From positions 1 through 64,000 of IMG/VR virus record IMGVR_UViG_3300028920_000044: a stretch of 64,000 nt of DNA; one strand, 5' to 3'. Positions 1 through 64,000 of this stretch are shown piece after piece (position 1 is the stretch's first letter; the number at the start of each line of letters is the position of its first letter). The notes below the pieces were generated by a model that was not told the DNA's origin, made no database searches, and saw only the letters and a program-made list of their open reading frames with translations. Both the position numbers and the translations under genes were made by a program. The stretch is from a virus.

Positions 1-24
1 AAATAAAGCAGATAGAGGGGAATC

Positions 25-225
25 ATGAGAGATAGAGATCGAATGGAGCAAATCTTAGTTAAAATTATGAGAGGTTGGCGAGGTGTTCCTGATCTTAGAC
101 TCGGACAATTATTGCTCAATGTAACATCATTAGCAAAGAAAGATCTATATTATGTAGAGGACAAAGAATTAGCTAACCTTGTATTCAAATTTTTGGGAGG
201 TATAAAAGAAAGCGATGGTGGATAA
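25..225 (+). CDS. Small conserved-type phage protein, function unknown
   Basis: A 66-residue soluble protein whose ATG follows a GAGGGG ribosome binding site. The central DLRLGQLLLN followed by DLYYVEDKEL resembles a short family seen in phages and bacteria (RLGQL...D-L-F/Y-Y-x-E-D) that has no known role; this is from memory, not a search. It overlaps the next gene by 11 nt, so the two are probably translated together. Confidence 0.7.
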   Translation: MRDRDRMEQILVKIMRGWRGVPDLRLGQLLLNVTSLAKKDLYYVEDKELANLVFKFLGGIKESDGG

Positions 226-631
226 AAAACAGATTGTGGTTAGTGATGAAGAACTTTTTAAAAAAATCAAAATAGTAGTACAACATTTAGAATCAAAGAA
301 ATCTGAAATTAAACTTGTTCCAGCAATAATGGTTATATTGCTATTCCTAAATCTTGTAGCTAATACCTGTATGATCTTGATATTAACTTCTTATAAAAAG
401 CATATTGTGGACTATGTAAAATTCGAACATATTGTGAGTGAAGCAATTCAACAATCTGCGATAATAGCAAATAAAATTGAAGCTGTTGAAGGTAGAACTT
501 ACACATTTAGTGATCATTTAATTTTTAATACAAATGAACTCTCATTGTTAAAGAAAGACTATGAGAAAAGATTTGGACTTATCGGGGACGACCAATATGC
601 AAAACCAGACGCAACCCCAAAAGAAGAATGA
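215..631 (+). CDS. Single-pass membrane protein, unknown
   Basis: A 138-residue protein with a charged N-terminus, one clear membrane helix at about residues 34-60 (LVPAIMVILLFLNLVANTCM and on) and a hydrophilic C-terminal part of about 75 residues. It starts inside the end of the preceding gene. A small inner-membrane protein is the most that can be said. A holin or superinfection-exclusion role is possible but unsupported. Confidence 0.65.
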   Translation: MVDKKQIVVSDEELFKKIKIVVQHLESKKSEIKLVPAIMVILLFLNLVANTCMILILTSYKKHIVDYVKFEHIVSEAIQQSAIIANKIEAVEGRTYTFSDHLIFNTNELSLLKKDYEKRFGLIGDDQYAKPDATPKEE

Positions 632-938
632 TATCACTATAATAGCAAATATGGATGGTAACATTCATTTCGTAAAACAACTCAAAACTCCGGCACAATT
701 ATGGTATTATTGTACAGTCTATCCAGAAGATGTAACTATCATCTATGCAGAAAGAAAATATAGAAATCGCGAAACAAGTTACCAAGATGATGGTTACTAC
801 GAATCAATATTTAGATTAATATATGATATAAAATGGGAAGGCTCTAAATTAGAAAAATACATAAATAAAAAAATGGAGGAATACGACCGTGAACAAGAGA
901 AGGGAAATAAAACGATTAGCCGAAAAGGCTGTGGGTGA
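597..938 (+). CDS. Hypothetical protein
   Basis: The frame is open from an ATG at 561. The ATG at 597 is preferred because it follows a GGGGAC sequence at a suitable distance and reduces overlap with the upstream gene. The product is about 113 residues, with a compact N-terminal part (ITIIANMDGNIHFVKQLKT) and a charged tail. It overlaps the next gene by 50 nt. I do not recognise the family. Confidence 0.6.
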   Translation: MQNQTQPQKKNDITIIANMDGNIHFVKQLKTPAQLWYYCTVYPEDVTIIYAERKYRNRETSYQDDGYYESIFRLIYDIKWEGSKLEKYINKKMEEYDREQEKGNKTISRKGCG

Positions 939-3507
939 CATAATAGAAATGTTATACAAACATACGACTCCTATTGGATCAATATGCATTCAAGTAGCAA
1001 CAAATGAATTACCACCTGATGATATTCCTATCTTACACTTAGCTAATGCAGAAGTAACTGTTGATAAATCGATTGTATTATCTCCAGTGAGATATGTTTT
1101 AGCGCCTGAATATTTCGGTGAAAGAATTCGTGATAAGATGAAATTAGCTGCAAGAAAAGAGGAACTCAGAGCTAAAAGTATAGAAGATGCTGCTCAATAT
1201 TTTGTTGATAAATTGAAGACAGAAGGAATTGATAAATCTATAATATATTTAGAAGAAACTGGATTCAATGATTATGGTATTAGACAAGTATTCAGTTCTG
1301 TACTGGATAGAATTCAACAAAAGAATCCACCTCGTCCGGAACCAGTTAATATAGATTTAGAAGAAATAGAGCCTATGCCTCCACCTTCTCCTCCACCAGA
1401 ACCAATCGCAGAACCACTATCTACTCGGGAGGAATTGATATTACGTGATCAAATAAGAAGAAGACCAACTCGGACTATTGTTGAAGATCTTGATTCGATA
1501 ATTAATACGGAACTTCGAGATTCTCACACAGGGGATACGTTGAATATACCACCTATATATGCTGATGACGAACAAGTTCGAGCATGTAGAGTAATTAGAT
1601 CGTATTTTGATGATATCACTGATACTAATTTCATTGGGTTTGAGGATAAAATAGAAATTACTACTCGTGCAAGAGGACAAAACATATCAGTTGATGTAAT
1701 ACGATCAATGATTGCTATGTTTAATAATATACGGCAAATTGGACAAAGACATACTAGACTTAATACTAATCATAGAGCCCAAGCACAAGCATTAGTGCAC
1801 TACCTTTTTGGTAATGACACAGTTATTAGTCTTAGAAACGGTGGAAGACTTACACTCTGTGGCCAATTATTGGGAGTATATGAACCATACGTGATTGAAG
1901 AAGTGGCAAAACACAATACAAAAGCGAATCGAATACTTAATGCAACAGATGCGGTCAATTCGGTAAGAGAGGTCGATACAGTAGACGAAGAGGATCTTCA
2001 AGCTGCAGCAGATGTTTACGATCGAGTCGTAGAAGATGCTCGAGGGGATCTTCCAATCCCAACAGCATCTCAGTTAGATGAAGCTCGAATAGTTGATAAT
2101 GAAATGGAATGGAGAGAACATACTGAATTTCGATTAGGACAGATAGATCCAAATAGAAATTATGTCCAAGTAATCGAAGAGTATTATACTGATTTCATTC
2201 ATAACATTGGATGGATTAGTGATCCGGACAGATCTTATTTGACCCTTGAACTTTGTCGTCAATCAGGGCCAACAAGAACATCACGGACTCCAGCAATTAT
2301 GCACGAGGTTATTAACATTCTTAATTCTCGAGAGCATCTTCCTGTAACGCCATCTAATGATTTATCAGATATTGATAATGAGGATTTAAGAGTATCAATT
2401 GATCAATTTAATGACTTAAACAGACAATTAAATCATTTAGATCCAAGTGGCGGTTGCCGTGTCGCTATTCAAGATTACTTTAATACTTTTCTATATTCTA
2501 TTGGATGGATTTCCTCGGAGGATCGAAGTCAACTGATAGACCCTATTTGTGAAGAACGAGATATTAATCCTGATCTTATGAATCACATTGTTACATTTCT
2601 TAATAGTCGTGAGAATCTCCCTGTAGGTAGATCTGTTCCTACTCGAGGTATTTTTAATAGACCCAGTGAAGAAGTTCCAACACCTGCTCGAGTAGTATCC
2701 GATGAGGAGGATGATGAAGAGGAATTACCAGAAGGGTTTACCCCTGAGGAATTAATCATTGATATAGATGATATACCTCCTTCAAATGAAAGGCACGTTG
2801 CACATAGGTTGATTATTGACTATTTAAGAGGTGAAAATATAGATGTTGATTATATTGATAATGCTCATCGCGGAGAACTATTAGAATTGGCAACATTCGA
2901 AGAGATAGAACATAATGTAATGACTCAAGCGATTAATCAGTTTAATGGGGATGAGGAGGATCGCCGTAGACTTTTTGATGAAATGGAAACTCGACGAGAA
3001 TCTGCTGAAGAACCAACAATAACGATTACTTCTGAAACAGTTCTTGATGGTACTATGCAGAGGATTAATGTTGATGTTGCGGCGTTACAATTATTTGCCC
3101 GTATAACTGGGACAACAAGGGATGATGTAGATTCAATAGGGCGACGAGTTAGTGACGAACTAACAACAGAACTATTCGCTCGTGCAGATGAAAACAATAT
3201 TCCTAGGGACAGTATGTCTTGGGCTATTCGAACGTACAATTCAATACATGGGAATGAACCGATGAGCACTTATAATGATGAGCATAGTAGGCAATCTGTT
3301 ATACTTATAAACTCTAATTATGAGTCAAACTATATTATTAGTGATGACGACAGATTAGACATGATACACAAAGCAGAATTATTTGGTATAGACTCCCACA
3401 TATTTATATCAAGACTTGATATACATAATCGCGCGGCACATATACTTAATGAGGCAAGTGAAGAGGCAAGTGAACCTGAAACTATTCCGAGGCATGAACG
3501 AATTTAA
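889..3507 (+). CDS. Large acidic protein with about seven diverged internal repeats
   Basis: An 872-residue protein starting with GTG at 889, preceded by GGAGGA. Residues 1-145 form an N-terminal region, followed by a proline-rich linker at about 147-170. After that, a module of about 55-65 residues recurs, most clearly at about 420-485 (YYTDFIHNIGWISDPDRS ... LNSREHLPV) and 520-580 (YFNTFLYSIGWISSEDRS ... LNSRENLPV). More diverged copies lie near 227-285, 294-350, 633-687, 727-787 and 799-853. The linkers are very acidic. There is no signal peptide or membrane helix. The function is unknown; the bead-on-string layout suggests a binding or scaffolding role, which is inference. Confidence 0.85.
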   Translation: MNKRREIKRLAEKAVGDIIEMLYKHTTPIGSICIQVATNELPPDDIPILHLANAEVTVDKSIVLSPVRYVLAPEYFGERIRDKMKLAARKEELRAKSIEDAAQYFVDKLKTEGIDKSIIYLEETGFNDYGIRQVFSSVLDRIQQKNPPRPEPVNIDLEEIEPMPPPSPPPEPIAEPLSTREELILRDQIRRRPTRTIVEDLDSIINTELRDSHTGDTLNIPPIYADDEQVRACRVIRSYFDDITDTNFIGFEDKIEITTRARGQNISVDVIRSMIAMFNNIRQIGQRHTRLNTNHRAQAQALVHYLFGNDTVISLRNGGRLTLCGQLLGVYEPYVIEEVAKHNTKANRILNATDAVNSVREVDTVDEEDLQAAADVYDRVVEDARGDLPIPTASQLDEARIVDNEMEWREHTEFRLGQIDPNRNYVQVIEEYYTDFIHNIGWISDPDRSYLTLELCRQSGPTRTSRTPAIMHEVINILNSREHLPVTPSNDLSDIDNEDLRVSIDQFNDLNRQLNHLDPSGGCRVAIQDYFNTFLYSIGWISSEDRSQLIDPICEERDINPDLMNHIVTFLNSRENLPVGRSVPTRGIFNRPSEEVPTPARVVSDEEDDEEELPEGFTPEELIIDIDDIPPSNERHVAHRLIIDYLRGENIDVDYIDNAHRGELLELATFEEIEHNVMTQAINQFNGDEEDRRRLFDEMETRRESAEEPTITITSETVLDGTMQRINVDVAALQLFARITGTTRDDVDSIGRRVSDELTTELFARADENNIPRDSMSWAIRTYNSIHGNEPMSTYNDEHSRQSVILINSNYESNYIISDDDRLDMIHKAELFGIDSHIFISRLDIHNRAAHILNEASEEASEPETIPRHERI

Positions 3508-3519
3508 TATTTAAACATT

Positions 3520-3538
3520 TAATAAAGAAATTATAATT
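3520..3538 (+). promoter_or_regulatory. Copy of the TATAWAGAAAT-type promoter-like motif
   Basis: The sequence TAATAAAGAAATTATAATT lies directly upstream of the short ORF at 3553 and belongs to the motif family described in the findings. If the AT-rich part acts as a -10 element, transcription would begin just before the ribosome binding site of that ORF. This copy is one of the weaker ones. Confidence 0.4.
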
Positions 3539-3552
3539 TAGGAGAATGATAA

Positions 3553-3618
3553 ATGTCTCATGGAGGGAACATTTGTCATTTCTCTGTTAGTGGACACTCT
3601 CCGGAGTTTCACTTTTAA
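3553..3618 (+). CDS. Tiny ORF (21 residues), possible leader peptide
   Basis: ATG follows TAGGAGAATGATAA, a good ribosome binding site, and encodes a 21-residue peptide rich in His and Ser (begins MSHGGNICHF) ending in TAA. A terminator-like hairpin follows seven bases later, and then the zinc-ribbon gene. The order of leader ORF, hairpin and gene resembles an attenuation arrangement, but expression is not shown. Confidence 0.4.
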   Translation: MSHGGNICHFSVSGHSPEFHF

Positions 3619-3624
3619 GTTGGC

Positions 3625-3668
3625 TGGGGGTAGAGAGAGATCTTTGCCCCCACATCTTTTATTTTTTT
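3625..3668 (+). terminator. Terminator-like hairpin before the zinc-ribbon gene
   Basis: TGGGGG (3625-3630) pairs with CCCCCA (3647-3652), and a T-rich run (CTTTTATTTTTTT) follows. It sits between the tiny ORF and the next gene on the same strand, so it would end or attenuate transcription from the motif at 3520. Confidence 0.55.
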
Positions 3669-3691
3669 CAACTAAATGTTTGGAGGCGACT

Positions 3692-4165
3692 ATGGGCGAA
3701 GTAAGATGTCCTAAATGCAACAGTTTCGATTGTGTTAAAAAGGGCAAAACAAAGGATAAACAATTTCAAAGATTACAATGTAAATCATGTAAAAAAGGAT
3801 TTCAAGTAGAAACAAGTATTGTAAATCGGCAAACAAACTCGCCACATGAAGAATTAAGAATTGTTAAGCATCCAGATGGAGCATTTAGTATTAATACAGT
3901 TAGATTTGTTGATGCTGGAAGAAAAGATAAGATAGCAGAGAACAAAGAATATATCGTATCCAAAGTATCAACATACAAAGATATTGTGTCTTTTACAAAA
4001 GGATTTGCACAATCTGTTAATCCACACGAAATTATGTTAAATAGATTATTAACTGATTCATTAATACATGAAATAGAATTAATATTTCAACCAAACATAT
4101 CTCAACATATTATTAATCTTCTTGAAAACATGGCGAGAGGATTGAAATGGGGTGATAATGTTTGA
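3692..4165 (+). CDS. Zinc-ribbon protein
   Basis: The frame is open from 3560, but the ATG at 3692 has a TGGAGGCG site just upstream and the resulting 157-residue protein begins at once with the metal site. Residues 5-33 hold two C-x-x-C knuckles (CPKC ... CKSC) separated by a basic stretch, as in the zinc ribbon at the N-terminus of IS1-type InsA and some transcription factors. The remaining 120 residues show no transposase or nuclease motif I recognise. A nucleic-acid-binding role is likely. The stop overlaps the start of the next small gene by 8 nt. Confidence 0.75.
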   Translation: MGEVRCPKCNSFDCVKKGKTKDKQFQRLQCKSCKKGFQVETSIVNRQTNSPHEELRIVKHPDGAFSINTVRFVDAGRKDKIAENKEYIVSKVSTYKDIVSFTKGFAQSVNPHEIMLNRLLTDSLIHEIELIFQPNISQHIINLLENMARGLKWGDNV

Positions 4166-4310
4166 AATTCTTACGAACTTCAACAATATGTCGTGGTGGG
4201 AAGGAGCGACATTATTCTATATATTTATAGTATGGGCGATATCAACATATAGTCTTATTAAATATATAGTAAAGTCTTTAATCGCAAGAGGGGAAAAACA
4301 AAAACGATGA
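4158..4310 (+). CDS. Small membrane protein (50 residues) coupled to DNA polymerase
   Basis: ATG at 4158 overlaps the stop of the zinc-ribbon gene, and its TGA overlaps the polymerase ATG (ATGA at 4307-4310). The product has one membrane helix (about LFYIFIVWAISTYSLIKYIV) and a basic end (ARGEKQKR). The overlaps on both sides argue that it is real. Its role is unknown. Confidence 0.65.
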   Translation: MFEILTNFNNMSWWEGATLFYIFIVWAISTYSLIKYIVKSLIARGEKQKR

Positions 4311-6406
4311 AAACAAAAGATTATCAATCATTTATAGAAGATATTAGAACTGGGGTAATCTCCCCATATCAAATGTATAACACTGATATTGATTACCCAC
4401 AATATTTCGCGGCCCAACATTATTTAAATCACCCAAATGATACGATTGACAAGAATATGCCCGTTCCTATATGTTTTCTTGATATTGAAGTGTATACTGG
4501 TAATGCTGGCGAATTCGCTAAACCAATAGAAGCTAAATATCCAATGAATGCGTTTACTTTGAGAAATTCGTTTGAGAAGAAATATGTATCATTTTATATG
4601 CTAACAAATAGAAATGCTAGCAAGTTTCCGCATGATGATATTAAGATTGCTATAGATTATTACAAAAAAGAATTGGTAGAACATGGATATCTACAAGAAG
4701 ATGAAGATATTGAAATTCATTTATTTAATCAGGAACTACCAATGTTGAAATCATTTTGGAACTATATACATAGTACAGACCCTGCTGTAATAAGTGGATG
4801 GTATAGTAGTGAATTCGATATTCCTTACATGTATCATAGAGCTTGTAAATTGACTGATGATGAAAGAGGATTTGAAGCTGCACAAATAATGAGTAAATTC
4901 GGAGTTATAAAGAAAACCAAATTTAAGAATAAAGTATTAGTCAATATTAGTGATTATACAGATATGGATTTAGCATATCTTTATCGTCCTCGCGACGAAG
5001 GCGGATTAAATTATGGGAAGAAACAAGCATCGTATGCATTAGATTGGGTAGCGGACAACGTTTTAAAATTGAAGAAACTGGAGTATAAAGGGTCTGGTAT
5101 GACACTAGACACATTTTATGATCGAGATCCAGTTAATTTTCTTTTGTATAATATTATTGATGTTGTATTAATTAAATTATTGAACGAAAAATTAAGGCAT
5201 ATTGAATCCCACAACATGCTAAGGAGATTAATGAAGACTCCTATTGGAGTTGCAATGAGAGGTCCTGCAATGTTGTTTGATACAATGACTCAATATAACT
5301 TATCCAAAGAAGGGAAATATACTCGATATGGATTAGTTAATGAAACGACACAACAAATAACTGCTCCTCAAGTATCACAATTGCCTAAACCGAAAGATAG
5401 TTCTGTTAAATGGTCTATCGAAGAAGTAACTGAGGAGAAATATAGAACTATTGTTACTCGATATCCTGGAGCATATGTTAAAGAAGGGTTAGGAAAAACA
5501 ATCTCTCTTAAGGATGGTATTACAATTGATATGGATGCTACTGCTCTATATCCTAGTATGATGCTTCAATACAATATTAGTTTTGATAGTATGTTCGGTA
5601 GAGTGATTGATCCCATTTGTTATGATTTCTTACATTTGATCGATAAACATATTGGTACAGGTGTGCCCTTTCCTCCTGGGTTATATAATAAATTTCTTGA
5701 GTATTCTAAACATTATACTCAACGAATTTCTCCTCAGAACAAAGGTGACTATACACAATATGTATATTATATCTTGTCACATCTAGTAACTAAATTGATT
5801 AATTCTAGAGTTCACATAAATAAATTATTGGTTCCTGAAATTAGAGAACATTATATTATATTAAAACTATATCTATTACCACTAATTGATTTATTGACAG
5901 AAGTACATGATAAATCAGAAGAATATAATACGTTTTCACACGACTATCTTCTGAACGGCAAAACGAATGTACATCATGTATGGGTTGTAGAGAATATAAA
6001 TGAACCAACAATTAGAATTACTAGAGTTCTTGTATCAGAATTTCAAGATTATTTAGTTAAGAACAACATATCGTTAAATTTAGCAGGAACTTTACTTTAC
6101 ACGCATCAACATAAGCTTGGAGTATTTGCAGGATTTCTTCATGAGATTTTACAATTAAGAGGCACTTATAAAGATAAAAGAGACACTTATCCAGAAGGAT
6201 CTGATGAATACAAGTTCTATGATATGCGGCAGTTTGCGACTAAGACCACTGCAAATTCGACTTACGGCTTGATGGGGCAATCAACCTTTAGATACAGTGA
6301 TAAATGGGTTGCTAAGACCATTACTGTTAATGGTCGTCTAACATTAAAAATATCACAGATTTGCGGTGAACTATTTCTAAGGGCACAGAGGGAACAAATG
6401 AGATGA
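4307..6406 (+). CDS. Family B DNA polymerase, N-terminal part lacking motif C
   Basis: A 699-residue protein with a 3'-5' exonuclease domain: Exo I D-I-E at D59/E61, Exo II GWYSSEFDIPY with D171, Exo III YNIID with Y281/D285. The polymerase palm follows: motif A D-A-T-A-L-Y-P-S (410-417) and motif B K-x3-N-S-x-Y-G (646-654). The protein ends 45 residues after motif B, before the D-T-D-S motif C that supplies a catalytic aspartate, and has no thumb domain. The stop TGA overlaps the next ATG, and that gene does not supply the rest. In T4 gp43, motif C follows motif B at roughly this distance. The C-terminal part must be encoded elsewhere if the enzyme is active. No intein signature is visible at the C-terminus. 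Confidence 0.92.
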   Translation: MKTKDYQSFIEDIRTGVISPYQMYNTDIDYPQYFAAQHYLNHPNDTIDKNMPVPICFLDIEVYTGNAGEFAKPIEAKYPMNAFTLRNSFEKKYVSFYMLTNRNASKFPHDDIKIAIDYYKKELVEHGYLQEDEDIEIHLFNQELPMLKSFWNYIHSTDPAVISGWYSSEFDIPYMYHRACKLTDDERGFEAAQIMSKFGVIKKTKFKNKVLVNISDYTDMDLAYLYRPRDEGGLNYGKKQASYALDWVADNVLKLKKLEYKGSGMTLDTFYDRDPVNFLLYNIIDVVLIKLLNEKLRHIESHNMLRRLMKTPIGVAMRGPAMLFDTMTQYNLSKEGKYTRYGLVNETTQQITAPQVSQLPKPKDSSVKWSIEEVTEEKYRTIVTRYPGAYVKEGLGKTISLKDGITIDMDATALYPSMMLQYNISFDSMFGRVIDPICYDFLHLIDKHIGTGVPFPPGLYNKFLEYSKHYTQRISPQNKGDYTQYVYYILSHLVTKLINSRVHINKLLVPEIREHYIILKLYLLPLIDLLTEVHDKSEEYNTFSHDYLLNGKTNVHHVWVVENINEPTIRITRVLVSEFQDYLVKNNISLNLAGTLLYTHQHKLGVFAGFLHEILQLRGTYKDKRDTYPEGSDEYKFYDMRQFATKTTANSTYGLMGQSTFRYSDKWVAKTITVNGRLTLKISQICGELFLRAQREQMR

Positions 6407-6660
6407 TATTTGACAAAGAAGACGTAGAAACTATATTGCTTGAATACGTTGAATATGGAGTACTAGAAATAACAGGACAGAACTCAGAATTACAACCATC
6501 ATTCAGATTTACAGAAGCACATTTAACAAAAATAATTGAAGGTGATCCTTCTTATATTAGATTTATAGAACGAAGATTTAACATTGAATGTGATAAAGAA
6601 CTTGTTGAAATTTATAAGAAGATGTTAAAAAGTCACGCGAAACAAACGAAACTAAATTAA
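6403..6660 (+). CDS. Small helical protein downstream of the truncated polymerase
   Basis: An 85-residue charged, probably all-helical protein that begins within the polymerase stop codon (ATGA overlap). It has no DTDS motif and no thumb-like or nuclease motif, so it is not the missing polymerase part. It sits exactly where the polymerase is cut. I do not recognise the family. Confidence 0.65.
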   Translation: MIFDKEDVETILLEYVEYGVLEITGQNSELQPSFRFTEAHLTKIIEGDPSYIRFIERRFNIECDKELVEIYKKMLKSHAKQTKLN

Positions 6661-6694
6661 TTATTCATGTTGTGATATATCAAATATTTCTAAA

Positions 6695-6718
6695 AATATA
6701 AAGAAATATTATGATATA
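6695..6718 (+). promoter_or_regulatory. TATAWAGAAAT promoter-like motif
   Basis: AATATAAAGAAATATTATG lies in the 74-nt gap between two co-oriented genes, about 25 nt before the start at 6735. It matches the motif found in at least nine gaps of this window. The gap also contains the ribosome binding site AAGGAG. Confidence 0.5.
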
Positions 6719-6734
6719 TAATAAGGAGTAAAAT

Positions 6735-7562
6735 ATGGGTAACAAATCTGATGATGTACCACAGGCGTTTTCTATACAAACAGGAAACACAAGAACAGTA
6801 TATCTCGGTCCAATACACGAGGGACCAGGGAACATTTTACAACAAAATCAATCATTGCCCGTTGAAATAGGTCCAGAGCCAACTCATATTACGGATTATC
6901 CAACAGATGCTTTCACTCCGCCACCTCTTTCACATCAGGAAATTGTGATATCGAGTGAAGCATTAAAACAAGGAGTCCAATTTGATTCTACATCAAATAT
7001 GAATTCAATGAAGCAAAAATCTCAGTATCACATAATAGATTTATTTTGGTTAATCAATCCAAAATATGGGCGATCTGAGATGCCTCAAGACGAAGCGCAT
7101 TTTTGTCAAATCTCATTTAATATTGACTTCGGCAATTTAAAGATTACATTATATAAAATCCCAAATGGATCATTACAAGGACACATATTATATTTAATGT
7201 CGTTACACAGATTGACGTCCGGTACAATTTATCCGTCGTCTATTTTTAATTTAATTTATAGCGATAGGAGGTTTCAAAAGAATAAAGCAACCAATAGTAT
7301 TGATACAGAAAATATAGAACCAATTAAATTTACATGTCTAGAACAATTAATACAACATACGGGCGAGAATTGGCAGAGAAATCGCCCGCTTTGTCATTTT
7401 ACTATTAATGACACAATTAAATTACATATACGCGATCCACTAAGTGGAGCATTTTACTATGATTTTAAAGGTTGGCAAAAAGATGCAATATTACATTCAG
7501 CAAAATTTGTTGTTGATAACGGGTATATCTTAACAGGTAATCAGAATATCAACAGTGGTTAA
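6735..7562 (+). CDS. Hypothetical protein, 275 residues
   Basis: Starts at ATG 6735 after AAGGAG. Residues 1-80 are low in order and rich in Pro, Gln and Ser. Residues 90-270 look like a compact alpha/beta domain with aromatic strands (QISFNIDFGNLKITLYKIP). There is no membrane segment or catalytic motif I can identify. It lies between the DNA polymerase and the SSB-like gene, behind its own promoter-like motif. A replication-associated role is only a guess from position. Confidence 0.75.
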   Translation: MGNKSDDVPQAFSIQTGNTRTVYLGPIHEGPGNILQQNQSLPVEIGPEPTHITDYPTDAFTPPPLSHQEIVISSEALKQGVQFDSTSNMNSMKQKSQYHIIDLFWLINPKYGRSEMPQDEAHFCQISFNIDFGNLKITLYKIPNGSLQGHILYLMSLHRLTSGTIYPSSIFNLIYSDRRFQKNKATNSIDTENIEPIKFTCLEQLIQHTGENWQRNRPLCHFTINDTIKLHIRDPLSGAFYYDFKGWQKDAILHSAKFVVDNGYILTGNQNINSG

Positions 7563-7576
7563 GGAGACACACAATC

Positions 7577-8002
7577 ATGTTGAATTACAACAAAGTTATT
7601 CTTTGTGGTGTAGTTTGTAACACTCCGACACTTCGTCATAATGGTACTGGAACAAGTGTAACGAATTTCACCTTAAAGACAATCGAACGATGGAAGGATA
7701 AAAAGACAGGGAATATTAAGAAACATTCCAAATATCATAAGATTGTCGTTTGGGGATTGAATGCAGAGCAAACAGTTAAATTTGTTAAAAAGAATGTGAT
7801 TGTATTAGTGGAGGGGTGTCTCAATTACCATAAGTACCCAAAAAATGGGGATCAAAAGAATATTGCAGAAATTAAAGCATCAAATGTAGAATATCGTGGC
7901 GTATTAAAGATTAAAAGATCTAATTATAAAGAAGAGATAAATCGTGATGATTTACCCGTTAACAAACCACAGGAGATAAACATACATGACCTCGATAACT
8001 GA
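7577..8002 (+). CDS. ssb: Single-stranded DNA-binding protein (SSB-like)
   Basis: A 141-residue protein with an OB-fold layout typical of bacterial SSB: an N-terminal strand (NKVILCGVVCNTPTLRHN), the T-x-V-T-N-F-T-L strand, an aromatic H-K-I-V-V-W-G strand and the V-x-V-E-G-C-L-N-Y segment. The C-terminal tail is short and ends in acidic INIHDLDN rather than the canonical DDDIPF, so it may not recruit host proteins in the usual way. It would coat single strands during phage replication. It overlaps the next gene by 17 nt. Confidence 0.82.
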   Translation: MLNYNKVILCGVVCNTPTLRHNGTGTSVTNFTLKTIERWKDKKTGNIKKHSKYHKIVVWGLNAEQTVKFVKKNVIVLVEGCLNYHKYPKNGDQKNIAEIKASNVEYRGVLKIKRSNYKEEINRDDLPVNKPQEINIHDLDN

Positions 8003-8774
8003 TGTGCAGAAATCTAAGCCATCTATAGATTTACCGATACAAAGAGTGGGCATTACAGAATTGAAAGTTCCAATATTTATAAGTGAGCAAGATGGTAGCT
8101 ACCAACACACAGTTGCTGATGTCGACGTATTTGTTGACCTTGCTGCAACTTCTAAAGGTACACATATGTCTCGTCTCGCAATCGGTGTTCAAAAATTTAT
8201 AGATCAACGATTAAATTCGAATCTACTAAGTGACATTGCTGAATATATAAGAAATAAATTAGATGCACAAACAGCACAAATCATTTATAGGTTCCCTTAT
8301 TTTATTAAAAAATTAGCACCTGAATCAAAAGAACCAGGACTCATATATCACAATGTAGTGTTTGACTTAACTCGTACACATAAGGAAGATACAATATTTA
8401 GAATGAGTACAGAAACAACTGCAACAAGTTTGTGTCCTTGTTCGAAAGAAATATCTGATGATGGCGCACATAATCAAAGATCAAAAATCAAATTAACTGT
8501 TATCCCTAGAAATTCTTGCTTTGTGTGGCTTGAAGATTTAATTAATATTAGTGAACAAAATGCTTCTTGTGAAGTATATAGTTCTCTAAAAAGAATCGAT
8601 GAAAAACACGTCACAGAAAGAGCATATAATAACCCGATGTTTGTTGAAGATATGGTTCGTCAAATATATCAAACTCTTTCTAAACGGGATGATTTGCAAT
8701 GGTTTATGGTGGAAATCACAAATGAGGAATCAATTCACCAGCATAGTGCGTATGCGCGTATGTCAAACTGGTAA
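7986..8774 (+). CDS. folE2: GTP cyclohydrolase IB (FolE2 type)
   Basis: A 262-residue enzyme of the FolE2/MptA family, which converts GTP to 7,8-dihydroneopterin triphosphate, the shared first step of folate and 7-deazaguanine (queuosine, archaeosine) synthesis. The hallmark T-S-L-C-P-C-S-K-E-I-S followed by G-A-H-N-Q-R-S (about 146-166), including the conserved metal and catalytic Cys and His, is present. So are the early K-G-T-H-M-S-R segment and the C-terminal E-S-I-H-Q-H-S-A-Y. Length matches the family (about 255-300). It overlaps the SSB-like gene, and a hairpin follows its stop. The transporter 360 nt downstream points to deazaguanine rather than folate. Other pathway enzymes (QueD, QueE, QueC) are not in the window. 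Confidence 0.93.
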   Translation: MTSITDVQKSKPSIDLPIQRVGITELKVPIFISEQDGSYQHTVADVDVFVDLAATSKGTHMSRLAIGVQKFIDQRLNSNLLSDIAEYIRNKLDAQTAQIIYRFPYFIKKLAPESKEPGLIYHNVVFDLTRTHKEDTIFRMSTETTATSLCPCSKEISDDGAHNQRSKIKLTVIPRNSCFVWLEDLINISEQNASCEVYSSLKRIDEKHVTERAYNNPMFVEDMVRQIYQTLSKRDDLQWFMVEITNEESIHQHSAYARMSNW

Positions 8775-8780
8775 AAAATG

Positions 8781-8798
8781 GTGGGGAGAAATCCCCAC
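8781..8798 (+). other. Hairpin with GAAA tetraloop after folE2
   Basis: GTGGGGA and TCCCCAC form a perfect 7-bp stem closed by GAAA, seven bases past the folE2 stop. No U-run follows, so it may stabilise or define the mRNA 3' end rather than terminate transcription. Confidence 0.55.
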
Positions 8799-8851
8799 TA
8801 CATCATTAATCGAGAGAAATAATAGATCAGTTTAATATTAAAGGAGGAAAA

Positions 8852-9100
8852 ATGAAAGGATTAGTTGTATTATTAGTATTAGTAATTGGAGTTGGAATCT
8901 CTTTTGGTCAAACACCGGGAGATAATGAAGAATCAGGTAAATTGATAGTTACAATAACGGATGAAGATGGAAATTTAGTCTCGTTACCTTCTGAGCCTCA
9001 TGTAGCACCTATAGTGACTAATGATTCTCTTTCTCCACCAAATTCTGATCTTCCAGCACCAATAGATTTAAAAATTAATAATGTGCAATACAATGAATAA
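8852..9100 (+). CDS. Small exported protein
   Basis: An 82-residue protein behind AAAGGAGG. The first 19 residues are a signal peptide (MKGLVVLLVLVIGVGISFG, then Q), giving a mature part of about 63 mostly acidic, Pro- and Ser-containing residues (KLIVTITDEDGN near its start). There is no lipobox cysteine. It lies between folE2 and the transporter, so a periplasmic partner in precursor uptake is conceivable, but nothing in the sequence shows it. Confidence 0.65.
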   Translation: MKGLVVLLVLVIGVGISFGQTPGDNEESGKLIVTITDEDGNLVSLPSEPHVAPIVTNDSLSPPNSDLPAPIDLKINNVQYNE

Positions 9101-9136
9101 GAAACAATAGACTCACATATAAAAGGAGGTAAAAAT

Positions 9137-9682
9137 ATGGAAAAGAAGTGGTATTTTGCAATAGGTTATATGTTAAGTATTGTGTTGGCGAATTTGACAG
9201 TCGCTTATTTTGGTTTAGTTACATGGTTCGGATGGCTTGTATTCCCCGCTGGAGCAATCTGGATTGGACTTTGTTTCTCTCTAAGAGATTTTGTTCAACG
9301 GGAATTTGGGCATAAAGATGTTTGGTATTTCATGATAGCAACCACTGTTATTACTACAATCATGAGTATCATTTTATCACACCTTCCTGTACCATTATGG
9401 AAGGTTGCTGTAGGATCTGCATTAGCATTTATTGTGTCTGAAGCTATCGATTGGTTGGTTTACTATTATCTTAAGAAAGATATCATTTGGAGGATATGTG
9501 TGTCCAACTTATTTAGTGTACCAATTGACTCTATAATATTCGTGGGAATAGTCTTCGGAAGTTTTAGCTTTCTCGCGCCTCCAGTATGGGGACAGACAAT
9601 AGTCAAATATATAAGTGGGCTGTTAGTTATACCGATCATTATCTATTTTCGCAAAAAAACAGCAGAACCTGTAACAGCATAA
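9137..9682 (+). CDS. yhhQ: VUT/YhhQ-type queuosine precursor transporter
   Basis: A 181-residue, very hydrophobic protein with about six membrane helices. It has hallmarks of the VUT (YhhQ) family: the F-P-A-G segment followed by R-D-F-V-Q-R-E-F-G-H, the helix V-S-E-A-I-D-W-L-V-Y, and the C-terminal R-x-x-x-S-N-L-F-S-V-P-I-D-S-I-I-F with F-G after it. Characterised family members import preQ0 or preQ1, and some phages with deazaguanine-modified DNA carry relatives. It is slightly shorter than E. coli YhhQ (about 220). It starts after AAAGGAGG. Together with folE2 it suggests the phage boosts deazaguanine supply. The substrate is inferred. Confidence 0.85.
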   Translation: MEKKWYFAIGYMLSIVLANLTVAYFGLVTWFGWLVFPAGAIWIGLCFSLRDFVQREFGHKDVWYFMIATTVITTIMSIILSHLPVPLWKVAVGSALAFIVSEAIDWLVYYYLKKDIIWRICVSNLFSVPIDSIIFVGIVFGSFSFLAPPVWGQTIVKYISGLLVIPIIIYFRKKTAEPVTA

Positions 9683-9695
9683 GGAGATTTAAGAA

Positions 9696-10073
9696 ATGAA
9701 AGTTAAACTGAATTTCTTACTAGGGCAACCTACAGTTAATGGTCGATTTTACGAACCTACGATGTTGAAAGAACAAATAGATAATTTAATTAAAGTAAAC
9801 GGTTGCATATTAGTAGGCCCGGATTCAAAACAAATTAATGAAGCAGATGGGTCTGTTGCTGAAGAAGTTATTGTCGGATCTGTCAAAGAATATGAGATTC
9901 TTGAAACCGGAGAAGTGATCTTTGAAGTTGAAGGAATGACAGATCAAACAGAAGCTTATATTTCTAAAAATCCTGGCGTAATTAAACTTTCAATATTTGG
10001 TTTCGGTAACATGGATGAAAACAAAGTTGTCCGAGACTTTACACTCACGTCATTATTTATGACAATGGACTAG
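9696..10073 (+). CDS. Small protein with prohead-protease-like N-G-R-x-Y start
   Basis: A 125-residue protein behind AAGGAG. Residues 15-27 read N-G-R-F-Y-E-P-T-M-L-K-E-Q, and later segments (IVGSVKEYEI, VIFEVEGMTD, GVIKLSIFGFG) follow the same order as the core of the window's prohead protease (NGNKRKYSP ... EIVGEIETL ... IGFSLRALG). The catalytic His and Ser of that enzyme are not evident. It may be a shortened, inactive relative. The comparison was made by eye and is weak. Confidence 0.6.
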   Translation: MKVKLNFLLGQPTVNGRFYEPTMLKEQIDNLIKVNGCILVGPDSKQINEADGSVAEEVIVGSVKEYEILETGEVIFEVEGMTDQTEAYISKNPGVIKLSIFGFGNMDENKVVRDFTLTSLFMTMD

Positions 10074-10182
10074 GCTATGCATGAAAAAAAATATTCTACA
10101 ACGGCTTGCCGAAAGAGTATTACCTGTATCTCTATTAATGGAGCTAAATAAACGAGAAAGGCAAACATTTAAAGGGGAAAAT

Positions 10183-10767
10183 ATGTTTAAAGTTGTAAAA
10201 GATGTGGATGAAATACAGTCAATAGCTTCTCAGGCTAAATTAGAAAAAAATATTTTCATTTGTACCCGTTCGAATGAACGATTGATCCGGCAAAACATAG
10301 ACGGAACTCTCAGTCTGATTTTAAATCGTGACGAAAACTTATCTACGGGGAAAAGTGCCTTCGGTGGGAGTATGTCAGTATTTGAGTATTGGCCCCAGAT
10401 AAAGATGTCCATTCCGCAAGGAATTAAAATTCATATAGACGACCCATCATTCTCCTTTAATTTCTTTGATAAGATTTATCCAGACTGTAAAATGTTTTAT
10501 GAGAGTAATAAAGAAACAGACTCAAAGTCGACATCGTTTAATGAATTGCCACCGCATTTTATAATGACAGATTTTTATATCACATTTTATATTGATCTAC
10601 ACAGATTAAAGAACATCAATAAAACATTTCTTCTTAAAAAAGGGCAAAGTATCGCGAATATATTCTTAAGCGAATTGCCACATTTTAGAGATTATGGTGG
10701 TGAATTAGAAAACATATATCTTATCATGAATGATGAGATATTTAAAACATTCATTGACATATTTTAA
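10183..10767 (+). CDS. Hypothetical protein, about 194 residues
   Basis: The frame is open from an ATG at 10081, but the ATG at 10183 follows AAAGGGG with ideal spacing and is preferred; the longer form would be 228 residues. The product looks mainly beta with a few helices (ITFYIDLHRL; FLLKKGQSIANIFLSEL) and has no membrane segment. The last motif vaguely recalls the G-x-x-I-A strand of dUTPase-like folds, but the catalytic motifs are absent. Unknown function. A structured intergenic region follows it. Confidence 0.7.
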   Translation: MFKVVKDVDEIQSIASQAKLEKNIFICTRSNERLIRQNIDGTLSLILNRDENLSTGKSAFGGSMSVFEYWPQIKMSIPQGIKIHIDDPSFSFNFFDKIYPDCKMFYESNKETDSKSTSFNELPPHFIMTDFYITFYIDLHRLKNINKTFLLKKGQSIANIFLSELPHFRDYGGELENIYLIMNDEIFKTFIDIF

Positions 10768-10776
10768 TAATTTCAA

Positions 10777-10798
10777 TTTATATAAAGAAATTATATAG
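10777..10798 (+). promoter_or_regulatory. TATAWAGAAAT promoter-like motif
   Basis: TTTATATAAAGAAATTATAT lies 10-30 nt past the stop of the preceding gene. No ORF follows within 200 nt, only two strong hairpins, so a transcript starting here would be non-coding for its first 200 nt. Confidence 0.45.
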
Positions 10799-10885
10799 AT
10801 AGTTGTTCATGTTTTTATTCTGCTTTAAACATGAACATCTCCTTCTGCGGGCGCTCCCTTGTCAGGGGCGCCCCAACTTTATATA
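10790..10885 (+). ncRNA. Candidate structured small RNA (two strong hairpins)
   Basis: A perfect 11-bp stem (10804-10814 with 10827-10837, TGTTCATGTTT/AAACATGAACA) is followed by a 9-bp GC-rich stem (10849-10857 with 10865-10873, GGGCGCTCC/GGGGCGCCC with one G-T pair). AGTTG at 10801 could also pair with CAACT at 10874, closing a three-way structure. A promoter-like motif lies on each side. No ORF is present. It could instead be a double terminator for the upstream genes, although no U-run follows. Confidence 0.4.
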
Positions 10886-10918
10886 GAAATTGTAAATACA
10901 AGTTGTCTCAATTATAAT
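10877..10918 (+). promoter_or_regulatory. Promoter region: TATAWAGAAAT motif plus sigma70-like boxes
   Basis: CTTTATATAGAAATTGTAAA (10877-10896) is a clear copy of the phage motif. Overlapping it, TTGTAA (10890-10895) and TATAAT (10913-10918) are separated by exactly 17 nt, a good host sigma70-type arrangement. Either would drive the gene at 11010, leaving a 5' leader of about 90-118 nt. Confidence 0.55.
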
Positions 10919-11009
10919 CTTTTATTAGGGCTACATAGGGTGAGATAAAAAGAAAATATAAAGGAAACACCATCTCATAACCCATAACCCTAAACAAAGG
11001 AGAAGTATT

Positions 11010-11297
11010 ATGAGTGCAGACAACGGAGTTTACATTCTAATCACCCCGGTATCTTTAGATGATTTAGAAAATGTCTTAGAATATCGGGTTGCTCATTGCC
11101 GGGCAATCGAAAATATTTATTCTGAAGAGAATCAAAAGAAATATCTTCAGATGTATTTCGGTGAATGTCAACCAACTACATTACGTCTGGCAGCAATAAC
11201 AGAGGCACACGATCTATATGATTCAATTGAAAAAGATGGCATCGTTGAATACGGTGTCCAAACTATCCGATTGAATATTATATTTCCTACCCTCTAG
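11010..11297 (+). CDS. Small phage protein beginning MSADNGVYIL
   Basis: A 95-residue protein after AAAGGAG with the start M-S-A-D-N-G-V-Y-I-L and the segment EYRVAHCRAIENI. I recall similar short proteins in many phages, always annotated as unknown. It has its own promoter region and a strong terminator, so it is a single-gene unit, probably expressed early and strongly (inference). Confidence 0.75.
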   Translation: MSADNGVYILITPVSLDDLENVLEYRVAHCRAIENIYSEENQKKYLQMYFGECQPTTLRLAAITEAHDLYDSIEKDGIVEYGVQTIRLNIIFPTL

Positions 11298-11307
11298 AAT
11301 TGCAAAG

Positions 11308-11344
11308 ACTGGGTAACTCTACCTTTGGAGTTACCCAGTTTTTA
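11308..11344 (+). terminator. Rho-independent terminator
   Basis: ACTGGGTAACTC (11308-11319) and GAGTTACCCAGT (11328-11339) form a perfect 12-bp stem followed by a T run. Confidence 0.9.
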
Positions 11345-11363
11345 CCTTTAAGAAAGGAGGACA

Positions 11364-11729
11364 ATGAGCGAAGAATACATTATAACATCTTACGCTAAGA
11401 TGCGTATGATTCAAAGGAGTATTCCTCGCCTTTGGATCAACACAGCATTCAAGTATGGTTCAAAACGCAATGGGAGAACTAACACCATACAAATCTCTTT
11501 CGGTAAAAATTTATGCCAAAATGTAATTGATCACATTATTGATCAAGTCTGCGAAAGAGATTCTATCGAGGAAAACGAATTTAAAGAAGTAGCGGAAGAA
11601 ATAAAGTCGATAAAAAAACTTAAAGATTTGGGAGGATTGCAGATCATTTTTAATAATTATACTAAAGAGATCGTAACTCTGTATACAACAAATGATACAA
11701 CGAAAAGAGCACGATTTCGAGTGTTTTAG
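11364..11729 (+). CDS. DUF4258-like small protein
   Basis: A 121-residue protein after AAAGGAGG. The N-terminal SYAKMRMIQRSIPRLWINTA, a central G-R-T-N-T-I-Q strand and the late L-x-I-I-F-x-N-Y-T-K-E-I-V-T-L-Y strand follow the layout of DUF4258-type proteins (R-M-x-x-R-x-I ... strand ... T-x-Y). These are distantly like RelE/BrnT-fold toxins. No catalytic role can be assigned, and the assignment is by eye. Confidence 0.65.
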   Translation: MSEEYIITSYAKMRMIQRSIPRLWINTAFKYGSKRNGRTNTIQISFGKNLCQNVIDHIIDQVCERDSIEENEFKEVAEEIKSIKKLKDLGGLQIIFNNYTKEIVTLYTTNDTTKRARFRVF

Positions 11730-11739
11730 TTTTTAATCG

Positions 11740-11762
11740 TTATGTATAGAAATAATATAATC
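11740..11762 (+). promoter_or_regulatory. TATAWAGAAAT promoter-like motif
   Basis: ATGTATAGAAATAATATAAT lies in the gap after the DUF4258-like gene, about 50 nt before the small membrane-protein ORF at 11804. It is a near-perfect copy of the recurrent motif. Confidence 0.5.
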
Positions 11763-11803
11763 TATACTAACCAAACTAACCAACTTAAAAGGAGATAAAG
11801 ATC

Positions 11804-11959
11804 ATGAGTTTAGCAGCCATGGGGTTAATCACTTTCGCAACTGGCGGATTGTTAGGTAGCGTATTTGGCTTTAAATGGGTTGTATATACCGCTTTGCTGC
11901 TAACAGCAGCAGAAGCATACAAACGAGCCACAACAGATGAAGAAGAAACAACCAATTAA
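11804..11959 (+). CDS. Small hydrophobic protein, 51 residues
   Basis: ATG follows AAAGGAGATAAAGATC. The product has one Gly-rich membrane span (about residues 5-37, containing FATGGLLGSVFGFKWVVYTA) and an acidic tail (TTDEEETTN). It has its own upstream promoter-like motif and a terminator right after it, which supports it as a real single-gene unit. A holin-like or membrane-modifying role is possible but unproven. Confidence 0.65.
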   Translation: MSLAAMGLITFATGGLLGSVFGFKWVVYTALLLTAAEAYKRATTDEEETTN

Positions 11960-11964
11960 CAACA

Positions 11965-11998
11965 GTGGCCCTTCGGGGCTGCTCAATCTTTTTTTTTG
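11965..11998 (+). terminator. Rho-independent terminator with TTCG loop
   Basis: GTGGCCC-TTCG-GGGCTGC hairpin followed by TTTTTTTTT. It closes the + strand gene block. Confidence 0.85.
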
Positions 11999-12011
11999 AA
12001 AGTAAACTGGT

Positions 12012-12050
12012 AAAAATGGAGATCGAGGGCAAGGTTCTCGATCTCCATTT
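12012..12050 (-). terminator. Terminator of the late - strand operon
   Basis: ATGGAGATCGAG (12016-12027) and CTCGATCTCCAT (12037-12048) form a perfect 12-bp stem. On the - strand it is followed by TTTTTA, so it ends transcription coming from the tail-tube gene. It faces the + strand terminator. Confidence 0.85.
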
Positions 12051-12100
12051 ATGCCTGACAACATTGGGAGGCGAAGTCAATGATTATCTGGCACTACTCT

Positions 12101-12898
12101 TTATGCTCCTGCTGGAGTAGGACTACCACCACCAAATACAGTCTCTAATCCGTTCTTGTAATTCTCATATGTGTTGAATGTTTTAAAGTCTGAGAACCAC
12201 GCAGCTGCATCTTTTCTTTTTATTTCAGCAGAACCTAATGGTGCTCCGTCAAAACTAAATGTAACACTTAGTTGAACAGTATCATTACCTGTAATATCAC
12301 TTGCTGCAGCAGTATCAACAGGGATAGTTGTTGGAAAGACTCCCTGATAAACATATAATTCTTCAATATCATCCGCATCAAAAGCAGCCGCTTGAGATTT
12401 AACGGGTTTTGTTTGTATAATACAGGCAGCACCTTTATAATTATTCGGTATAAATTCATTACCTTTAAGAGGTGATACACCAGTGAACGGATCGAAAATT
12501 GCGGCCCACTGCCTCACAACACTCAAAATAGGCATGTTCTGGTATTCCCTAAAGGTACATGTAAACTCACGAGTTGTAGCCACTGATGATATAAAGCTCG
12601 ACCCAACTTGACCCTGTCCTGCAACATCAACTTTATTTAATGTTTGGGTATGCGGAGTAAAACCTTCAACAGTAGAATGCAACCAAGTCGCCGATTGTCC
12701 TGCATTCTCCTTAAACAACTTTTGAGGTAGTGAAAACAATACTTGAAAATAACCAGAGATATAAGGTTGGTTCATTCTAAATTGCCCGCCAATATCTCTA
12801 GTTGCAAGGTCAGGCATCGATGAAACTTTATCACCGTTGCTACCACCAATCTCTGTGAAATTAGCACCTAATCTAGTTAGGATATTTTCTGAAGCCAT
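12101..12898 (-). CDS. Tail tube protein
   Basis: A 265-residue protein next to the tail sheath gene, in the order sheath then tube as in many contractile phages. It is mostly beta, with a conserved-looking N-terminal MASENILTRL, the F-R-M-N-Q-P-Y-I-S-G-Y-F-Q-V-L-F segment, and an F-T-C-T-F-R-E-Y-Q-N-M-P strand like gp19-type tube proteins. Size and position fit the inner tube around which the sheath contracts. It starts behind GGAGG and is the last gene before the block's terminator. Confidence 0.8.
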   Translation of the reverse strand: MASENILTRLGANFTEIGGSNGDKVSSMPDLATRDIGGQFRMNQPYISGYFQVLFSLPQKLFKENAGQSATWLHSTVEGFTPHTQTLNKVDVAGQGQVGSSFISSVATTREFTCTFREYQNMPILSVVRQWAAIFDPFTGVSPLKGNEFIPNNYKGAACIIQTKPVKSQAAAFDADDIEELYVYQGVFPTTIPVDTAAASDITGNDTVQLSVTFSFDGAPLGSAEIKRKDAAAWFSDFKTFNTYENYKNGLETVFGGGSPTPAGA

Positions 12899-12922
12899 TT
12901 GAATCCTCCATTAATACTATAA

Positions 12923-14905
12923 TTAGTGAACAATAATATAAACATTAATTCTTTCAATTGCTCGAATTGGCGTAATGTTACAATAAATATTCAATTCTGA
13001 TCTAATATCATCAAACTCAACACTAACATTGAAAGATTTAAGAATACTGTATCTTTCCAAAGAAGGATTCTCAACAAATTGACCTAGGAATTCAGTTACC
13101 CTAAAATTCGCCTGATTAATCCAGTACGTGGTTGCTTTTCTTTGGAGAATATCTTTCAACAATGTCGGGATAACTTTCCTAATATACGCAACAAACTTAG
13201 CAACGTGCCCACGTTTAAGAACGGAGAGTCGCTTCCAAGTTGTTAGCTGAGAAAGAATGTATTTACCTTGAGGTTCGACAATTACTGGATTAAGTTCTAC
13301 ATCGAGCAAATCACCTCTTTCAGTATGATTTGCTTTATACGACAATTCAATATTCTCTGCAATAGCACCTTTTTCAATATTAGCAACCGGTTCACCAATA
13401 AAATATACGCCATCACAGTACAGATGTCTTTCAATAGCGTGATATACTGGACTCATATAAGTCCATCTTCCTGTATATTGATCAAATACTTTACGGTATT
13501 GGACATAAAGCATAGAAGTCCAATTATTCCAGGGAACATCATTTAATCTTGCACTCAAGTCATCTTCATATTTATTGAAGTTTGTTCCTGTATCTGCAAG
13601 ATGTATACAGTCCTGCCGATAATCTGCAAGATACCTTGCACCATCTTGAATTTCTGAAGGAAACCCACCAGACACAATGTAATCTGGTTCATACCAAGGA
13701 TATACGCATTCCGGTAACTGCTCGATAGATCCGTCAACACTCTGTAAGTCACCCTTAAATGCTTGTTTAACCAAACCAAGAACTGTAGGAGTAGCTGCAA
13801 TGTCACCAGATATAGCATCAAAAAGACCAGTTCCATCAGTACCATTTTCTAATGCTAACCCACCACTAGAAATATTCAATGTACCAATAGGTCCAGTTTC
13901 ACTTAACAGAAGTGTAACCTGAAGACGCTTATCTTCGGCAGTTGGGCCAGACACTAACTGATCGATTGCTCCACCAGTAACTGCTTTTATATAGATACTT
14001 TCTCTATCAATTACATCTTCAATAAACATTACATTACCAGTGGTTAAATCACGAATCGTATTACCTTCTGCATTTCTCGGAATCAATGAAACAGTCCAAG
14101 GTCCTTCTATCAATCTCTCTGTACCATCTTCTTTAACAAAGTAGATAGCAATATCCATAAATATGTATTTATACAAAGGATTACCAGCATCGTCGGTCCA
14201 CATCTTTTCCATTTCGACGTTTCGAGTACCTTTGATGCGAAGATTATTGTAGTATGCACCAGCACCAGTTGCATAGAAATGATAAATAGCTTCTGGATCT
14301 GTAGCTGGTAGGTCCCCAACAGCAGTCACGTTAGGAGTTGATTCCCCACTAAACGGAGTGTACTTGACAGAACTTGCGGTTCCAGTTGCGCCCGTATAAT
14401 CGTTTGCTAAAACGATAAGGAATCCAGCCGTATCGTCCTTACTCACAATTTGTTCTGCTTCTGCATTCGTATCACCATCAGCATAAATCCAATCACCAAT
14501 ATCGAACGCATCGTACCCTGCTTGGGTATCACAAACAACTTGATCCGAATCAGTAGTGAAATTAAAATCTTCGGCTATTGTTTGAATTGAGGTAGTAGAT
14601 AATTTTAGACTCGCGTTTGACCAATCTGAATCTTCGGGAACAACGCGACAAACCAATACTTTTCCTGTATAATCTAATGCTTTATCGATCTGATAAAATG
14701 ACTGGCTAACTCGTCTAATATCAGGTTGTCCGAATAGTTGATGAAATTCTTCCTTCGAGGTTACAGTGACAATTCGATTATGAGGACCTCGATCACACAA
14801 TATTACCGAATATACCGTCCTTCCAATTTCCAGCGTGGGAGCTATATAGCTAGCATCCTCGATGGTAACATAGACAGCAGGCTCCCTTCTATCTGTAACT
14901 GGCAT
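12923..14905 (-). CDS. Contractile tail sheath protein
   Basis: A 660-residue protein with the typical sheath start (REPAVYVTIEDASYI ... G-R-T-V-Y-S-V-I-L-C-D-R-G-P) and the conserved C-terminal core (DDIRSELNIYCNITPIRAIE, then a closing I-N-V-Y-I-I-V strand) shared with T4 gp18 and other myophages. The size is close to T4 gp18 (659). It starts behind AAGGAG and lies directly upstream of the tail tube gene. It forms the contracting outer tail layer. Confidence 0.93.
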   Translation of the reverse strand: MPVTDRREPAVYVTIEDASYIAPTLEIGRTVYSVILCDRGPHNRIVTVTSKEEFHQLFGQPDIRRVSQSFYQIDKALDYTGKVLVCRVVPEDSDWSNASLKLSTTSIQTIAEDFNFTTDSDQVVCDTQAGYDAFDIGDWIYADGDTNAEAEQIVSKDDTAGFLIVLANDYTGATGTASSVKYTPFSGESTPNVTAVGDLPATDPEAIYHFYATGAGAYYNNLRIKGTRNVEMEKMWTDDAGNPLYKYIFMDIAIYFVKEDGTERLIEGPWTVSLIPRNAEGNTIRDLTTGNVMFIEDVIDRESIYIKAVTGGAIDQLVSGPTAEDKRLQVTLLLSETGPIGTLNISSGGLALENGTDGTGLFDAISGDIAATPTVLGLVKQAFKGDLQSVDGSIEQLPECVYPWYEPDYIVSGGFPSEIQDGARYLADYRQDCIHLADTGTNFNKYEDDLSARLNDVPWNNWTSMLYVQYRKVFDQYTGRWTYMSPVYHAIERHLYCDGVYFIGEPVANIEKGAIAENIELSYKANHTERGDLLDVELNPVIVEPQGKYILSQLTTWKRLSVLKRGHVAKFVAYIRKVIPTLLKDILQRKATTYWINQANFRVTEFLGQFVENPSLERYSILKSFNVSVEFDDIRSELNIYCNITPIRAIERINVYIIVH

Positions 14906-14954
14906 AATTATTCTCCTTATGATAATAATATAATTTTACTTGATAATGTAAAAT

Positions 14955-15650
14955 TTAACAAAGTATATACCAATTTATTGTTAAGTCACTCTCTTTCTCT
15001 TTCCATTTAGGCGGGAAACAGATATGGCTAAACATTTTGACATCTGGTGTAGCATCAACAAAATAAAGACCAGCTTCAGATACTTGCACGGATTCTCCTG
15101 AGAGAATTCCTGAAGGCTCTCCAGCGGGCACTTTACATACACATTTGACCTTAGTATAATATGTACATGCTCCTCCACCATAATCATCTGGTTCTAATAA
15201 TATTTCACCGTCCACTGTTACTGGTTTAACTGAATCTTGATAGTTATGGATATTATCACCAGCATCATAATTTGACGGTTCATCAAGATAGCTTGTATTT
15301 CCCAGTTGAATTGGTTCATTAAGAGCTGTATCACAAATGTAAGGACCTAATAATGTGTAAGTATTACCACTTGAAGTTGCTCCACCACTTCCTATTGAGA
15401 AGTGACCTATGGTATAACCAGTATAGTTTGGTCTAGAGCCACCATCATACGCGGAGGTATTGAATAATTTCTGAGCTACAAACTCTCTGCCTTGGGCGAC
15501 TACGAGATTGTTACCCTCGAATACTTTTTTGTGATTTAGTAATACTTGAACCCAGCCAACAGGTCCTCGCTGCGGGGTCTTTTTATCACCCGCGGCCAAC
15601 CTATCAAATATCTTATAGTCGTCCTTTTCGAAAATAACTAAGTTTGACAC
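14955..15650 (-). CDS. Virion structural protein, probably tail or fibre associated
   Basis: A 231-residue protein starting with GTG behind AGGAGG. It is beta-rich, with Gly/Ser-rich loops (IGHFSIGSGGATSSGNTY) and a C-terminal strand set (HICFPPKWKEKESDLTINWY) of the kind seen in small phage tail or head-decoration proteins next to tail genes. It lies just upstream of the sheath gene. The specific role cannot be fixed. Confidence 0.7.
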   Translation of the reverse strand: MSNLVIFEKDDYKIFDRLAAGDKKTPQRGPVGWVQVLLNHKKVFEGNNLVVAQGREFVAQKLFNTSAYDGGSRPNYTGYTIGHFSIGSGGATSSGNTYTLLGPYICDTALNEPIQLGNTSYLDEPSNYDAGDNIHNYQDSVKPVTVDGEILLEPDDYGGGACTYYTKVKCVCKVPAGEPSGILSGESVQVSEAGLYFVDATPDVKMFSHICFPPKWKEKESDLTINWYILC

Positions 15651-15668
15651 AATTTTTCCTCCTAATCT

Positions 15669-17567
15669 TCAGATAATCGTATACATATCATCAATTTGAT
15701 AAATATCTCCCTGAACAGGCATATCAACATTCTTAATAGGATCTTCTCCCGGAGTAACCGTTGTATTCTGAGTCATAATAAAACTGGTATGACTTATCTC
15801 TGAACCAAACGAAAGTGAACTATCTAAATTCACAGTAAACATCAGCTCTGTTTCAGATTTAATGTTTAAAACCTCTGAGAAGTTTTGAGCGATAGTTACT
15901 AAATAATCTAAATTAAAAGTTAAATTATCTATTCGTTGTAATTCATCAAAAACTTTGGCACCACTTACAATACCCAAACTATCGCGAGAATCCTTAAGTT
16001 GATCTATTTTTTCCTTCATGTCATTTACACTTACCATACTAGAATTAGTTTGATTCATACTAGCTACAATATATTCTAACAATAACATATCTCGAGAAGT
16101 ATCTCCTAACTGTTCCTCCAAATCTTCCGATAACGTCCACGCACCATGAATAAAAGCTACATCTGCAACATTAGCATCAGATTGCTTATATAACTCTAAT
16201 TGTATATATTTCTCATCTATCAAACTCAATAGTTCATATTTTATCATCTCAAAATGAAACCAATGTTTATCTGATAAAATCGTACTACTGAATTTATCTT
16301 GATAAGTAAGTACATTTGATATTGTTGACAATAGTTCTGTATGGTAAGGTTTAAAATTATAGAGTAGGATATACGAGGTTGTGTCTTCAGGGTTAATTGT
16401 TAGTTGAGGTAAACTGGCGAAAAAATAGTCAACGTACTCTATAAACGGATCATCAAAGGATACGCCAATCGAGGTGTTATATGTATCTCTGAAATATAAG
16501 AGAGAACTATAAATTTCATTGATTATTAAATCGATTTCTTTTTTCTCATCGATTGATTGAGTTATTCGATGATCAATATAATCTGAGAACGTAGTATCTA
16601 GATTGTCTAGTCGGTTCTTCATGTCAGCAGATGTTAAATTCTCACTTTGGACATACTGCGCAAAAAATTCAAAATTGTCTTGATAGAACTTATCTATTTC
16701 TTGATTATTACTTAATCCCTGATATTCATCCAAAAGATCTTTAAGATCATAAATACTAAATGGATTATGAAATTCGTCAAACTGCAACATGTAAGTCGAG
16801 CTAGGTATTTTTAACCATTCAGTACCATAATAGCGACAAGCTAAATAATACCATGCGTAATAAATTGACTTAATGGTTAATGAGTATTGACTATCACTAA
16901 AATATACATTTACATAATTATCTTTATACTCTTTTAAAAATGTAGATATGATAAGATTATTAAGGAGTGATATGTCGTTGACTATCTGCTCATCTAAAAG
17001 GAGTATGTTAGATTTTATCGGCAAAGTTATTTGATTGTTCACTCTAAGATTTTCTAATTGAGTTTTATGAATTAAAAAGTTCGGAACACTATCATAAACC
17101 GTTTCATAAGGTATTTTCTCTTGTACTTCTTTAAGAGAAGTATCTTGATATACTATGACTGGTTTAAATATCCAATCATCATTAGCTTCATCATAATCTA
17201 TAAAGAGTTCATACACGTTAAATGTGTCATCAAAACTTTTACCAATTTTTCTTATAAAATCAATGGTTCCTTTGTACCTTCTAAAATCACTTAGCGATTT
17301 CAAGAAAACAATCTTTTCTTTATAACTTAGTTTGTTTATTACTTGTTGGGGTACACCAATCGCGATCAAAAACTTGTCATAAACACTAGATTTAATTTCC
17401 TGATTTTCATAAAGTGTCTTCAAATTATCTGGAACCTGACCATATAAATCATCGTAATAATAATCAACTAAGAAGTTAATCAACCCTACAAAAAGCTTAT
17501 CGTTTCTATAAGCAGGATAAGTTTCAATATATTTTTCGAAGTACTCCTTTATCTCTTCTTTTTTCAT
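15669..17567 (-). CDS. Baseplate-type structural protein with gpI-like segment
   Basis: A 632-residue protein. Residues about 88-108 (LKSLSDFRRYKGTIDFIRKI) match the H/R-x-K-G-T pattern of P2 gpI-type and related baseplate proteins, which attach fibres to the baseplate. The rest is long, helical and Tyr/Asp-rich. Its start overlaps the upstream stop (ATGA). The neighbours are tail genes. The gpI/gp7-like assignment is based on one motif and position. Confidence 0.65.
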   Translation of the reverse strand: MKKEEIKEYFEKYIETYPAYRNDKLFVGLINFLVDYYYDDLYGQVPDNLKTLYENQEIKSSVYDKFLIAIGVPQQVINKLSYKEKIVFLKSLSDFRRYKGTIDFIRKIGKSFDDTFNVYELFIDYDEANDDWIFKPVIVYQDTSLKEVQEKIPYETVYDSVPNFLIHKTQLENLRVNNQITLPIKSNILLLDEQIVNDISLLNNLIISTFLKEYKDNYVNVYFSDSQYSLTIKSIYYAWYYLACRYYGTEWLKIPSSTYMLQFDEFHNPFSIYDLKDLLDEYQGLSNNQEIDKFYQDNFEFFAQYVQSENLTSADMKNRLDNLDTTFSDYIDHRITQSIDEKKEIDLIINEIYSSLLYFRDTYNTSIGVSFDDPFIEYVDYFFASLPQLTINPEDTTSYILLYNFKPYHTELLSTISNVLTYQDKFSSTILSDKHWFHFEMIKYELLSLIDEKYIQLELYKQSDANVADVAFIHGAWTLSEDLEEQLGDTSRDMLLLEYIVASMNQTNSSMVSVNDMKEKIDQLKDSRDSLGIVSGAKVFDELQRIDNLTFNLDYLVTIAQNFSEVLNIKSETELMFTVNLDSSLSFGSEISHTSFIMTQNTTVTPGEDPIKNVDMPVQGDIYQIDDMYTII

Positions 17568-18499
17568 AATCCGCTCATTACGATCGCAAGTAATTCTTTA
17601 GAAGAAGTAATTGCTTTATCTGTTTCAGGGTTTCCCCCGATTAAATAATCGATGGTTTTATTTTCTATTAAATCATACACCTCAAATTTAATATTCTCTT
17701 CATCGAATTTAATTTCATCTAAACTTGAGTATTGTATCTCACAATAGTCTCGATATCCGTACGGGGATTTTGATCCTTCAAATAATCTATTCCAATTGTT
17801 ACCAAATTCTCTTTTAAAAAGCAACATTATTTCGTTAAGAATAATAATCACTTTGTTATCATAAGAATACAGATCTTCTCGAATGTTATAATATTCATTA
17901 ATTACATTTAATGTTTCGGATATTTTATTTAACCATGATATCTTATCTAGATAGTCTTTATATAAAAGATATTTCTCTTTCGATAAGTCATAGACATATC
18001 GATTGTGTATTTTTAAATTATCTGTATTCTTTAATGGTGCGTAATCTAGGTCTGCTTCAAACCAGGTGACAGCAGGATCTGAATGTATTAGATTTGTTGT
18101 TGCTCTTACACCTGTTATTCTAAATATTTCACCAGATTCAATTGGATGTGTGAATACGACTAAATCATGTATTCTAGGTCTTCTAATAGTGAACAATGTA
18201 ACGGATGATGTTCCATCGATTCTTTGCCCGTCTAGATCCTGTACATTCATAATTGAATTTGAGACAGGAGCTATATAGAAGACCGGAGTAAGCTCATAAA
18301 TATCAAACCGAACTTCTGAGATTCCATAGATATCCAGAGTTGACTCCAGAGTTTTTTCGTAAATCGATTGTTCTATATTAATATTATAATACCTTACGAA
18401 AACACCAGTTCTCATAATGTTTTGATATTGATTAATTTGAGAAAGGAAGTCTTCGTGATAACTTTGAAGTAATTGAGGTTCATGTAAAGCTGTTAACAT
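17564..18499 (-). CDS. Virion structural protein, unknown
   Basis: A 311-residue protein coupled to the gpI-like gene by an ATGA overlap. The N-terminal half has beta-strand-rich segments (RFDIYELTPVFYIAPVSN; SVTLFTIRRPRIHDLVVFTH) like phage neck or baseplate connector proteins, and the second half is helical and charged. It is the first gene of the - strand run that begins in the divergent gap at 18,500-18,635. Specific function unknown. Confidence 0.65.
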   Translation of the reverse strand: MLTALHEPQLLQSYHEDFLSQINQYQNIMRTGVFVRYYNINIEQSIYEKTLESTLDIYGISEVRFDIYELTPVFYIAPVSNSIMNVQDLDGQRIDGTSSVTLFTIRRPRIHDLVVFTHPIESGEIFRITGVRATTNLIHSDPAVTWFEADLDYAPLKNTDNLKIHNRYVYDLSKEKYLLYKDYLDKISWLNKISETLNVINEYYNIREDLYSYDNKVIIILNEIMLLFKREFGNNWNRLFEGSKSPYGYRDYCEIQYSSLDEIKFDEENIKFEVYDLIENKTIDYLIGGNPETDKAITSSKELLAIVMSGL

Positions 18500-18536
18500 G
18501 ATATATCCTCGCCCTCTTGATTAGATTAAATTTCTA

Positions 18537-18605
18537 AAAATATATAGAAATATTATTACTGTCTGTTACTTTACAATATAGGGTGTGGATTTTTTACTAT
18601 AAATA
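18537..18605 (+). promoter_or_regulatory. Divergent promoter region
   Basis: The 136-nt gap between diverging genes holds AAAATATATAGAAATATTAT (18537-18556), a good copy of the phage motif pointing to the + gene at 18636. It also holds TATAAATA at 18598-18605, identical to the T4 late promoter core. On the - strand, TATATTTTTAGAAAT points to the structural gene at 18499. Confidence 0.5.
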
Positions 18606-18635
18606 TAAATATTTAGGAGGAGGAGAAAATTCTGA

Positions 18636-19463
18636 ATGAATACTACAAATCAAACTACTAAAATTAGAAGACCTAGCAACCAAGTAATAGTGTCCAAAAC
18701 AGACGATAAGTTCCTAATAGGTAAAAGATTTACAAGATCAATCGCCGTTATTTCTCCCTTTGAAAGAGTTGAAGACGCTGTTGTAAGTAACTTTCAGGCA
18801 CCAAATAATAGATCTAAAAGAATTCAAATACTGTACAATATGATTCCGAAGATCTCAAGGTATTCAGTAAGTGACAGTGGTGTCCACTTTGATTGTGTGC
18901 AAGCAATTGATGAAAGTACTGACATCTTCGAAAAAACTAAAGACCAGGCAGATGCAGGGTATGTCCACTTTGATGTGACTACTTTTAAAAAGAAAACAGA
19001 TCAAAATAAAAGAGTCACTACATTTATAGACATAAATCCTAGATTACTCTTTGCAAAACTCGTAGATCAAGACCCGTTTGATTTTAAACTAAATAATCTC
19101 ACACACAAGTTTAAGACAATCAAGTTTAAAGCGTTCTCTGTTATATTAGAGAAAGGGTTTATTTTATGTTCAGTTGATAAATATACAACTTGCCTGTATT
19201 TAACTATCAATCGACCTGATCGAAACTTTGTAGGTAATTGCATCCGAAAAGAAATCAACAACATTACAGCAAACATTTCTCCACTTTGGCCAATATTTAA
19301 TATAAATATGAGTCAAAATAAATTAAGCGTTGCAGTTGATGATGCAGTCACCCAATATTTCAAGCATGTGAACGCCCCTATATTGATTAAATTAGAAAGA
19401 GAAATAGATGACGATGAAACTGTTATAAATTGTTTAGGAATGTCTATCAATTTAGAACCATGA
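18636..19463 (+). CDS. Unknown protein, lone + strand gene in the structural block
   Basis: A 275-residue soluble protein with its own promoter-like motif and terminator, opposite in direction to all genes around it. Strand-rich segments (TIKFKAFSVILEKGFILCSV; TTCLYLTINRPDRNFVGN) suggest a compact alpha/beta fold. I see no catalytic motif. Its autonomy resembles a moron-type insertion or an early-expressed regulator. The ribosome binding site is AGGAGGAGG, 10 nt before the ATG. Confidence 0.75.
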   Translation: MNTTNQTTKIRRPSNQVIVSKTDDKFLIGKRFTRSIAVISPFERVEDAVVSNFQAPNNRSKRIQILYNMIPKISRYSVSDSGVHFDCVQAIDESTDIFEKTKDQADAGYVHFDVTTFKKKTDQNKRVTTFIDINPRLLFAKLVDQDPFDFKLNNLTHKFKTIKFKAFSVILEKGFILCSVDKYTTCLYLTINRPDRNFVGNCIRKEINNITANISPLWPIFNINMSQNKLSVAVDDAVTQYFKHVNAPILIKLEREIDDDETVINCLGMSINLEP

Positions 19464-19467
19464 ATTT

Positions 19468-19500
19468 GAGGGTAGCCCGGGAGGGTCTACCCTCGTTTTT
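19468..19500 (+). terminator. Rho-independent terminator
   Basis: GAGGGTAG (19468-19475) pairs with CTACCCTC (19487-19494) and GTTTTT follows. It ends the lone + strand gene and touches the stop of the converging gp25-like gene. Confidence 0.85.
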
Positions 19501-20020
19501 ACAAGTTCAATGTAGCTAAAATTTCGCCAATCTTTACTTTAATTGAAATAGTATAATCTACATGAGAATCATTGGATATTGGATTAATTTGAACATCTTC
19601 AATCTCAATTATTGTGTTTAAATCTGCGGCAATAACATTAACAATATTTTGAACCTCTGTAGCAATTAATGTTTGCTGTAACGAGGTGTCTCTCATATGT
19701 AAATATTTTTTTAATCTAGACCCAAACGTAGGATCAAAGGGATAATCTTCAGGGAATACCATAAAATAATTCTTAAGATATTCTAATACTAAAGCTTTAA
19801 TAGTAGCAATCGTGTAGAAATCCCCATACTCACTTAAACCTGGAGTAATATCAAATACTGTTGAATATAAAACAGTATTCTGGTGATCAATATATCTTTC
19901 AATAATGCTTCTTATTGCTGCTGGTAACTCCTCTAATTCATAATCATCCTTATAAGTTCTAATGGAATAAGGAATTAACTGTTGGACATCACGAGGTAGT
20001 TCAGTAAGTTTAATTGACAT
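19499..20020 (-). CDS. Baseplate wedge protein, T4 gp25-like
   Basis: A 173-residue protein with the gp25-family core: the AIRSIIERYI region, the K-A-L-V-L-E-Y-L-K-N-Y segment, the signature Y-P-F-D-P-T-F-G-S-R-L-K-K-Y-L, and a C-terminal strand (VDYTISIKVKIG). In T4 the family joins the baseplate wedge near the sheath. It is longer than T4 gp25 (132). It lies close to the gp26-like gene, as expected for a baseplate cluster. Confidence 0.85.
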   Translation of the reverse strand: MSIKLTELPRDVQQLIPYSIRTYKDDYELEELPAAIRSIIERYIDHQNTVLYSTVFDITPGLSEYGDFYTIATIKALVLEYLKNYFMVFPEDYPFDPTFGSRLKKYLHMRDTSLQQTLIATEVQNIVNVIAADLNTIIEIEDVQINPISNDSHVDYTISIKVKIGEILATLNL

Positions 20021-20030
20021 AGGAATTACC

Positions 20031-20234
20031 TTATTTAAATGCTTTTATTTTTGAATCGAATCTAGACTTCTCTTTTTTCTTCTCTTCAACTTGTCTTAAT
20101 ATTACATCATGATAAAGAGGATACGGCAGGTTTAATATCGACACTAAATCTCCACTATTATCAAAAATGGATTGATAAAGAAGGAATGTATCGATAAAAT
20201 AATGATAATGCTTACTCGCTCTCCCTTCCACCAA
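20031..20234 (-). CDS. Small protein between baseplate genes
   Basis: A 67-residue protein overlapping the end of the gp26-like gene by 23 nt, with a Lys-rich tail. The segment ILNLPYPLYHDVILRQVEEK resembles the P-Y-P-x-Y-x-D/E motif near the end of small baseplate assembly proteins (T4 gp26/gp51 neighbourhood). It could be a chaperone-like assembly factor. Confidence 0.6.
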   Translation of the reverse strand: MVEGRASKHYHYFIDTFLLYQSIFDNSGDLVSILNLPYPLYHDVILRQVEEKKKEKSRFDSKIKAFK

Positions 20235-21111
20235 ATAAGCTTCTGCGAAAGAACTCGACTTCTAAATCGAAGTCGTTTCTCACCTCCTCTCCACATGATG
20301 GACATTTTGTTGCCCTGTAAAACTGTGGAATATATTTATTAAACGCCTCGTTATATTTCACCAAGAAATCTTCTGACACTTGATAAGGAATATAACTATT
20401 GAATGCGATCAATATTTCTTGTAAATTATTTGATTCTACAGCTTCAAAATTCGTATCTTCAATAGATTGTAATCTCATAGCATCTATTAATAGAGCCATG
20501 TTTTGTGCCCGAGAATACACAGATCCTAAATTCTCAAGATTATTCTGAAGTACGTCATTAGACATTGTTGATAATATACGATTATTATCTTGTATTGAAG
20601 GTAGTTTCGACTGAAATGAATAAATCAAGTTTCCGTATGGAATGTCGATTTGATAACGGTATTCATAGAAGGGCAATTCCTCTTCCCATACCTTATAAGT
20701 ATCATCATGAATTACATTATCTAATAAGACTTCTTCTTCAAAAGGATCTTTATTGTGTTTACAATTCTCTGAACCACAAGTAAATTTTCGTTTACCTAAT
20801 GTCTCATATGTAGCTTTAAAAAGCGCCCATAATAGACTTAATTTATCTATGTTCGATGTTTGTGCCGTAAATTTATTAAAATTAATTTTGTGTTCATCAT
20901 CGCCTTCAATATATTCTAAATGATTGTGAATAAGTTTAACCATTTCTCTATCATAAAAAACAGGGCTAGTCAAACTTGTTCGTAGTGCCAAATCATCTCC
21001 GACAACAAGAGGAGTAACATTAACTTGCTTCTTAATGATCGGCAAGGCTGTCATAGTCTTCTTGATGTTAGAAACTTTAGACAGCGTATCCATGAACGGA
21101 CTCATTACCAT
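20212..21111 (-). CDS. Baseplate hub-type protein with zinc finger (gp26-like)
   Basis: A 299-residue protein. It has two Cys-pair sites: a C-x4-C-x-H group near residues 112-120 (FTCGSENCKHN) and a C-terminal C-P-S-C near 268-271, followed by FFRRSLF. The C-terminal C-P-x-C plus F-F-R-x-S-L end is typical of T4-type baseplate hub assembly proteins of the gp26 group. It starts behind GGAGGCG. It lies between capsid and gp25-like genes. Confidence 0.7.
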   Translation of the reverse strand: MVMSPFMDTLSKVSNIKKTMTALPIIKKQVNVTPLVVGDDLALRTSLTSPVFYDREMVKLIHNHLEYIEGDDEHKINFNKFTAQTSNIDKLSLLWALFKATYETLGKRKFTCGSENCKHNKDPFEEEVLLDNVIHDDTYKVWEEELPFYEYRYQIDIPYGNLIYSFQSKLPSIQDNNRILSTMSNDVLQNNLENLGSVYSRAQNMALLIDAMRLQSIEDTNFEAVESNNLQEILIAFNSYIPYQVSEDFLVKYNEAFNKYIPQFYRATKCPSCGEEVRNDFDLEVEFFRRSLFGGRESE

Positions 21112-21134
21112 AAAAAGTTCGCCTCCTAAAGAAA

Positions 21135-21383
21135 CTATATCTTTCTCATGTTATTTGCACAGTAAATATTCTGAACCGCCTGACTATATGTTTGTATCGC
21201 TTTTATTAACTTTACCAAAGCATTTATATTTTCTAACGGCACAGTAGGTGCTGTGTTATAATATGTCGACGGATTCTGAGATATTAAATGGAATCCCTTC
21301 ATCCTCATAATTTGATCACAGTCCTTTAAAAAGTCCTTTACTTTTGACGACCTTTTATGATGTACAATTATAATAGACGGCAT
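21135..21383 (-). CDS. Hypothetical small protein
   Basis: An 82-residue basic protein behind AAGGA, with an N-terminal strand (PSIIIVHH) and a helical second half. It lies between the capsid and baseplate genes. I do not recognise it. Confidence 0.55.
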   Translation of the reverse strand: MPSIIIVHHKRSSKVKDFLKDCDQIMRMKGFHLISQNPSTYYNTAPTVPLENINALVKLIKAIQTYSQAVQNIYCANNMRKI

Positions 21384-21409
21384 CTTTGATCCTTGGTTTT
21401 TTTAAATAC

Positions 21410-21437
21410 GACCGGTGAGGTATGAACCCCACCGGTC
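21410..21437 (-). other. Hairpin downstream of the capsid gene
   Basis: GACCGGTG (21410-21417) and CACCGGTC (21430-21437) form a perfect 8-bp stem, 60 nt past the capsid stop. No U-run follows on the - strand. It may stabilise the abundant capsid mRNA or terminate weakly. Confidence 0.6.
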
Positions 21438-21496
21438 ATAGAAGGAATCACAAGCTTAAGTCAGAATTGGCATTACCAATGTGATTCCAGAGACGA

Positions 21497-23050
21497 CTAG
21501 CCAATATAATTCCCCATATTCTCGACTTTGATGTAACCTAAGCCGTCGGTACGGGAGATTTTAATCATGGTTCTGGCACGTACGAAAGTACGGCTATTAC
21601 CATCGGTAACTTCTTTAACAACATACAACGGTTTGAAGATAAGATCCAAGATCGATGATTTCTCCAAAGCATTCTGGGGAGCCTTGGTCGACAGATAGAT
21701 CATATCATCATCAATATGATTCGATTCCAGAATGCGCAATTTCAGGAACTGAGCATTGGAACCAGACCAGCCGAGTTCACCCTTGGCACTTGCAAGGTTC
21801 ACCATCATATCTTGGAGAGACCTCAAGAGAGCCGCAGTTCTCAGACCAGTAACCATATAGGTTGGGTACATATTGTAATTACGACGAATAATACCCATCA
21901 ACAAAGATACTCGAGGTACGATGGCCTTGAACACATCCATCACGTTTGCGGGGGTATATTCACCTACACCAGCAGAGAACTGAGTCAAGTCGACAACTGT
22001 TGCTGCGCCGGCTTTAACAATTTCTGCCTCAGCTGCTTTCAAGAAGTAAGCCAGATCGTAATCTTTATTCAGAAGCACCTGACGTTTAATGGCTTCTGAC
22101 AAAGTTCGGGCCAAATCAATCTTGAAGATGGCCTGATAATCCTGAATATCTTCCTGGGTAAGATCAATGAGGAAATCCTCATTCGGGTCAATAAATACAT
22201 CCGTCATTTCCGTCTCGACCACGACTTTGGTCCTGCCATTCATGGTTGCTACGGGAACAAACCGCATGCTGAATACAGCAAAGTCAACTGTAAAGACAAT
22301 GCCTGCTCCGCCTGCGCCTGCGATGACGTTGTAGGTAATGTTACCCTTTTCATAATCCACATGACCAGTAACGCTACATTCAACAGTAGCTGCGCTACTA
22401 TCTTCAAACGTAAATTCGCCAACAATTTGATTACGCGAATCAGGAATGAAGGAAACATCGGCAGTATGTACGTCGGTGCCAGCTCCACTTTCGGTAATCT
22501 GAACCTGAGTCATCAGAGTATAACGACGATTCATTTTCAGGTTTTCCGGAGAAAGCGTAGCAAGTGTGAAAACGTTGTTGCCGACTCCAGGCAACGCATT
22601 CACCTCTACGACATTTGCACGAATGAGCTTCTTGGTAGTCGGAATGTAAGATTCCTCAACCACGGTACCATCGTAGCTTCTGGTCTGCGATTTGATTCGT
22701 ACACGGGGGATCGAGAGAACCGGAGAATTGGTAGTATAAACGTTACACAATTCAGCAATAATCGGTTCACTGTAGATATCCACCAAAATCGGGAAAGACA
22801 GAACTGTCCAACCAGCTGCGAAGGTAGAAGCAGGAACATTAGCGGCTTCGGACAAAACCATTTCACGTTGCCTATCCAAAACTGCGAGAACTCCACCACG
22901 AACGTGTTCATCCAATCCAGATGTCAGAGCGTCCGCGTAAGACTTGAACATCCCTTCATCTATGACCAATTTCATCGCACCGGATGGGTCCTGTAGCTCA
23001 TCGGCGTTCTCTTTAATAAACATTTCATAATTTTCAAACAGAGTGTCCAT
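21497..23050 (-). CDS. Major capsid protein, T4 gp23-like (HK97 fold)
   Basis: A 517-residue protein directly downstream of the prohead protease, matching T4 gp23 in size (521). The segment FAAGWTVLSFPILVDIYSEP leads into the conserved region with RIKSQTRSYDG. The C-terminal half contains the helical RTLSEAIKRQV and the RSLQDMMVNLASAKGELGWSG segment, and ends KISRTDGLGYIKVEN. Codons are richer in G/C than in neighbouring genes, as often seen for the most abundant virion protein. The ribosome binding site is GGAGGA. N-terminal processing by the protease is likely. Confidence 0.9.
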   Translation of the reverse strand: MDTLFENYEMFIKENADELQDPSGAMKLVIDEGMFKSYADALTSGLDEHVRGGVLAVLDRQREMVLSEAANVPASTFAAGWTVLSFPILVDIYSEPIIAELCNVYTTNSPVLSIPRVRIKSQTRSYDGTVVEESYIPTTKKLIRANVVEVNALPGVGNNVFTLATLSPENLKMNRRYTLMTQVQITESGAGTDVHTADVSFIPDSRNQIVGEFTFEDSSAATVECSVTGHVDYEKGNITYNVIAGAGGAGIVFTVDFAVFSMRFVPVATMNGRTKVVVETEMTDVFIDPNEDFLIDLTQEDIQDYQAIFKIDLARTLSEAIKRQVLLNKDYDLAYFLKAAEAEIVKAGAATVVDLTQFSAGVGEYTPANVMDVFKAIVPRVSLLMGIIRRNYNMYPTYMVTGLRTAALLRSLQDMMVNLASAKGELGWSGSNAQFLKLRILESNHIDDDMIYLSTKAPQNALEKSSILDLIFKPLYVVKEVTDGNSRTFVRARTMIKISRTDGLGYIKVENMGNYIG

Positions 23051-23087
23051 AGTAAATTATCCTCCAAAAGATTTATGTAATTAAATA

Positions 23088-23870
23088 TTATATTCTAAAT
23101 TGAATTTGTCCGGAAATAATAGCGTCAAATCGGTCATTAATTATTTCCTCAATAAAGCAACTAATGTTTCGATTATCTCGAGGTAAATGGATCCCTTCTG
23201 CCTCCAGAATACTTAAATCTTCGTTCTCACACATTACCTGCATATCATTATTCATTGCAGTAAATGATTCTGGGATAAAGTCAACTACCCGAGAGTTTTG
23301 ATGACTCGGACTACTGACTACATCATAAGTAATAGGCATAATTGGAGTTTTAACAAGTAATGTACCATCTGTCATTGGTTCAACAGAACCCAAAGCCCTC
23401 AAACTAAAACCGATGTCAACCTTATCTTTCAGGATAAGGTTTGCAAGATCAGGACCCTTAAAACCGGACAGAGTTTCAATTTCTCCTACAATCTCACCAC
23501 CATCATACTTAATATCCCGAAGTAAAGATCCACAGTTTTTGATTTCCACCACTGTCGCTCTCTTCTTCTGTTGCATAGGATCTCCCGCTCCAAACATCGG
23601 ATGGTCGATCTCCATTAAAAGATTACGGCCAGAAGCTTTAGGGGATAGTTGTGTTGTAATTGATTCACAAACTACCGGCGAATACTTTCGTTTATTACCA
23701 TTTAAAACATTCGCTTCCTGAAGCCTCGCTCTGAAGATACACTTAGCAGCACCTGATTCGGTTTTTGCCTCTTCAAGAATGGTGAGGTCACTATTTGCTA
23801 CAACTGACGTTTGTTCTATCATAAAATGATACTTATTCGTCTTGCTCTCGTTCTTTTGATTTTTTGTCAT
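23088..23870 (-). CDS. Prohead maturation protease, T4 gp21-like
   Basis: A 260-residue protein. It has the order expected of phage prohead serine proteases: an N-G-x-x-R-K-Y start (NGNKRKYSP), the catalytic His in MEIDHP (about residue 86) and the catalytic Ser in IGFSLRALG (about 153), followed by a D-V-V-S-S-P-S-H segment. Located between portal and major capsid genes as in T4. It cleaves the scaffold and capsid N-termini during maturation. It starts at an ATG behind GGAG and overlaps the preceding gene by 38 nt. Confidence 0.88.
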   Translation of the reverse strand: MTKNQKNESKTNKYHFMIEQTSVVANSDLTILEEAKTESGAAKCIFRARLQEANVLNGNKRKYSPVVCESITTQLSPKASGRNLLMEIDHPMFGAGDPMQQKKRATVVEIKNCGSLLRDIKYDGGEIVGEIETLSGFKGPDLANLILKDKVDIGFSLRALGSVEPMTDGTLLVKTPIMPITYDVVSSPSHQNSRVVDFIPESFTAMNNDMQVMCENEDLSILEAEGIHLPRDNRNISCFIEEIINDRFDAIISGQIQFRI

Positions 23871-24171
23871 TACTTATCTCCGATAGATGCTGATTGATTT
23901 TATCGACAATAGCATTTGTCAACATCAGTAGAGTTTCATATGTTAATTCGGTTCCGAACTTAATGATCAGATCCAAATCATCATCATAAATGTTTTGCCC
24001 ACGAAGAGCGTTTCTCATGAATGTTACTTTTTGTAACAAATCGAATTTTTTAATAGGGGTAGCTTCGGGAAACGCTGGGTCTGCATTTGGATCAGATTCC
24101 ATCGGTTCGTTTGGCATACCACCGAACTGCTGCTCAAGTATAGTGTCTGTGTACATGTAGTTTAGTAACAT
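23833..24171 (-). CDS. Small acidic protein between portal and protease
   Basis: A 112-residue protein whose ATG overlaps the portal stop (TGATG), behind GGAAGGA. The N-terminal third is rich in Pro, Glu and Asp; the rest is helical, ending in KSKEREQDE. Position and composition resemble T4 gp67/gp68 prohead core components, but there is no clear sequence match. Confidence 0.6.
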   Translation of the reverse strand: MLLNYMYTDTILEQQFGGMPNEPMESDPNADPAFPEATPIKKFDLLQKVTFMRNALRGQNIYDDDLDLIIKFGTELTYETLLMLTNAIVDKINQHLSEISNDKKSKEREQDE

Positions 24172-26201
24172 CAAAACATCCTTCCACCAGGTTGGTTATC
24201 ACCAGCTCCTCCACCCAGATCCGTTTTTGTCTTCGTTGCTACACTATCTTCTGCTGCAGCTTCTCTAAATTTAGCCCAATCAATATGAGGTACATATTTT
24301 TCTAAGAAGAAATAAGGATCTATCGGGATTTGCAGATTGGTAAACACACCAGCTATATTACCAATTGACGACAGAGTCATTTCTATCAGTTGTACAATCA
24401 ATACAACAGGTGGGATGAGTGAAACTTTTACATATTTAGAGGGTCTATATTTCCACCCTTTAATTTCAGAAATAATATCAACAAGTCTTGTCAACGCCTC
24501 ATTGTCGTTTTCTTGCATATCCGATATTTCTGTTGCAAAAGTCACATTAGTATGAACTAACTGTTCTCGTAGTTCAACCACATCCATGTATCCTAGATAC
24601 GGCGCGGGTACACCCGAAAGTGCAATAATCTCGCGCCTAGAATCTTCTAAATCTGCTACCTTAATTGATGGATCACCAAGGTTTTGGATCTCAACATCTA
24701 GAGCTCTTTGACCTTGTTTCGAGAAGATAAACATATCCTTAAAATCACTAAGGATCTTAGGAATACTTTTAAATGAAGACAAATCGTCAAGAGATACTCG
24801 AGTATTATAAAGTTCTCTTTTCAATTTTTGAATCATTCCACTATGCATTTGTGTCGATCCAGTATCAATAACCCACTTTCTCACAACAGCAGCACGTGAA
24901 AGTTTAATAATAACATTGGACAACTGAGCTAGCATGTACAACTTACAGGGAAGAATTAACGGGTCAACTATGGACTCTCCATAAGGTGAGTAGTCATTCG
25001 ATGGAACAGTAAAGTCGACCATTTTATTAACAGGGATAAACCTTGTTCTTACCTTGTTATATTTCGTTTGCTTTCCACCAAGATCTTGCTCGATGAACAA
25101 TCTCTTAATAAAAATATAAACATCTTCACCTAAAGCTTTTAAGGTACTTTCGATCTTTTTATTATCAAAATTATTAGACTGTAATAAAGTCTTTTTAAGT
25201 ATGTTAGCAATAATTTTATCGATAATCGTTTGTTCAGGAGTACCGCCCTTATTTAATGTGGTAATTTTACCTACCACATTAGAAACATTCTGCGCGACAT
25301 TTTGAAACTCAGTCGATGAATCTTTATGAATTTCAAGATAACCAATCCGTGTTCCATATTTACTCTGAAGAACTATAATACTATGAGGATCGTGGATTTT
25401 TATTATCACGTCCAAAAAAGGATTCATGATGTCTTCTTCAGTCTTTTTTGCTGCGTCTTCATCTTCCCTTTCTTCGGACAACTTACCTCTTTTAATTTCT
25501 TCTTGTTCTTCAATCGCGCCCTCAGAGCTATCAATAATCTCATGAACTACATTAGATATTTTATCAATCATTAAACCCGTTTGTAGTCCAGACATTGTAT
25601 TACCGTTAACATCCGCTGCCTGAATTTCTAACTGATTTACTTCTTGAAGCAGATTGATTTTAGAGAGATCGACCTTCTCTGATTCTTTTGTGACGTCTAC
25701 AACTTCAACAAAACAATTACCATACAATAATTTCTTGGGACATATAGAGTTCTTCAATTTTTTAGGTAAATCGAAATGGTTCTCAACAGACTCAGCGAAT
25801 TTCCTAGATTCTTTAATTTGATCATCGTCATCTTTCGTCACTTTTGATGCTTCACGATAAATTAAACATTTACCATCAACTGGATTCTTTTGTAACAAAT
25901 GTGACGTATAAACTTTAATAATTCTTTTAATGATAGGTACACTACGATTTATTTCTTGATATACGGCATACCTGGCTAATCTTTCTGCAGGAACAGCAAC
26001 ATTCTCAAATAACTTTTGTTGATCTGCACCCATGCCACTATCATCATCTTTTAAAAGAACTTGATCAATAAACTTTCCAGTCACATTCTCTACTGGGGAT
26101 GGTTCTGCTGGAATAGGAATATTGCTGACGAGATCATCAATTTTACCACTGATGTCCGCTAATTCTTTATCTCTAAAAACATGACTAAAAAAGGTTGGCA
26201 T
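24171..26201 (-). CDS. Portal protein, T4 gp20-like
   Basis: A 676-residue protein upstream of the protease and capsid genes. Features consistent with portals include the early YAVYQEINRSVPIIKRIIKVYTSH helix, the R-T-R-F-I-P-V-N-K-M segment, the S-P-Y-G-E-S-I-V-D-P clip/wing region, and the long C-terminal helical part with I-A-L-S-G-V-P-A-P-Y-L-G-Y. Longer than T4 gp20 (524), with an extra acidic insertion near residues 215-260. It forms the dodecameric DNA entry ring. Confidence 0.85.
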   Translation of the reverse strand: MPTFFSHVFRDKELADISGKIDDLVSNIPIPAEPSPVENVTGKFIDQVLLKDDDSGMGADQQKLFENVAVPAERLARYAVYQEINRSVPIIKRIIKVYTSHLLQKNPVDGKCLIYREASKVTKDDDDQIKESRKFAESVENHFDLPKKLKNSICPKKLLYGNCFVEVVDVTKESEKVDLSKINLLQEVNQLEIQAADVNGNTMSGLQTGLMIDKISNVVHEIIDSSEGAIEEQEEIKRGKLSEEREDEDAAKKTEEDIMNPFLDVIIKIHDPHSIIVLQSKYGTRIGYLEIHKDSSTEFQNVAQNVSNVVGKITTLNKGGTPEQTIIDKIIANILKKTLLQSNNFDNKKIESTLKALGEDVYIFIKRLFIEQDLGGKQTKYNKVRTRFIPVNKMVDFTVPSNDYSPYGESIVDPLILPCKLYMLAQLSNVIIKLSRAAVVRKWVIDTGSTQMHSGMIQKLKRELYNTRVSLDDLSSFKSIPKILSDFKDMFIFSKQGQRALDVEIQNLGDPSIKVADLEDSRREIIALSGVPAPYLGYMDVVELREQLVHTNVTFATEISDMQENDNEALTRLVDIISEIKGWKYRPSKYVKVSLIPPVVLIVQLIEMTLSSIGNIAGVFTNLQIPIDPYFFLEKYVPHIDWAKFREAAAEDSVATKTKTDLGGGAGDNQPGGRMF

Positions 26202-26202
26202 T

Positions 26203-26595
26203 CTATCCTCTGAAGTAAGTTAAGATGAAGAGAATTAATCCATCACGAGTATAAAATCGATCTAGATTACGAATCGTTCTCTTGTTAATAAATTTTGAGA
26301 ATATCTCATTCGCTGCTTCTTTAATTAAATCTTCTTTCTTTGTTTGAAAAGTTTTAATACTATTTGATGGCGAATTAGGATCAAGATCGTGATCTTTTAA
26401 CAATTCATCGATCTTTGGTTTTAATACATTATCTTTATATGAAGTTAGAACTGTACTTAAGCTATTAAAAGTAACATTGAACTCTTCGACTTCTTTATGA
26501 GAGTTCTTTCTTCTTGAAAGTAAAACAATAAGTATTCCTAATAACACAATAATATTAAGTGCATTTAAAAGTATGGTATATAGTTCTAAAGTCAT
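26203..26595 (-). CDS. Membrane-anchored hypothetical protein
   Basis: A 130-residue protein with an N-terminal membrane helix (about residues 7-28, LLNALNIIVLLGILIVLLS) and a charged helical domain. No clear ribosome binding site precedes it, and a hairpin sits immediately upstream, so it may be poorly or conditionally translated. Its end abuts the portal start. Function unknown. Confidence 0.6.
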   Translation of the reverse strand: MTLELYTILLNALNIIVLLGILIVLLSRRKNSHKEVEEFNVTFNSLSTVLTSYKDNVLKPKIDELLKDHDLDPNSPSNSIKTFQTKKEDLIKEAANEIFSKFINKRTIRNLDRFYTRDGLILFILTYFRG

Positions 26596-26603
26596 GAGTA
26601 AGT

Positions 26604-26627
26604 ACAGGGGCCTTTAACAGCCCCTGT
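26604..26627 (-). other. Hairpin after the acidic gene
   Basis: ACAGGGGC and GCCCCTGT form a perfect 8-bp stem, four bases past the stop at 26631. No U-run follows on the - strand. Confidence 0.6.
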
Positions 26628-26630
26628 TCC

Positions 26631-26888
26631 TTAGTCTGCGTTTTTGTCAAGGTCTTTAAGCATTTTATCGACTTTCTCTTCATCCATCTCTTCGAGAGTT
26701 TGAGTTTCGTCGACTTCAATGCCAGCCTCTTCAAAAAGCTGAACCATTACCGGATCTACCCCACCGTTTGATTCAAAAACATGGTCTTTTGCCAAGTCTT
26801 CTTCCAGGTTCTCCATGAAAAGCCCAACACCTCTTTCATGACCTTCATCAACGGCCTCATTTACTAGATTGACAACTTCACGAAGCAT
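26631..26888 (-). CDS. Small acidic protein, possible head core component
   Basis: An 85-residue, very acidic, helical protein (DETQTLEEMDEEKVDKMLKD) with a strong AAGGAG site and better-than-average G/C codons, suggesting high expression. It sits upstream of the portal, protease and capsid genes. A scaffold or core role like small T4 core proteins is plausible but not shown by sequence. Confidence 0.6.
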   Translation of the reverse strand: MLREVVNLVNEAVDEGHERGVGLFMENLEEDLAKDHVFESNGGVDPVMVQLFEEAGIEVDETQTLEEMDEEKVDKMLKDLDKNAD

Positions 26889-27182
26889 AATATTTCTCCT
26901 TGAATTAAATGAATTTTTTTGTTGACTGAATATGAATCTATAAAAATCACGACCAATTACCCCAGTAATTATTAGTTAGCCCGATTGGAACGTCACTTTT
27001 CACTATATGGTGTTAACGGGTTATTTAAAAGGGTTGAAACTTTTGGTCATGATTTAATAATAATAATAAAATCACGATTAATTGCGTGGTAAAAACCCCC
27101 GCTCCAAGGGATACTCCTGATCGACGGTTCTTAAATGAAATCGATGACAGCGTACGTTCTCCGCAAGGGGTAGGGGTTACTA
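26889..27182 (-). other. 294-nt intergenic region with direct repeat
   Basis: No convincing ORF or tRNA. It contains a weak - strand promoter-like element (TTTTTATAGATTCATATT at about 26929-26946), a TAA-repeat tract near 27055-27068 and a direct repeat AAAATCACGAYYAATT at 26943 and 27068. A small hairpin AATTAC-CCCA-GTAATT lies near 26955. It separates the helicase gene from the head genes. Confidence 0.5.
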
Positions 27183-29057
27183 TCAATGTAGAAAATCTGG
27201 AAGATTCTCTTGATCCTGTATTTCTGGGATCTGATATTCATTTGTTTGATCAAAATCATCAGTTATACTTGTTATCGCCATATCTGTGAGCGATTTAATA
27301 TCGTTTTCTAATCGTTTACTATTCGGATAGAGCAATTTTGCATCATCAATAAATTCTTGAATATTATTATAAATTCTAAGGTTATCTGTACAAAATAATG
27401 AGAACTTACTAAAATCTTTCCCTGATTCTTTTGATTTCGTAATTTTTACTTCAAAAGGAATCAGCACTTCTGTAATCATAGTTTTCATCTTCATGATTTC
27501 TGGGCTAAGTTGATCATTAACCAAATGAAGAGCTGGATTAATTACATGAGATACTACAGGATCAGTCAAAGGATTAAGATCTCTTCTAAGCCTACACATA
27601 TATAAGAAATCGGCATATCTTACCTTTTTGTAACTATCTCCAATCATAGTATTATCCATCGCTATATTCATATTTTCAGAAATCTTTGAATTTTGTGTTG
27701 CTGATATTATTGGAATCTTATGTTCTCTTGATAAATTTCTTAATTCTTGAACAATTTGTCCTTGTACATCATAATCACTTGTGTGAGTATATCTTTGAAT
27801 TGTAGGTTGAGCACAATCAACATAATCCATAAATACTAACTTTGCATTCCAACCTTCGACTCTTAGACGATCTAGAAACCTTCCTAGATCTCCAGGAGAG
27901 AAAGTATTCTCATTTGCATGCTTTACAACAATACCAAATTTACCATTTGTTAATGTTGTTACACTCGAATCTAATAAATTCTTAAACATCGATTTTACTT
28001 TAATACCAATATTTGAACTTGAATCTGTTAATTCGTTTGCTCTAGAAATTTCATAAGACTGTTTGAATACCGTCCTCAATAGATTATGTTTATAATTACC
28101 AAAGATAGCCATAAACCGTCTACTTAATTTATAAATATCATCTTCAAGTGTTATAAACACGACGGCATCATTCGGTTTAAAATCATTTAAGTTCATTTTT
28201 GACATCATATGTGCCAAATTAATCATAAATATACTTTTACCATGATTCGATGGTGCAGATATTAAATGAACGCTTGAGGATTCAAATCCTTCAACATATT
28301 TATCAAATAAATCAAATCCTGTTTTGAAGAAAGAATAATCTTGTGATACATATTTGAAAAGAGTATCAGCTAATGCTTCAGATGAGGCTTTATCATTTAA
28401 TACAAAATAATCACTTCTAGATTCTGCTTTATTAATAGATTGGAGTTTAGAAAGATCATTATAAGTATTAATAATAATATCTTTATAATTCTTAACAGTT
28501 TCAAATACACTAACATCTCCATTTCCAGCGTAATCAGTAAAGTTATTCATTAATATAAGAGATGATTTAATATGATCCAATTCATAAAATAAGCTAATCA
28601 TATTCAATGCATAATCTGTTTTCTTTCGAAATGAATCAATGGAATCTAATCTATTATCGATAGCATTTTTAATTAATGATTGAGTTGCCATATCTTGGGT
28701 AGGCAGATGTTGAAAGACATTCTGATAGCTTAAAATATTTGATCCTGATTCGCGGATTGTAAGTAATGTATCAACTAATCTAATTTTATTTTGCAATATA
28801 TTGACATTTCCTATCTTCAACGTTTTGACAATTTTATCTAAATCGCGAAGATAATCTCTAATATATTGAACTGTTGAATTGTTTGCACCTACTGTTACCG
28901 TACCAAAAGTAGCTGGATATAAACATACATTAATTAAATCAACAAATAAGGCATCATCGAAAAATTTCCCAAAAAATGTTTTAACTAACGTACCTGAGTT
29001 ACCTGCCGTTAGTCCCTGATTAAAGTTTGATACGTTTTGGGCCACAGTCACCTCCAT
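27183..29057 (-). CDS. Replicative DNA helicase, DnaB/gp41-like
   Basis: A 624-residue protein. The N-terminal 250 residues are helical. The RecA-like motor domain has the Walker A loop A-P-S-N-H-G-K-S (about 268-275), a Walker B strand (AKLVFMDYVD, about 405-414) and the SATQNSK motif (about 445-451) typical of DnaB-family motors. It would unwind DNA at the phage replication fork. It has its own promoter-like motif and a perfect inverted repeat at the mRNA 5' end. It sits apart from the polymerase, inside the structural block. Confidence 0.87.
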   Translation of the reverse strand: MEVTVAQNVSNFNQGLTAGNSGTLVKTFFGKFFDDALFVDLINVCLYPATFGTVTVGANNSTVQYIRDYLRDLDKIVKTLKIGNVNILQNKIRLVDTLLTIRESGSNILSYQNVFQHLPTQDMATQSLIKNAIDNRLDSIDSFRKKTDYALNMISLFYELDHIKSSLILMNNFTDYAGNGDVSVFETVKNYKDIIINTYNDLSKLQSINKAESRSDYFVLNDKASSEALADTLFKYVSQDYSFFKTGFDLFDKYVEGFESSSVHLISAPSNHGKSIFMINLAHMMSKMNLNDFKPNDAVVFITLEDDIYKLSRRFMAIFGNYKHNLLRTVFKQSYEISRANELTDSSSNIGIKVKSMFKNLLDSSVTTLTNGKFGIVVKHANENTFSPGDLGRFLDRLRVEGWNAKLVFMDYVDCAQPTIQRYTHTSDYDVQGQIVQELRNLSREHKIPIISATQNSKISENMNIAMDNTMIGDSYKKVRYADFLYMCRLRRDLNPLTDPVVSHVINPALHLVNDQLSPEIMKMKTMITEVLIPFEVKITKSKESGKDFSKFSLFCTDNLRIYNNIQEFIDDAKLLYPNSKRLENDIKSLTDMAITSITDDFDQTNEYQIPEIQDQENLPDFLH

Positions 29058-29093
29058 AGTTTAAGTATTTATTATATTATTTACACTTAAACT
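29058..29093 (-). promoter_or_regulatory. Inverted repeat in the helicase leader
   Basis: AGTTTAAGT (29058-29066) and ACTTAAACT (29085-29093) form a perfect 9-bp inverted repeat between the promoter-like motif and the helicase ATG. With initiation just after the motif, it would fold at the extreme 5' end of the mRNA or serve as an operator. Confidence 0.5.
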
Positions 29094-29106
29094 ATTTCTA
29101 TATATC
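29087..29106 (-). promoter_or_regulatory. TATAWAGAAAT promoter-like motif
   Basis: On the - strand GATATATAGAAATAGTTTAA lies about 30-50 nt upstream of the helicase start. It is one of the best matches to the recurrent motif. Confidence 0.55.
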
Positions 29107-29124
29107 TTTTGAAATATAAAATTT

Positions 29125-30834
29125 TTAAGTTTTCACAAAATATCCTAACATACGAATATTAATTTGATTCGTTATTGTTGATAAGTACATACTCTCAATA
29201 AAGTTATGTAATTTCTCAAAATGAGAACTAACAACATTGCCATATAAACTTTTAGTTCTACCTATTTCAAATAATATATCCATATCATATTTAGAATCGC
29301 CTGTTGTATTATTTAATACAGACATAAATATATCTTTAAATTGAACCTGCAAACTATTAAATGCTACACCGGATACTAACTGAGATCGTATAAATGATTT
29401 GAAAAATAGATTAAATAATATTTGACATGTACACCAATTGAAATCGTTTGCTACATACCCTTCGTTTCTTAACATTGTGAACATGTCATTGTAAATTTCT
29501 TTTATAAAATCATTATATAAATCTGATTCCATGAAATCGTCAAATAACTTTGTGAAATATAAGAAAAATGCGAATTCGACAACATTTTCTTGATCTACCA
29601 TATTAGATAAATATGCGTTGTCGATATTGGTATCAAAATGATCAATTAAATTAGGATAGTTCACCTTTGATTCCGATATGTAATAACTAAACAATGATTC
29701 TAAGCTGCTTCGAGTAAATGCTAAACTCGTTTCTGGTTTAATAACCTCTTCTGAGTATTTAGCCATTATAATTGGCAACACATTTATATATTTAATAGGC
29801 CAAAACTTATAAAGATAAGAAATAAATAGATAATTCTGAATACTGGTTGATGAGACTTTATTCATAAATTCGTCAAGTATTTTATCTTCAGAGTAAGATG
29901 TAGATTGTATGAACCCTTGATCAAAGATATCTGAGTTATTATGTAGATCCGAAATCATTCTTGAACCAAACACAAGATAAAACGAATTCAGAACATATTG
30001 AATTATTTCTCCAGTAGGATACCCAATAAAATTATCAATATAGGTATTAAATGAATCTTTTAATCTACCAATATTATGAGATATAGTGTTGATTGAAGTA
30101 GTTATCAATGTATCATCAATCTTTGACATTGAATATAAACTCTGTAATATTATCTTACTAGATATGCTAAAAAATTCAGTTGCATTATCATCAATGAACG
30201 ATGTGAAAGAAGATTTAATATCAGACTTATTAAATATATCATTATCTATACAATACACACTCAATTTTCCACTAACATTTGTAGCATTCCTTAAATGTTG
30301 GCGAAATAGGAAATCAAATAGAAACGTATGAACAAAGCTTCCATTCACATCTAACATATTAGGATTATAAGGTAACTCATTTAAACTATTATAATGATTT
30401 ACGATTTTCTTTAATTCAGAGTAATCATGAAAATGCTGCTTTAAATGAAATAAATCATTAACTGATGAGAAGAATGTGTATTGAAGATATATATCATTTC
30501 TAATCTTAACTATATCTCCTGGAATCTTATCTAATTTTATTCTCATAGATAATGCATCTTTATCAGTTACATAATCTTTAAGAACATTAACCGTATCCAA
30601 TGCGCAATTATGTATTTTCCATAAATCAAATTGAGCGGATTTATCAAAAAACTGATATATACATGGGTATTTTGGATAATCTGATACTTTATTATTTAAC
30701 CCACAATCTATAAATTGACCCTCTTTAATTAAATCGTAAACATGATTAAATGCAGTCGCCAGAGTATCGAGCCTTGGTTGATATTTATGAAAGTGACTCA
30801 TGTATGATGCATATGCATTTGATAGGTTACTCAT
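29125..30834 (-). CDS. Hypothetical protein, 569 residues
   Basis: A long, mostly helical protein rich in Phe, Tyr, Asn and Ser, with no recognised motif or membrane span. It lies between the gp48/gp54-like protein and the helicase. Likely a virion or tail-assembly protein from its neighbours, but this is inference. It starts at an ATG behind AAAGGG. Confidence 0.7.
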   Translation of the reverse strand: MSNLSNAYASYMSHFHKYQPRLDTLATAFNHVYDLIKEGQFIDCGLNNKVSDYPKYPCIYQFFDKSAQFDLWKIHNCALDTVNVLKDYVTDKDALSMRIKLDKIPGDIVKIRNDIYLQYTFFSSVNDLFHLKQHFHDYSELKKIVNHYNSLNELPYNPNMLDVNGSFVHTFLFDFLFRQHLRNATNVSGKLSVYCIDNDIFNKSDIKSSFTSFIDDNATEFFSISSKIILQSLYSMSKIDDTLITTSINTISHNIGRLKDSFNTYIDNFIGYPTGEIIQYVLNSFYLVFGSRMISDLHNNSDIFDQGFIQSTSYSEDKILDEFMNKVSSTSIQNYLFISYLYKFWPIKYINVLPIIMAKYSEEVIKPETSLAFTRSSLESLFSYYISESKVNYPNLIDHFDTNIDNAYLSNMVDQENVVEFAFFLYFTKLFDDFMESDLYNDFIKEIYNDMFTMLRNEGYVANDFNWCTCQILFNLFFKSFIRSQLVSGVAFNSLQVQFKDIFMSVLNNTTGDSKYDMDILFEIGRTKSLYGNVVSSHFEKLHNFIESMYLSTITNQINIRMLGYFVKT

Positions 30835-30853
30835 TATTTAAAACCCTTTATGG

Positions 30854-32284
30854 TTAGCGATTAACTCTCGCCAATGCGATATGCTGCTCGTTAGCTTGAG
30901 TATTTGCTGTTTGATCTTTCGCCGTCTCTTTCGCCTTTAATTTAGTTGCATCCGCTTGTACATCCTCCATATTAATTGTTCCTTGATTTATTTTCTCAGG
31001 AACTTTCTCATATTGAGGTCCTGTTGAAATTGTAGTTTCTCCTATATTTGCCATCTGTAAACCAGGATCTTTTGGTAATGACCCAATATTATGTTTAGTT
31101 ACAATAGTATTGATAGCAACAGGTCTTAATGAATCAACAAGAGTTCCTAATGTAGGAAATAATGCCCTTGTTCCTGCTACTGCAACATCTAAATCTGCTG
31201 TTATTTTGTCTGTGTCATCATAAATATTTTTATTCTTATGATCGTTTGTTTCTTTTGTGAATACAGCAAACCCATCCATGAGAGATTGAAATTGTACTGA
31301 AACATCTATCGATAACGGTTGTCTATAAATATTAAATGAAGTATCTGCTCCTCCACGACGAAGACTTATACTAGATATATGAGCTAAAGGAAGATTTGCT
31401 GTACCATATCCTTTAACTGTCATTTTAGGAGATTGCCCATAAGATATACCATCTGTAGTTCTTGCAGCTGACATAATAATTAAAAACATTAAAGGTTTTA
31501 TAATAAATTCTTTAATTGCAGAAGGGTGACCATATGGAGAAACAAGTTTAACAACAGCTGATAGATTAGGTGTATAATTTGAATCAGACCATAACTTTGG
31601 TAGACTTATTTTATTACCTGCTGCTATTGCTGTTCCAATAGAAGCTCCGAGACCTTCAAAATCTGCTTCAAGCCCAAACGCACGACCAACAGTTTCTACA
31701 ACTCCACCAGCTTGCGTACCAACCTTTTCTCCTATTCCTCTAGCCCATTCATCATATGCAGTAGTAATAGATCTACCAAAATCTCGAACTACTCTTGTTT
31801 TATCAATTGCTGAATTAAATGCACTTTTGAGAACATTATCAGTGTAACTACTAGAGAATTCATCAGTTGATGTTGTTTCATCAGTCAAATATAATCTAAG
31901 ACCTCCGTAACCTTGAGGTAATCCATATACCTTAGAAACTGATTGAAATCTTTGAACTGCCTGCTCATAACTAATAGCAGGAGTTAGTGCTTCAATGACA
32001 TTTATTTTACCTTCTTTATCTTTTGATATGAATGCTTTCGCTAACGGCATTAAATAGTCACATGGTATTAAATCAATAACACTCATTTTAGACTCAATGT
32101 ATTCCTGAATTCTATTCTTTGGATCAACATCTCTAGAGAATGCAGAAGGTTTACCAATTTTATATAGTTCTAAATTTGCAGCACTAAGTGGAGTTACAGT
32201 CCTCAATGTTGTATCAATAAGCTGCTTTACTCCTGATTTTTGTGCATTATCTTTTTTCTCATTAACAGTTTTACCATTACTCAT
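30854..32284 (-). CDS. Tail tube/baseplate junction-type structural protein
   Basis: A 476-residue protein immediately downstream of the tape-measure gene. The segment NYTPNLSAVVKLVSPYGHPS followed by IIKPLMFLIIMSAARTTDGISYG and H-I-S-S-I-S-L-R-R-G-G recalls phage proteins at the base of the tail tube (T4 gp48/gp54-like region). An N-terminal disordered, Lys-rich stretch and a Gln/Thr-rich tail flank the core. It starts behind AAGGAG. The assignment rests on neighbourhood and general resemblance. Confidence 0.65.
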   Translation of the reverse strand: MSNGKTVNEKKDNAQKSGVKQLIDTTLRTVTPLSAANLELYKIGKPSAFSRDVDPKNRIQEYIESKMSVIDLIPCDYLMPLAKAFISKDKEGKINVIEALTPAISYEQAVQRFQSVSKVYGLPQGYGGLRLYLTDETTSTDEFSSSYTDNVLKSAFNSAIDKTRVVRDFGRSITTAYDEWARGIGEKVGTQAGGVVETVGRAFGLEADFEGLGASIGTAIAAGNKISLPKLWSDSNYTPNLSAVVKLVSPYGHPSAIKEFIIKPLMFLIIMSAARTTDGISYGQSPKMTVKGYGTANLPLAHISSISLRRGGADTSFNIYRQPLSIDVSVQFQSLMDGFAVFTKETNDHKNKNIYDDTDKITADLDVAVAGTRALFPTLGTLVDSLRPVAINTIVTKHNIGSLPKDPGLQMANIGETTISTGPQYEKVPEKINQGTINMEDVQADATKLKAKETAKDQTANTQANEQHIALARVNR

Positions 32285-32303
32285 ATCACGTTTCTCCTTA
32301 ATA

Positions 32304-32326
32304 GATGGGGGATTTTCTCCCCCATC
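32304..32326 (-). other. Hairpin between tape-measure and next gene
   Basis: GATGGGGGA and TCCCCCATC form a perfect 9-bp stem, six bases past the tape-measure stop and before the next ribosome binding site. No U-run is present. Confidence 0.65.
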
Positions 32327-32331
32327 ATTAA

Positions 32332-35300
32332 TTAACTAAACGCATGACCTACATTACTATTATATGCATAGTTTTTATATCTGTTATTAAATTCATAAGC
32401 ACAATCAACAAACAGGTTTCGGATAAATGTATCTAATGTAGGATCTGTTACTTCTAAATCTTTCTCATCAGCAACTCGACCTTCAGATGTTCCTGGTCTA
32501 GGCAAAGGAATAGTCAAAGGTGGCATTATTTGATTCTGAGAATTTGATCTCTCTTTTAATTTAGCCTCTGATTGAATTTCTGATACTTTGTCTGCTAACG
32601 AATTGCGAAGAGTAGTAGGGTTATATCGTTCATTAAACGGTCCGGCAGCTTCTGCTCCTTCAATTCCAAGTTTACTTGCATCAATTTCTTGTCCACTAAG
32701 TTTTGAACCTAACTGTCTCTCAGCTACAATATCACTAGCATATTCTGGAGTAAAAGAAGGATCAAGACTCTTAAATACTAATTCAGGATCATACCATTTG
32801 CCCTTCTTCTTAACTCCGAAGTGAAGATGTTTCTTCATACCTGGAATAGGACCAACATTACCAGCTTGACCAATTACATCTCCTGGATTGACTTCATCGC
32901 CAATTTTTACTTGCTTATTACCTAAATGCAAATAGTGTGTACTAAATCCCTTTTCAGCTGATGGACCATGGTGAAGCACTAACGATCCCCATCTATCTCC
33001 ACTTCCAATAACTTTACCTTTAAATGCAGCAACTACATCATCAGCTCTCATATCAGAACCTTTATGTAATTTGCTTGCACCTTTAAGTTTAGTTCTTCTT
33101 GGTCCAAATGGAGAAGTTATAAAATTTGCCCCTGGCCACATGAACCCACCTTTGCCCATTCTCTTACCAACCCTAAAGGGCTTGTATTTAAACTTCCTAT
33201 CACTGAATCCTAAAGCAGTTGTTAGCTTTCCCCACCAACTTGTTGGTTTGACTTCATCAACACCGAATGTTTTTTCTGTATCTAACATTCCTAAGTCATC
33301 ATACATATCCATAGCAGCAGCACTAGCTCCACTAGCTCCAGCCATACCACCCATACCAGCATATCTGCCTCCTGGTTGAACTACTTTTCCTGCAGCGGCA
33401 GTACTACCACCAGCTGCTAACATTCTACCAGCAGAACTACCCATCAATCCGGCATTTTTCTTTACTGCTTCTTGATCTTTCTTTTTAGCATCATCAACAA
33501 TTTTCTTTTTCTGATCAAGTCGTTTCGCTTCATTTTCAATAGAAGCTTTCGCAGCAGTTTCTATATCTTTAGCTTTCTTTTCAGAGTCTTTTAATTTATC
33601 AGCATCAGATTTGGTATATTTGCTTGCAGGTGATTTTGGAGCATCACCAGCTTTTGGTTTTAATCTCCCTTCTTGTTGTTGTAACATTTTAAGTTGAACA
33701 GAAGGAGGAAGATCAGACCATGCCGCCATTTGCCCGGCATAATGATCAATATATTCTTTATCATTTTGGTCTACAGCTTGTTCATATTTACGAATTGCTT
33801 CTTTATGTAAATTATTATCAATACGAGTAAATTTCTTTACATCTGTACCCGTCGTTTTCTTAATTTCTGTTTTTACCTGGTTCTCAGCATCTGCTTCGGC
33901 TACAGTAACCCAACCGTATCTATTACTAATAGAAGGCACTATCTTTTTATATCGTAACATCATAAAATTGGTGATAATACCTTCATCATCATAAACATAT
34001 AATTTTTTAGCTTCAGGACTTGAGTTACCTTCTAATCTCTCAGTCATCGTCCCTTTAATCTTTTTAGTCTGCGCTTTAGATTCCTGTACTTGCTTAATTA
34101 CTTTACTGGTGCCTGTCATTTTATCAACATCAATTGCACCTAATGTTGCCCATTTAAGACCAGTACCAGCACCGAGACCTAACTTTTGCCACGCAGATAA
34201 TTTCTCACCCAAAGGATCTCCATACTTTTCTTGAGCTCGATAAGCACCAGCTGCAGTACCTCCTATTCCAGCTAATGCTGTTAATCCAGCAGCACCTATA
34301 GTTCTAGCACCGGTGGCTAATCCTCTACCAAGACCCCCAAGAGCTCTACCAGCCATTGGTACACCTCTTTTAGCAATCCAACTAGCACCTTTTTTAACTC
34401 CTGTTTTAGCAAGACCAGCCGCCTTCTTTGAAGCAAAAAGACCAGCGCCAACACCAAGTCCACCACCAACAATAGCACCAGGAACACCACCAGGAATACC
34501 ACCAGCCACTCCTCCTAAAAGAGCAAGTATAGCAGGAACAGCAAGTGGTAAGAAAGACATTGCACTACTAATATCAAATCCACCTTTCTCTTTCTTCTTT
34601 TTGCTTTTCTTTCCTATACCTTTGTGATCTGTATCTTCAGTATTCTCATCGATCTCACCAAGCTTTTCAAGCACTGAATCCATCCACTTGACAGCTTTCA
34701 ATTGTGCCGTTTTTTCTTTGAGTTCATTTAACTCAGACTTGAGACCTCTACCATATGCTCCAGCAGCACCTTTAACATCATCACCACTACCAGTTAACAT
34801 CTTTAATATAAGTTGAGGTCCACCAATTATTTCACCTTTATGAACATATGCTAAACCAGTTTGACCTACAACTCCACCATCTGCTGCTGCAGCTTTTTTC
34901 TCTCCATACCAATTTTCTGGATCATAATCATCAGCAGCATTTCGTCCAAGACTTTGTAGATATTCAACGATACTGATAATTTTACTAACAGGACTGCGAT
35001 GTGGTAATACGTCGCCAATATCTGAACTATCATCAAACTCTTTTATTATTTTTTGTAGTTCCCGTTGTCTTGAACTAGCAGTTGATCTTTGAACTGTAGG
35101 GCTTTCATGTTCGGCCCATATCCTTTCTAATTCTGCCTGAGGATCACGATTTTGTTTCTCTATTAATGCTTGTCGTTCTTGAGGAGACATACCTCTCATC
35201 ATCTGAGCTTCTTTTCTTACACGAATCTTTTCTTCTTCTATCTTTTTCTCTTCTTCCTGTTTAGCTTTTATTTCTTCTTGTCTCTTTGTCCATTCTTGTG

Positions 35301-38217
35301 AAACTTCAAACAATCCTGGGAATTTAAGGATCATACCATCTGCTACATTCGCCAATGTTACAGGCAAAGGATCTGATGTTCCTCTATGAATGTCTAATAA
35401 TAAACCATACATTCCGCCAGGTTCAGCTAATGCTCTTTCTACTTCTTTATTACCACGGAACATTTGACCTTTTACTTCAGCACCCATTCCACCAATTGTC
35501 GATCCTTTATTCTGCAACGCCATCTGAATGAAACCGAGATTATTAATATTTGTAAAGAACTCGTCATCGTCAACACCAAGCCTACCATACGCATCAGAAG
35601 TTAATCTGCCCTTTAAATATTCTTTAATAAACTTCTTATCACCAGATTTAAACATATCAGGCATTTCAGCAAACCCGGCACTCATTCTTACAATATCTTC
35701 ACCACTAAGTCCTTCAAACGTTTTCTGAGTCTGCATAAACTCCAGTATATTCGGAGGAATAGCACCAGCAGCTCCACCTAACCCACCCATTAACAACAAT
35801 GGTAATAAAGCACCACCTGTTGCTAATGAAGCAGCTCCACCTAATATACCAGCACCAGCACCAGCAGCCACACCACCTATACCACCCATCATTTTACGTT
35901 GCATCTGAGGCCATATATCTTGCTCAAATGACATTTGCTTTCTAGCTTGTTCTGCCCCAAACCATCCTGGAACAACTCGAGCTCTACCTCTACCCTTTGC
36001 ACCACGCTGACGATACATCGCGGTTTCCATTACTTCTTCAGGGGTAAGAGTCATTTCTTGACCAATTTCAATAAGTGGAGCAGCAAGAGCCATTTGTAAT
36101 GCACCTACTAACCCTCCACGTTTTTGACCACCAGTCGCCATATCATAAGGCATAGCTTCAACACCACGAACCATTCCAGCTGCACCTGAAAGTCTTTCTT
36201 CTACTGTTCCTCCACCTGCTCCAGTTATTTTATTAACTAACCACCCTACTCGATCCATTCCTGTTCCCTTGAATGCACCTTCCAGAGCGATTTGCATTCT
36301 TTCTCTATCTTGCTTATGTTGATCTTCAAGACCTTTCTCATCTAAATATTTACCAGCAGTATAACTCCACACACCTTTTTGAACTTGCATACTATAAGTT
36401 CGTTCATCCCTCTTATGAGTTATACCCGTCATTTGTTGAGTTAAAAGAAACATCACACCATAAATATTGGCCAATTCTTGGACCTGTCTCCAACCAATAC
36501 TTCGCATCTCTTCCATTATATCAGGAAGACCACGACCCATAAATTCGTTAGCCATTTCTTGTGGTGATTTATAGATACCAGCTTTCTTTCTTAAAGTCTC
36601 TTCACTCTCTAACATCTCTTGTGTTTCTTCTCCACCTAACATAAAGCTTCGTGCACCACCCCATATACTTTTCGCTGCGCCACGAACTTTACCACCTATT
36701 GAGAATGGAAGTTTCAACATATTCCACAAAGCATTAACACCAGGAATATTAGTCAGCATTTCCGCCGGACTCTTTAGGACATCCCAGATCTTACCAATTG
36801 CAGATCTCTCATAATCATCACTCTTAATAGCAGTGTCTGGAATACCAAATCCAGTTCTACGAATAGCTAATAATTCACTTGCAGATAATCTCTGAATATC
36901 AAATGATGCTCCTAATATACTTAACATTTTAACTTCATGACTAGGAGCCATATCGATAATCTGTCGAGATGTCATTTCAAGTAAACGACTTTGTGCTACT
37001 CCTAAACCTCGTTCTTTAGCAGTCTTCTTCCAATCCTTTCTCTCACTGCTACTGGAATACGCTGCAGATAACTCTTCTTGAAAGTCTTTCGGTAATTTAC
37101 CTGTGCTAATGAAATTAAATAATTGACCAAATATATCATATTTAGCAACTGTTCTTGACATAAAGCCTTCAGCAGCACCTACAGCTTTACTAATAGTGCC
37201 ACCTTCAGTTAGGCCAGTAGTTGCTTTACTATAAGCTTCACCTGCACCAACTATACCCTTTTCTTTTTCTTCTCTTAGATATTTCTGATCAGCCCACATT
37301 TCAGGCAAAACGGATGTATGTGCTTCAATCCATTTCATTATCTGAATTTGTAACTGATCACCAGGCTGCAACTGTCCTTTAGACGCTAACATATTAATTT
37401 GAGCATCAAGGGATTGTGAGAAAGAGAACTTAGCTTCCTCTGCTCCACCAGAACTTCTTTGAGCTGTTATTTTCGCCATCTTACGAGCCTTCATCATACC
37501 AAGACCCATTTGAGCAGCAATCATTGGAGCCATCCCAGTCGCCATTCCAGCCATTGAACTAGGATCTGTCATTCCAGCAGGTAGAGTCATTCCCATCTTT
37601 TTAGCAGCAGCCCCGGCCATTGGTCTACCAGCATCATATAATCCCATTGACCCTTGCAGACTGGAAGGCATACCTCCACCATACACCATACTTGCAACTC
37701 GCGGTGCAGCTATTGCTCTATTAGCTAGACTTAACGTACTAAGTGCGCTACTGGCAGTACCTGTAGCGCCTAATTGTTTTCTATGTTGTTGTTCATAGGC
37801 CAATTGTTTTTGCCTTGGGACATTCATAATCCCAGAAGTACCTAAATAACCCAATCCGCCCATCTTAGTTATAGCATCAGTTAATGCGCCAGTGTCAACT
37901 CCACCAGCAGCTCCACCAGCAACACCTCTTACCTTAGATATTTTAGAAACAGCTTTACCAATAACTTCATCTAAATTATCCATTCTTGATACAGCGCTAA
38001 GAGCCATACCAGGCATAAGAGTAGCTTTTTGAATTGCTGTAGCTACTTTGCTACTACGTTGTGCCTCTAATTCTCCTCTTAGCATTTCACTCATATCTGT
38101 GTCGCCAGGTCGACCTCCACCACCTTTACCTTTATTTCTCGATGCTTCAATCATACCCGCAAGTTGAGCAATTTGTTGATTCGACGTACCATACTGCGGT
38201 TTATTTGGTTGTGGCAT
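32332..38217 (-). CDS. Tape measure protein with C-terminal M23 peptidase domain
   Basis: A 1961-residue protein, the longest complete gene in the window. It has long helical segments, Gly/Ala-rich hydrophobic stretches (MMGGIGGVAAGAGAGILGGA, near 780-830, and another near 1220-1270) and a highly charged helical region. Residues about 1700-1815 form an M23-type endopeptidase domain (FGPRRTKL ... HKGSDMRA ... HYLHLG ... HLHFGV) that would cut peptidoglycan during DNA entry. Tape-measure proteins set tail length, and several carry lytic domains. The D in H-K-G-S-D matches the usual H-x-G-x-D metal site. It lies next to terminase and starts behind GAGGAAA. Confidence 0.82.
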   Translation of the reverse strand: MPQPNKPQYGTSNQQIAQLAGMIEASRNKGKGGGGRPGDTDMSEMLRGELEAQRSSKVATAIQKATLMPGMALSAVSRMDNLDEVIGKAVSKISKVRGVAGGAAGGVDTGALTDAITKMGGLGYLGTSGIMNVPRQKQLAYEQQHRKQLGATGTASSALSTLSLANRAIAAPRVASMVYGGGMPSSLQGSMGLYDAGRPMAGAAAKKMGMTLPAGMTDPSSMAGMATGMAPMIAAQMGLGMMKARKMAKITAQRSSGGAEEAKFSFSQSLDAQINMLASKGQLQPGDQLQIQIMKWIEAHTSVLPEMWADQKYLREEKEKGIVGAGEAYSKATTGLTEGGTISKAVGAAEGFMSRTVAKYDIFGQLFNFISTGKLPKDFQEELSAAYSSSSERKDWKKTAKERGLGVAQSRLLEMTSRQIIDMAPSHEVKMLSILGASFDIQRLSASELLAIRRTGFGIPDTAIKSDDYERSAIGKIWDVLKSPAEMLTNIPGVNALWNMLKLPFSIGGKVRGAAKSIWGGARSFMLGGEETQEMLESEETLRKKAGIYKSPQEMANEFMGRGLPDIMEEMRSIGWRQVQELANIYGVMFLLTQQMTGITHKRDERTYSMQVQKGVWSYTAGKYLDEKGLEDQHKQDRERMQIALEGAFKGTGMDRVGWLVNKITGAGGGTVEERLSGAAGMVRGVEAMPYDMATGGQKRGGLVGALQMALAAPLIEIGQEMTLTPEEVMETAMYRQRGAKGRGRARVVPGWFGAEQARKQMSFEQDIWPQMQRKMMGGIGGVAAGAGAGILGGAASLATGGALLPLLLMGGLGGAAGAIPPNILEFMQTQKTFEGLSGEDIVRMSAGFAEMPDMFKSGDKKFIKEYLKGRLTSDAYGRLGVDDDEFFTNINNLGFIQMALQNKGSTIGGMGAEVKGQMFRGNKEVERALAEPGGMYGLLLDIHRGTSDPLPVTLANVADGMILKFPGLFEVSQEWTKRQEEIKAKQEEEKKIEEEKIRVRKEAQMMRGMSPQERQALIEKQNRDPQAELERIWAEHESPTVQRSTASSRQRELQKIIKEFDDSSDIGDVLPHRSPVSKIISIVEYLQSLGRNAADDYDPENWYGEKKAAAADGGVVGQTGLAYVHKGEIIGGPQLILKMLTGSGDDVKGAAGAYGRGLKSELNELKEKTAQLKAVKWMDSVLEKLGEIDENTEDTDHKGIGKKSKKKKEKGGFDISSAMSFLPLAVPAILALLGGVAGGIPGGVPGAIVGGGLGVGAGLFASKKAAGLAKTGVKKGASWIAKRGVPMAGRALGGLGRGLATGARTIGAAGLTALAGIGGTAAGAYRAQEKYGDPLGEKLSAWQKLGLGAGTGLKWATLGAIDVDKMTGTSKVIKQVQESKAQTKKIKGTMTERLEGNSSPEAKKLYVYDDEGIITNFMMLRYKKIVPSISNRYGWVTVAEADAENQVKTEIKKTTGTDVKKFTRIDNNLHKEAIRKYEQAVDQNDKEYIDHYAGQMAAWSDLPPSVQLKMLQQQEGRLKPKAGDAPKSPASKYTKSDADKLKDSEKKAKDIETAAKASIENEAKRLDQKKKIVDDAKKKDQEAVKKNAGLMGSSAGRMLAAGGSTAAAGKVVQPGGRYAGMGGMAGASGASAAAMDMYDDLGMLDTEKTFGVDEVKPTSWWGKLTTALGFSDRKFKYKPFRVGKRMGKGGFMWPGANFITSPFGPRRTKLKGASKLHKGSDMRADDVVAAFKGKVIGSGDRWGSLVLHHGPSAEKGFSTHYLHLGNKQVKIGDEVNPGDVIGQAGNVGPIPGMKKHLHFGVKKKGKWYDPELVFKSLDPSFTPEYASDIVAERQLGSKLSGQEIDASKLGIEGAEAAGPFNERYNPTTLRNSLADKVSEIQSEAKLKERSNSQNQIMPPLTIPLPRPGTSEGRVADEKDLEVTDPTLDTFIRNLFVDCAYEFNNRYKNYAYNSNVGHAFS

Positions 38218-38230
38218 TTTATTTCCTCAA

Positions 38231-40084
38231 TTACATAGTGAAAAATGGCATAAAGGAACTTTCTAATGCATCATCTTCAGGTACAACAGTTTCAAATGAA
38301 TAGTCATCATCTGCCCCAAGAATCACACCAGATTCAAATTTTTGTTTAAATGCAATATAATCTTTTGGACTCGCTACACTCGCAGCAGTCTTAATTGTCT
38401 CTAATAATCGGTTCTGTATTTCCATATTAGTGAATTGAACCATGGGCATAATCTCCATAGCTCTTCTGTGTCTAGTAAATGCACAGAAAGAAGAACCCAT
38501 AAACAAATCAGTATGTGATTTAGATCTAATCGACCCTGAATTTGTTTTCTCAATAGCACCAAATTGATTAATTAAATTTTGCGATTTAAATCCTGTTATG
38601 TTTTCATTAATACATTCGATTAAACAACCCACCATTAAGGGTTTAGTTAGACCTGTTGTTTTAACACCTAGTTCGTCTTTTAAATCACCAGTCTTATCTA
38701 TATCTCTCTCAAGGAATGGGAGGTAATTGAACGTTGTTATATGTCTCGTCAGGTATTCTATAGGTGCCTGACCTATCGTATTATTCTCAATCGTTAAAAT
38801 AATACGTTCTCCGACCTGTGCGAATAACCACTGAAAAACAAAATGTATAACTTCCCCAAAATTTGTGTAGGATCCGAATTTGTTATTCATTTCAGCGATT
38901 TGATTAAACTTTCGAAATCCATAAATTTCTATAGCACAATACGCCCCTGTTAATGATTGAGCTGTGTCACATCCTATAATATAGTAATCTGATTTATCGA
39001 GTACATTAGTGTAAATATCCAATCTTGAATGATGTGGACACGGCAAAGTCATTACAGGTTTACTTGAAGTAAAGGCAGCAAGAGTTTCATCGTCAAAAAT
39101 ACATTGAGTAGTACCAACGAATAAAAGATCCAATTCCTGATTAACCTTACGTTGATCACTAAGTTCCTGACATTGTTCTTGATACCATTCCTCAGTTTTA
39201 GTTGGGTCTTCACTCCAATGATATCTAACTCTAACAAAAGTATTCTTAGATGGATCTCTAACAGCATCATCTATAACAACATCTGGATTCCAATTTTCCA
39301 ATCCAGTTTCAGAGTTTTCAACAAATAAATCATCTGATTCAACTCCATTTGTCCATCTATTGTAAAACCATTCACCGTCCCCTTGGGTACCGTTCGGAGT
39401 ACTGGTGATTAGCATGAAGTATGGATAATTATATCTCTGCGCTTGCTCCCTTGCCTTAGATAGAGTTTGTTGAGCAGAACCGTAGATTTCATCCATGTAT
39501 CTAATAAATGCAGCTTCGTCAATATATAAAATACCAACAGTTAATGATCGAGCAAGAGTGCTAGGATCATGAGTAGTTGCAGGATAGAATACGTCTACTC
39601 TAGAATCATTAAACAATTCTAAATATGTAACAATATCACTCTTATTTTTAAAGGGTTTATTTGTTACCATCCATTCCGGCAAATTACTGATTATAAACTT
39701 GACTGTTCTTAAGTTTCGTTTACCAGCATCTTGTTTCATATTCAAAATAACTGCTTTATTCCTAGGAAAGAAAACCATAGCCCATACAACTAAGCAAGCT
39801 GCAATGGTTGATTTCCCTAACTGACGAGAAGCCATTAATATGCATTTTTTAAATCTATAAATCGAGCGAACTACTCGACGCATTTTATTATGCATTAAAT
39901 CTCTTTCATAAAGCGTTTGTCCACCACCTTCGTCTAAGAAGCAATAGTTATGTATAAAATAAAGTGGATTACATCTACACTTCCAGACTTCCATCGCTCT
40001 ATGTTTCTTTTCTTCTTCGGATATTTGCCCTAATGCTCTAGATCGAACCATCGTTCGAAGATTTGTGTTTCTAGCATACCGCAT
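38231..40084 (-). CDS. terL: Terminase large subunit
   Basis: A 617-residue packaging motor with ATPase and nuclease domains. Walker A is S-R-Q-L-G-K-S-T (about 86-93), Walker B is I-L-Y-I-D-E-A-A-F (about 184-192), and the coupling segment is LITSTPNGT. The RNase H-like nuclease starts with IIGCDTAQSL (about 370). Similar in size to T4 gp17 (610). It cuts and pumps DNA through the portal. It starts behind GGAGG. No small terminase is recognisable nearby. Confidence 0.93.
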   Translation of the reverse strand: MRYARNTNLRTMVRSRALGQISEEEKKHRAMEVWKCRCNPLYFIHNYCFLDEGGGQTLYERDLMHNKMRRVVRSIYRFKKCILMASRQLGKSTIAACLVVWAMVFFPRNKAVILNMKQDAGKRNLRTVKFIISNLPEWMVTNKPFKNKSDIVTYLELFNDSRVDVFYPATTHDPSTLARSLTVGILYIDEAAFIRYMDEIYGSAQQTLSKAREQAQRYNYPYFMLITSTPNGTQGDGEWFYNRWTNGVESDDLFVENSETGLENWNPDVVIDDAVRDPSKNTFVRVRYHWSEDPTKTEEWYQEQCQELSDQRKVNQELDLLFVGTTQCIFDDETLAAFTSSKPVMTLPCPHHSRLDIYTNVLDKSDYYIIGCDTAQSLTGAYCAIEIYGFRKFNQIAEMNNKFGSYTNFGEVIHFVFQWLFAQVGERIILTIENNTIGQAPIEYLTRHITTFNYLPFLERDIDKTGDLKDELGVKTTGLTKPLMVGCLIECINENITGFKSQNLINQFGAIEKTNSGSIRSKSHTDLFMGSSFCAFTRHRRAMEIMPMVQFTNMEIQNRLLETIKTAASVASPKDYIAFKQKFESGVILGADDDYSFETVVPEDDALESSFMPFFTM

Positions 40085-40106
40085 GATCGCCTCCGTTCAT
40101 CCGGCA

Positions 40107-40535
40107 TTAGATATAAGCAGAAAGGCCTTCACCAACTGGCTGACCTTGACTGTTACCTTCTGGCGGAGTTGCTATTGATGCAACTTGTTCTTCTTTGTCT
40201 TTTAAAACTCTAGGAGGAACAATACCTTGCTCCATTGATTTTGTATCCTCAGTAGCTTGTGCATTAAGCGCACTTTCAGCAGCCTTAAGTTGCTTTAATT
40301 CTGGATCTCTATTTCTTTCTTCTGCTTGCCTTGCACTCACCTTAGCAGCCCTCTTTTCTTGGTCCATTTTATCAGCAACTTCAGCTTCAATCCCTTCTTC
40401 CTCAGTTTGTTCTGGAGTTACTACTCGACCCATTGCCCTCGCATATATACGATCGCTTATATCTCCTGGAGGAACTTGTTCTTCTGGTGACATCTCTTGT
40501 GCTTGTTGTTCTAATATATATAATATTGAAATCAT
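40107..40535 (-). CDS. Acidic hypothetical protein
   Basis: A 142-residue, Glu/Gln/Ala-rich protein that looks helical and partly disordered (RAAKVSARQAEERNRDPELK). It is just upstream of terminase, where small terminase-type proteins often occur, but no DNA-binding motif is visible. Its ATG overlaps the upstream stop by 4 nt. Confidence 0.6.
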   Translation of the reverse strand: MISILYILEQQAQEMSPEEQVPPGDISDRIYARAMGRVVTPEQTEEEGIEAEVADKMDQEKRAAKVSARQAEERNRDPELKQLKAAESALNAQATEDTKSMEQGIVPPRVLKDKEEQVASIATPPEGNSQGQPVGEGLSAYI

Positions 40536-41179
40536 ATGTATTCTCCTAAATTCTCTAAGTTATCCAAATATCGTACTGATTGTTCTTTACTTGCTGTGAG
40601 TACGCCTTTCTTTACACCATACAATGATCTAGTTAGTGCGCTGGGATATGGGGATAACATAGTTCCTAATTTTTTAGCTGTCCCTAATTTATAATTCATA
40701 TACTTTCTTGTCCCCGACCCTACTACTGTTCCTGTTTTAGTTAAAAACTGTCTTCGACTCATCTTTGCATTATCTGCAATTTTATCGGCAGTCTTAATAG
40801 CAGGATCTAACTTCTTCTCAATATTGGCCGCTCTATCTCTTATACTCTGTAATCCACTAGATCTATTAACAAATTTTTGTCCTATCTTACTATCTAACGC
40901 CTTCTTAACACCACCAGCCATTTCATGAGAATGTTTAAAAGCGGCACCTTTCTCTCCAGCAGCCATAACGTTCTTAATAGCACCAGAACCTGTTATTTTA
41001 TCGGGTTTTCGGCCTTTAGCTCTTTCTTTTTGTAATGCTGATCCAACAGCGGCAGCCATTAATCCTTTACCTGCTGCTTTCCCAAAGTTTCTTCTACTAG
41101 GATCAAATGGTGGTGCTTTAAATGATGGCATTAATCCTTTAAGTTTGGATAATTTAATAGCTTCATCAATACTGAGCAT
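40532..41179 (-). CDS. Basic hypothetical protein with twin-arginine-like segment
   Basis: A 215-residue, strongly basic protein rich in Lys, Gly and Ala. Residues about 139-153 (MSRRQFLTKTGTVVG) look exactly like the start of a Tat signal, but lie inside the frame and not at the N-terminus. Composition suggests a DNA-binding or virion-internal protein. It starts behind GGAG at an ATG. Function unknown. Confidence 0.6.
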   Translation of the reverse strand: MLSIDEAIKLSKLKGLMPSFKAPPFDPSRRNFGKAAGKGLMAAAVGSALQKERAKGRKPDKITGSGAIKNVMAAGEKGAAFKHSHEMAGGVKKALDSKIGQKFVNRSSGLQSIRDRAANIEKKLDPAIKTADKIADNAKMSRRQFLTKTGTVVGSGTRKYMNYKLGTAKKLGTMLSPYPSALTRSLYGVKKGVLTASKEQSVRYLDNLENLGEYI

Positions 41180-41188
41180 AATAATCTC

Positions 41189-41395
41189 CTAATACCAACT
41201 AATCTTTTTGACAATCTTGCCAAACCCTGACATAATGTTCTGTTGACCTACATCTAAATCAAAACATTTAACATAAAAAAAGCCATCTCCCATTTCGACT
41301 TCATATTTGATATCGTATTCCTTCATCTTTTTTAGTATTGATACTATTGCTTCACTATTATTAATACTATACCGTTGGTTTATCTTTAGGTTCAT
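41189..41395 (-). CDS. Small protein, paralogue of 41669-41860
   Basis: A 68-residue protein. Its pattern (Y-x-I ... I-L-K-K-M-K-E-Y-D-I-K-Y-E-V ... F-F-Y-V-K) matches that of the 63-residue protein two genes upstream. Both look like one small alpha/beta domain. It overlaps the membrane-protein gene by 29 nt. Unknown function. Confidence 0.55.
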   Translation of the reverse strand: MNLKINQRYSINNSEAIVSILKKMKEYDIKYEVEMGDGFFYVKCFDLDVGQQNIMSGFGKIVKKISWY

Positions 41396-41672
41396 TCCTT
41401 CTCTTTCTTTTGATAACAGTAACTCCTAAATCTAATAATTTAGTTATAATCCAACCAAGTACTCCACCTATTGAACCATTAACAATTACATCACTTTTAG
41501 GTACTAATTTTAATTCTATACCTTTATCAATTATTATCTCTTCAATAGTTTTGTTTTTATTATCTTCTATAGGCGACACTGTTTTAAACTTTGGAGTGTA
41601 TGTTGTAGTCAATGTACCTATCATAATACCTACTAATATTACTGGCAAATAAATCCGAATAAATCGTTTCAT
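41367..41672 (-). CDS. Membrane protein with two hydrophobic segments
   Basis: A 101-residue protein with an N-terminal signal-anchor helix (IYLPVILVGIMIGTLTTTY) and a second hydrophobic segment near 68-87 (GSIGGVLGWIITKLLDLGVT), then a Lys/Arg-rich tail. It lies between two small paralogues and overlaps both. A holin-type role is possible from topology but unproven. Confidence 0.6.
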   Translation of the reverse strand: MKRFIRIYLPVILVGIMIGTLTTTYTPKFKTVSPIEDNKNKTIEEIIIDKGIELKLVPKSDVIVNGSIGGVLGWIITKLLDLGVTVIKRKRRNEPKDKPTV

Positions 41673-41860
41673 TCGTTTATTTCCTCAATCCATTCTATAT
41701 TCTCAAGTATAGATATTTCGCGCTTTAGTATATTCGTTACTGTAAAATATACAATACATTCATCATATTCAGTAATACAATATCCAATATTGTGTTTCTT
41801 AAGTTCCCTCAATATGTGAACTGCATTGCATCCTGTCTTAATTTTATAATATTTGTCCAT
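41669..41860 (-). CDS. Small protein, paralogue of 41189-41395
   Basis: A 63-residue protein behind GAGAAT. The segment HILRELKKHNIGYCITEYDECIVYF parallels the middle of the 68-residue neighbour, suggesting a duplication with the membrane-protein gene between the copies. Unknown function. Confidence 0.55.
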   Translation of the reverse strand: MDKYYKIKTGCNAVHILRELKKHNIGYCITEYDECIVYFTVTNILKREISILENIEWIEEINE

Positions 41861-41872
41861 AAATATTCTCTT

Positions 41873-42448
41873 TTAATATAATATTCTCTCATTCATCTGT
41901 TTTCTAGCAATCATAAGATTCATAAATTCTTTAACCTTTTTAATTGACGTATGCGCAGTTTTATGAAGTATCCCCATTCCGCCCGCTTGAATAAAATCAT
42001 CAATGTTTTGTTTCTCATCATCAATGAGTACAGCGTTAGATCTAGCGAATTTTGCTTTTAATCTTTTATCAGGAACAACGGACATATTAACTAAATATTG
42101 CGCTCCTAATTCTCGTTCAACCCACATCTCTTTACCTAATTTTCTTTTTCTTCCTGGTCCATGACTTACATTTCGACCAGCAGAGGTAAGAATGTAAGGA
42201 TCTTTATCTTTAATAAATGCCCATAATTCTTTTCCACCCTTTATCCAGGGCATATTGCTCCAAAATATAGAACCACCATGAGAGTCTATTAACTTCCACA
42301 TTTTATTTATTTCGCTATGTTTAAAATCTAGAGATCCTGTCCAACCAATATCTTGCATTGCTTTAACGAAATCTGTAAGTACTCCATCCATGTCACAATA
42401 GATACGGAGTCGTTCTTCTTCATCTATTAAGTACTGTAACGGAATCAT
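41873..42448 (-). CDS. HAD-superfamily phosphatase (5'-nucleotidase-like)
   Basis: The frame is open to 42466, but the ATG at 42448 follows TGGAG and is preferred (191 residues). Motif I is D-M-D-G-V-L-T-D-F (about 19-27). PYILTSAGR supplies motif II (Ser/Thr). A Lys region and V-L-I-D-D-E-K-Q-N supply motifs III/IV. This order matches 5'(3')-deoxyribonucleotidase-like enzymes, which trim dNMPs, although polynucleotide 3'-phosphatases share it. The segment HGPGRKRKLGKEMWVEREL lies between motifs II and III. It follows the methyltransferase gene directly, with the two ORFs nearly touching. Confidence 0.8.
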   Translation of the reverse strand: MIPLQYLIDEEERLRIYCDMDGVLTDFVKAMQDIGWTGSLDFKHSEINKMWKLIDSHGGSIFWSNMPWIKGGKELWAFIKDKDPYILTSAGRNVSHGPGRKRKLGKEMWVERELGAQYLVNMSVVPDKRLKAKFARSNAVLIDDEKQNIDDFIQAGGMGILHKTAHTSIKKVKEFMNLMIARKQMNERILY

Positions 42449-42449
42449 A

Positions 42450-43037
42450 TTATTTAATCTCCACAAATCGAACAGATCCTAAACTTGTTGTTGACGTATT
42501 CTTCTCCATCTTTATTAGTTCTTGCGAAGATCCCCTTCTAACAGGAACAATTATGTACCCATTCTTTGATAACTGTTTGAATAGAAGAGGTGGTACACTA
42601 TTTGTTAACGCAGAAACGATTATGACATCAAATGGAGCTTTCTCTTTCCATCCTTTTTTACCATCACCAAACTTACTCGATACATTCCTAATATTCGATT
42701 TATTAATCCGAACTTTCGCTTTAATAAGTAAATGTCTATTTATTTCAATAGTGTAAACATGTTTACATAGACTTGCTATAAGAGCAGTTTGCCATCCAGA
42801 CCCTGTGCCCACTTCTAATACTTTTTTATTCTTATCTAATTTCGCCGCTTTTAAGACTATTTTAATAAGAGAGGGTGCAGAAGTAGTTTGTTTATGCTGT
42901 ATCGGTAATGGATCATCTGTATTAGCTAAATGACGAATTTCTAAATCCAAGAAATTCTCTCTCGGAATTTTTCTCATAGCTGTTGTTATCTTATCCTCAA
43001 ATAATCTTAAAATAGGTATCATTTTCATATCTCTCAA
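42450..43037 (-). CDS. pcm: Protein-L-isoaspartate O-methyltransferase-like enzyme
   Basis: A 195-residue enzyme of the PCMT family, which uses S-adenosylmethionine to methylate isoaspartate residues and so repair aged proteins. Motif I V-L-E-V-G-T-G-S-G-W-Q-T-A (about 74-86), the V-Y-T-I-E-I strand, F-G-D-G-K-K-G-W near 125 and APFDVIIVSA (about 136-145) are all PCMT hallmarks. The I-Q-H-K-Q-T-T-S-A-P segment fits the substrate region near 46. Start is TTG at 43037 behind GGGAG, or ATG at 43028. Slightly shorter than E. coli Pcm (208). Rare in phages. Confidence 0.85.
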   Translation of the reverse strand: MRDMKMIPILRLFEDKITTAMRKIPRENFLDLEIRHLANTDDPLPIQHKQTTSAPSLIKIVLKAAKLDKNKKVLEVGTGSGWQTALIASLCKHVYTIEINRHLLIKAKVRINKSNIRNVSSKFGDGKKGWKEKAPFDVIIVSALTNSVPPLLFKQLSKNGYIIVPVRRGSSQELIKMEKNTSTTSLGSVRFVEIK

Positions 43038-43044
43038 GATTTCT

Positions 43045-43075
43045 CCCTTCCAAGAGAAACATTCTCCTGGAAGGG
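43045..43075 (+). other. Long intergenic hairpin
   Basis: CCCTTCCA (43045-43052) pairs with TGGAAGGG (43068-43075), extended by GAGAA/TTCTC inside. On the + strand a T-rich run follows (GCTTTTTCTTTTTT), so it is terminator-shaped only in the direction opposite to the genes. On the - strand it holds the GGGAG site of the methyltransferase gene in its stem. Confidence 0.55.
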
Positions 43076-43087
43076 GCTTTTTCTTTT

Positions 43088-45985
43088 TTAAATAGTCATC
43101 TTAAAATCAATATCATCAACATCCCAAAACCAGAAGTGTGGAGTATATGTAACAATGCCCAATTTATCATCAGCTATATTTCTCAATCCTTCTTCATCAG
43201 GAATTGTTTCTAATCCACTTGGTATTTCTGTACCCATCGAATCAGTTAATATAACCGATACACTTTTAATCCATTCCTGATCTGTATGAATTAAATCAAC
43301 AACTTGACTATTATAGAATACGATTTCCGTTCCTGTATGCACTGTTTGTAGCCAATCCGCAATCATTAATATAAATAAATCTTTCTTCTCAGAAACGTTG
43401 ATTCTTTTATTAACAATCATTTCAGAATCGACAATGACAGTGATCTGAAGTTTAAGTGGGAGAACAATGTCAAATGTGCTATATTCTTGAACTGTGAAAT
43501 TCTCAAGAAAGTAAGAGTCTGCAGTTAGACTATCAAGAAACCTAAACTGTAGATTATCTGATATCATTCTTTTACCTTCAACATTATTATCAACCACAAA
43601 TTGTTTAATCTTATCTAAATAATATTTTGGATCATCCATATAGGTATCATATCCTATAAGAGGAATATTAATTATATAACGATCCGTGTAGTCTAAAACA
43701 ATTCCATCATACACATTATGATCATACAACAAAACATTAAGTTGGTCTTTGATATTATACATTTGATTAATACTATAAGTAGAACTTTCAAATGAATGAT
43801 CGGTACCTTTTCTTCCAAATAATTCAATATGAAATTCAGCCCAAAAAATTCCATCTTCATCTGTATAATCATACACAAATTCAGTGTTATTCAAATTAAC
43901 TAATGATTCTCTATATATACTTCTTTCGCTTATTGTTATTTCAAAATTATATTCAGAAATATCTTGGTGAGATTTCAATCTAATATAGCTTGTTCTATTT
44001 GAATAATCATATTCGATTAGAAAATATAAAACTGGTATATCGTAATACGCTAATCCGGTGTTTTTAGCCTCAGAAAAATACACAGAAAATGAATCATAAA
44101 AAAGATATCCATCATACCACCCCATAAAAGAATTATAATAATAAAAAAATGGACTTACCATTACTTCCCCACCGATCGTAAATTTTGGGAAGAATGACAT
44201 ATTATAATTAATTGGATAATTACAAAAAACGAATGCAGTTCCATCATCAATAATAGAGTTAGTATTTACTCGTGTAAAAGAATAATTTATTCCATTATAT
44301 TTATATATTATGTATTCGTTTGCATTATCAACGGCGTCCCATGTAATAGAAACTGAAGTAGGATCATATACTTGAATTGTACCTATGTAGTTATCTCCAG
44401 AATATGATCCTGATAAAGTTAGAGTATAAATACCTCCTGCTATATCTTCACTTAATATTTCTAAAGCATCAGCATAATTGCCACCAGTGGGGTAAATAAA
44501 ATCTCCAGGAGACACCGCATCCCAGGCAACTGAATCAGTGCAAGTAACTATATTAGAATCTGTTTCAAATGTATACTCTTCTGTTATTAAAACATCTATT
44601 CCTGTCAAATTAACAGCTATATCAACTTCTTCACCAACAGTAAATTGATCTGTTGGTACTATTTTATAACTTAAATTTTCTGCTTTGACAAATCCTCCAG
44701 TTATAGTAGATAATGCTATATTCTGAACTTCTGATAAATAATCAATTTTCATGAGAGAATGATTAGTTGTTGGAGAAACAAGCTGGTATTTATCTCGAAA
44801 CGATCGACACAAATAAAATGTATTACTTGACACAACGGACTTCTTAAATAAAAATCTAAAGTCATTTAAATACTTTTCAGCAATATTATAAAAATCTCTC
44901 TCACTAACTAACATATCATAACTCTGAATATGAGCAACAACATCATTTCTTAATAAATCACCACTTAAAGGATCTAACCCATCTTTTGAATATTGAAAAT
45001 TAATCTTCACAAACTTCTCAGCATTTTGAGCAGGAAGAGATTCTATTTTATTTGCTTGACTTGCATCATAATAATTAGTTATAACTAAGTAATTCTTTGG
45101 ACCTACAAATACTTCTTTTGCAAGATTACCACTACCTCCCATTGTCACATCTACTCTAACAGTTATTTCAGCTGATGGAATGTATGCTCCTCGTATACCT
45201 GATCCAAATTCAATAACAAACTTTCGAGAAGTCAATTTTCTTAAAAACACAGTCTTAGAAAAACTTTCTTCAAAATATTTCACATAATTAACATTATATT
45301 CTTCAAGAAGATTACTAGAATCATCCTTTCGTTTAACCCAAACACGAATATCACTAATGTGCCCTTCATCAATTTCAATTACATAAGGATAATATGTACC
45401 AAAACTATAATTAGGTAATGTCAGAAAAAATTCTTGAACCTTGAATTGTTGTACATCTTTAAATGGTGCAATAACTTCAGCAGTAGCAGATGGTAATTGT
45501 TGTACATTACCTTCATTCGAAGTTATAATTGTGCTATATCCACTTAACGATTGCACAAATTTATATTTAGCATTTGTTATAAAATTGTATCCTTCATTCT
45601 CAAAAACGATCGAAGAATCATCTCCTATAACTGCTTCTCTTCGTATAACACCATTAGGTAGCTTTGGTAATAATGCAAAATCAAATATTACACTACCAAA
45701 CGCGTTAGAAGGAGTACCAAATGTTGGTAAATATCCATATGTAGCAGAGTGAAAATATAGATTCTCTGTTTCTTGTGCTGTGGCTACAAATGCTTCTTTA
45801 AATAGAGAATCATAATATTGCTTTGCATCAAAATTTGTATGTCCAAGAAGATTTAATAAGAATCCAACAAAACCCAATTTATTAATCTGTAAATCATAGA
45901 CTTGTAATTCACTCTTTAGTAACGTTGAATAATATTCTATGAATTCTTGTGGGCTTTTAAAATTTGTTACAGATATATCCGCCAT
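43088..45985 (-). CDS. Baseplate wedge protein, T4 gp6-like
   Basis: The frame is open from a TTG at 46006. The ATG at 45985 (MADISVTNFKSP) follows GGGGTG and is preferred (965 residues). The early segment (about 25-70) with LNLLGHTNFDAKQYYDSLFKEAF and the following FHSATYGYLP match the N-terminal region of gp6-type wedge proteins. A gp6/J-like core follows with RKLTSRKFVIEFGSGIRGAY and a long beta-rich insertion (about 450-560) that looks Ig-like. It forms the baseplate wedge that triggers sheath contraction. Confidence 0.82.
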   Translation of the reverse strand: MADISVTNFKSPQEFIEYYSTLLKSELQVYDLQINKLGFVGFLLNLLGHTNFDAKQYYDSLFKEAFVATAQETENLYFHSATYGYLPTFGTPSNAFGSVIFDFALLPKLPNGVIRREAVIGDDSSIVFENEGYNFITNAKYKFVQSLSGYSTIITSNEGNVQQLPSATAEVIAPFKDVQQFKVQEFFLTLPNYSFGTYYPYVIEIDEGHISDIRVWVKRKDDSSNLLEEYNVNYVKYFEESFSKTVFLRKLTSRKFVIEFGSGIRGAYIPSAEITVRVDVTMGGSGNLAKEVFVGPKNYLVITNYYDASQANKIESLPAQNAEKFVKINFQYSKDGLDPLSGDLLRNDVVAHIQSYDMLVSERDFYNIAEKYLNDFRFLFKKSVVSSNTFYLCRSFRDKYQLVSPTTNHSLMKIDYLSEVQNIALSTITGGFVKAENLSYKIVPTDQFTVGEEVDIAVNLTGIDVLITEEYTFETDSNIVTCTDSVAWDAVSPGDFIYPTGGNYADALEILSEDIAGGIYTLTLSGSYSGDNYIGTIQVYDPTSVSITWDAVDNANEYIIYKYNGINYSFTRVNTNSIIDDGTAFVFCNYPINYNMSFFPKFTIGGEVMVSPFFYYYNSFMGWYDGYLFYDSFSVYFSEAKNTGLAYYDIPVLYFLIEYDYSNRTSYIRLKSHQDISEYNFEITISERSIYRESLVNLNNTEFVYDYTDEDGIFWAEFHIELFGRKGTDHSFESSTYSINQMYNIKDQLNVLLYDHNVYDGIVLDYTDRYIINIPLIGYDTYMDDPKYYLDKIKQFVVDNNVEGKRMISDNLQFRFLDSLTADSYFLENFTVQEYSTFDIVLPLKLQITVIVDSEMIVNKRINVSEKKDLFILMIADWLQTVHTGTEIVFYNSQVVDLIHTDQEWIKSVSVILTDSMGTEIPSGLETIPDEEGLRNIADDKLGIVTYTPHFWFWDVDDIDFKMTI

Positions 45986-46009
45986 TTCAACACCCCGTTC
46001 AATCAAGGT

Positions 46010-46861
46010 TTAAATTTTATTAAATTTAGGGAATACTAAAGTATTAAGTTCATCTAATACCCAACTCTTTGTACCCTCTGAAACTACATATCCACGATAT
46101 GCTGCACAAAAATAACTAAAAGGTAATGTAGTTAATTCGTTGCCTGTGCGTTGTCCTATCAACTCTTTTGATGGTAAAGCTTGAGGAAATAGACCAATAC
46201 ATTTACCTACATATGTTATGTCTTTTAAATTTGGTTTATATTTGACTATATATATAGAAGCTGCATAATCTATTCCACCATATATTCCTCCGCTATCTTG
46301 ATGAAATTTGGTAATGTCTTGATTTAAATAATGAGGATGTGGTCTTATTTTACCTTCAATTATATCCCAAATATAATGAATCCATGCTTGATGGAATTTA
46401 TATATTGATAGTTCAGAATCATCTATATATGTGACAGACACTTGCTCCGAGGTACTGAATTCAGTTGCAAAAGGAATTGCCCCACTTCGACTAGATACTC
46501 GCTCTGAATTGACCTGTTCTTGAGGTGGTGTAAAATCAACAGCAGCAAACGTAACAAATTTTGTAATTCTATTTAATTCTTCACCTATTGAACTGTTCCC
46601 TTTGTATGTATGTTCACCGTGTTCACCAAACACTCTTTTATTACTAAAATCTTGATCTCTAGTAAGCCCACTTAAAGGAGGAGGGATCATGAACATAAAC
46701 GTGTAACCGTTTATATCAGGATTGTATCTATGAAGCATTGTATCATAAAAAAATCGCATCAAGTCGCTATCTTCTTTAGATTCCCCAAATATAATATCTA
46801 TAACATTGACATTTGCTAATTGAGAATTACTATCTTTCGGTGGAACAACTGTTAGCGCCAT
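46010..46861 (-). CDS. Virion structural protein, baseplate region
   Basis: A 283-residue protein starting at ATG 46861 behind TGGAG (an earlier TTG at 46879 lacks a site). Segments TFMFMIPPPLSGL and YVGKCIGLFPQALPSKEL suggest a beta-rich tail or baseplate component. Its end lies 25 nt before the gp6-like ATG. I cannot assign it more closely. Confidence 0.65.
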   Translation of the reverse strand: MALTVVPPKDSNSQLANVNVIDIIFGESKEDSDLMRFFYDTMLHRYNPDINGYTFMFMIPPPLSGLTRDQDFSNKRVFGEHGEHTYKGNSSIGEELNRITKFVTFAAVDFTPPQEQVNSERVSSRSGAIPFATEFSTSEQVSVTYIDDSELSIYKFHQAWIHYIWDIIEGKIRPHPHYLNQDITKFHQDSGGIYGGIDYAASIYIVKYKPNLKDITYVGKCIGLFPQALPSKELIGQRTGNELTTLPFSYFCAAYRGYVVSEGTKSWVLDELNTLVFPKFNKI

Positions 46862-46878
46862 AATATTCTCCATGACCA

Positions 46879-46912
46879 ATAGGGCCTAATGCGATTACAC
46901 ATTAGGCCCTAT
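46879..46912 (-). other. Perfect 13-bp hairpin
   Basis: ATAGGGCCTAATG (46879-46891) and CATTAGGCCCTAT (46900-46912) form a perfect stem nine bases past the stop at 46921. No U-run follows on the - strand. Confidence 0.7.
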
Positions 46913-46920
46913 CAATTCTA

Positions 46921-48183
46921 TTAACTCCCGTATTGTCCACGGCATACAGTTTTGCTCATATTATAAATTAGACCATAAATCAATACATTTCGAATTTGAA
47001 TTCTTGTTACCTCACTATATCGATCATATACTTTAGTCAGGGCTTTCCCATCTGTATCTCTAAGATCATCATCAAAAATTTGTTTCAATAACATATTGCT
47101 AAGTTTCTGTATCTTTCGAGTATCCGGATTATTTTTACTCGAAATAATAACTTTCTTAACAATCGTTCTATAATTCGCTTTACAGATATCAATTTTATCA
47201 ACAACATTGGTCCGCGAAAGAATTACACTAATTAAATCATATAAGATATCATGATATTTATGATTATGAATAGATTGAAGTATTGCTTTAATAGTAACCT
47301 CTTTAACTTTAAATGACTGATTAAAACTTTTAATTAACGTACTAGGATAAGAGGGATTTGGATTCATTGTGATGTAATCGGTTACGTCATTTGTTATTTC
47401 ATCACGAATATGAACAGTAGAATATTGATCAAACCCTGGTTCATCATCACCCATACCAACGCTTGGGCTAGAAATAGACATGCCCATTTTATGTGCTTTC
47501 ATATAAAGAGGCAATAATCCACCTTGTGCTTCGTTTTTACCCGTTGTTATATTTCTTCTCGGGTTAAACATAAAGATCTGATTAATGCGACTATACATTT
47601 GTTCGAATAATCGTTTTAATTTAAAAGAATTTCTTTTAATCTCTGGTCCATATTTGAATATAAGTTTAGGAACATGATAATCATGAAGTAAGCTGATAGG
47701 ACTGTCATATTTAGATACACTATGCTTCTTAGTGATCATATGAGTTACAACATACTTCATGATTTTCTTGTCACAATATTTAATGTACCGTACCTTACGA
47801 CCATTCCAAACTTTCATCAAGCAGCACATCATTGCGTTTTTGTATATGTGTTCTTTCTTTCCCATCAAACCATAATATGTAAGTAATAATAAAATCTGAT
47901 AATATGGGTCACTATGCATAGCATTCTTCATAGCGCCCATACCCCAATCTTTTTTATATGCATTGTAAACATCAATTTGATCAATACCAATTATTTTGTA
48001 TAATTTTAATACGCCTGCCATTGGAAGCGTAAACTTGAAACAATACCCTTCATCAGATGACATAGATTGGGAGAATGCGGTACTCACAAACCTCGAAATC
48101 TCTTGATACACCTGGCGTTCTATTCGCGGATCAGCATGAAATATTTGCTGTAGTTCCTTATGAAGTTTCGTTATTTCTGACAC
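46921..48183 (-). CDS. Hypothetical protein, 420 residues
   Basis: Starts with GTG at 48183 behind AGGAG. It is mostly helical, basic and Met-rich, with the unusual segment NPRRNITTGKNEAQGGLLPL in the middle. No motif is recognised and no membrane helix is evident. Probably a virion protein by position between structural genes. Confidence 0.65.
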   Translation of the reverse strand: MSEITKLHKELQQIFHADPRIERQVYQEISRFVSTAFSQSMSSDEGYCFKFTLPMAGVLKLYKIIGIDQIDVYNAYKKDWGMGAMKNAMHSDPYYQILLLLTYYGLMGKKEHIYKNAMMCCLMKVWNGRKVRYIKYCDKKIMKYVVTHMITKKHSVSKYDSPISLLHDYHVPKLIFKYGPEIKRNSFKLKRLFEQMYSRINQIFMFNPRRNITTGKNEAQGGLLPLYMKAHKMGMSISSPSVGMGDDEPGFDQYSTVHIRDEITNDVTDYITMNPNPSYPSTLIKSFNQSFKVKEVTIKAILQSIHNHKYHDILYDLISVILSRTNVVDKIDICKANYRTIVKKVIISSKNNPDTRKIQKLSNMLLKQIFDDDLRDTDGKALTKVYDRYSEVTRIQIRNVLIYGLIYNMSKTVCRGQYGS

Positions 48184-48212
48184 TTTTCATGCTCCTATTA
48201 TGATGATAAAGA

Positions 48213-48935
48213 TTAAACACATGTAGCAATAATCTTTGCGAGATTATGCATCTTCTTCTCGAAAGATTCAACAAGATCAACTAATTTATCTTGGTCAAAC
48301 ACTCTCCCATAATCGACATTGTCAGTAAGATATTGAATCCGAGCCCAAGAACCAAAAGGAAAAGAAACATTTCTAAGAAGGTTCTCAATAACAGCAACTT
48401 TAATACCAAATTTGATAGCTTCATCTGTATCGGTACCGTCTGTAATTAATGCAGCGATTGTATCTTTCGACGTATCGTAATACCGTTCTTTTCTTTGTTC
48501 GTCGTTAAGTTTGTAAAAGTTACGATCCAAGTTCTCGTAAATAGCTTTTGACAAACGTCTTTGAGCTTTTTCAAGAGAGTCATCTATAATTGATTCATTA
48601 ATCCCTTTCCCATAAAACTCAGGAACGATATTAACAAACTCATAAATTTTTCTTACATTTGTAAACAAAGCACTCATAACGCCTTCGATTTGAGGATGCA
48701 CACTCTCATCAAGCTTCTGAAATAGTTGATCATAGTACATCATATCAACTCTAATTTTTGATTCGAATGCAATTTGATCATAAGGTTTATAAAACCCTTT
48801 ACCCATATCCTTCTGCTTTGCAATTCGTTGTGCTTCTTCAAGAACTGTAACCCTTATACCTTTGCTCTCTGTAATCTTACTCAAAGCATCCCGAGATTCT
48901 CGCATAATATCCATCTGGGTATCTTCGGTAAACAT
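48213..48935 (-). CDS. Hypothetical helical protein, 240 residues
   Basis: Starts at ATG 48935 behind AGGAAAT. Charged and helical throughout, with no Cys cluster or membrane segment, and an Asp/Glu-rich middle (ALITDGTDTDEAIKFGIKVA). Unknown. It is co-directional with its neighbours, with short gaps. Confidence 0.65.
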   Translation of the reverse strand: MFTEDTQMDIMRESRDALSKITESKGIRVTVLEEAQRIAKQKDMGKGFYKPYDQIAFESKIRVDMMYYDQLFQKLDESVHPQIEGVMSALFTNVRKIYEFVNIVPEFYGKGINESIIDDSLEKAQRRLSKAIYENLDRNFYKLNDEQRKERYYDTSKDTIAALITDGTDTDEAIKFGIKVAVIENLLRNVSFPFGSWARIQYLTDNVDYGRVFDQDKLVDLVESFEKKMHNLAKIIATCV

Positions 48936-48960
48936 AATATTTCCTCCATAAATGAAAATG

Positions 48961-51225
48961 TTAAATTCTGCCTTCTAACTCATTTCTCGTCATATTCTCG
49001 ACATAGGTCTCAAATGTACGAATGTTAGATTTATTGATTTGTGTCATATACTGAAGTTTATAGTATACTTGCCCACGCTTAGAATCTATGACAATTAAAT
49101 TTGGCACATCTAATCTTTGGTTAATAAATTTGACTATTCCCTTGACATAATTGTCTGTAACATTTAGCCCCTCCTCTACACCTTTAGATAACAAATGGCG
49201 CCAAGACTTTGAAACAACTGCTGCATGTAACATCACAATCGTCTCAAGTGGTACTACTAATGTATAGTTTGGTAAATCCAAAGCATCATTAGCAACAGTT
49301 TCAATTTCTATATCAATGTAATCGACATACTGACACACAGACCCCATCACAGCTACATAATATAATGTTCTAATAAAACTTTTAATATAACCCTTTGTCT
49401 GATTAATAAATTCTTCAACTGCTTCTATTAATTTATCTGGATCATCATGGTCTAATATATTTCGTCTTAATATTGCAATATTATCAGGTACACCTTGGGG
49501 GTTATATCTAAATTCTTGATGATATGTAATAACTATATTTTCAACAGCTTGATCAATTACTCTTTCAACTTTATCAAATATTGGTTTAGGGTTATTAATA
49601 ATTTTTCCTAATTGATATGCTAAACTTTGATGCATACTATCAAATTCTTCTCCAATATCGGTAGAAACTCGAGTAAACATGCCAAAACTTTCTTTAGTAA
49701 TCATTGGATCACTAAGCATCACATTTTTTAAATCCTCTGTTCTTGATTCTACTTTTTGGATTGCTTTACCTAAAGTCTTTGTACATATTGACTTCATAAG
49801 TTTAGCTTTGTTTTCATCAACCCCGGCACCTCTAAAAGAGTTTTCAACAGCAGAGAATACTTCTCCAGTTATTTTCGCTATTTCCCCCATTAAGAACTTA
49901 TCAAGCGTTTCTTCTTTTAACTTTTGATAATCAATAATAGATTCATGAGGATGTATTGTCATCAATAATGATTTCGTATACATATTGATATTGTAACCTA
50001 AATACGCCAAAAAATTATGAAGAACTAGATCGCTTAGTTCTCCCGCTTTTGGAGATAATGTTTTAACTGTTGATTCTATTTGTCCTGGGTTACGAGTCAA
50101 TCCAAATTGTGATCGTAAAAGATTATCATTAAGCATAAACTTAAAGAAAAGCTCTGCCTCTTTTAGATTCCCTTGTACGACATTTAATATATCAAATTCC
50201 TTCACAGGTTTGAATGTATCTCGTGGCATATTAGTTGGTACAACTGTAGGTACACCCTCTTTTCCAGGCGAATAGAGTTCTTTTGAAGCTATTTGGTCTT
50301 GTCTAGATAATGGTAATCTTGATGGTATCCTAGGATCAATCCACGTTTTTCTCCACCGTTTTACGGTTTCATATGGTTTCCCTATGGCTTTCTCAAAACG
50401 ATTTGATATTCTTCTACCAAAAGATTCTAATCCTTGTGCTATTTTAGGATGATCTGGAGCCAACCAAGAAATTAATCTGTCATGAAGTGTGTTTCTATCT
50501 TGTTCAGCATCAAACTTCGACATATTCGCTAAAAGATTCCAAGCTTCTTTCTCATCAAGACGTTTAATAACATTAAATATGTACTTAATATTTGTTTCAC
50601 CTTGCGGCCCACCAATTGGTTTCTTTAAAGCAATCGCTGTGGTTAAGACGTATGCAAGAGTTAAAGAATCAATAGAGTATGCTTTAGTACCAACAATTAC
50701 AGGGACATCAATTAAATTTTCTAGCGTTATTAACTCAACAAAAGGATTCAATTTCTTTACCCTTGGTTCAGTTGCTAGATATCTTTTGATAATAGCTGTT
50801 TTCTCTCTAATCTTTTCCTGGAGTTTATATTCATCCATTCTTGGTATAGCAGAAGGTTCTTGCATCTGATAAGATTGATAACTTCCAGATCCGCCTTGTC
50901 CTAATGAAGATTGAGAGATTAAAGTTTGCACATCTGATGAATTTCCGTTTTCATCAGTTAAAGAAAAACTTTTCGAAGCACTCGCTACTATATTCAATGC
51001 ATTGCTTACGAATATCTCCTTCAACATAGAAACAGCCATAAAGTTTCTCATCGTCTGTTCAAACTTCTGTAATCGCTTATCAAATAACATTGGGTATATA
51101 AATGTTAACTTAAATTGTTGGTCTATATCCTCTACACTGATGTTCTTAGCTCCTACATCAAAGGTCTTTACCTTTCTCAGGTTACGAGTTGCGCTTGAAT
51201 AAAGCTGTCTTCCTGTTAAATTCAT
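48961..51225 (-). CDS. Large hypothetical protein, 754 residues
   Basis: Starts at ATG 51225 behind GAGAGGTAAAG. Predominantly helical with long amphipathic stretches and a basic Arg/Lys segment near 270-300 (KPYETVKRWRKTWIDPRIPS). No catalytic motif is recognised. Size and position suggest a virion protein, perhaps an internal or ejected one; this is inference. Confidence 0.7.
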   Translation of the reverse strand: MNLTGRQLYSSATRNLRKVKTFDVGAKNISVEDIDQQFKLTFIYPMLFDKRLQKFEQTMRNFMAVSMLKEIFVSNALNIVASASKSFSLTDENGNSSDVQTLISQSSLGQGGSGSYQSYQMQEPSAIPRMDEYKLQEKIREKTAIIKRYLATEPRVKKLNPFVELITLENLIDVPVIVGTKAYSIDSLTLAYVLTTAIALKKPIGGPQGETNIKYIFNVIKRLDEKEAWNLLANMSKFDAEQDRNTLHDRLISWLAPDHPKIAQGLESFGRRISNRFEKAIGKPYETVKRWRKTWIDPRIPSRLPLSRQDQIASKELYSPGKEGVPTVVPTNMPRDTFKPVKEFDILNVVQGNLKEAELFFKFMLNDNLLRSQFGLTRNPGQIESTVKTLSPKAGELSDLVLHNFLAYLGYNINMYTKSLLMTIHPHESIIDYQKLKEETLDKFLMGEIAKITGEVFSAVENSFRGAGVDENKAKLMKSICTKTLGKAIQKVESRTEDLKNVMLSDPMITKESFGMFTRVSTDIGEEFDSMHQSLAYQLGKIINNPKPIFDKVERVIDQAVENIVITYHQEFRYNPQGVPDNIAILRRNILDHDDPDKLIEAVEEFINQTKGYIKSFIRTLYYVAVMGSVCQYVDYIDIEIETVANDALDLPNYTLVVPLETIVMLHAAVVSKSWRHLLSKGVEEGLNVTDNYVKGIVKFINQRLDVPNLIVIDSKRGQVYYKLQYMTQINKSNIRTFETYVENMTRNELEGRI

Positions 51226-51241
51226 ACTTTACCTCTCGTAG

Positions 51242-52141
51242 TTAACATCTGATATCGGCATATATTGTTGTTATCTCTTTCGAAAACTTAGGATAAGTTT
51301 TCTTATAGTCTAATCGCATTTTATCTATTATATCACACATACGCTTTGAATCTTTCGGATAGCTTGACAGCGAAAAGAATGATTTAATACTATCCCAAGT
51401 TTTTTGTATCCAAGTGTGTGGTCTTGCTTTTCCACCAGTTAATTTATTAAACTTAAAGAACACCTTCGCTAAATCATCACCATATCCATATTTGACTGCA
51501 TATTCATCAGCATTCAATTCCCCCATATGATCAGCAAATGTTAAACTTCTAGAGAGAGCAAAAAGAGACAGAACAACAGGCAATAATATTAATGATACTG
51601 CGGGAAAAACAATAACTCTTAAAAGGGTAAGAGCTCCAATCAATAGCCCCCCCTTCGCAACCTGGTTTACTAGAGTCGGAAGTAACATAGAAAAATTAGC
51701 AGTGTGCTGATATATATGACCAATCTCATGCAATAATATCGCTGTAAGTTCTCTAGGTGTAAACATGTCTAATGTCTTCGTTCCAAATATAACATATATT
51801 CCCTTAATATATCTTGGAGATTCTTCAGCCTTAAACTTCTCTGTTTTTAGCTTATTCTCTCCATCTTTCTTAAAAACCTTCGGTAATGTTTGATTGTATT
51901 TTATAAATATACAAGCGTCATGCACATTTTCTTTGACTACAAAGTATACTGATTTTACTCCTGTAAAACTCTTTATATTTCTAACAAGGTCTACTATTTG
52001 TTGTTTATCCTTAGTATTTTTTCTAATACTATCAAAGTTCTTATCGATATTCTTTAACACAGGGGATCTTACTTTAGCAGCTTCAAACATTATATATTCA
52101 AAATTTCTATTGATATCTTCAATGATCAAATCAACATTCAT
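51242..52141 (-). CDS. Membrane-embedded M48-like zinc metallopeptidase
   Basis: A 299-residue protein. Residues about 134-144 hold L-L-H-E-I-G-H-I-Y-Q-H, the H-E-x-x-H zinc motif, and about 205-215 hold E-L-N-A-D-E-Y-A-V-K-Y-G, where the Glu would be the third zinc ligand as in M48 (HtpX/Ste24). Two hydrophobic spans at about 155-195 (GGLLIGALTLLRVIVFPAVS and VLSLFALSRSL) lie between the motifs, as in membrane M48 enzymes. Phage-encoded members are unusual. It could process a membrane or envelope protein. It starts behind AGGAGAT and lies in the structural block. Confidence 0.82.
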   Translation of the reverse strand: MNVDLIIEDINRNFEYIMFEAAKVRSPVLKNIDKNFDSIRKNTKDKQQIVDLVRNIKSFTGVKSVYFVVKENVHDACIFIKYNQTLPKVFKKDGENKLKTEKFKAEESPRYIKGIYVIFGTKTLDMFTPRELTAILLHEIGHIYQHTANFSMLLPTLVNQVAKGGLLIGALTLLRVIVFPAVSLILLPVVLSLFALSRSLTFADHMGELNADEYAVKYGYGDDLAKVFFKFNKLTGGKARPHTWIQKTWDSIKSFFSLSSYPKDSKRMCDIIDKMRLDYKKTYPKFSKEITTIYADIRC

Positions 52142-52283
52142 TGATATCTCCTATATTCGATCCTGGCCCCATACCGGGTGGAGAGGTCGGATAAACCCTG
52201 ACGCCCAAGATGGCAAAACACAAAACCCGCAAATTAAAAAGGGTAATGTTAAGAAAGCGTCATACCGATACGAGACCAGGGAA
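52142..52283 (+). other. Intergenic segment of unusual composition
   Basis: A 142-nt gap richer in G/C than its surroundings, lying between two - strand genes. A + strand frame runs open across it and reads like a protein (GRINPDAQDGKTQNPQ and on) but with codons unlike those of the phage. CCTGG near 52163 and CCAGG near 52273 could close a stem around it. No start, ribosome binding site or tRNA is recognised. Confidence 0.4.
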
Positions 52284-53243
52284 CTATTTAATGTCACATA
52301 TCTTATAATAGTGACAAAAAAAGCATTTCTTTCGATTCACAAACTCATTATCACCAGGTGGTAAAGTATTGCTATCTAGAAACCCATTTATTTCTTTTAT
52401 TTTACGCCGAATAAAATCGTAATAAGGTTCGGCATCAAAAGTATTCGTATCTAACACCATTGAAGTTATGAAATAAAATGGATTTCTTTTTGAATTTAAT
52501 TGTTTCTTAATAGAATCTACAATTTTAAGTGCCATAGAGAAATCATCAATATCACTTGCAGTGATATCATGTGCGAGATAAATAAACTGTAACGTATCTA
52601 TATTATAATAGTCTAATGCTGGTTTATTTGATCTCGTTTTAATACTTTCATCTTTTGCTTCTGTAAGAAAATTCTCTAATACATACTTATAAGTCATTAC
52701 TTGATAAAAGTCTGCAATTCTAGGTTTTTGATCTCTGATAATCTTTTGATAATCTTTATATGTACAACTTTTAATCTCTGCTAGGACATTAAATCCCTTC
52801 AAATTATCTAATCTTCCACTAAATCGGATCGAAGGTATTTTTACAGATACTTCTGTTTCTGTAAATTGATCAGTTACTCCTTGAATGAAATCATGACATG
52901 CACTTCCAAGTGTCGCTCGAAAAGATAGGGGTAACCACTTGTCCCCAAATGATTTAATAGGTGTTTTAGAAAGTTTATAAATAATTTGTCTGATACAATT
53001 ATCTGCTACATCATATGCATTAATATTCGCGGCAACTTCGGCATAAACTCGATTCTTATTTTCTGCCTTTTCAGCTACTTCCCTTGAAAACACAGATACA
53101 TCAAATGGTTTAGCTCGTTCACTAACTACAGGAACAGATTCTTCCTGTATAGAATCCTGTGTTTTAGATGCCTGAGATGCCGTGATTTTTCTTTCGCCTT
53201 CCTTGCCATTAATTAAATTTACTACGCTATTAAATTCACTCAA
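52284..53243 (-). CDS. Cas4-like / RecB-type iron-sulfur nuclease
   Basis: A 321-residue-frame protein. Start is GTG at 53249, or TTG at 53243, which has better spacing to the GGAGG site. The PD-(D/E)xK nuclease core is complete: G-S-A-C-H-D-F (His, about 117), R-F-S-G-R-L-D (Asp, about 149), A-E-I-K (about 157-160) and Q-V-M-T-Y (about 183). One Cys at about 82 (DNCIRQ) and three at the C-terminus (CFFCHYYKIC) fit the four-Cys iron-sulfur cluster of Cas4 and AddB nucleases. The first 70 residues are disordered. It probably resects DNA ends for recombination with the UvsX-like protein. Confidence 0.85.
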   Translation of the reverse strand: MSEFNSVVNLINGKEGERKITASQASKTQDSIQEESVPVVSERAKPFDVSVFSREVAEKAENKNRVYAEVAANINAYDVADNCIRQIIYKLSKTPIKSFGDKWLPLSFRATLGSACHDFIQGVTDQFTETEVSVKIPSIRFSGRLDNLKGFNVLAEIKSCTYKDYQKIIRDQKPRIADFYQVMTYKYVLENFLTEAKDESIKTRSNKPALDYYNIDTLQFIYLAHDITASDIDDFSMALKIVDSIKKQLNSKRNPFYFITSMVLDTNTFDAEPYYDFIRRKIKEINGFLDSNTLPPGDNEFVNRKKCFFCHYYKICDIK

Positions 53244-53292
53244 TTGCACGCCTCCAATGTTATATCTTCGTCGTTAGTATTAATATTACTTT

Positions 53293-53313
53293 TAATACTA
53301 TTTCTATATAAAA
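53293..53313 (-). promoter_or_regulatory. TATAWAGAAAT promoter-like motif
   Basis: TTTATATAGAAATAGTATTA on the - strand, about 50 nt upstream of the Cas4-like gene. Downstream of the hairpin after the preceding gene, it would start a new transcript. Confidence 0.55.
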
Positions 53314-53333
53314 CTAGAAGACATAAATTTTCA

Positions 53334-53353
53334 GGGAGGTGACGAACCCTCCC
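53334..53353 (-). other. Hairpin after the 223-residue protein gene
   Basis: GGGAGG and CCTCCC form a 6-bp stem with an 8-nt loop about 32 nt past the stop at 53385. It precedes the promoter-like motif, which fits a transcript boundary, although the U-run is weak. Confidence 0.55.
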
Positions 53354-53384
53354 CAAAAATTTAGAGTGCTACCTTCACACAGTC

Positions 53385-54056
53385 TTACTCTTCTTTCTTT
53401 TTCTTTCTACCGCGAAGTAACTTAGCAGCACCTATTGCTCCAGCGCCTAGACCTGCAGCGATAGCAACTTTACCACCATGCTCAGATCCAAATTTCTTAA
53501 TGGCACTACCGGCATCATCAAGGGCTTCTTTAGTTTTATGAATACCTACTGCTGTTCGTGCTCCTGTTTTCATGCTCGTTGCTGGATTAAATCCTACAGC
53601 ATTCATACCTCTGGCAACTTTTACACCAGGTTCAATACTACCCAAATTACTAAGATCTCTCTTTGCAACCCTACCAATCAGAGGCACATTCTTTAATTTT
53701 TTAGCAACGGATTGATATGTATCAATACTATCATCCGTACTTTTGAGGCTTTTACCCAATTCTTCTCTAGACGTGTTCTTAAACTTTTTATCAATCTTAG
53801 CATACAGCTCTTTTCTCTTCTCAGCATCAGGAAAATCACTTTTTTCCTGAAGAGCAATGATCACACCTTCAGAATATTCTTTCGCTATACCAGAAATCTC
53901 TAAGACGAGATCTGTTGTTTTGTGTTCTTTAGCTTCATCGATCCAATTCGCTTTTTGTTCTGGAGAAGCGAGGATCCAAGCTAGAACATCTTCTCGTATT
54001 TCAAGACCCTTTAATGGATCTTTTTGGTTTGATGCAACAAATTGTTGATAGCCCAT
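53385..54056 (-). CDS. Basic protein, paralogue of 54088-54516
   Basis: A 223-residue protein behind GAGGAG. The start MGYQQF, the E-D-V-L-A-W ... S-P-E-Q-K-A segment and L-V-L-E-I-S match the N-terminal 60 residues of the next upstream gene. The C-terminus has a Gly/Ala helix (KVAIAAGLGAGAIGAAKLLR) followed by Lys-rich residues, a motif also present in the neighbour. It may be an internal head or membrane-interacting virion protein. Confidence 0.65.
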   Translation of the reverse strand: MGYQQFVASNQKDPLKGLEIREDVLAWILASPEQKANWIDEAKEHKTTDLVLEISGIAKEYSEGVIIALQEKSDFPDAEKRKELYAKIDKKFKNTSREELGKSLKSTDDSIDTYQSVAKKLKNVPLIGRVAKRDLSNLGSIEPGVKVARGMNAVGFNPATSMKTGARTAVGIHKTKEALDDAGSAIKKFGSEHGGKVAIAAGLGAGAIGAAKLLRGRKKKKEE

Positions 54057-54087
54057 AATTTTAATCTCCTCATATAATTTAATTTAA

Positions 54088-54516
54088 TTATTCAGCAGCG
54101 CCAGAAGGAGAACTAGCCGGAACACCAGCAACCTGTTCTCTTCGTAATTTTTTAGCCAGATTCAATGCACCCAATCCTTGTGCAATTCCGGCGGCGGCGG
54201 CAATTTTGCCTTTGTCAGACATCTGAGGATCATCATCACTCATATTGGTGGCAGCTTTAGGTTCACCAGCTGTGGTAGTAGGATCAATTTCTTTACCTGC
54301 TTCATCACCAGATCCACCAGCTTCGGTATTCGGAACATTTGCAGATTCAGAGATTTCAAGAACGTATTTACTTGCCTCATCATCTCCCTTTACTTCTTGA
54401 ATAACAGCTGCTTTCTCTTTTGGAGACATATTCTTCCAGGCTTCAACATCTTCTTCAAACGTCTTGACAGTCTGTCCCTTGCCTTCTAAATTGTCTATAA
54501 AATCTTGATAAGACAT
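54088..54516 (-). CDS. Small protein, paralogue of 53385-54056
   Basis: A 142-residue protein behind AAAGGAG. The N-terminal MSYQDF ... E-D-V-E-A-W-K-N-M-S-P-K-E-K-A ... Y-V-L-E-I-S matches its neighbour. The middle is low-complexity and acidic (Gly/Glu/Asp). The end has the same Gly/Ala helix and basic residues (KIAAAAGIAQGLGALNLAKK). A tandem duplication seems likely. Confidence 0.65.
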   Translation of the reverse strand: MSYQDFIDNLEGKGQTVKTFEEDVEAWKNMSPKEKAAVIQEVKGDDEASKYVLEISESANVPNTEAGGSGDEAGKEIDPTTTAGEPKAATNMSDDDPQMSDKGKIAAAAGIAQGLGALNLAKKLRREQVAGVPASSPSGAAE

Positions 54517-54550
54517 ACTTTTTCTCCTTTGATATTCGTTGAATTTAGGT

Positions 54551-54883
54551 TTATGATTTCATTGCGGCCTTACGAGCGGCCTGTTTTCCTCTCATACCAT
54601 ATTTGCGCATAACCTTCGTCTTAAACTTCTTCCATAATTTCTTGTACTTAATCATCTTTTTATAGTCGGTGTCATTCTTATCTTTGGCTAATCTTGCCGC
54701 CATTGATCCGCCTAATCTAGATAATTTCTCTTGTCTACCAACTCTTAGCATAGACATTTTTAATACTTCATTAATTGTATCATCATCCATAAAATCAATA
54801 CATTCAATTAACATATTTTTCAATTCTTCATCCGGTATATCTAATTCTAACAATTCTTGTTCGGACAATTCTGAATAATCCAT
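54551..54883 (-). CDS. Small protein with acidic N-terminus and basic C-terminus
   Basis: A 110-residue protein behind GAGGATGAG. Residues 1-45 are acidic and Leu-rich, residues 50-110 very Lys/Arg-rich (WKKFKTKVMRKYGMRGKQAA). This split looks like a DNA-binding or virion-internal protein. Not recognised. Confidence 0.6.
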   Translation of the reverse strand: MDYSELSEQELLELDIPDEELKNMLIECIDFMDDDTINEVLKMSMLRVGRQEKLSRLGGSMAARLAKDKNDTDYKKMIKYKKLWKKFKTKVMRKYGMRGKQAARKAAMKS

Positions 54884-54896
54884 TTAACTCATCCTC

Positions 54897-55775
54897 CTAC
54901 TTATATTGTCTCATATTCCTTGACTTAGTGATTTCATTTCGGGATTCAATCATTTTACTCTTTAACTCCTGTAATGCGTTTCTTTTCTTTACCTCATCTT
55001 TTGCAAAGACATAATCTAATAAATCATTAAACGAATCAAATCCAGCTTTTAGTTCTTTAAAATAATCATTACAAGCAGCAGATAATTGAAGTCCAGCGAC
55101 GCTCTTTAACATATCATCAGGCTTAAGATTTTGAATTTGATCGAATCCTCCCGTATTTTTAAGACAAACAAAATAACTTTTAGAGAGAAGAGCTAATGCC
55201 TCTATCATGTATTTAACATAACATTTTTTAAGGCAATCCCCTTGCTTAAATGATTCGGCACTAGATACAACAGGTCGTTTACCACCAGTTGAGAAATAAG
55301 ACCACATGCTTAAATCTTTTTCGTCAATATCACAAGCCTTATAACATTTTTTAGAGTTTTGTTGAATAATAGCATATCTGAATTTCCAATACCGCCCATG
55401 TTTAGAAAGAAACTTACCTATAGACTCTGAAACTTCACCTATCTTTTGACCCGCAGAGAAAATTGCTCTATTAATCCTATCACCGTATATAAAGAAAAAC
55501 AAAGCAGAGATTCCACCAATGGCCATAAGCGTCAAAGGATCTACTTCTTGCAACACCTCTTCATTATATTGAAAATCGAAGTATGTTTTAAATATCTGTT
55601 GCTGTTGAAGCAAGTTTGTATCGTATAGATGATCATAAAGATCTATATCAGTTTCCCTTAGTTCTTTAACTAATTCGTAGGTTTCATCAAAAAGTTGATC
55701 TTTTGTAATCTTGTCATGAAGGCGATTTTGGTCGATATATGCTTCGGCGATGGTTTTAAAAAATCGTACGTCCAT
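54897..55775 (-). CDS. Hypothetical protein with one membrane segment and paired cysteines
   Basis: A 292-residue protein behind GGGAGAAC. A hydrophobic helix at about 80-96 (DPLTLMAIGGISALFFFIYG) is followed by paired Cys (C-Y-K-A-C near 145; D-C-L-K-K-C near 180). The rest is helical and charged. It precedes the recombinase terminator on the operon. Unknown role. Confidence 0.6.
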   Translation of the reverse strand: MDVRFFKTIAEAYIDQNRLHDKITKDQLFDETYELVKELRETDIDLYDHLYDTNLLQQQQIFKTYFDFQYNEEVLQEVDPLTLMAIGGISALFFFIYGDRINRAIFSAGQKIGEVSESIGKFLSKHGRYWKFRYAIIQQNSKKCYKACDIDEKDLSMWSYFSTGGKRPVVSSAESFKQGDCLKKCYVKYMIEALALLSKSYFVCLKNTGGFDQIQNLKPDDMLKSVAGLQLSAACNDYFKELKAGFDSFNDLLDYVFAKDEVKKRNALQELKSKMIESRNEITKSRNMRQYK

Positions 55776-55806
55776 TTATAAGTTCTCCCTTTTAATTAAC
55801 TAAAAA

Positions 55807-55866
55807 GAGGGCGGGGTAATACGGAGGGTCAGATTCTACGTTTGGTTAAAACAACTACCCCACCCT
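55807..55866 (-). terminator. Terminator after the recombinase gene
   Basis: GAGGGCGGGGTA (55807-55818) pairs, with one mismatch, with TACCCCACCCTC (about 55855-55866). On the - strand TTTTTAG follows, so it ends transcription from the recombinase gene. The loop is long, about 36 nt. Confidence 0.65.
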
Positions 55867-55872
55867 CAATAC

Positions 55873-57327
55873 TTATGTAGTCTGTTGTTCATCAAAAACA
55901 GGCTTATATCCCTCTTCAGTTGGTTGATTCTGATTTAGGAAAAAATCCTCACTAACTTGAGGAACTTCTTCTCCTTGTATCGCTGGAGCAGTAGGTTCTT
56001 CTGGGTTAAAATTTTGTAACGGATTTTCATTTAAAGTGTCAGTAACTACATTATGAATAGTTTCATCAATTACACATTGTTCCTTTGCATCATCATACTC
56101 GCCCACTTCGCATCTAAAAATACCTTGAGTTATACGAGTATATACACTTACTTGTACTGCGAAATCAAACCACTGTTTAAATTCTGGATCTGTATCATAC
56201 TTCTCTTTTGCATTCTTTCTGTAAAATGAATTACTTTTCCATTTTTCAACTCCATTTTCATCAGATACTACAAGTTTTACTCTAGGTCCATCTTTCTTTA
56301 TCATAAATAAAGAAGCAGGAGGAGCATTCTTATAAATCTTCTTTTCACTAGGGATTATCTCCATAAGAAAATAGAATTCAGACCAGAACTTACTTATGCC
56401 TGTCTTTTTATCGAACACACAGGTAACGGCATGTTGACTTGGTGCTAACTTATTTTTCTCAGTATACACATCCATAAACCAACCATCAATACCTATTCCG
56501 TCAGCAGGTGTAATTAACTTCTTTTTACTAAGAAAAAGCCATTGTTGAGTCTTGTGTTGCAAAGCATAGATATTAGTAGCGGACTTGAAATCTTTAAATA
56601 CACCAACAGACTTCTCAGATTGAGCATATGGCCCTTCAATCTTAAGATTCGCACGAATTTGATCAATACAAACAAATGTTACTCGATTGAATTTAATTTG
56701 GGGTCCATACTTATCTAAAAGAAAACTGACCTGTCGTGCTTTATTACCTATGATTGAATTAGGACTTTCTGCTTCTAACGCTTTGGGACCAGGTGTTGAT
56801 GCAATACTATCCCAAATAAATGCAACATAAAACTCTTTCTCAAGCTTCTCTTCAAACACTTTCTTAATTGCAATTAATCGATCAATTAATTCAAATATCC
56901 CATCAACATTTACAATGATAGGTTCATATTTAAATCGATTTTCATCTAATCCAAATATTTCAATTCTACTTTGTCTGAACTCGCTATTTTTATTATTTCC
57001 TGATCCTTCTACATCTAGATAAACAACAACTGAGTTCGGATAAATCTTCTGGAATACAGAACTGAATTGAAACGCTAAAGTAGACTTCCCTGTCTCAGGT
57101 GTACTACTAAAGAGAATTGGATCTGATGAAACAATACCTCCACCTAATAAGGCATCAAGATGTTGAATACCAAAGGGAGTAACTATTGGATCTGGCGCCA
57201 TTAAATGACCATATTCACTTAATATAATCTTATCAAATGCCTCTCCTAACTTTTCAGTTAGTCCTTCTTCCGCATTCTCTAAACTATCCAGATCCACTTT
57301 TTCTACTGATGTTTTTTTCCTCGCCAT
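55873..57327 (-). CDS. UvsX/RecA-like recombinase
   Basis: A 484-residue protein. The motor core has Walker A T-P-E-T-G-K-S-T (about 79-87), the VVVYLDVEGS strand with the catalytic Glu (about 98-110), the FIWDSIAST Walker B-like strand (about 170-178) and an FVCIDQIRANL segment (about 217-227) in RecA/UvsX order. The C-terminal 100 residues are acidic and low in order. It would pair single strands during recombination-dependent replication. It starts behind GGAGGCG and has its own terminator. Confidence 0.87.
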   Translation of the reverse strand: MARKKTSVEKVDLDSLENAEEGLTEKLGEAFDKIILSEYGHLMAPDPIVTPFGIQHLDALLGGGIVSSDPILFSSTPETGKSTLAFQFSSVFQKIYPNSVVVYLDVEGSGNNKNSEFRQSRIEIFGLDENRFKYEPIIVNVDGIFELIDRLIAIKKVFEEKLEKEFYVAFIWDSIASTPGPKALEAESPNSIIGNKARQVSFLLDKYGPQIKFNRVTFVCIDQIRANLKIEGPYAQSEKSVGVFKDFKSATNIYALQHKTQQWLFLSKKKLITPADGIGIDGWFMDVYTEKNKLAPSQHAVTCVFDKKTGISKFWSEFYFLMEIIPSEKKIYKNAPPASLFMIKKDGPRVKLVVSDENGVEKWKSNSFYRKNAKEKYDTDPEFKQWFDFAVQVSVYTRITQGIFRCEVGEYDDAKEQCVIDETIHNVVTDTLNENPLQNFNPEEPTAPAIQGEEVPQVSEDFFLNQNQPTEEGYKPVFDEQQTT

Positions 57328-57348
57328 ATAGTTTCGCCTCCAGACTAA

Positions 57349-57579
57349 TTACTTCTTTATTTTTTTTCTAATGACAACAGGTTCTTCTTCGATATCTATA
57401 GTCTTGTTATTTTTAGAATCTTTTAATTTCTCTTTTTTAATAATAATTTCTTTCTCCGGTGTAGTTTTCTTTGCAACAGTTATATCAAGATCATTTAATT
57501 CGGGAGGATAAGATTTCTTCCTAACCCGTCTTATAACTATTGACTCTGACTCTTTTAGTATATTACTCAAAGGAATCAT
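57349..57579 (-). CDS. Small Lys/Glu-rich protein
   Basis: A 76-residue protein, ATG at 57579 behind GAGGAT. Highly charged, with repeated I-K-K and E-K segments and probably disordered. The last gene before the recombinase, so it may be a recombination accessory factor, but nothing shows that. Confidence 0.5.
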   Translation of the reverse strand: MIPLSNILKESESIVIRRVRKKSYPPELNDLDITVAKKTTPEKEIIIKKEKLKDSKNNKTIDIEEEPVVIRKKIKK

Positions 57580-57599
57580 CAATATATCCTCGTTTAAAA

Positions 57600-57851
57600 T
57601 TAGTATGCTCCCTGCGATCTTTCAACAGCAGTTGGGTTCTTTCTTCTTCTAAGGTCCCGGATTTGCATAATCTCTGCAGCTTTCTGTTTCTGTTCTGCAG
57701 CTTTCTGCGCTGCCAACATAACACCAGGTGGACCCATTCCTACTCTATACTGTCCTGTAGGATAACCCTTTCCTCCAATCTGTTTCGCTGTTCCCGTCAT
57801 AAACGGTTCATAATGGCTCTGTCTTTCAAATAAATGTGATATAGCAATCAT
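57600..57851 (-). CDS. Small hypothetical protein
   Basis: An 83-residue, Gln/Ala-rich basic protein that overlaps the upstream gene by 4 nt (ATGA). N-terminal MIAISHLFERQSHYEPF, Gly-rich middle, helical charged second half. Not recognised. Confidence 0.55.
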   Translation of the reverse strand: MIAISHLFERQSHYEPFMTGTAKQIGGKGYPTGQYRVGMGPPGVMLAAQKAAEQKQKAAEIMQIRDLRRRKNPTAVERSQGAY

Positions 57852-58372
57852 AGTTTGTATGCCTCATCTTCTTTTTCCATATCTCTCTGAACGTCTTCTG
57901 ACAAGGGAATCTTACCTTGATGTTGACTTCTTTCATGGGCTATAAGATCCATGACTTGTTTCATTACTCCTACGAAATCCCCGTCATCTATTTTTTCGAC
58001 TTTTTCATCAATCCTTCTTATATCAACCGAAACTAAATGATGCATCTTATAAATATTATCAGATATGTCTTTTAAATATTTAACTTTAACATCCTCATAC
58101 TCCCGATTTACGCTATATAATCTAGCAATAAGTTCAATATTTTTAGCAATCGCCCCACGAACAATTCTTTGTTTCTCATTATCTTGTTTAACAGTATTTA
58201 AATATTGTTGCAAGAATTGTATATTACTATCAATATCTGCAATATGTCTCTGAATCTCTTGTTGCTTTAATTCTACACCTGTAATATGTTTTTCTAATTT
58301 TCTTTTTTGATCCGTAAAATCTGTTTCTATGAAATCATAACTGTCGAGTTCCTCGCCTTGTTGATCAGTCAT
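57848..58372 (-). CDS. Coiled-coil protein
   Basis: A 174-residue, almost fully helical protein with a long Leu/Ile/Lys heptad pattern (about 20-120). The ATG overlaps the upstream stop (TGATG). Probably a structural or assembly factor. Unknown role. Confidence 0.6.
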   Translation of the reverse strand: MTDQQGEELDSYDFIETDFTDQKRKLEKHITGVELKQQEIQRHIADIDSNIQFLQQYLNTVKQDNEKQRIVRGAIAKNIELIARLYSVNREYEDVKVKYLKDISDNIYKMHHLVSVDIRRIDEKVEKIDDGDFVGVMKQVMDLIAHERSQHQGKIPLSEDVQRDMEKEDEAYKL

Positions 58373-59652
58373 CAGTTATTATTCGCTCCTTCTGTTAAAC
58401 ATATTTCGATGAATTTTTTCATCTGTTGTATAAATGTTATTTGATCTATTTTAACATTTGATAGAGTAAACAGATTAATATATTCCCCTGATAAAATTGT
58501 CTTCGTAAAGTTCTCCGCCACTTTCTCTAATATCCCGTATATATAATAATCGTTAAACATATTCTTAAATGGCTGTACTAATTCTTCCATTACTGCTGTC
58601 TTAACCATCTTAGGTTTAATTAACATTTCGTTATACGGTTTCGAGTTTGGATTAATAATGTGAACACATTTAAGAAGTCTGTATATCGTCGGCAATTTCT
58701 TGATCTTTTCTAGCGTTCCATTTTCTTCTATGTCATCATCATAAAACTTCATTAACTTGTATTCACTATTATTCAATACGAAACTATCTCTATAACTACT
58801 AAAATATACGTCTTGAAATTGATTATCTATTATGACATTTTTAAATACTTTATAGTTATAACTTAATTGAGTCATAGTAGGTGATTTTTGATAAAATTTC
58901 TTTGTTTGAAGATCATATAATACATCACGATATATTCCAAGTCTTATTGGTATGCTTACCATATTATCTAAAGTTTGTTCAATCTCCCAGACAGAATCAT
59001 ATACCGTGTTGATCCTTTTCTCTTTCTTAAAATAGTAATTAAACACATATCTAAAACTACTCTTATAAAAAACTGTTATGTTATCTACATCGAGAGGGTT
59101 AAACTTCTTTAAACCATTACCTAAAAACTCATACAATACATCGGTCTTGATGACATCTTGATCTAAATAAAATGTGTTAATATGAGAATGTACAACACCG
59201 TAAGACTTTCTGCAGATTTCGCTATAAACACTTTTAATCGTATTTTGAAGAAATTTATGAGCACTTGAGAGAATTCTTATTAGAATATAAATAATATTAG
59301 GATATAATACTTTAGCACGATATTCAGGATATGAGAAATTTAGAAACTCATTGTTATATCGGTATAAACAATTAACAGTTTGATGTATTACAAACAAATC
59401 CTGAACAATTTTAGATCTACTAGCTAATATTTGGAAGTGTGTAGCCTTTAATTTCTCAACATACTTTTTTAAAGTTCTAGATTTCAAGCAGTTAATTGGC
59501 ATACCAGGTTCCATCGTTTTTAGTTTCTCTAATTCATTATGCAAACATGTGTATAATGTTTTGTAAGATATCTCTAGTGTAATATCATTAGAATAATTCG
59601 CTGGGTGCTCTTCGAAATCGGTAGATATTTGAGGTTGGGGCTCTGCTCCCAC
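58372..59652 (-). CDS. Hypothetical protein, 426 residues
   Basis: Starts with GTG behind AAGGAG. Helical, Tyr/Phe/Asn-rich, with no recognised motif or membrane span. It leads a short operon (with the coiled-coil and small proteins) that runs to the recombinase, behind its own promoter-like motif. Unknown. Confidence 0.65.
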   Translation of the reverse strand: MGAEPQPQISTDFEEHPANYSNDITLEISYKTLYTCLHNELEKLKTMEPGMPINCLKSRTLKKYVEKLKATHFQILASRSKIVQDLFVIHQTVNCLYRYNNEFLNFSYPEYRAKVLYPNIIYILIRILSSAHKFLQNTIKSVYSEICRKSYGVVHSHINTFYLDQDVIKTDVLYEFLGNGLKKFNPLDVDNITVFYKSSFRYVFNYYFKKEKRINTVYDSVWEIEQTLDNMVSIPIRLGIYRDVLYDLQTKKFYQKSPTMTQLSYNYKVFKNVIIDNQFQDVYFSSYRDSFVLNNSEYKLMKFYDDDIEENGTLEKIKKLPTIYRLLKCVHIINPNSKPYNEMLIKPKMVKTAVMEELVQPFKNMFNDYYIYGILEKVAENFTKTILSGEYINLFTLSNVKIDQITFIQQMKKFIEICLTEGANNN

Positions 59653-59690
59653 AGTTTTCTCCTTAAATTAGAAAATTTTATAATTAACAG

Positions 59691-59717
59691 TTAAGTATAA
59701 AATTTCTATATACAGTG
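59691..59717 (-). promoter_or_regulatory. TATAWAGAAAT promoter-like motif
   Basis: On the - strand TGTATATAGAAATTTTATAC, about 40-60 nt upstream of the GTG at 59652. A good copy of the recurrent motif. Confidence 0.55.
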
Positions 59718-59817
59718 TGAAATTTTTATAAAACAATTCTAGATCGGAAGTCTCACACAAACTTACTTATTAGACAGTGGGAACCAAATATCTTACATTC
59801 TTTGCTGCTATTTTATC

Positions 59818-59910
59818 TAAAGGTTCTAACATTTTAGCTAACCCTTTCACAGCAAATTCGCGAAAGTTCTCTTCAATTAATTCAGCATCGTATAATGATG
59901 TTGATAACAT
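59818..59910 (-). CDS. Possible 30-residue ORF, perhaps longer by frameshift
   Basis: ATG at 59910 follows GAGGT at proper spacing and encodes 30 residues (LIEENFREFAVKGLAKMLEP at the end) before TAG. A -1 shift at that point would continue 16 residues (LDKIAAKNVRYLVPTV) to a stop at 59771. The combined peptide is coherent, so there may be a frameshift or a sequencing error. It occupies the 260-nt gap between two genes. Confidence 0.4.
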
Positions 59911-59912
59911 GA

Positions 59913-60536
59913 TTACCTCTTTATAAACTTAGTTAAATAATCCAAGTTAAATCTTTTCCCTATATTAAGTGGGAAAGTTCGTTGAAATAGTCCCTGAGGT
60001 AATTTGAAGTAGCGTATGATTGGAACAATACACATACGACCAATCGTCTCATATGTTTTCTTAGTGTAGATATCTAAATTCGTATCACCAATAATACAAA
60101 TATGAATTGCTTCACTAGGATCAAATATTCTTTCTCTTAAAAATAACTTTGTTATATCATCCCATCCTGTGTCATCAAGCTTATTTACCTGACGTCTTGT
60201 CAACGGGTATTTAATATCAATAGGTCTAGTATTAAATATATAATAACGATTACCAATAAACTCACAAATGTAATGCCATGGTAAAAAGATAGTTGAGAAT
60301 TTACCATAATTTTCTCTTACTCTTTTATACACTTCAATAAGATCCATTTTTGATGTGTCAACTCTAGGTCTAGGTCTTATAGGAAGAAATGGATTATTAT
60401 ATGTGTCTTGTATTAAAAATCCCTGAGGTTTTGTTGTGAACTTATTCGCTACACTTGCGACATCTTTAGATATGTCTAATCTCTCAGGGACTGCTTCATG
60501 TAAAATCTTATACGTTTTATCAGAATCTACAAGCAT
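59913..60536 (-). CDS. Hypothetical protein, 207 residues
   Basis: The frame is open upstream, but the ATG at 60536 (MLVDSDKTYKIL) follows AAAGGAAC and is preferred. Segment FSTIFLPWHYICEFIGNRYY and the late LSK-like helical end suggest a small structural protein. It sits directly downstream of the tail fibre gene, so it may be fibre-associated, for example a hinge or assembly factor; this is inference. Confidence 0.65.
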   Translation of the reverse strand: MLVDSDKTYKILHEAVPERLDISKDVASVANKFTTKPQGFLIQDTYNNPFLPIRPRPRVDTSKMDLIEVYKRVRENYGKFSTIFLPWHYICEFIGNRYYIFNTRPIDIKYPLTRRQVNKLDDTGWDDITKLFLRERIFDPSEAIHICIIGDTNLDIYTKKTYETIGRMCIVPIIRYFKLPQGLFQRTFPLNIGKRFNLDYLTKFIKR

Positions 60537-60553
60537 AGTCGTTCCTTTATTTG

Positions 60554-60579
60554 ATTGGGGAGAGTCACCCCTCCCCAAT
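60554..60579 (-). other. Hairpin after the tail fibre gene
   Basis: ATTGGGGAG and CTCCCCAAT form a perfect 9-bp stem, five bases past the fibre stop at 60584 and before the next ribosome binding site. No U-run is present. Confidence 0.65.
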
Positions 60580-60583
60580 GGTA

Positions 60584-63500
60584 TTATCCTCCAGCACCAA
60601 GATCTACAAAAGTTCCAACACCATCTACCCAATCAACACCATCATACCATACAGGGATAGATATACCTGCTCTACTTGCTAGACTTCCAATAAACCACAT
60701 TTCACCAGTAACAGGTGAAGGAGGAAGCGAATCTGCGGTAGCTGCATAATTCCAACTCACACCACCAGAAGGTCTAGCAGCTAACTCATCCAACGCACTT
60801 AATACTTCTATTGGAGAACCAGTCCAATCCCCAGACGTTGTTGGTATATAATTAATCTTAGACGCTTCTGCTACTGTTTGATTCACAACTGTTCCCGTCG
60901 AAGATGGATCAACTAATACCCCAGTACCTAGTGAGAATGGAACTGTAACTATAAGCGATCCACCATTCATTACAATAGCATCATTCGTGCTCGCATTAAT
61001 TACTGGATGAACAGCAGTGCCTCCAGAAGTACCATTAAAGTCTATTTGACCAGTAAAGAAAGCCAAGAAACTATCTAATACTGCAGCATTGTTTAACTGT
61101 AATGATATCGCGTTGTTTTGAGAATTATTTTGAGTTTTCCACTGACTTAACGTACCATGATCAACAGTAGCCGACATTCCTGCTCCAGTGTTGTTGAAAT
61201 TTGTATCTTCTGCAATAACAATAGATCCTGCTCCAGTGTTGTTCATGTGCAAAGCAGGTTGCAATCCGGCAGAATTAACTTCACAGTTAATCAAATTAAA
61301 TCTTTGTGGATTTGTACCATAGAACTTAACAGTTGCATCAACAGATCCGCTACCAGAAATATCAATTCCACAAAATGATGCTACATTACCATCTGCTCCA
61401 CCTGATGTATTACTTGTGCTATAACCTACATCACCATTAATAGTACAAATAGAATTCTTTTCAGGTGAATCACAAACGAAATGCATTCCTGCTTCAATTA
61501 CTATATCCTCAGTATATGATCCTGGAGCAACAGATATTAATGTTTCTCCAGATACTGCTCCGATTGCAGCAGTGAGGGTTTTAAACGGTCTACCAAGCGA
61601 ACCATCAGCAGTATATGAATCTACTCTATTCCCATCTACTTTCAATGTAGTTGTTATTGGATGATCGATTACACTAGAAGGATGAGTAGTAGGATGCACA
61701 TACGCAATCGCGTTATCTTCTATACCATTCAATTTAGTGAGAAGAGTATCTGTTAACGCATTAGTCTCCGATTCAGATTCATATGCAATTTTAATTTCTG
61801 CACCAGTCATATCCGCGGTTGCACCATCTTCAATGCCTGATAATTTCGTTAAATTAGCATTAGTAAAAACATTCGTATCTGGATTTAATTCATATGCAGC
61901 TTTAATTTCGACAGAAGACATATCACCAGAAGCACCAGTCTCAACACCATCTAACTTTAATTTATCAGCAGCGGACATAAACCCACCAGTAACTGTTGTT
62001 GCGGCAGAATGCAGATTACCTCCACCTCTTGTTCCGTGTTGAGAATCACTGAAAGGCATTACTGCCCAATTAACACTTAATTCAGAACTACCATTAATCG
62101 ATAAGCCTGTTCCTACTTTAGATACACCAGGAGTTGCTGCACTTGCAATAGGTATAGATATTTCGCCAGTTCCATCATCTACATTAACATTAGCTCCTGC
62201 GATTACTACACCCAAAGCAGAACCTTGTGCATGAGGTACAGATACTATACCACTCGCAACATTAAGATTATCACCAACCTGTAAAACACCCCTTCTAGTA
62301 TCTGACCCTCTATATACATCTATTTCGGATATTTCAGGATCAACATCGATATTACCACCTGATTTAACAGATAGAACACCTTTATTACCATATCCACCTG
62401 TTTCTACAGCAATCTCATCTCCATCCATATAAGTGTTTCTTCCTGCTTTTACACCACCGAGAGTAACAGCAGTTGCCACTGGAAGAACGTAATTGTTAGA
62501 GTTGATTGCGATCGTATTTAATTTAGCTTTATCAGATACTGATATAAAACCTGCTTCAGATCCACTTACAAGATTATGTAAATTCCCACCACCTCTATCA
62601 CCATGTGCAATATCATCAAATGCATAATTAAGACTTAGGATTCCACCACCATCTACATCTAACCCTGTTCCAACTTTTACACCACCTAGAACAGAATCTG
62701 TAGCAATAGGTAATGAATAAGCATTCGCTCCAGATTCAACACCACCTAATTTAGTCTTCTCTGCATCACTAAACTCATTAGTATTCGCATTCGCTTCATA
62801 TGCAGTTTTAACTTGAAGATCTGTCATAGGTGACCAATCAACATCGGCAATCTTAGACCATTGAGATCCATTGTAAGCATACTGTGCCGATTTTCCATCT
62901 CCATCATCTTGGACTAATACACATTGTCCCGCCTGAGGTCCTGCAATAGCATCCCGAGCAGCTATATTAGCAACAGGGCTTAACCAATCCGCAGATCCAA
63001 AAGAAGGAACATTCTGAATATGAGTCCAATCAATTCTATCAGACGCCCCTCCAGTTGCTATCAATTCTGTTTTCGACCAATAATCTGCCGTTGCTGCTTT
63101 ACTATTCCAAGATGATTTTTCAGCATCACTTACAAATCTATGATCTAAATCTTGAACAATCATTACTGATGTATGAGTAGTTGGATGAACATACGCATTA
63201 GCATTTGTTTCGACTGTTCCCAACTTTGCTTTCTCGGCATCATTAAATTCATTCGTATCAGCATTATTCTCATACGCAGTCTTGATTTCTACATCAGTCA
63301 TATCATCTGTTGCACCATCTTCGAGACCACCTAACTTAACTTTCTCTAAATCAGTAAATACGTTCGTGTTGATATTTGATTCATATGAAGTTTTAATATC
63401 AACAGGAGTCATATCTCCAGCCGTTGCACCATCTTCAACACCATCAAGTTTAGTCCTATCAGCGTCAGTAAATGCGTTAGTATCCACATTAATTTCATAT

Positions 63501-64000
63501 GCGAGTTTTACTTCAGATGGCTCCATATCTGCTGATGCATTATCTTCAATAGCATTTAATTTATTTCTATAGTACTCGGTAAAATCATTCGTTGATTGAA
63601 GAGTAGCACTCAATAGTTGGGTAGTTGGATTCATATTTAAACGATCCCCAACTTTTATTCCTCCAATCTCAGTTGGTGAAGCAACAGGCAATGCAACGGA
63701 AGGTCCTTCATTTGTTAATTGTATAAAGACTGATCCATCGTTTGAGTATTCCCATACATTAAGCGCTTCATTATATCTGAATACTGCATTATTTTCTATT
63801 CCTCTTTCAACTTCAATCCCCACATGGGAGGAAGGAGTACCAACATAATCTTTATTTAAAACAAAGACATCATTTATTGTTCCATTTATATCTGCTTTAC
63901 TATCTAATAAATTATCTAATGCACCTTCACTAGCTCTACCATCTAATTCTTCTCTAAGCCCTTCAATGGCTTCAATAGGATGGGAGTCAGGATGATTTCT
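60584..64000 (-). CDS. Tail fibre/adhesin, 5' end beyond window
   Basis: The frame stays open to the right edge without a stop, so the GTG at 63823 is not a real start; at least 1138 residues are present. The N-terminal part visible begins NHPDSHPIEAIEGLREELDG. A module of about 35-40 residues (x-E-I-K-x-A-Y-E-x-N-x-D-T-N-x-F-x-D-A-x-x-x-K-L-x-G-I-E-x-G-A) occurs at least five times, mainly at both ends of the repeat zone. The C-terminal part has a pectin-lyase-like strand pattern (SLGRPFKTLTAAIGAV ... ISVAPGSYTEDIVIEAG), suggesting a right-handed beta-helix. Likely host-binding. It ends with a hairpin. Confidence 0.85.
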   Translation of the reverse strand, partial: RNHPDSHPIEAIEGLREELDGRASEGALDNLLDSKADINGTINDVFVLNKDYVGTPSSHVGIEVERGIENNAVFRYNEALNVWEYSNDGSVFIQLTNEGPSVALPVASPTEIGGIKVGDRLNMNPTTQLLSATLQSTNDFTEYYRNKLNAIEDNASADMEPSEVKLAYEINVDTNAFTDADRTKLDGVEDGATAGDMTPVDIKTSYESNINTNVFTDLEKVKLGGLEDGATDDMTDVEIKTAYENNADTNEFNDAEKAKLGTVETNANAYVHPTTHTSVMIVQDLDHRFVSDAEKSSWNSKAATADYWSKTELIATGGASDRIDWTHIQNVPSFGSADWLSPVANIAARDAIAGPQAGQCVLVQDDGDGKSAQYAYNGSQWSKIADVDWSPMTDLQVKTAYEANANTNEFSDAEKTKLGGVESGANAYSLPIATDSVLGGVKVGTGLDVDGGGILSLNYAFDDIAHGDRGGGNLHNLVSGSEAGFISVSDKAKLNTIAINSNNYVLPVATAVTLGGVKAGRNTYMDGDEIAVETGGYGNKGVLSVKSGGNIDVDPEISEIDVYRGSDTRRGVLQVGDNLNVASGIVSVPHAQGSALGVVIAGANVNVDDGTGEISIPIASAATPGVSKVGTGLSINGSSELSVNWAVMPFSDSQHGTRGGGNLHSAATTVTGGFMSAADKLKLDGVETGASGDMSSVEIKAAYELNPDTNVFTNANLTKLSGIEDGATADMTGAEIKIAYESESETNALTDTLLTKLNGIEDNAIAYVHPTTHPSSVIDHPITTTLKVDGNRVDSYTADGSLGRPFKTLTAAIGAVSGETLISVAPGSYTEDIVIEAGMHFVCDSPEKNSICTINGDVGYSTSNTSGGADGNVASFCGIDISGSGSVDATVKFYGTNPQRFNLINCEVNSAGLQPALHMNNTGAGSIVIAEDTNFNNTGAGMSATVDHGTLSQWKTQNNSQNNAISLQLNNAAVLDSFLAFFTGQIDFNGTSGGTAVHPVINASTNDAIVMNGGSLIVTVPFSLGTGVLVDPSSTGTVVNQTVAEASKINYIPTTSGDWTGSPIEVLSALDELAARPSGGVSWNYAATADSLPPSPVTGEMWFIGSLASRAGISIPVWYDGVDWVDGVGTFVDLGAGG

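What the first reader, a model, noticed from the sequence alone, without database searches (positions are those of the whole stretch)
4307..6660. DNA polymerase cut just before catalytic motif C
The exonuclease motifs, polymerase motif A and motif B are intact, but the protein stops 45 residues past motif B, before D-T-D-S and the thumb. The next gene starts in the stop codon and is unrelated. Split gp43-type polymerases are known in some T4 relatives, so the second half may lie elsewhere. The exact junction and the small gene placed in it are unusual. There is no intein signature.
Basis: partly seen in the sequence, partly recalled or inferred. Interest (0 to 1): 0.7.

Follow-up and report, generated by a model that had tools for sequence, protein, structure and literature searches.

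The report
Replicative polymerase split before catalytic motif
This large phage's DNA-copying enzyme is encoded in pieces: the gene here makes the proofreading part and two of the three catalytic motifs, and related giant phages show that the last motif and the thumb come from a separate gene, so the finding is a real and inherited gene split, not a broken gene.

Summary
ORF 4307-6406 (699 aa) is a T4-gp43-type family B polymerase with intact exonuclease motifs and polymerase motifs A and B, ending 45 residues after motif B. Motif C and the thumb are nowhere on the 109-kb record, even with a profile of the clade's own C-halves. The record is a fragment: its genes run collinear with 47-131 kb of a 315-kb relative (G002), and its right end cuts a gene. 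In G002 the same protein (47% identical) stops at the same place, and a separate 296-aa gene supplies motif C and thumb. Nine further IMG/VR records carry polymerase genes with this break or part of it. N-halves whose end could be read stop 40-49 residues after motif B; separate C-halves start 19-35 residues before DTDS. The clade is monophyletic (100/99). The C gene lies ahead of the N gene in seven of eight records showing both. Some members are cut further (inteins, a split intein, a group I intron in motifs A-C). Parts tested are under strong purifying selection (dN/dS 0.05). Break site and gene order differ from T4 43A/43B, RM378 and archaeal split PolB. The 85-aa gene at the junction is incidental.

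The parts
4307..6406 (+). N-half of the split family B DNA polymerase (exonuclease + palm motif A + fingers motif B), 699 aa
   Evidence: orthologous along its length to the G002 N-half at 47% identity
4475..4492 (+). exonuclease motif I (FLDIEV)
   Evidence: aligned with T4-type polymerases
4796..4828 (+). exonuclease motif II (GWYSSEFDIPY)
5147..5167 (+). exonuclease motif III (YNIIDVV)
5528..5557 (+). polymerase motif A (DMDATALYPS)
6242..6268 (+). polymerase motif B (KTTANSTYG)
6269..6406 (+). tail of 45 residues plus stop: end of the post-motif-B helix, where members of the clade break (40-49 residues after motif B)
6403..6660 (+). 85-aa ORF overlapping the stop by 4 bp; unrelated, not in G002, no family or phage match; incidental insertion
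6735..7562 (+). conserved neighbour of unknown function; its G002 orthologue directly follows the N-half
7577..8002 (+). single-strand DNA-binding protein (conserved neighbour)
   Evidence: PF00436 E=3.8e-21; syntenic in G002
7986..8774 (+). FolE2 GTP cyclohydrolase (conserved neighbour)
   Evidence: PF02649 E=1.2e-81; syntenic in G002, present in G013

Best explanation
The gene at 4307-6406 is the large subunit of a replicative family B (T4 gp43-like) DNA polymerase that is encoded in separate genes throughout a clade of large phages. This subunit carries the proofreading exonuclease, palm motif A and fingers motif B. A second gene encodes the small subunit: the palm strand with motif C (DTDS) and the thumb. 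The cut falls between the helix that follows motif B and the strand that carries motif C, so the two chains must associate to complete the palm and its catalytic aspartates (motif A from one chain, motif C from the other). In this virus the small-subunit gene lies on the unsequenced part of the genome, most likely with the UDG and UvsW-like helicase genes. Shown: the truncation, the intact motifs, the same break in relatives, the separate C-half genes, clade monophyly, the collinearity of the fragment, and purifying selection on parts in one pair of relatives. Inferred: non-covalent assembly, activity, and the location of this virus's own C-half.
For: The window protein aligns over residues 9-696 to G002 47603-49672 at 47% identity, which ends at the same place. 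G002 33073-33963 is a separate 296-aa protein with YGDTDS at residue 21; it hits phrog_262 at 572-768 (E=1e-16) while the G002 N-half covers 92-562, so the two are complementary. The same arrangement is seen in G006, G009, G011, G013 (=G012), and with further cuts in G014/G017 and G018. N-halves end 40-49 residues after motif B; separate C-halves start 19-35 residues before motif C. The exonuclease-domain tree gives one clade, support 100/99, 1 change. dN/dS is about 0.05 for both the exo part and the C part in G014 vs G017 (dS 0.8), and distances of the two parts correlate (Mantel r 0.78, p 0.0016 without the near-duplicate). G000 is collinear with G002 47-131 kb, its right end cuts a gene, and there is no terminal repeat. 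UDG - UvsW-like helicase - C-half is a recurrent cluster, and G000 lacks all three. No family A polymerase in G000 or G002. Split gp43A/43B of phage 25 co-purify and are active (PMC2988022), a precedent for reassembly.
Against: The C-half of this particular virus was not seen. Nothing here shows that the two chains bind or are active. AlphaFold models were uninformative (pLDDT 35). All relatives are uncultured contigs.
Confidence: 0.9

Rival explanations
1. Sequencing or assembly error that cuts a normal full-length polymerase.
For: Single metagenomic contig; no reads available here.
Against: No motif C in any downstream frame. Independent records from other samples end at the same point and carry the C-half elsewhere.
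Confidence: 0.01
2. A decayed polymerase gene: the virus uses another polymerase or the host's.
For: No C-half on the 109-kb record.
Against: All motifs intact; 47% identity along its length with an orthologue ending at the same residue; no family A polymerase in G000 or G002; dN/dS 0.05 on parts in relatives. The record is a fragment.
Confidence: 0.04
3. The halves are joined covalently, by a split intein or RNA trans-splicing at the motif B/C break, rather than assembling as separate chains.
For: The clade does use inteins: G018 appears to join its exo and A+B parts by a split intein at motif A (TIGR01445 1.6e-7 and TIGR01443 7.4e-4); G013 has an intein at YGD|TDS and a group I intron-like element at motif B.
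Against: At the B/C break itself N-halves end 40-49 residues after motif B and most C-halves start 19-35 residues before motif C with their own start codons, leaving no room for intein sequence. RNA trans-splicing was not tested directly.
Confidence: 0.05
4. The N-half works alone as an exonuclease or regulatory protein, and the C-half has another role.
For: The exonuclease domain is complete in one chain.
Against: Motifs A and B are kept across the clade; the C-half keeps DTDS, the KK.Y motif and thumb sequence; the distances of the two parts correlate.
Confidence: 0.03

Closest known systems
T4-type split gp43A/gp43B (Aeromonas phages 25 and 44RR; Acinetobacter phages Ac42, Acj61)
   Same: T4-type family B polymerase divided into two genes; the pair of phage 25 co-purifies and is active (PMC2988022).
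   Different: In Ac42 the break is between motifs A and B (about T4 residue 501) and 43A precedes 43B. Here it is between B and C (about T4 residue 604-609), the C gene usually comes first, and the clade is separate.
Rhodothermus phage RM378 polymerase (Rm378p092)
   Same: T4-related large-phage family B polymerase present as a separate C-terminal part.
   Different: p092 (522 aa) aligns from about T4 residue 382, so it holds motifs A, B and C; the cut lies before motif A.
Archaeal split PolB3 (Methanobacteriales; Nanoarchaeum equitans)
   Same: PolB in two genes; in N. equitans the break is near motif C.
   Different: N. equitans breaks at the pol-c intein site YGD|TDS with trans-splicing intein halves (PMC549080); the Methanobacteriales split is thought to derive from inteins (PMC4104785). 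Here the break is about 20 residues before motif C and G000/G002 have no intein.
Split minimal DNA polymerase III alpha of group 2.2 jumbo phages
   Same: Polymerase active site shared between two proteins from distant genes in jumbo phages (PMC7824862).
   Different: Polymerase III type, not family B; in those phages it accompanies a family B polymerase.

Membership tests
Family B DNA polymerase, T4 gp43-type | 3'-5' exonuclease motifs I-III | tested here: met
Family B DNA polymerase, T4 gp43-type | polymerase motifs A (DxxSLYPS) and B (KxxxNSxYG) | tested here: met
Family B DNA polymerase, T4 gp43-type | motif C (DTDS) and thumb | tested here: inconclusive
   absent from the 109-kb fragment but present as a separate gene in relatives
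T4-type split gp43A/gp43B | break between motifs A and B | tested here: not met
   break is after motif B
T4-type split gp43A/gp43B | gene order 43A then 43B | tested here: not met
   in relatives the C gene precedes N in 7 of 8 records; not visible in G000 itself
T4-type split gp43A/gp43B | halves associate and are active | not testable with these tools
   needs protein work
Archaeal intein-linked split PolB | break at the pol-c site YGD|TDS | tested here: not met
   motif C is whole in the C-halves of G002, G006, G009 and G011, starting 19-24 residues in
Archaeal intein-linked split PolB | N- and C-intein sequence at the break | tested here: not met
   N- and C-halves lack it at the B/C break; Pfam and NCBIfam find no intein in the window protein or in the G002 C-half
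RM378-type polymerase | cut before motif A | tested here: not met
   exonuclease and motif A are in one chain here

The most novel reading that the evidence does not exclude
A whole clade of large tailed phages replicates with an obligate multi-chain family B polymerase whose catalytic palm is divided between two genes, cut between motifs B and C. The C-terminal gene came first in the ancestral replication cluster (UDG - UvsW-like helicase - C-half - N-half), as after a circular permutation by tandem duplication and partial loss. In some members it is cut again into three chains, with exo and motif A/B parts joined by a natural split intein.
Probability: 0.6. Interest if true: 0.8.

Novelty: new variant of a known kind. 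Interest (0 to 1): 0.72.

Why it matters
Replicative polymerases are usually single chains with all catalytic residues in one palm. Here the break separates the two catalytic aspartate motifs, is shared by a whole clade, stands apart from any intein in most members, and is mostly found with permuted gene order. That makes testable how an essential active site is divided and kept working, and why this gene gathers inteins, a split intein and an intron in its three catalytic motifs. It also explains why annotation of such phages would report a truncated polymerase.

Tried and rejected
Relatives with the polymerase protein alone: no hit in viral contigs. The two-row N-half alignment gave only G002 there and nothing in GTDB genomes (the sheath also nothing). 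The family was opened up with UvsX, sheath and terminase alignments. FolE2-bearing contigs L014/L015 look like T4-like phages and not close kin. Structure prediction of the N-half (2 sequences) and the G002 C-half (1 sequence) was too poor to use, so no fold search was run. The motif A/B part of G014 and G017 was not found with a 7-sequence profile: those contigs may be incomplete or the part too divergent. The 85-aa ORF matched nothing. Frameshift, intein and decayed-copy readings were considered and rejected for the reasons under rivals.

Full report
Observation. ORF 4307-6406 on the plus strand encodes 699 aa. It matches family B polymerases: phrog_262 E=9.2e-65 over profile positions 91-553 of 856, PF03104 exonuclease and PF00136 positions 99-194 of 453, and T4/RB69-type polymerases of known structure. 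Exonuclease motifs I-III and polymerase motifs A and B are intact; the protein stops 45 residues after the YG of motif B. The next ORF (6403-6660, 85 aa) overlaps the stop as ATGA.

Is the rest here? The window is the first 64 kb of a 109,194-bp virus record. No DTD[SAGT] occurs in a polymerase context in any of its six frames. PF00136, phrog_262, phrog_1918, a home-made C-half HMM, the G002 C-half and finally a profile of eight C-halves from the same clade find none. The last profile scores about 400 bits on G002 and G006 and raises no candidate in this record.

The record is a fragment. From the polymerase on, most of the matching genes are collinear with G002 (IMGVR_UViG_3300044712_000810, 314,837 bp) from 47.6 to about 131 kb. 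The right end cuts a 691-aa open frame, and there is no terminal repeat. The G002 genes for UDG, UvsW-like helicase and C-half, which lie together at 28-34 kb, have no counterpart in the record.

Relatives. G002 encodes the same polymerase piece (47567-49681, 47% identity over residues 9-696, same end). A separate 296-aa gene at 33073-33963 starts MLNDGFYKKVEDPKYLKNILYGDTDS. The two G002 pieces cover phrog_262 at 92-562 and 572-768, so they complement each other. UvsX, sheath and terminase searches brought further records. Among 16 records scanned with phrog_262 (this one included), 11 carry polymerase genes and none has one frame that spans both sides of the break.

Arrangements. G002: C at 33.1 kb, N at 47.6 kb. 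G006: N at 152-150 kb on the minus strand, C at 132-131 kb. G009: C about 10 kb ahead of N. G011: C and N overlap by 14 bp, C first. G013 (and G012, which gives the same hits): C, 9 bp, N. G014/G017: C directly followed by an exonuclease-only gene; the motif A/B part was not found. G018: C-half fused behind a family-4 UDG-like domain, then an exonuclease gene, then a motif A/B gene. G010: N only. So C precedes N or the exonuclease gene in seven of eight records that show both; some of these are close pairs. UDG - helicase - C - N in G013, helicase - C - N in G011 and UDG - helicase - C in G002 and G006 suggest that C-then-N is ancestral; this polarity is an inference.

The break. N-halves end 40-49 residues after motif B (45 in this window). 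Separate C-halves start 19-35 residues before motif C; in G013 the motif is completed only after an intein, and in G018 the C-half follows another domain. On T4 gp43 this is about residue 604-609, between the helix after motif B and the strand with motif C (the structural wording rests on general knowledge of the T4/RB69 fold). The T4-type 43A/43B phage Ac42 breaks near residue 501, between A and B, and RM378 p092 begins near residue 382, before motif A. The archaeal N. equitans break is at YGD|TDS with intein halves (PMC549080). The position here is different from all three.

Mobile elements. G010 has an intein in motif A. G013 has an intein at YGD|TDS and, in motif B, an interruption with an HNH-endonuclease ORF and group I intron signals (Rfam E=1.1e-10 and 3.9e-6, below the gathering score). 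G018 carries an N-intein at the end of the exonuclease part and a C-intein at the start of the motif A/B part, that is, a natural split intein. None sits at the B/C break, so the break is independent of present inteins; an old one cannot be excluded.

Origin and function. An exonuclease-domain tree places the ten broken sequences as one clade (100/99), apart from whole and 43A/43B polymerases of reference phages; G000 and G002 are sisters. The reference set was small and chosen from INPHARED hits. Between G014 and G017, dN/dS is about 0.05 for both the exonuclease and C parts with dS about 0.8; distances of the two parts correlate across records (Mantel r 0.96, or 0.78 with p 0.0016 without the near-duplicate; shared phylogeny alone can also give this). 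No family A polymerase was found in G000 or G002.

Mechanism. The most likely reading is a two-chain replicase: the N chain brings proofreading, the motif B contacts and the motif A aspartate; the C chain brings the motif C aspartates and the thumb. Reassembly of split gp43A/B in phage 25 is a precedent (PMC2988022). Binding and activity are not shown here. The AlphaFold models were too poor to judge.

The 85-aa gene. It has no family or phage match and is missing from G002, where the orthologue of 6735-7562 follows the polymerase directly. It is best read as a later insertion, not as part of the split.

Verdict. It is a new variant of a known kind (split family B polymerase), with a break site and gene order that I did not find described in the papers searched; the library holds only part of the literature.

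Noticed in passing
L165 (G018) 7382-8905 and 2604-3761, minus strand: Natural split intein at motif A: the exonuclease part ends in an N-intein and the motif A/B part begins with a C-intein ending VHN|TSMYPS, on genes about 3.6 kb apart.
   Followed up: partly
L162 (G013) 4898-6898 and about 8899-9855, plus strand: Intein of roughly 360 aa at YGD|TDS in the C-half, and a group I intron-like element with an HNH endonuclease ORF in motif B of the N-half.
   Followed up: partly
L169 (G010) 7874-10387, minus strand: Mini-intein in motif A of the N-half (DLDA...VCN|TSLYPS).
   Followed up: partly
L165 (G018) 10567-13086, minus strand: C-half of the polymerase fused behind a family-4 uracil-DNA-glycosylase-like domain (PF03167 E=4.6e-17); in G002, G006 and G013 a UDG gene stands near the C-half.
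   Followed up: partly
L018 15766-16011 (G001): Group I intron (RF00028, 111.8 bits) inside the terminase large subunit gene of the relative G001; the window's terminase lacks it.
   Followed up: partly
L017 about 14869-14872 (G001): UvsX of G001 is split over two frames near residue 126: sequencing error or a real frameshift.
   Followed up: no
L163 6554-8611 and L164 (G014, G017): Exonuclease-only gene next to the C-half; the motif A/B part was not located on either contig.
   Followed up: partly
window 3560-4165: 201-aa ORF with a weak InsA-like zinc ribbon match (below the Pfam cut-off) just upstream of the polymerase.
   Followed up: no
window 889-3507: 872-aa ORF without any Pfam family.
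   Followed up: no
L004 6117-8192, minus strand: Tail-fibre-like protein with collagen-like G-X-Y stretches running off the right end of the record.
   Followed up: no
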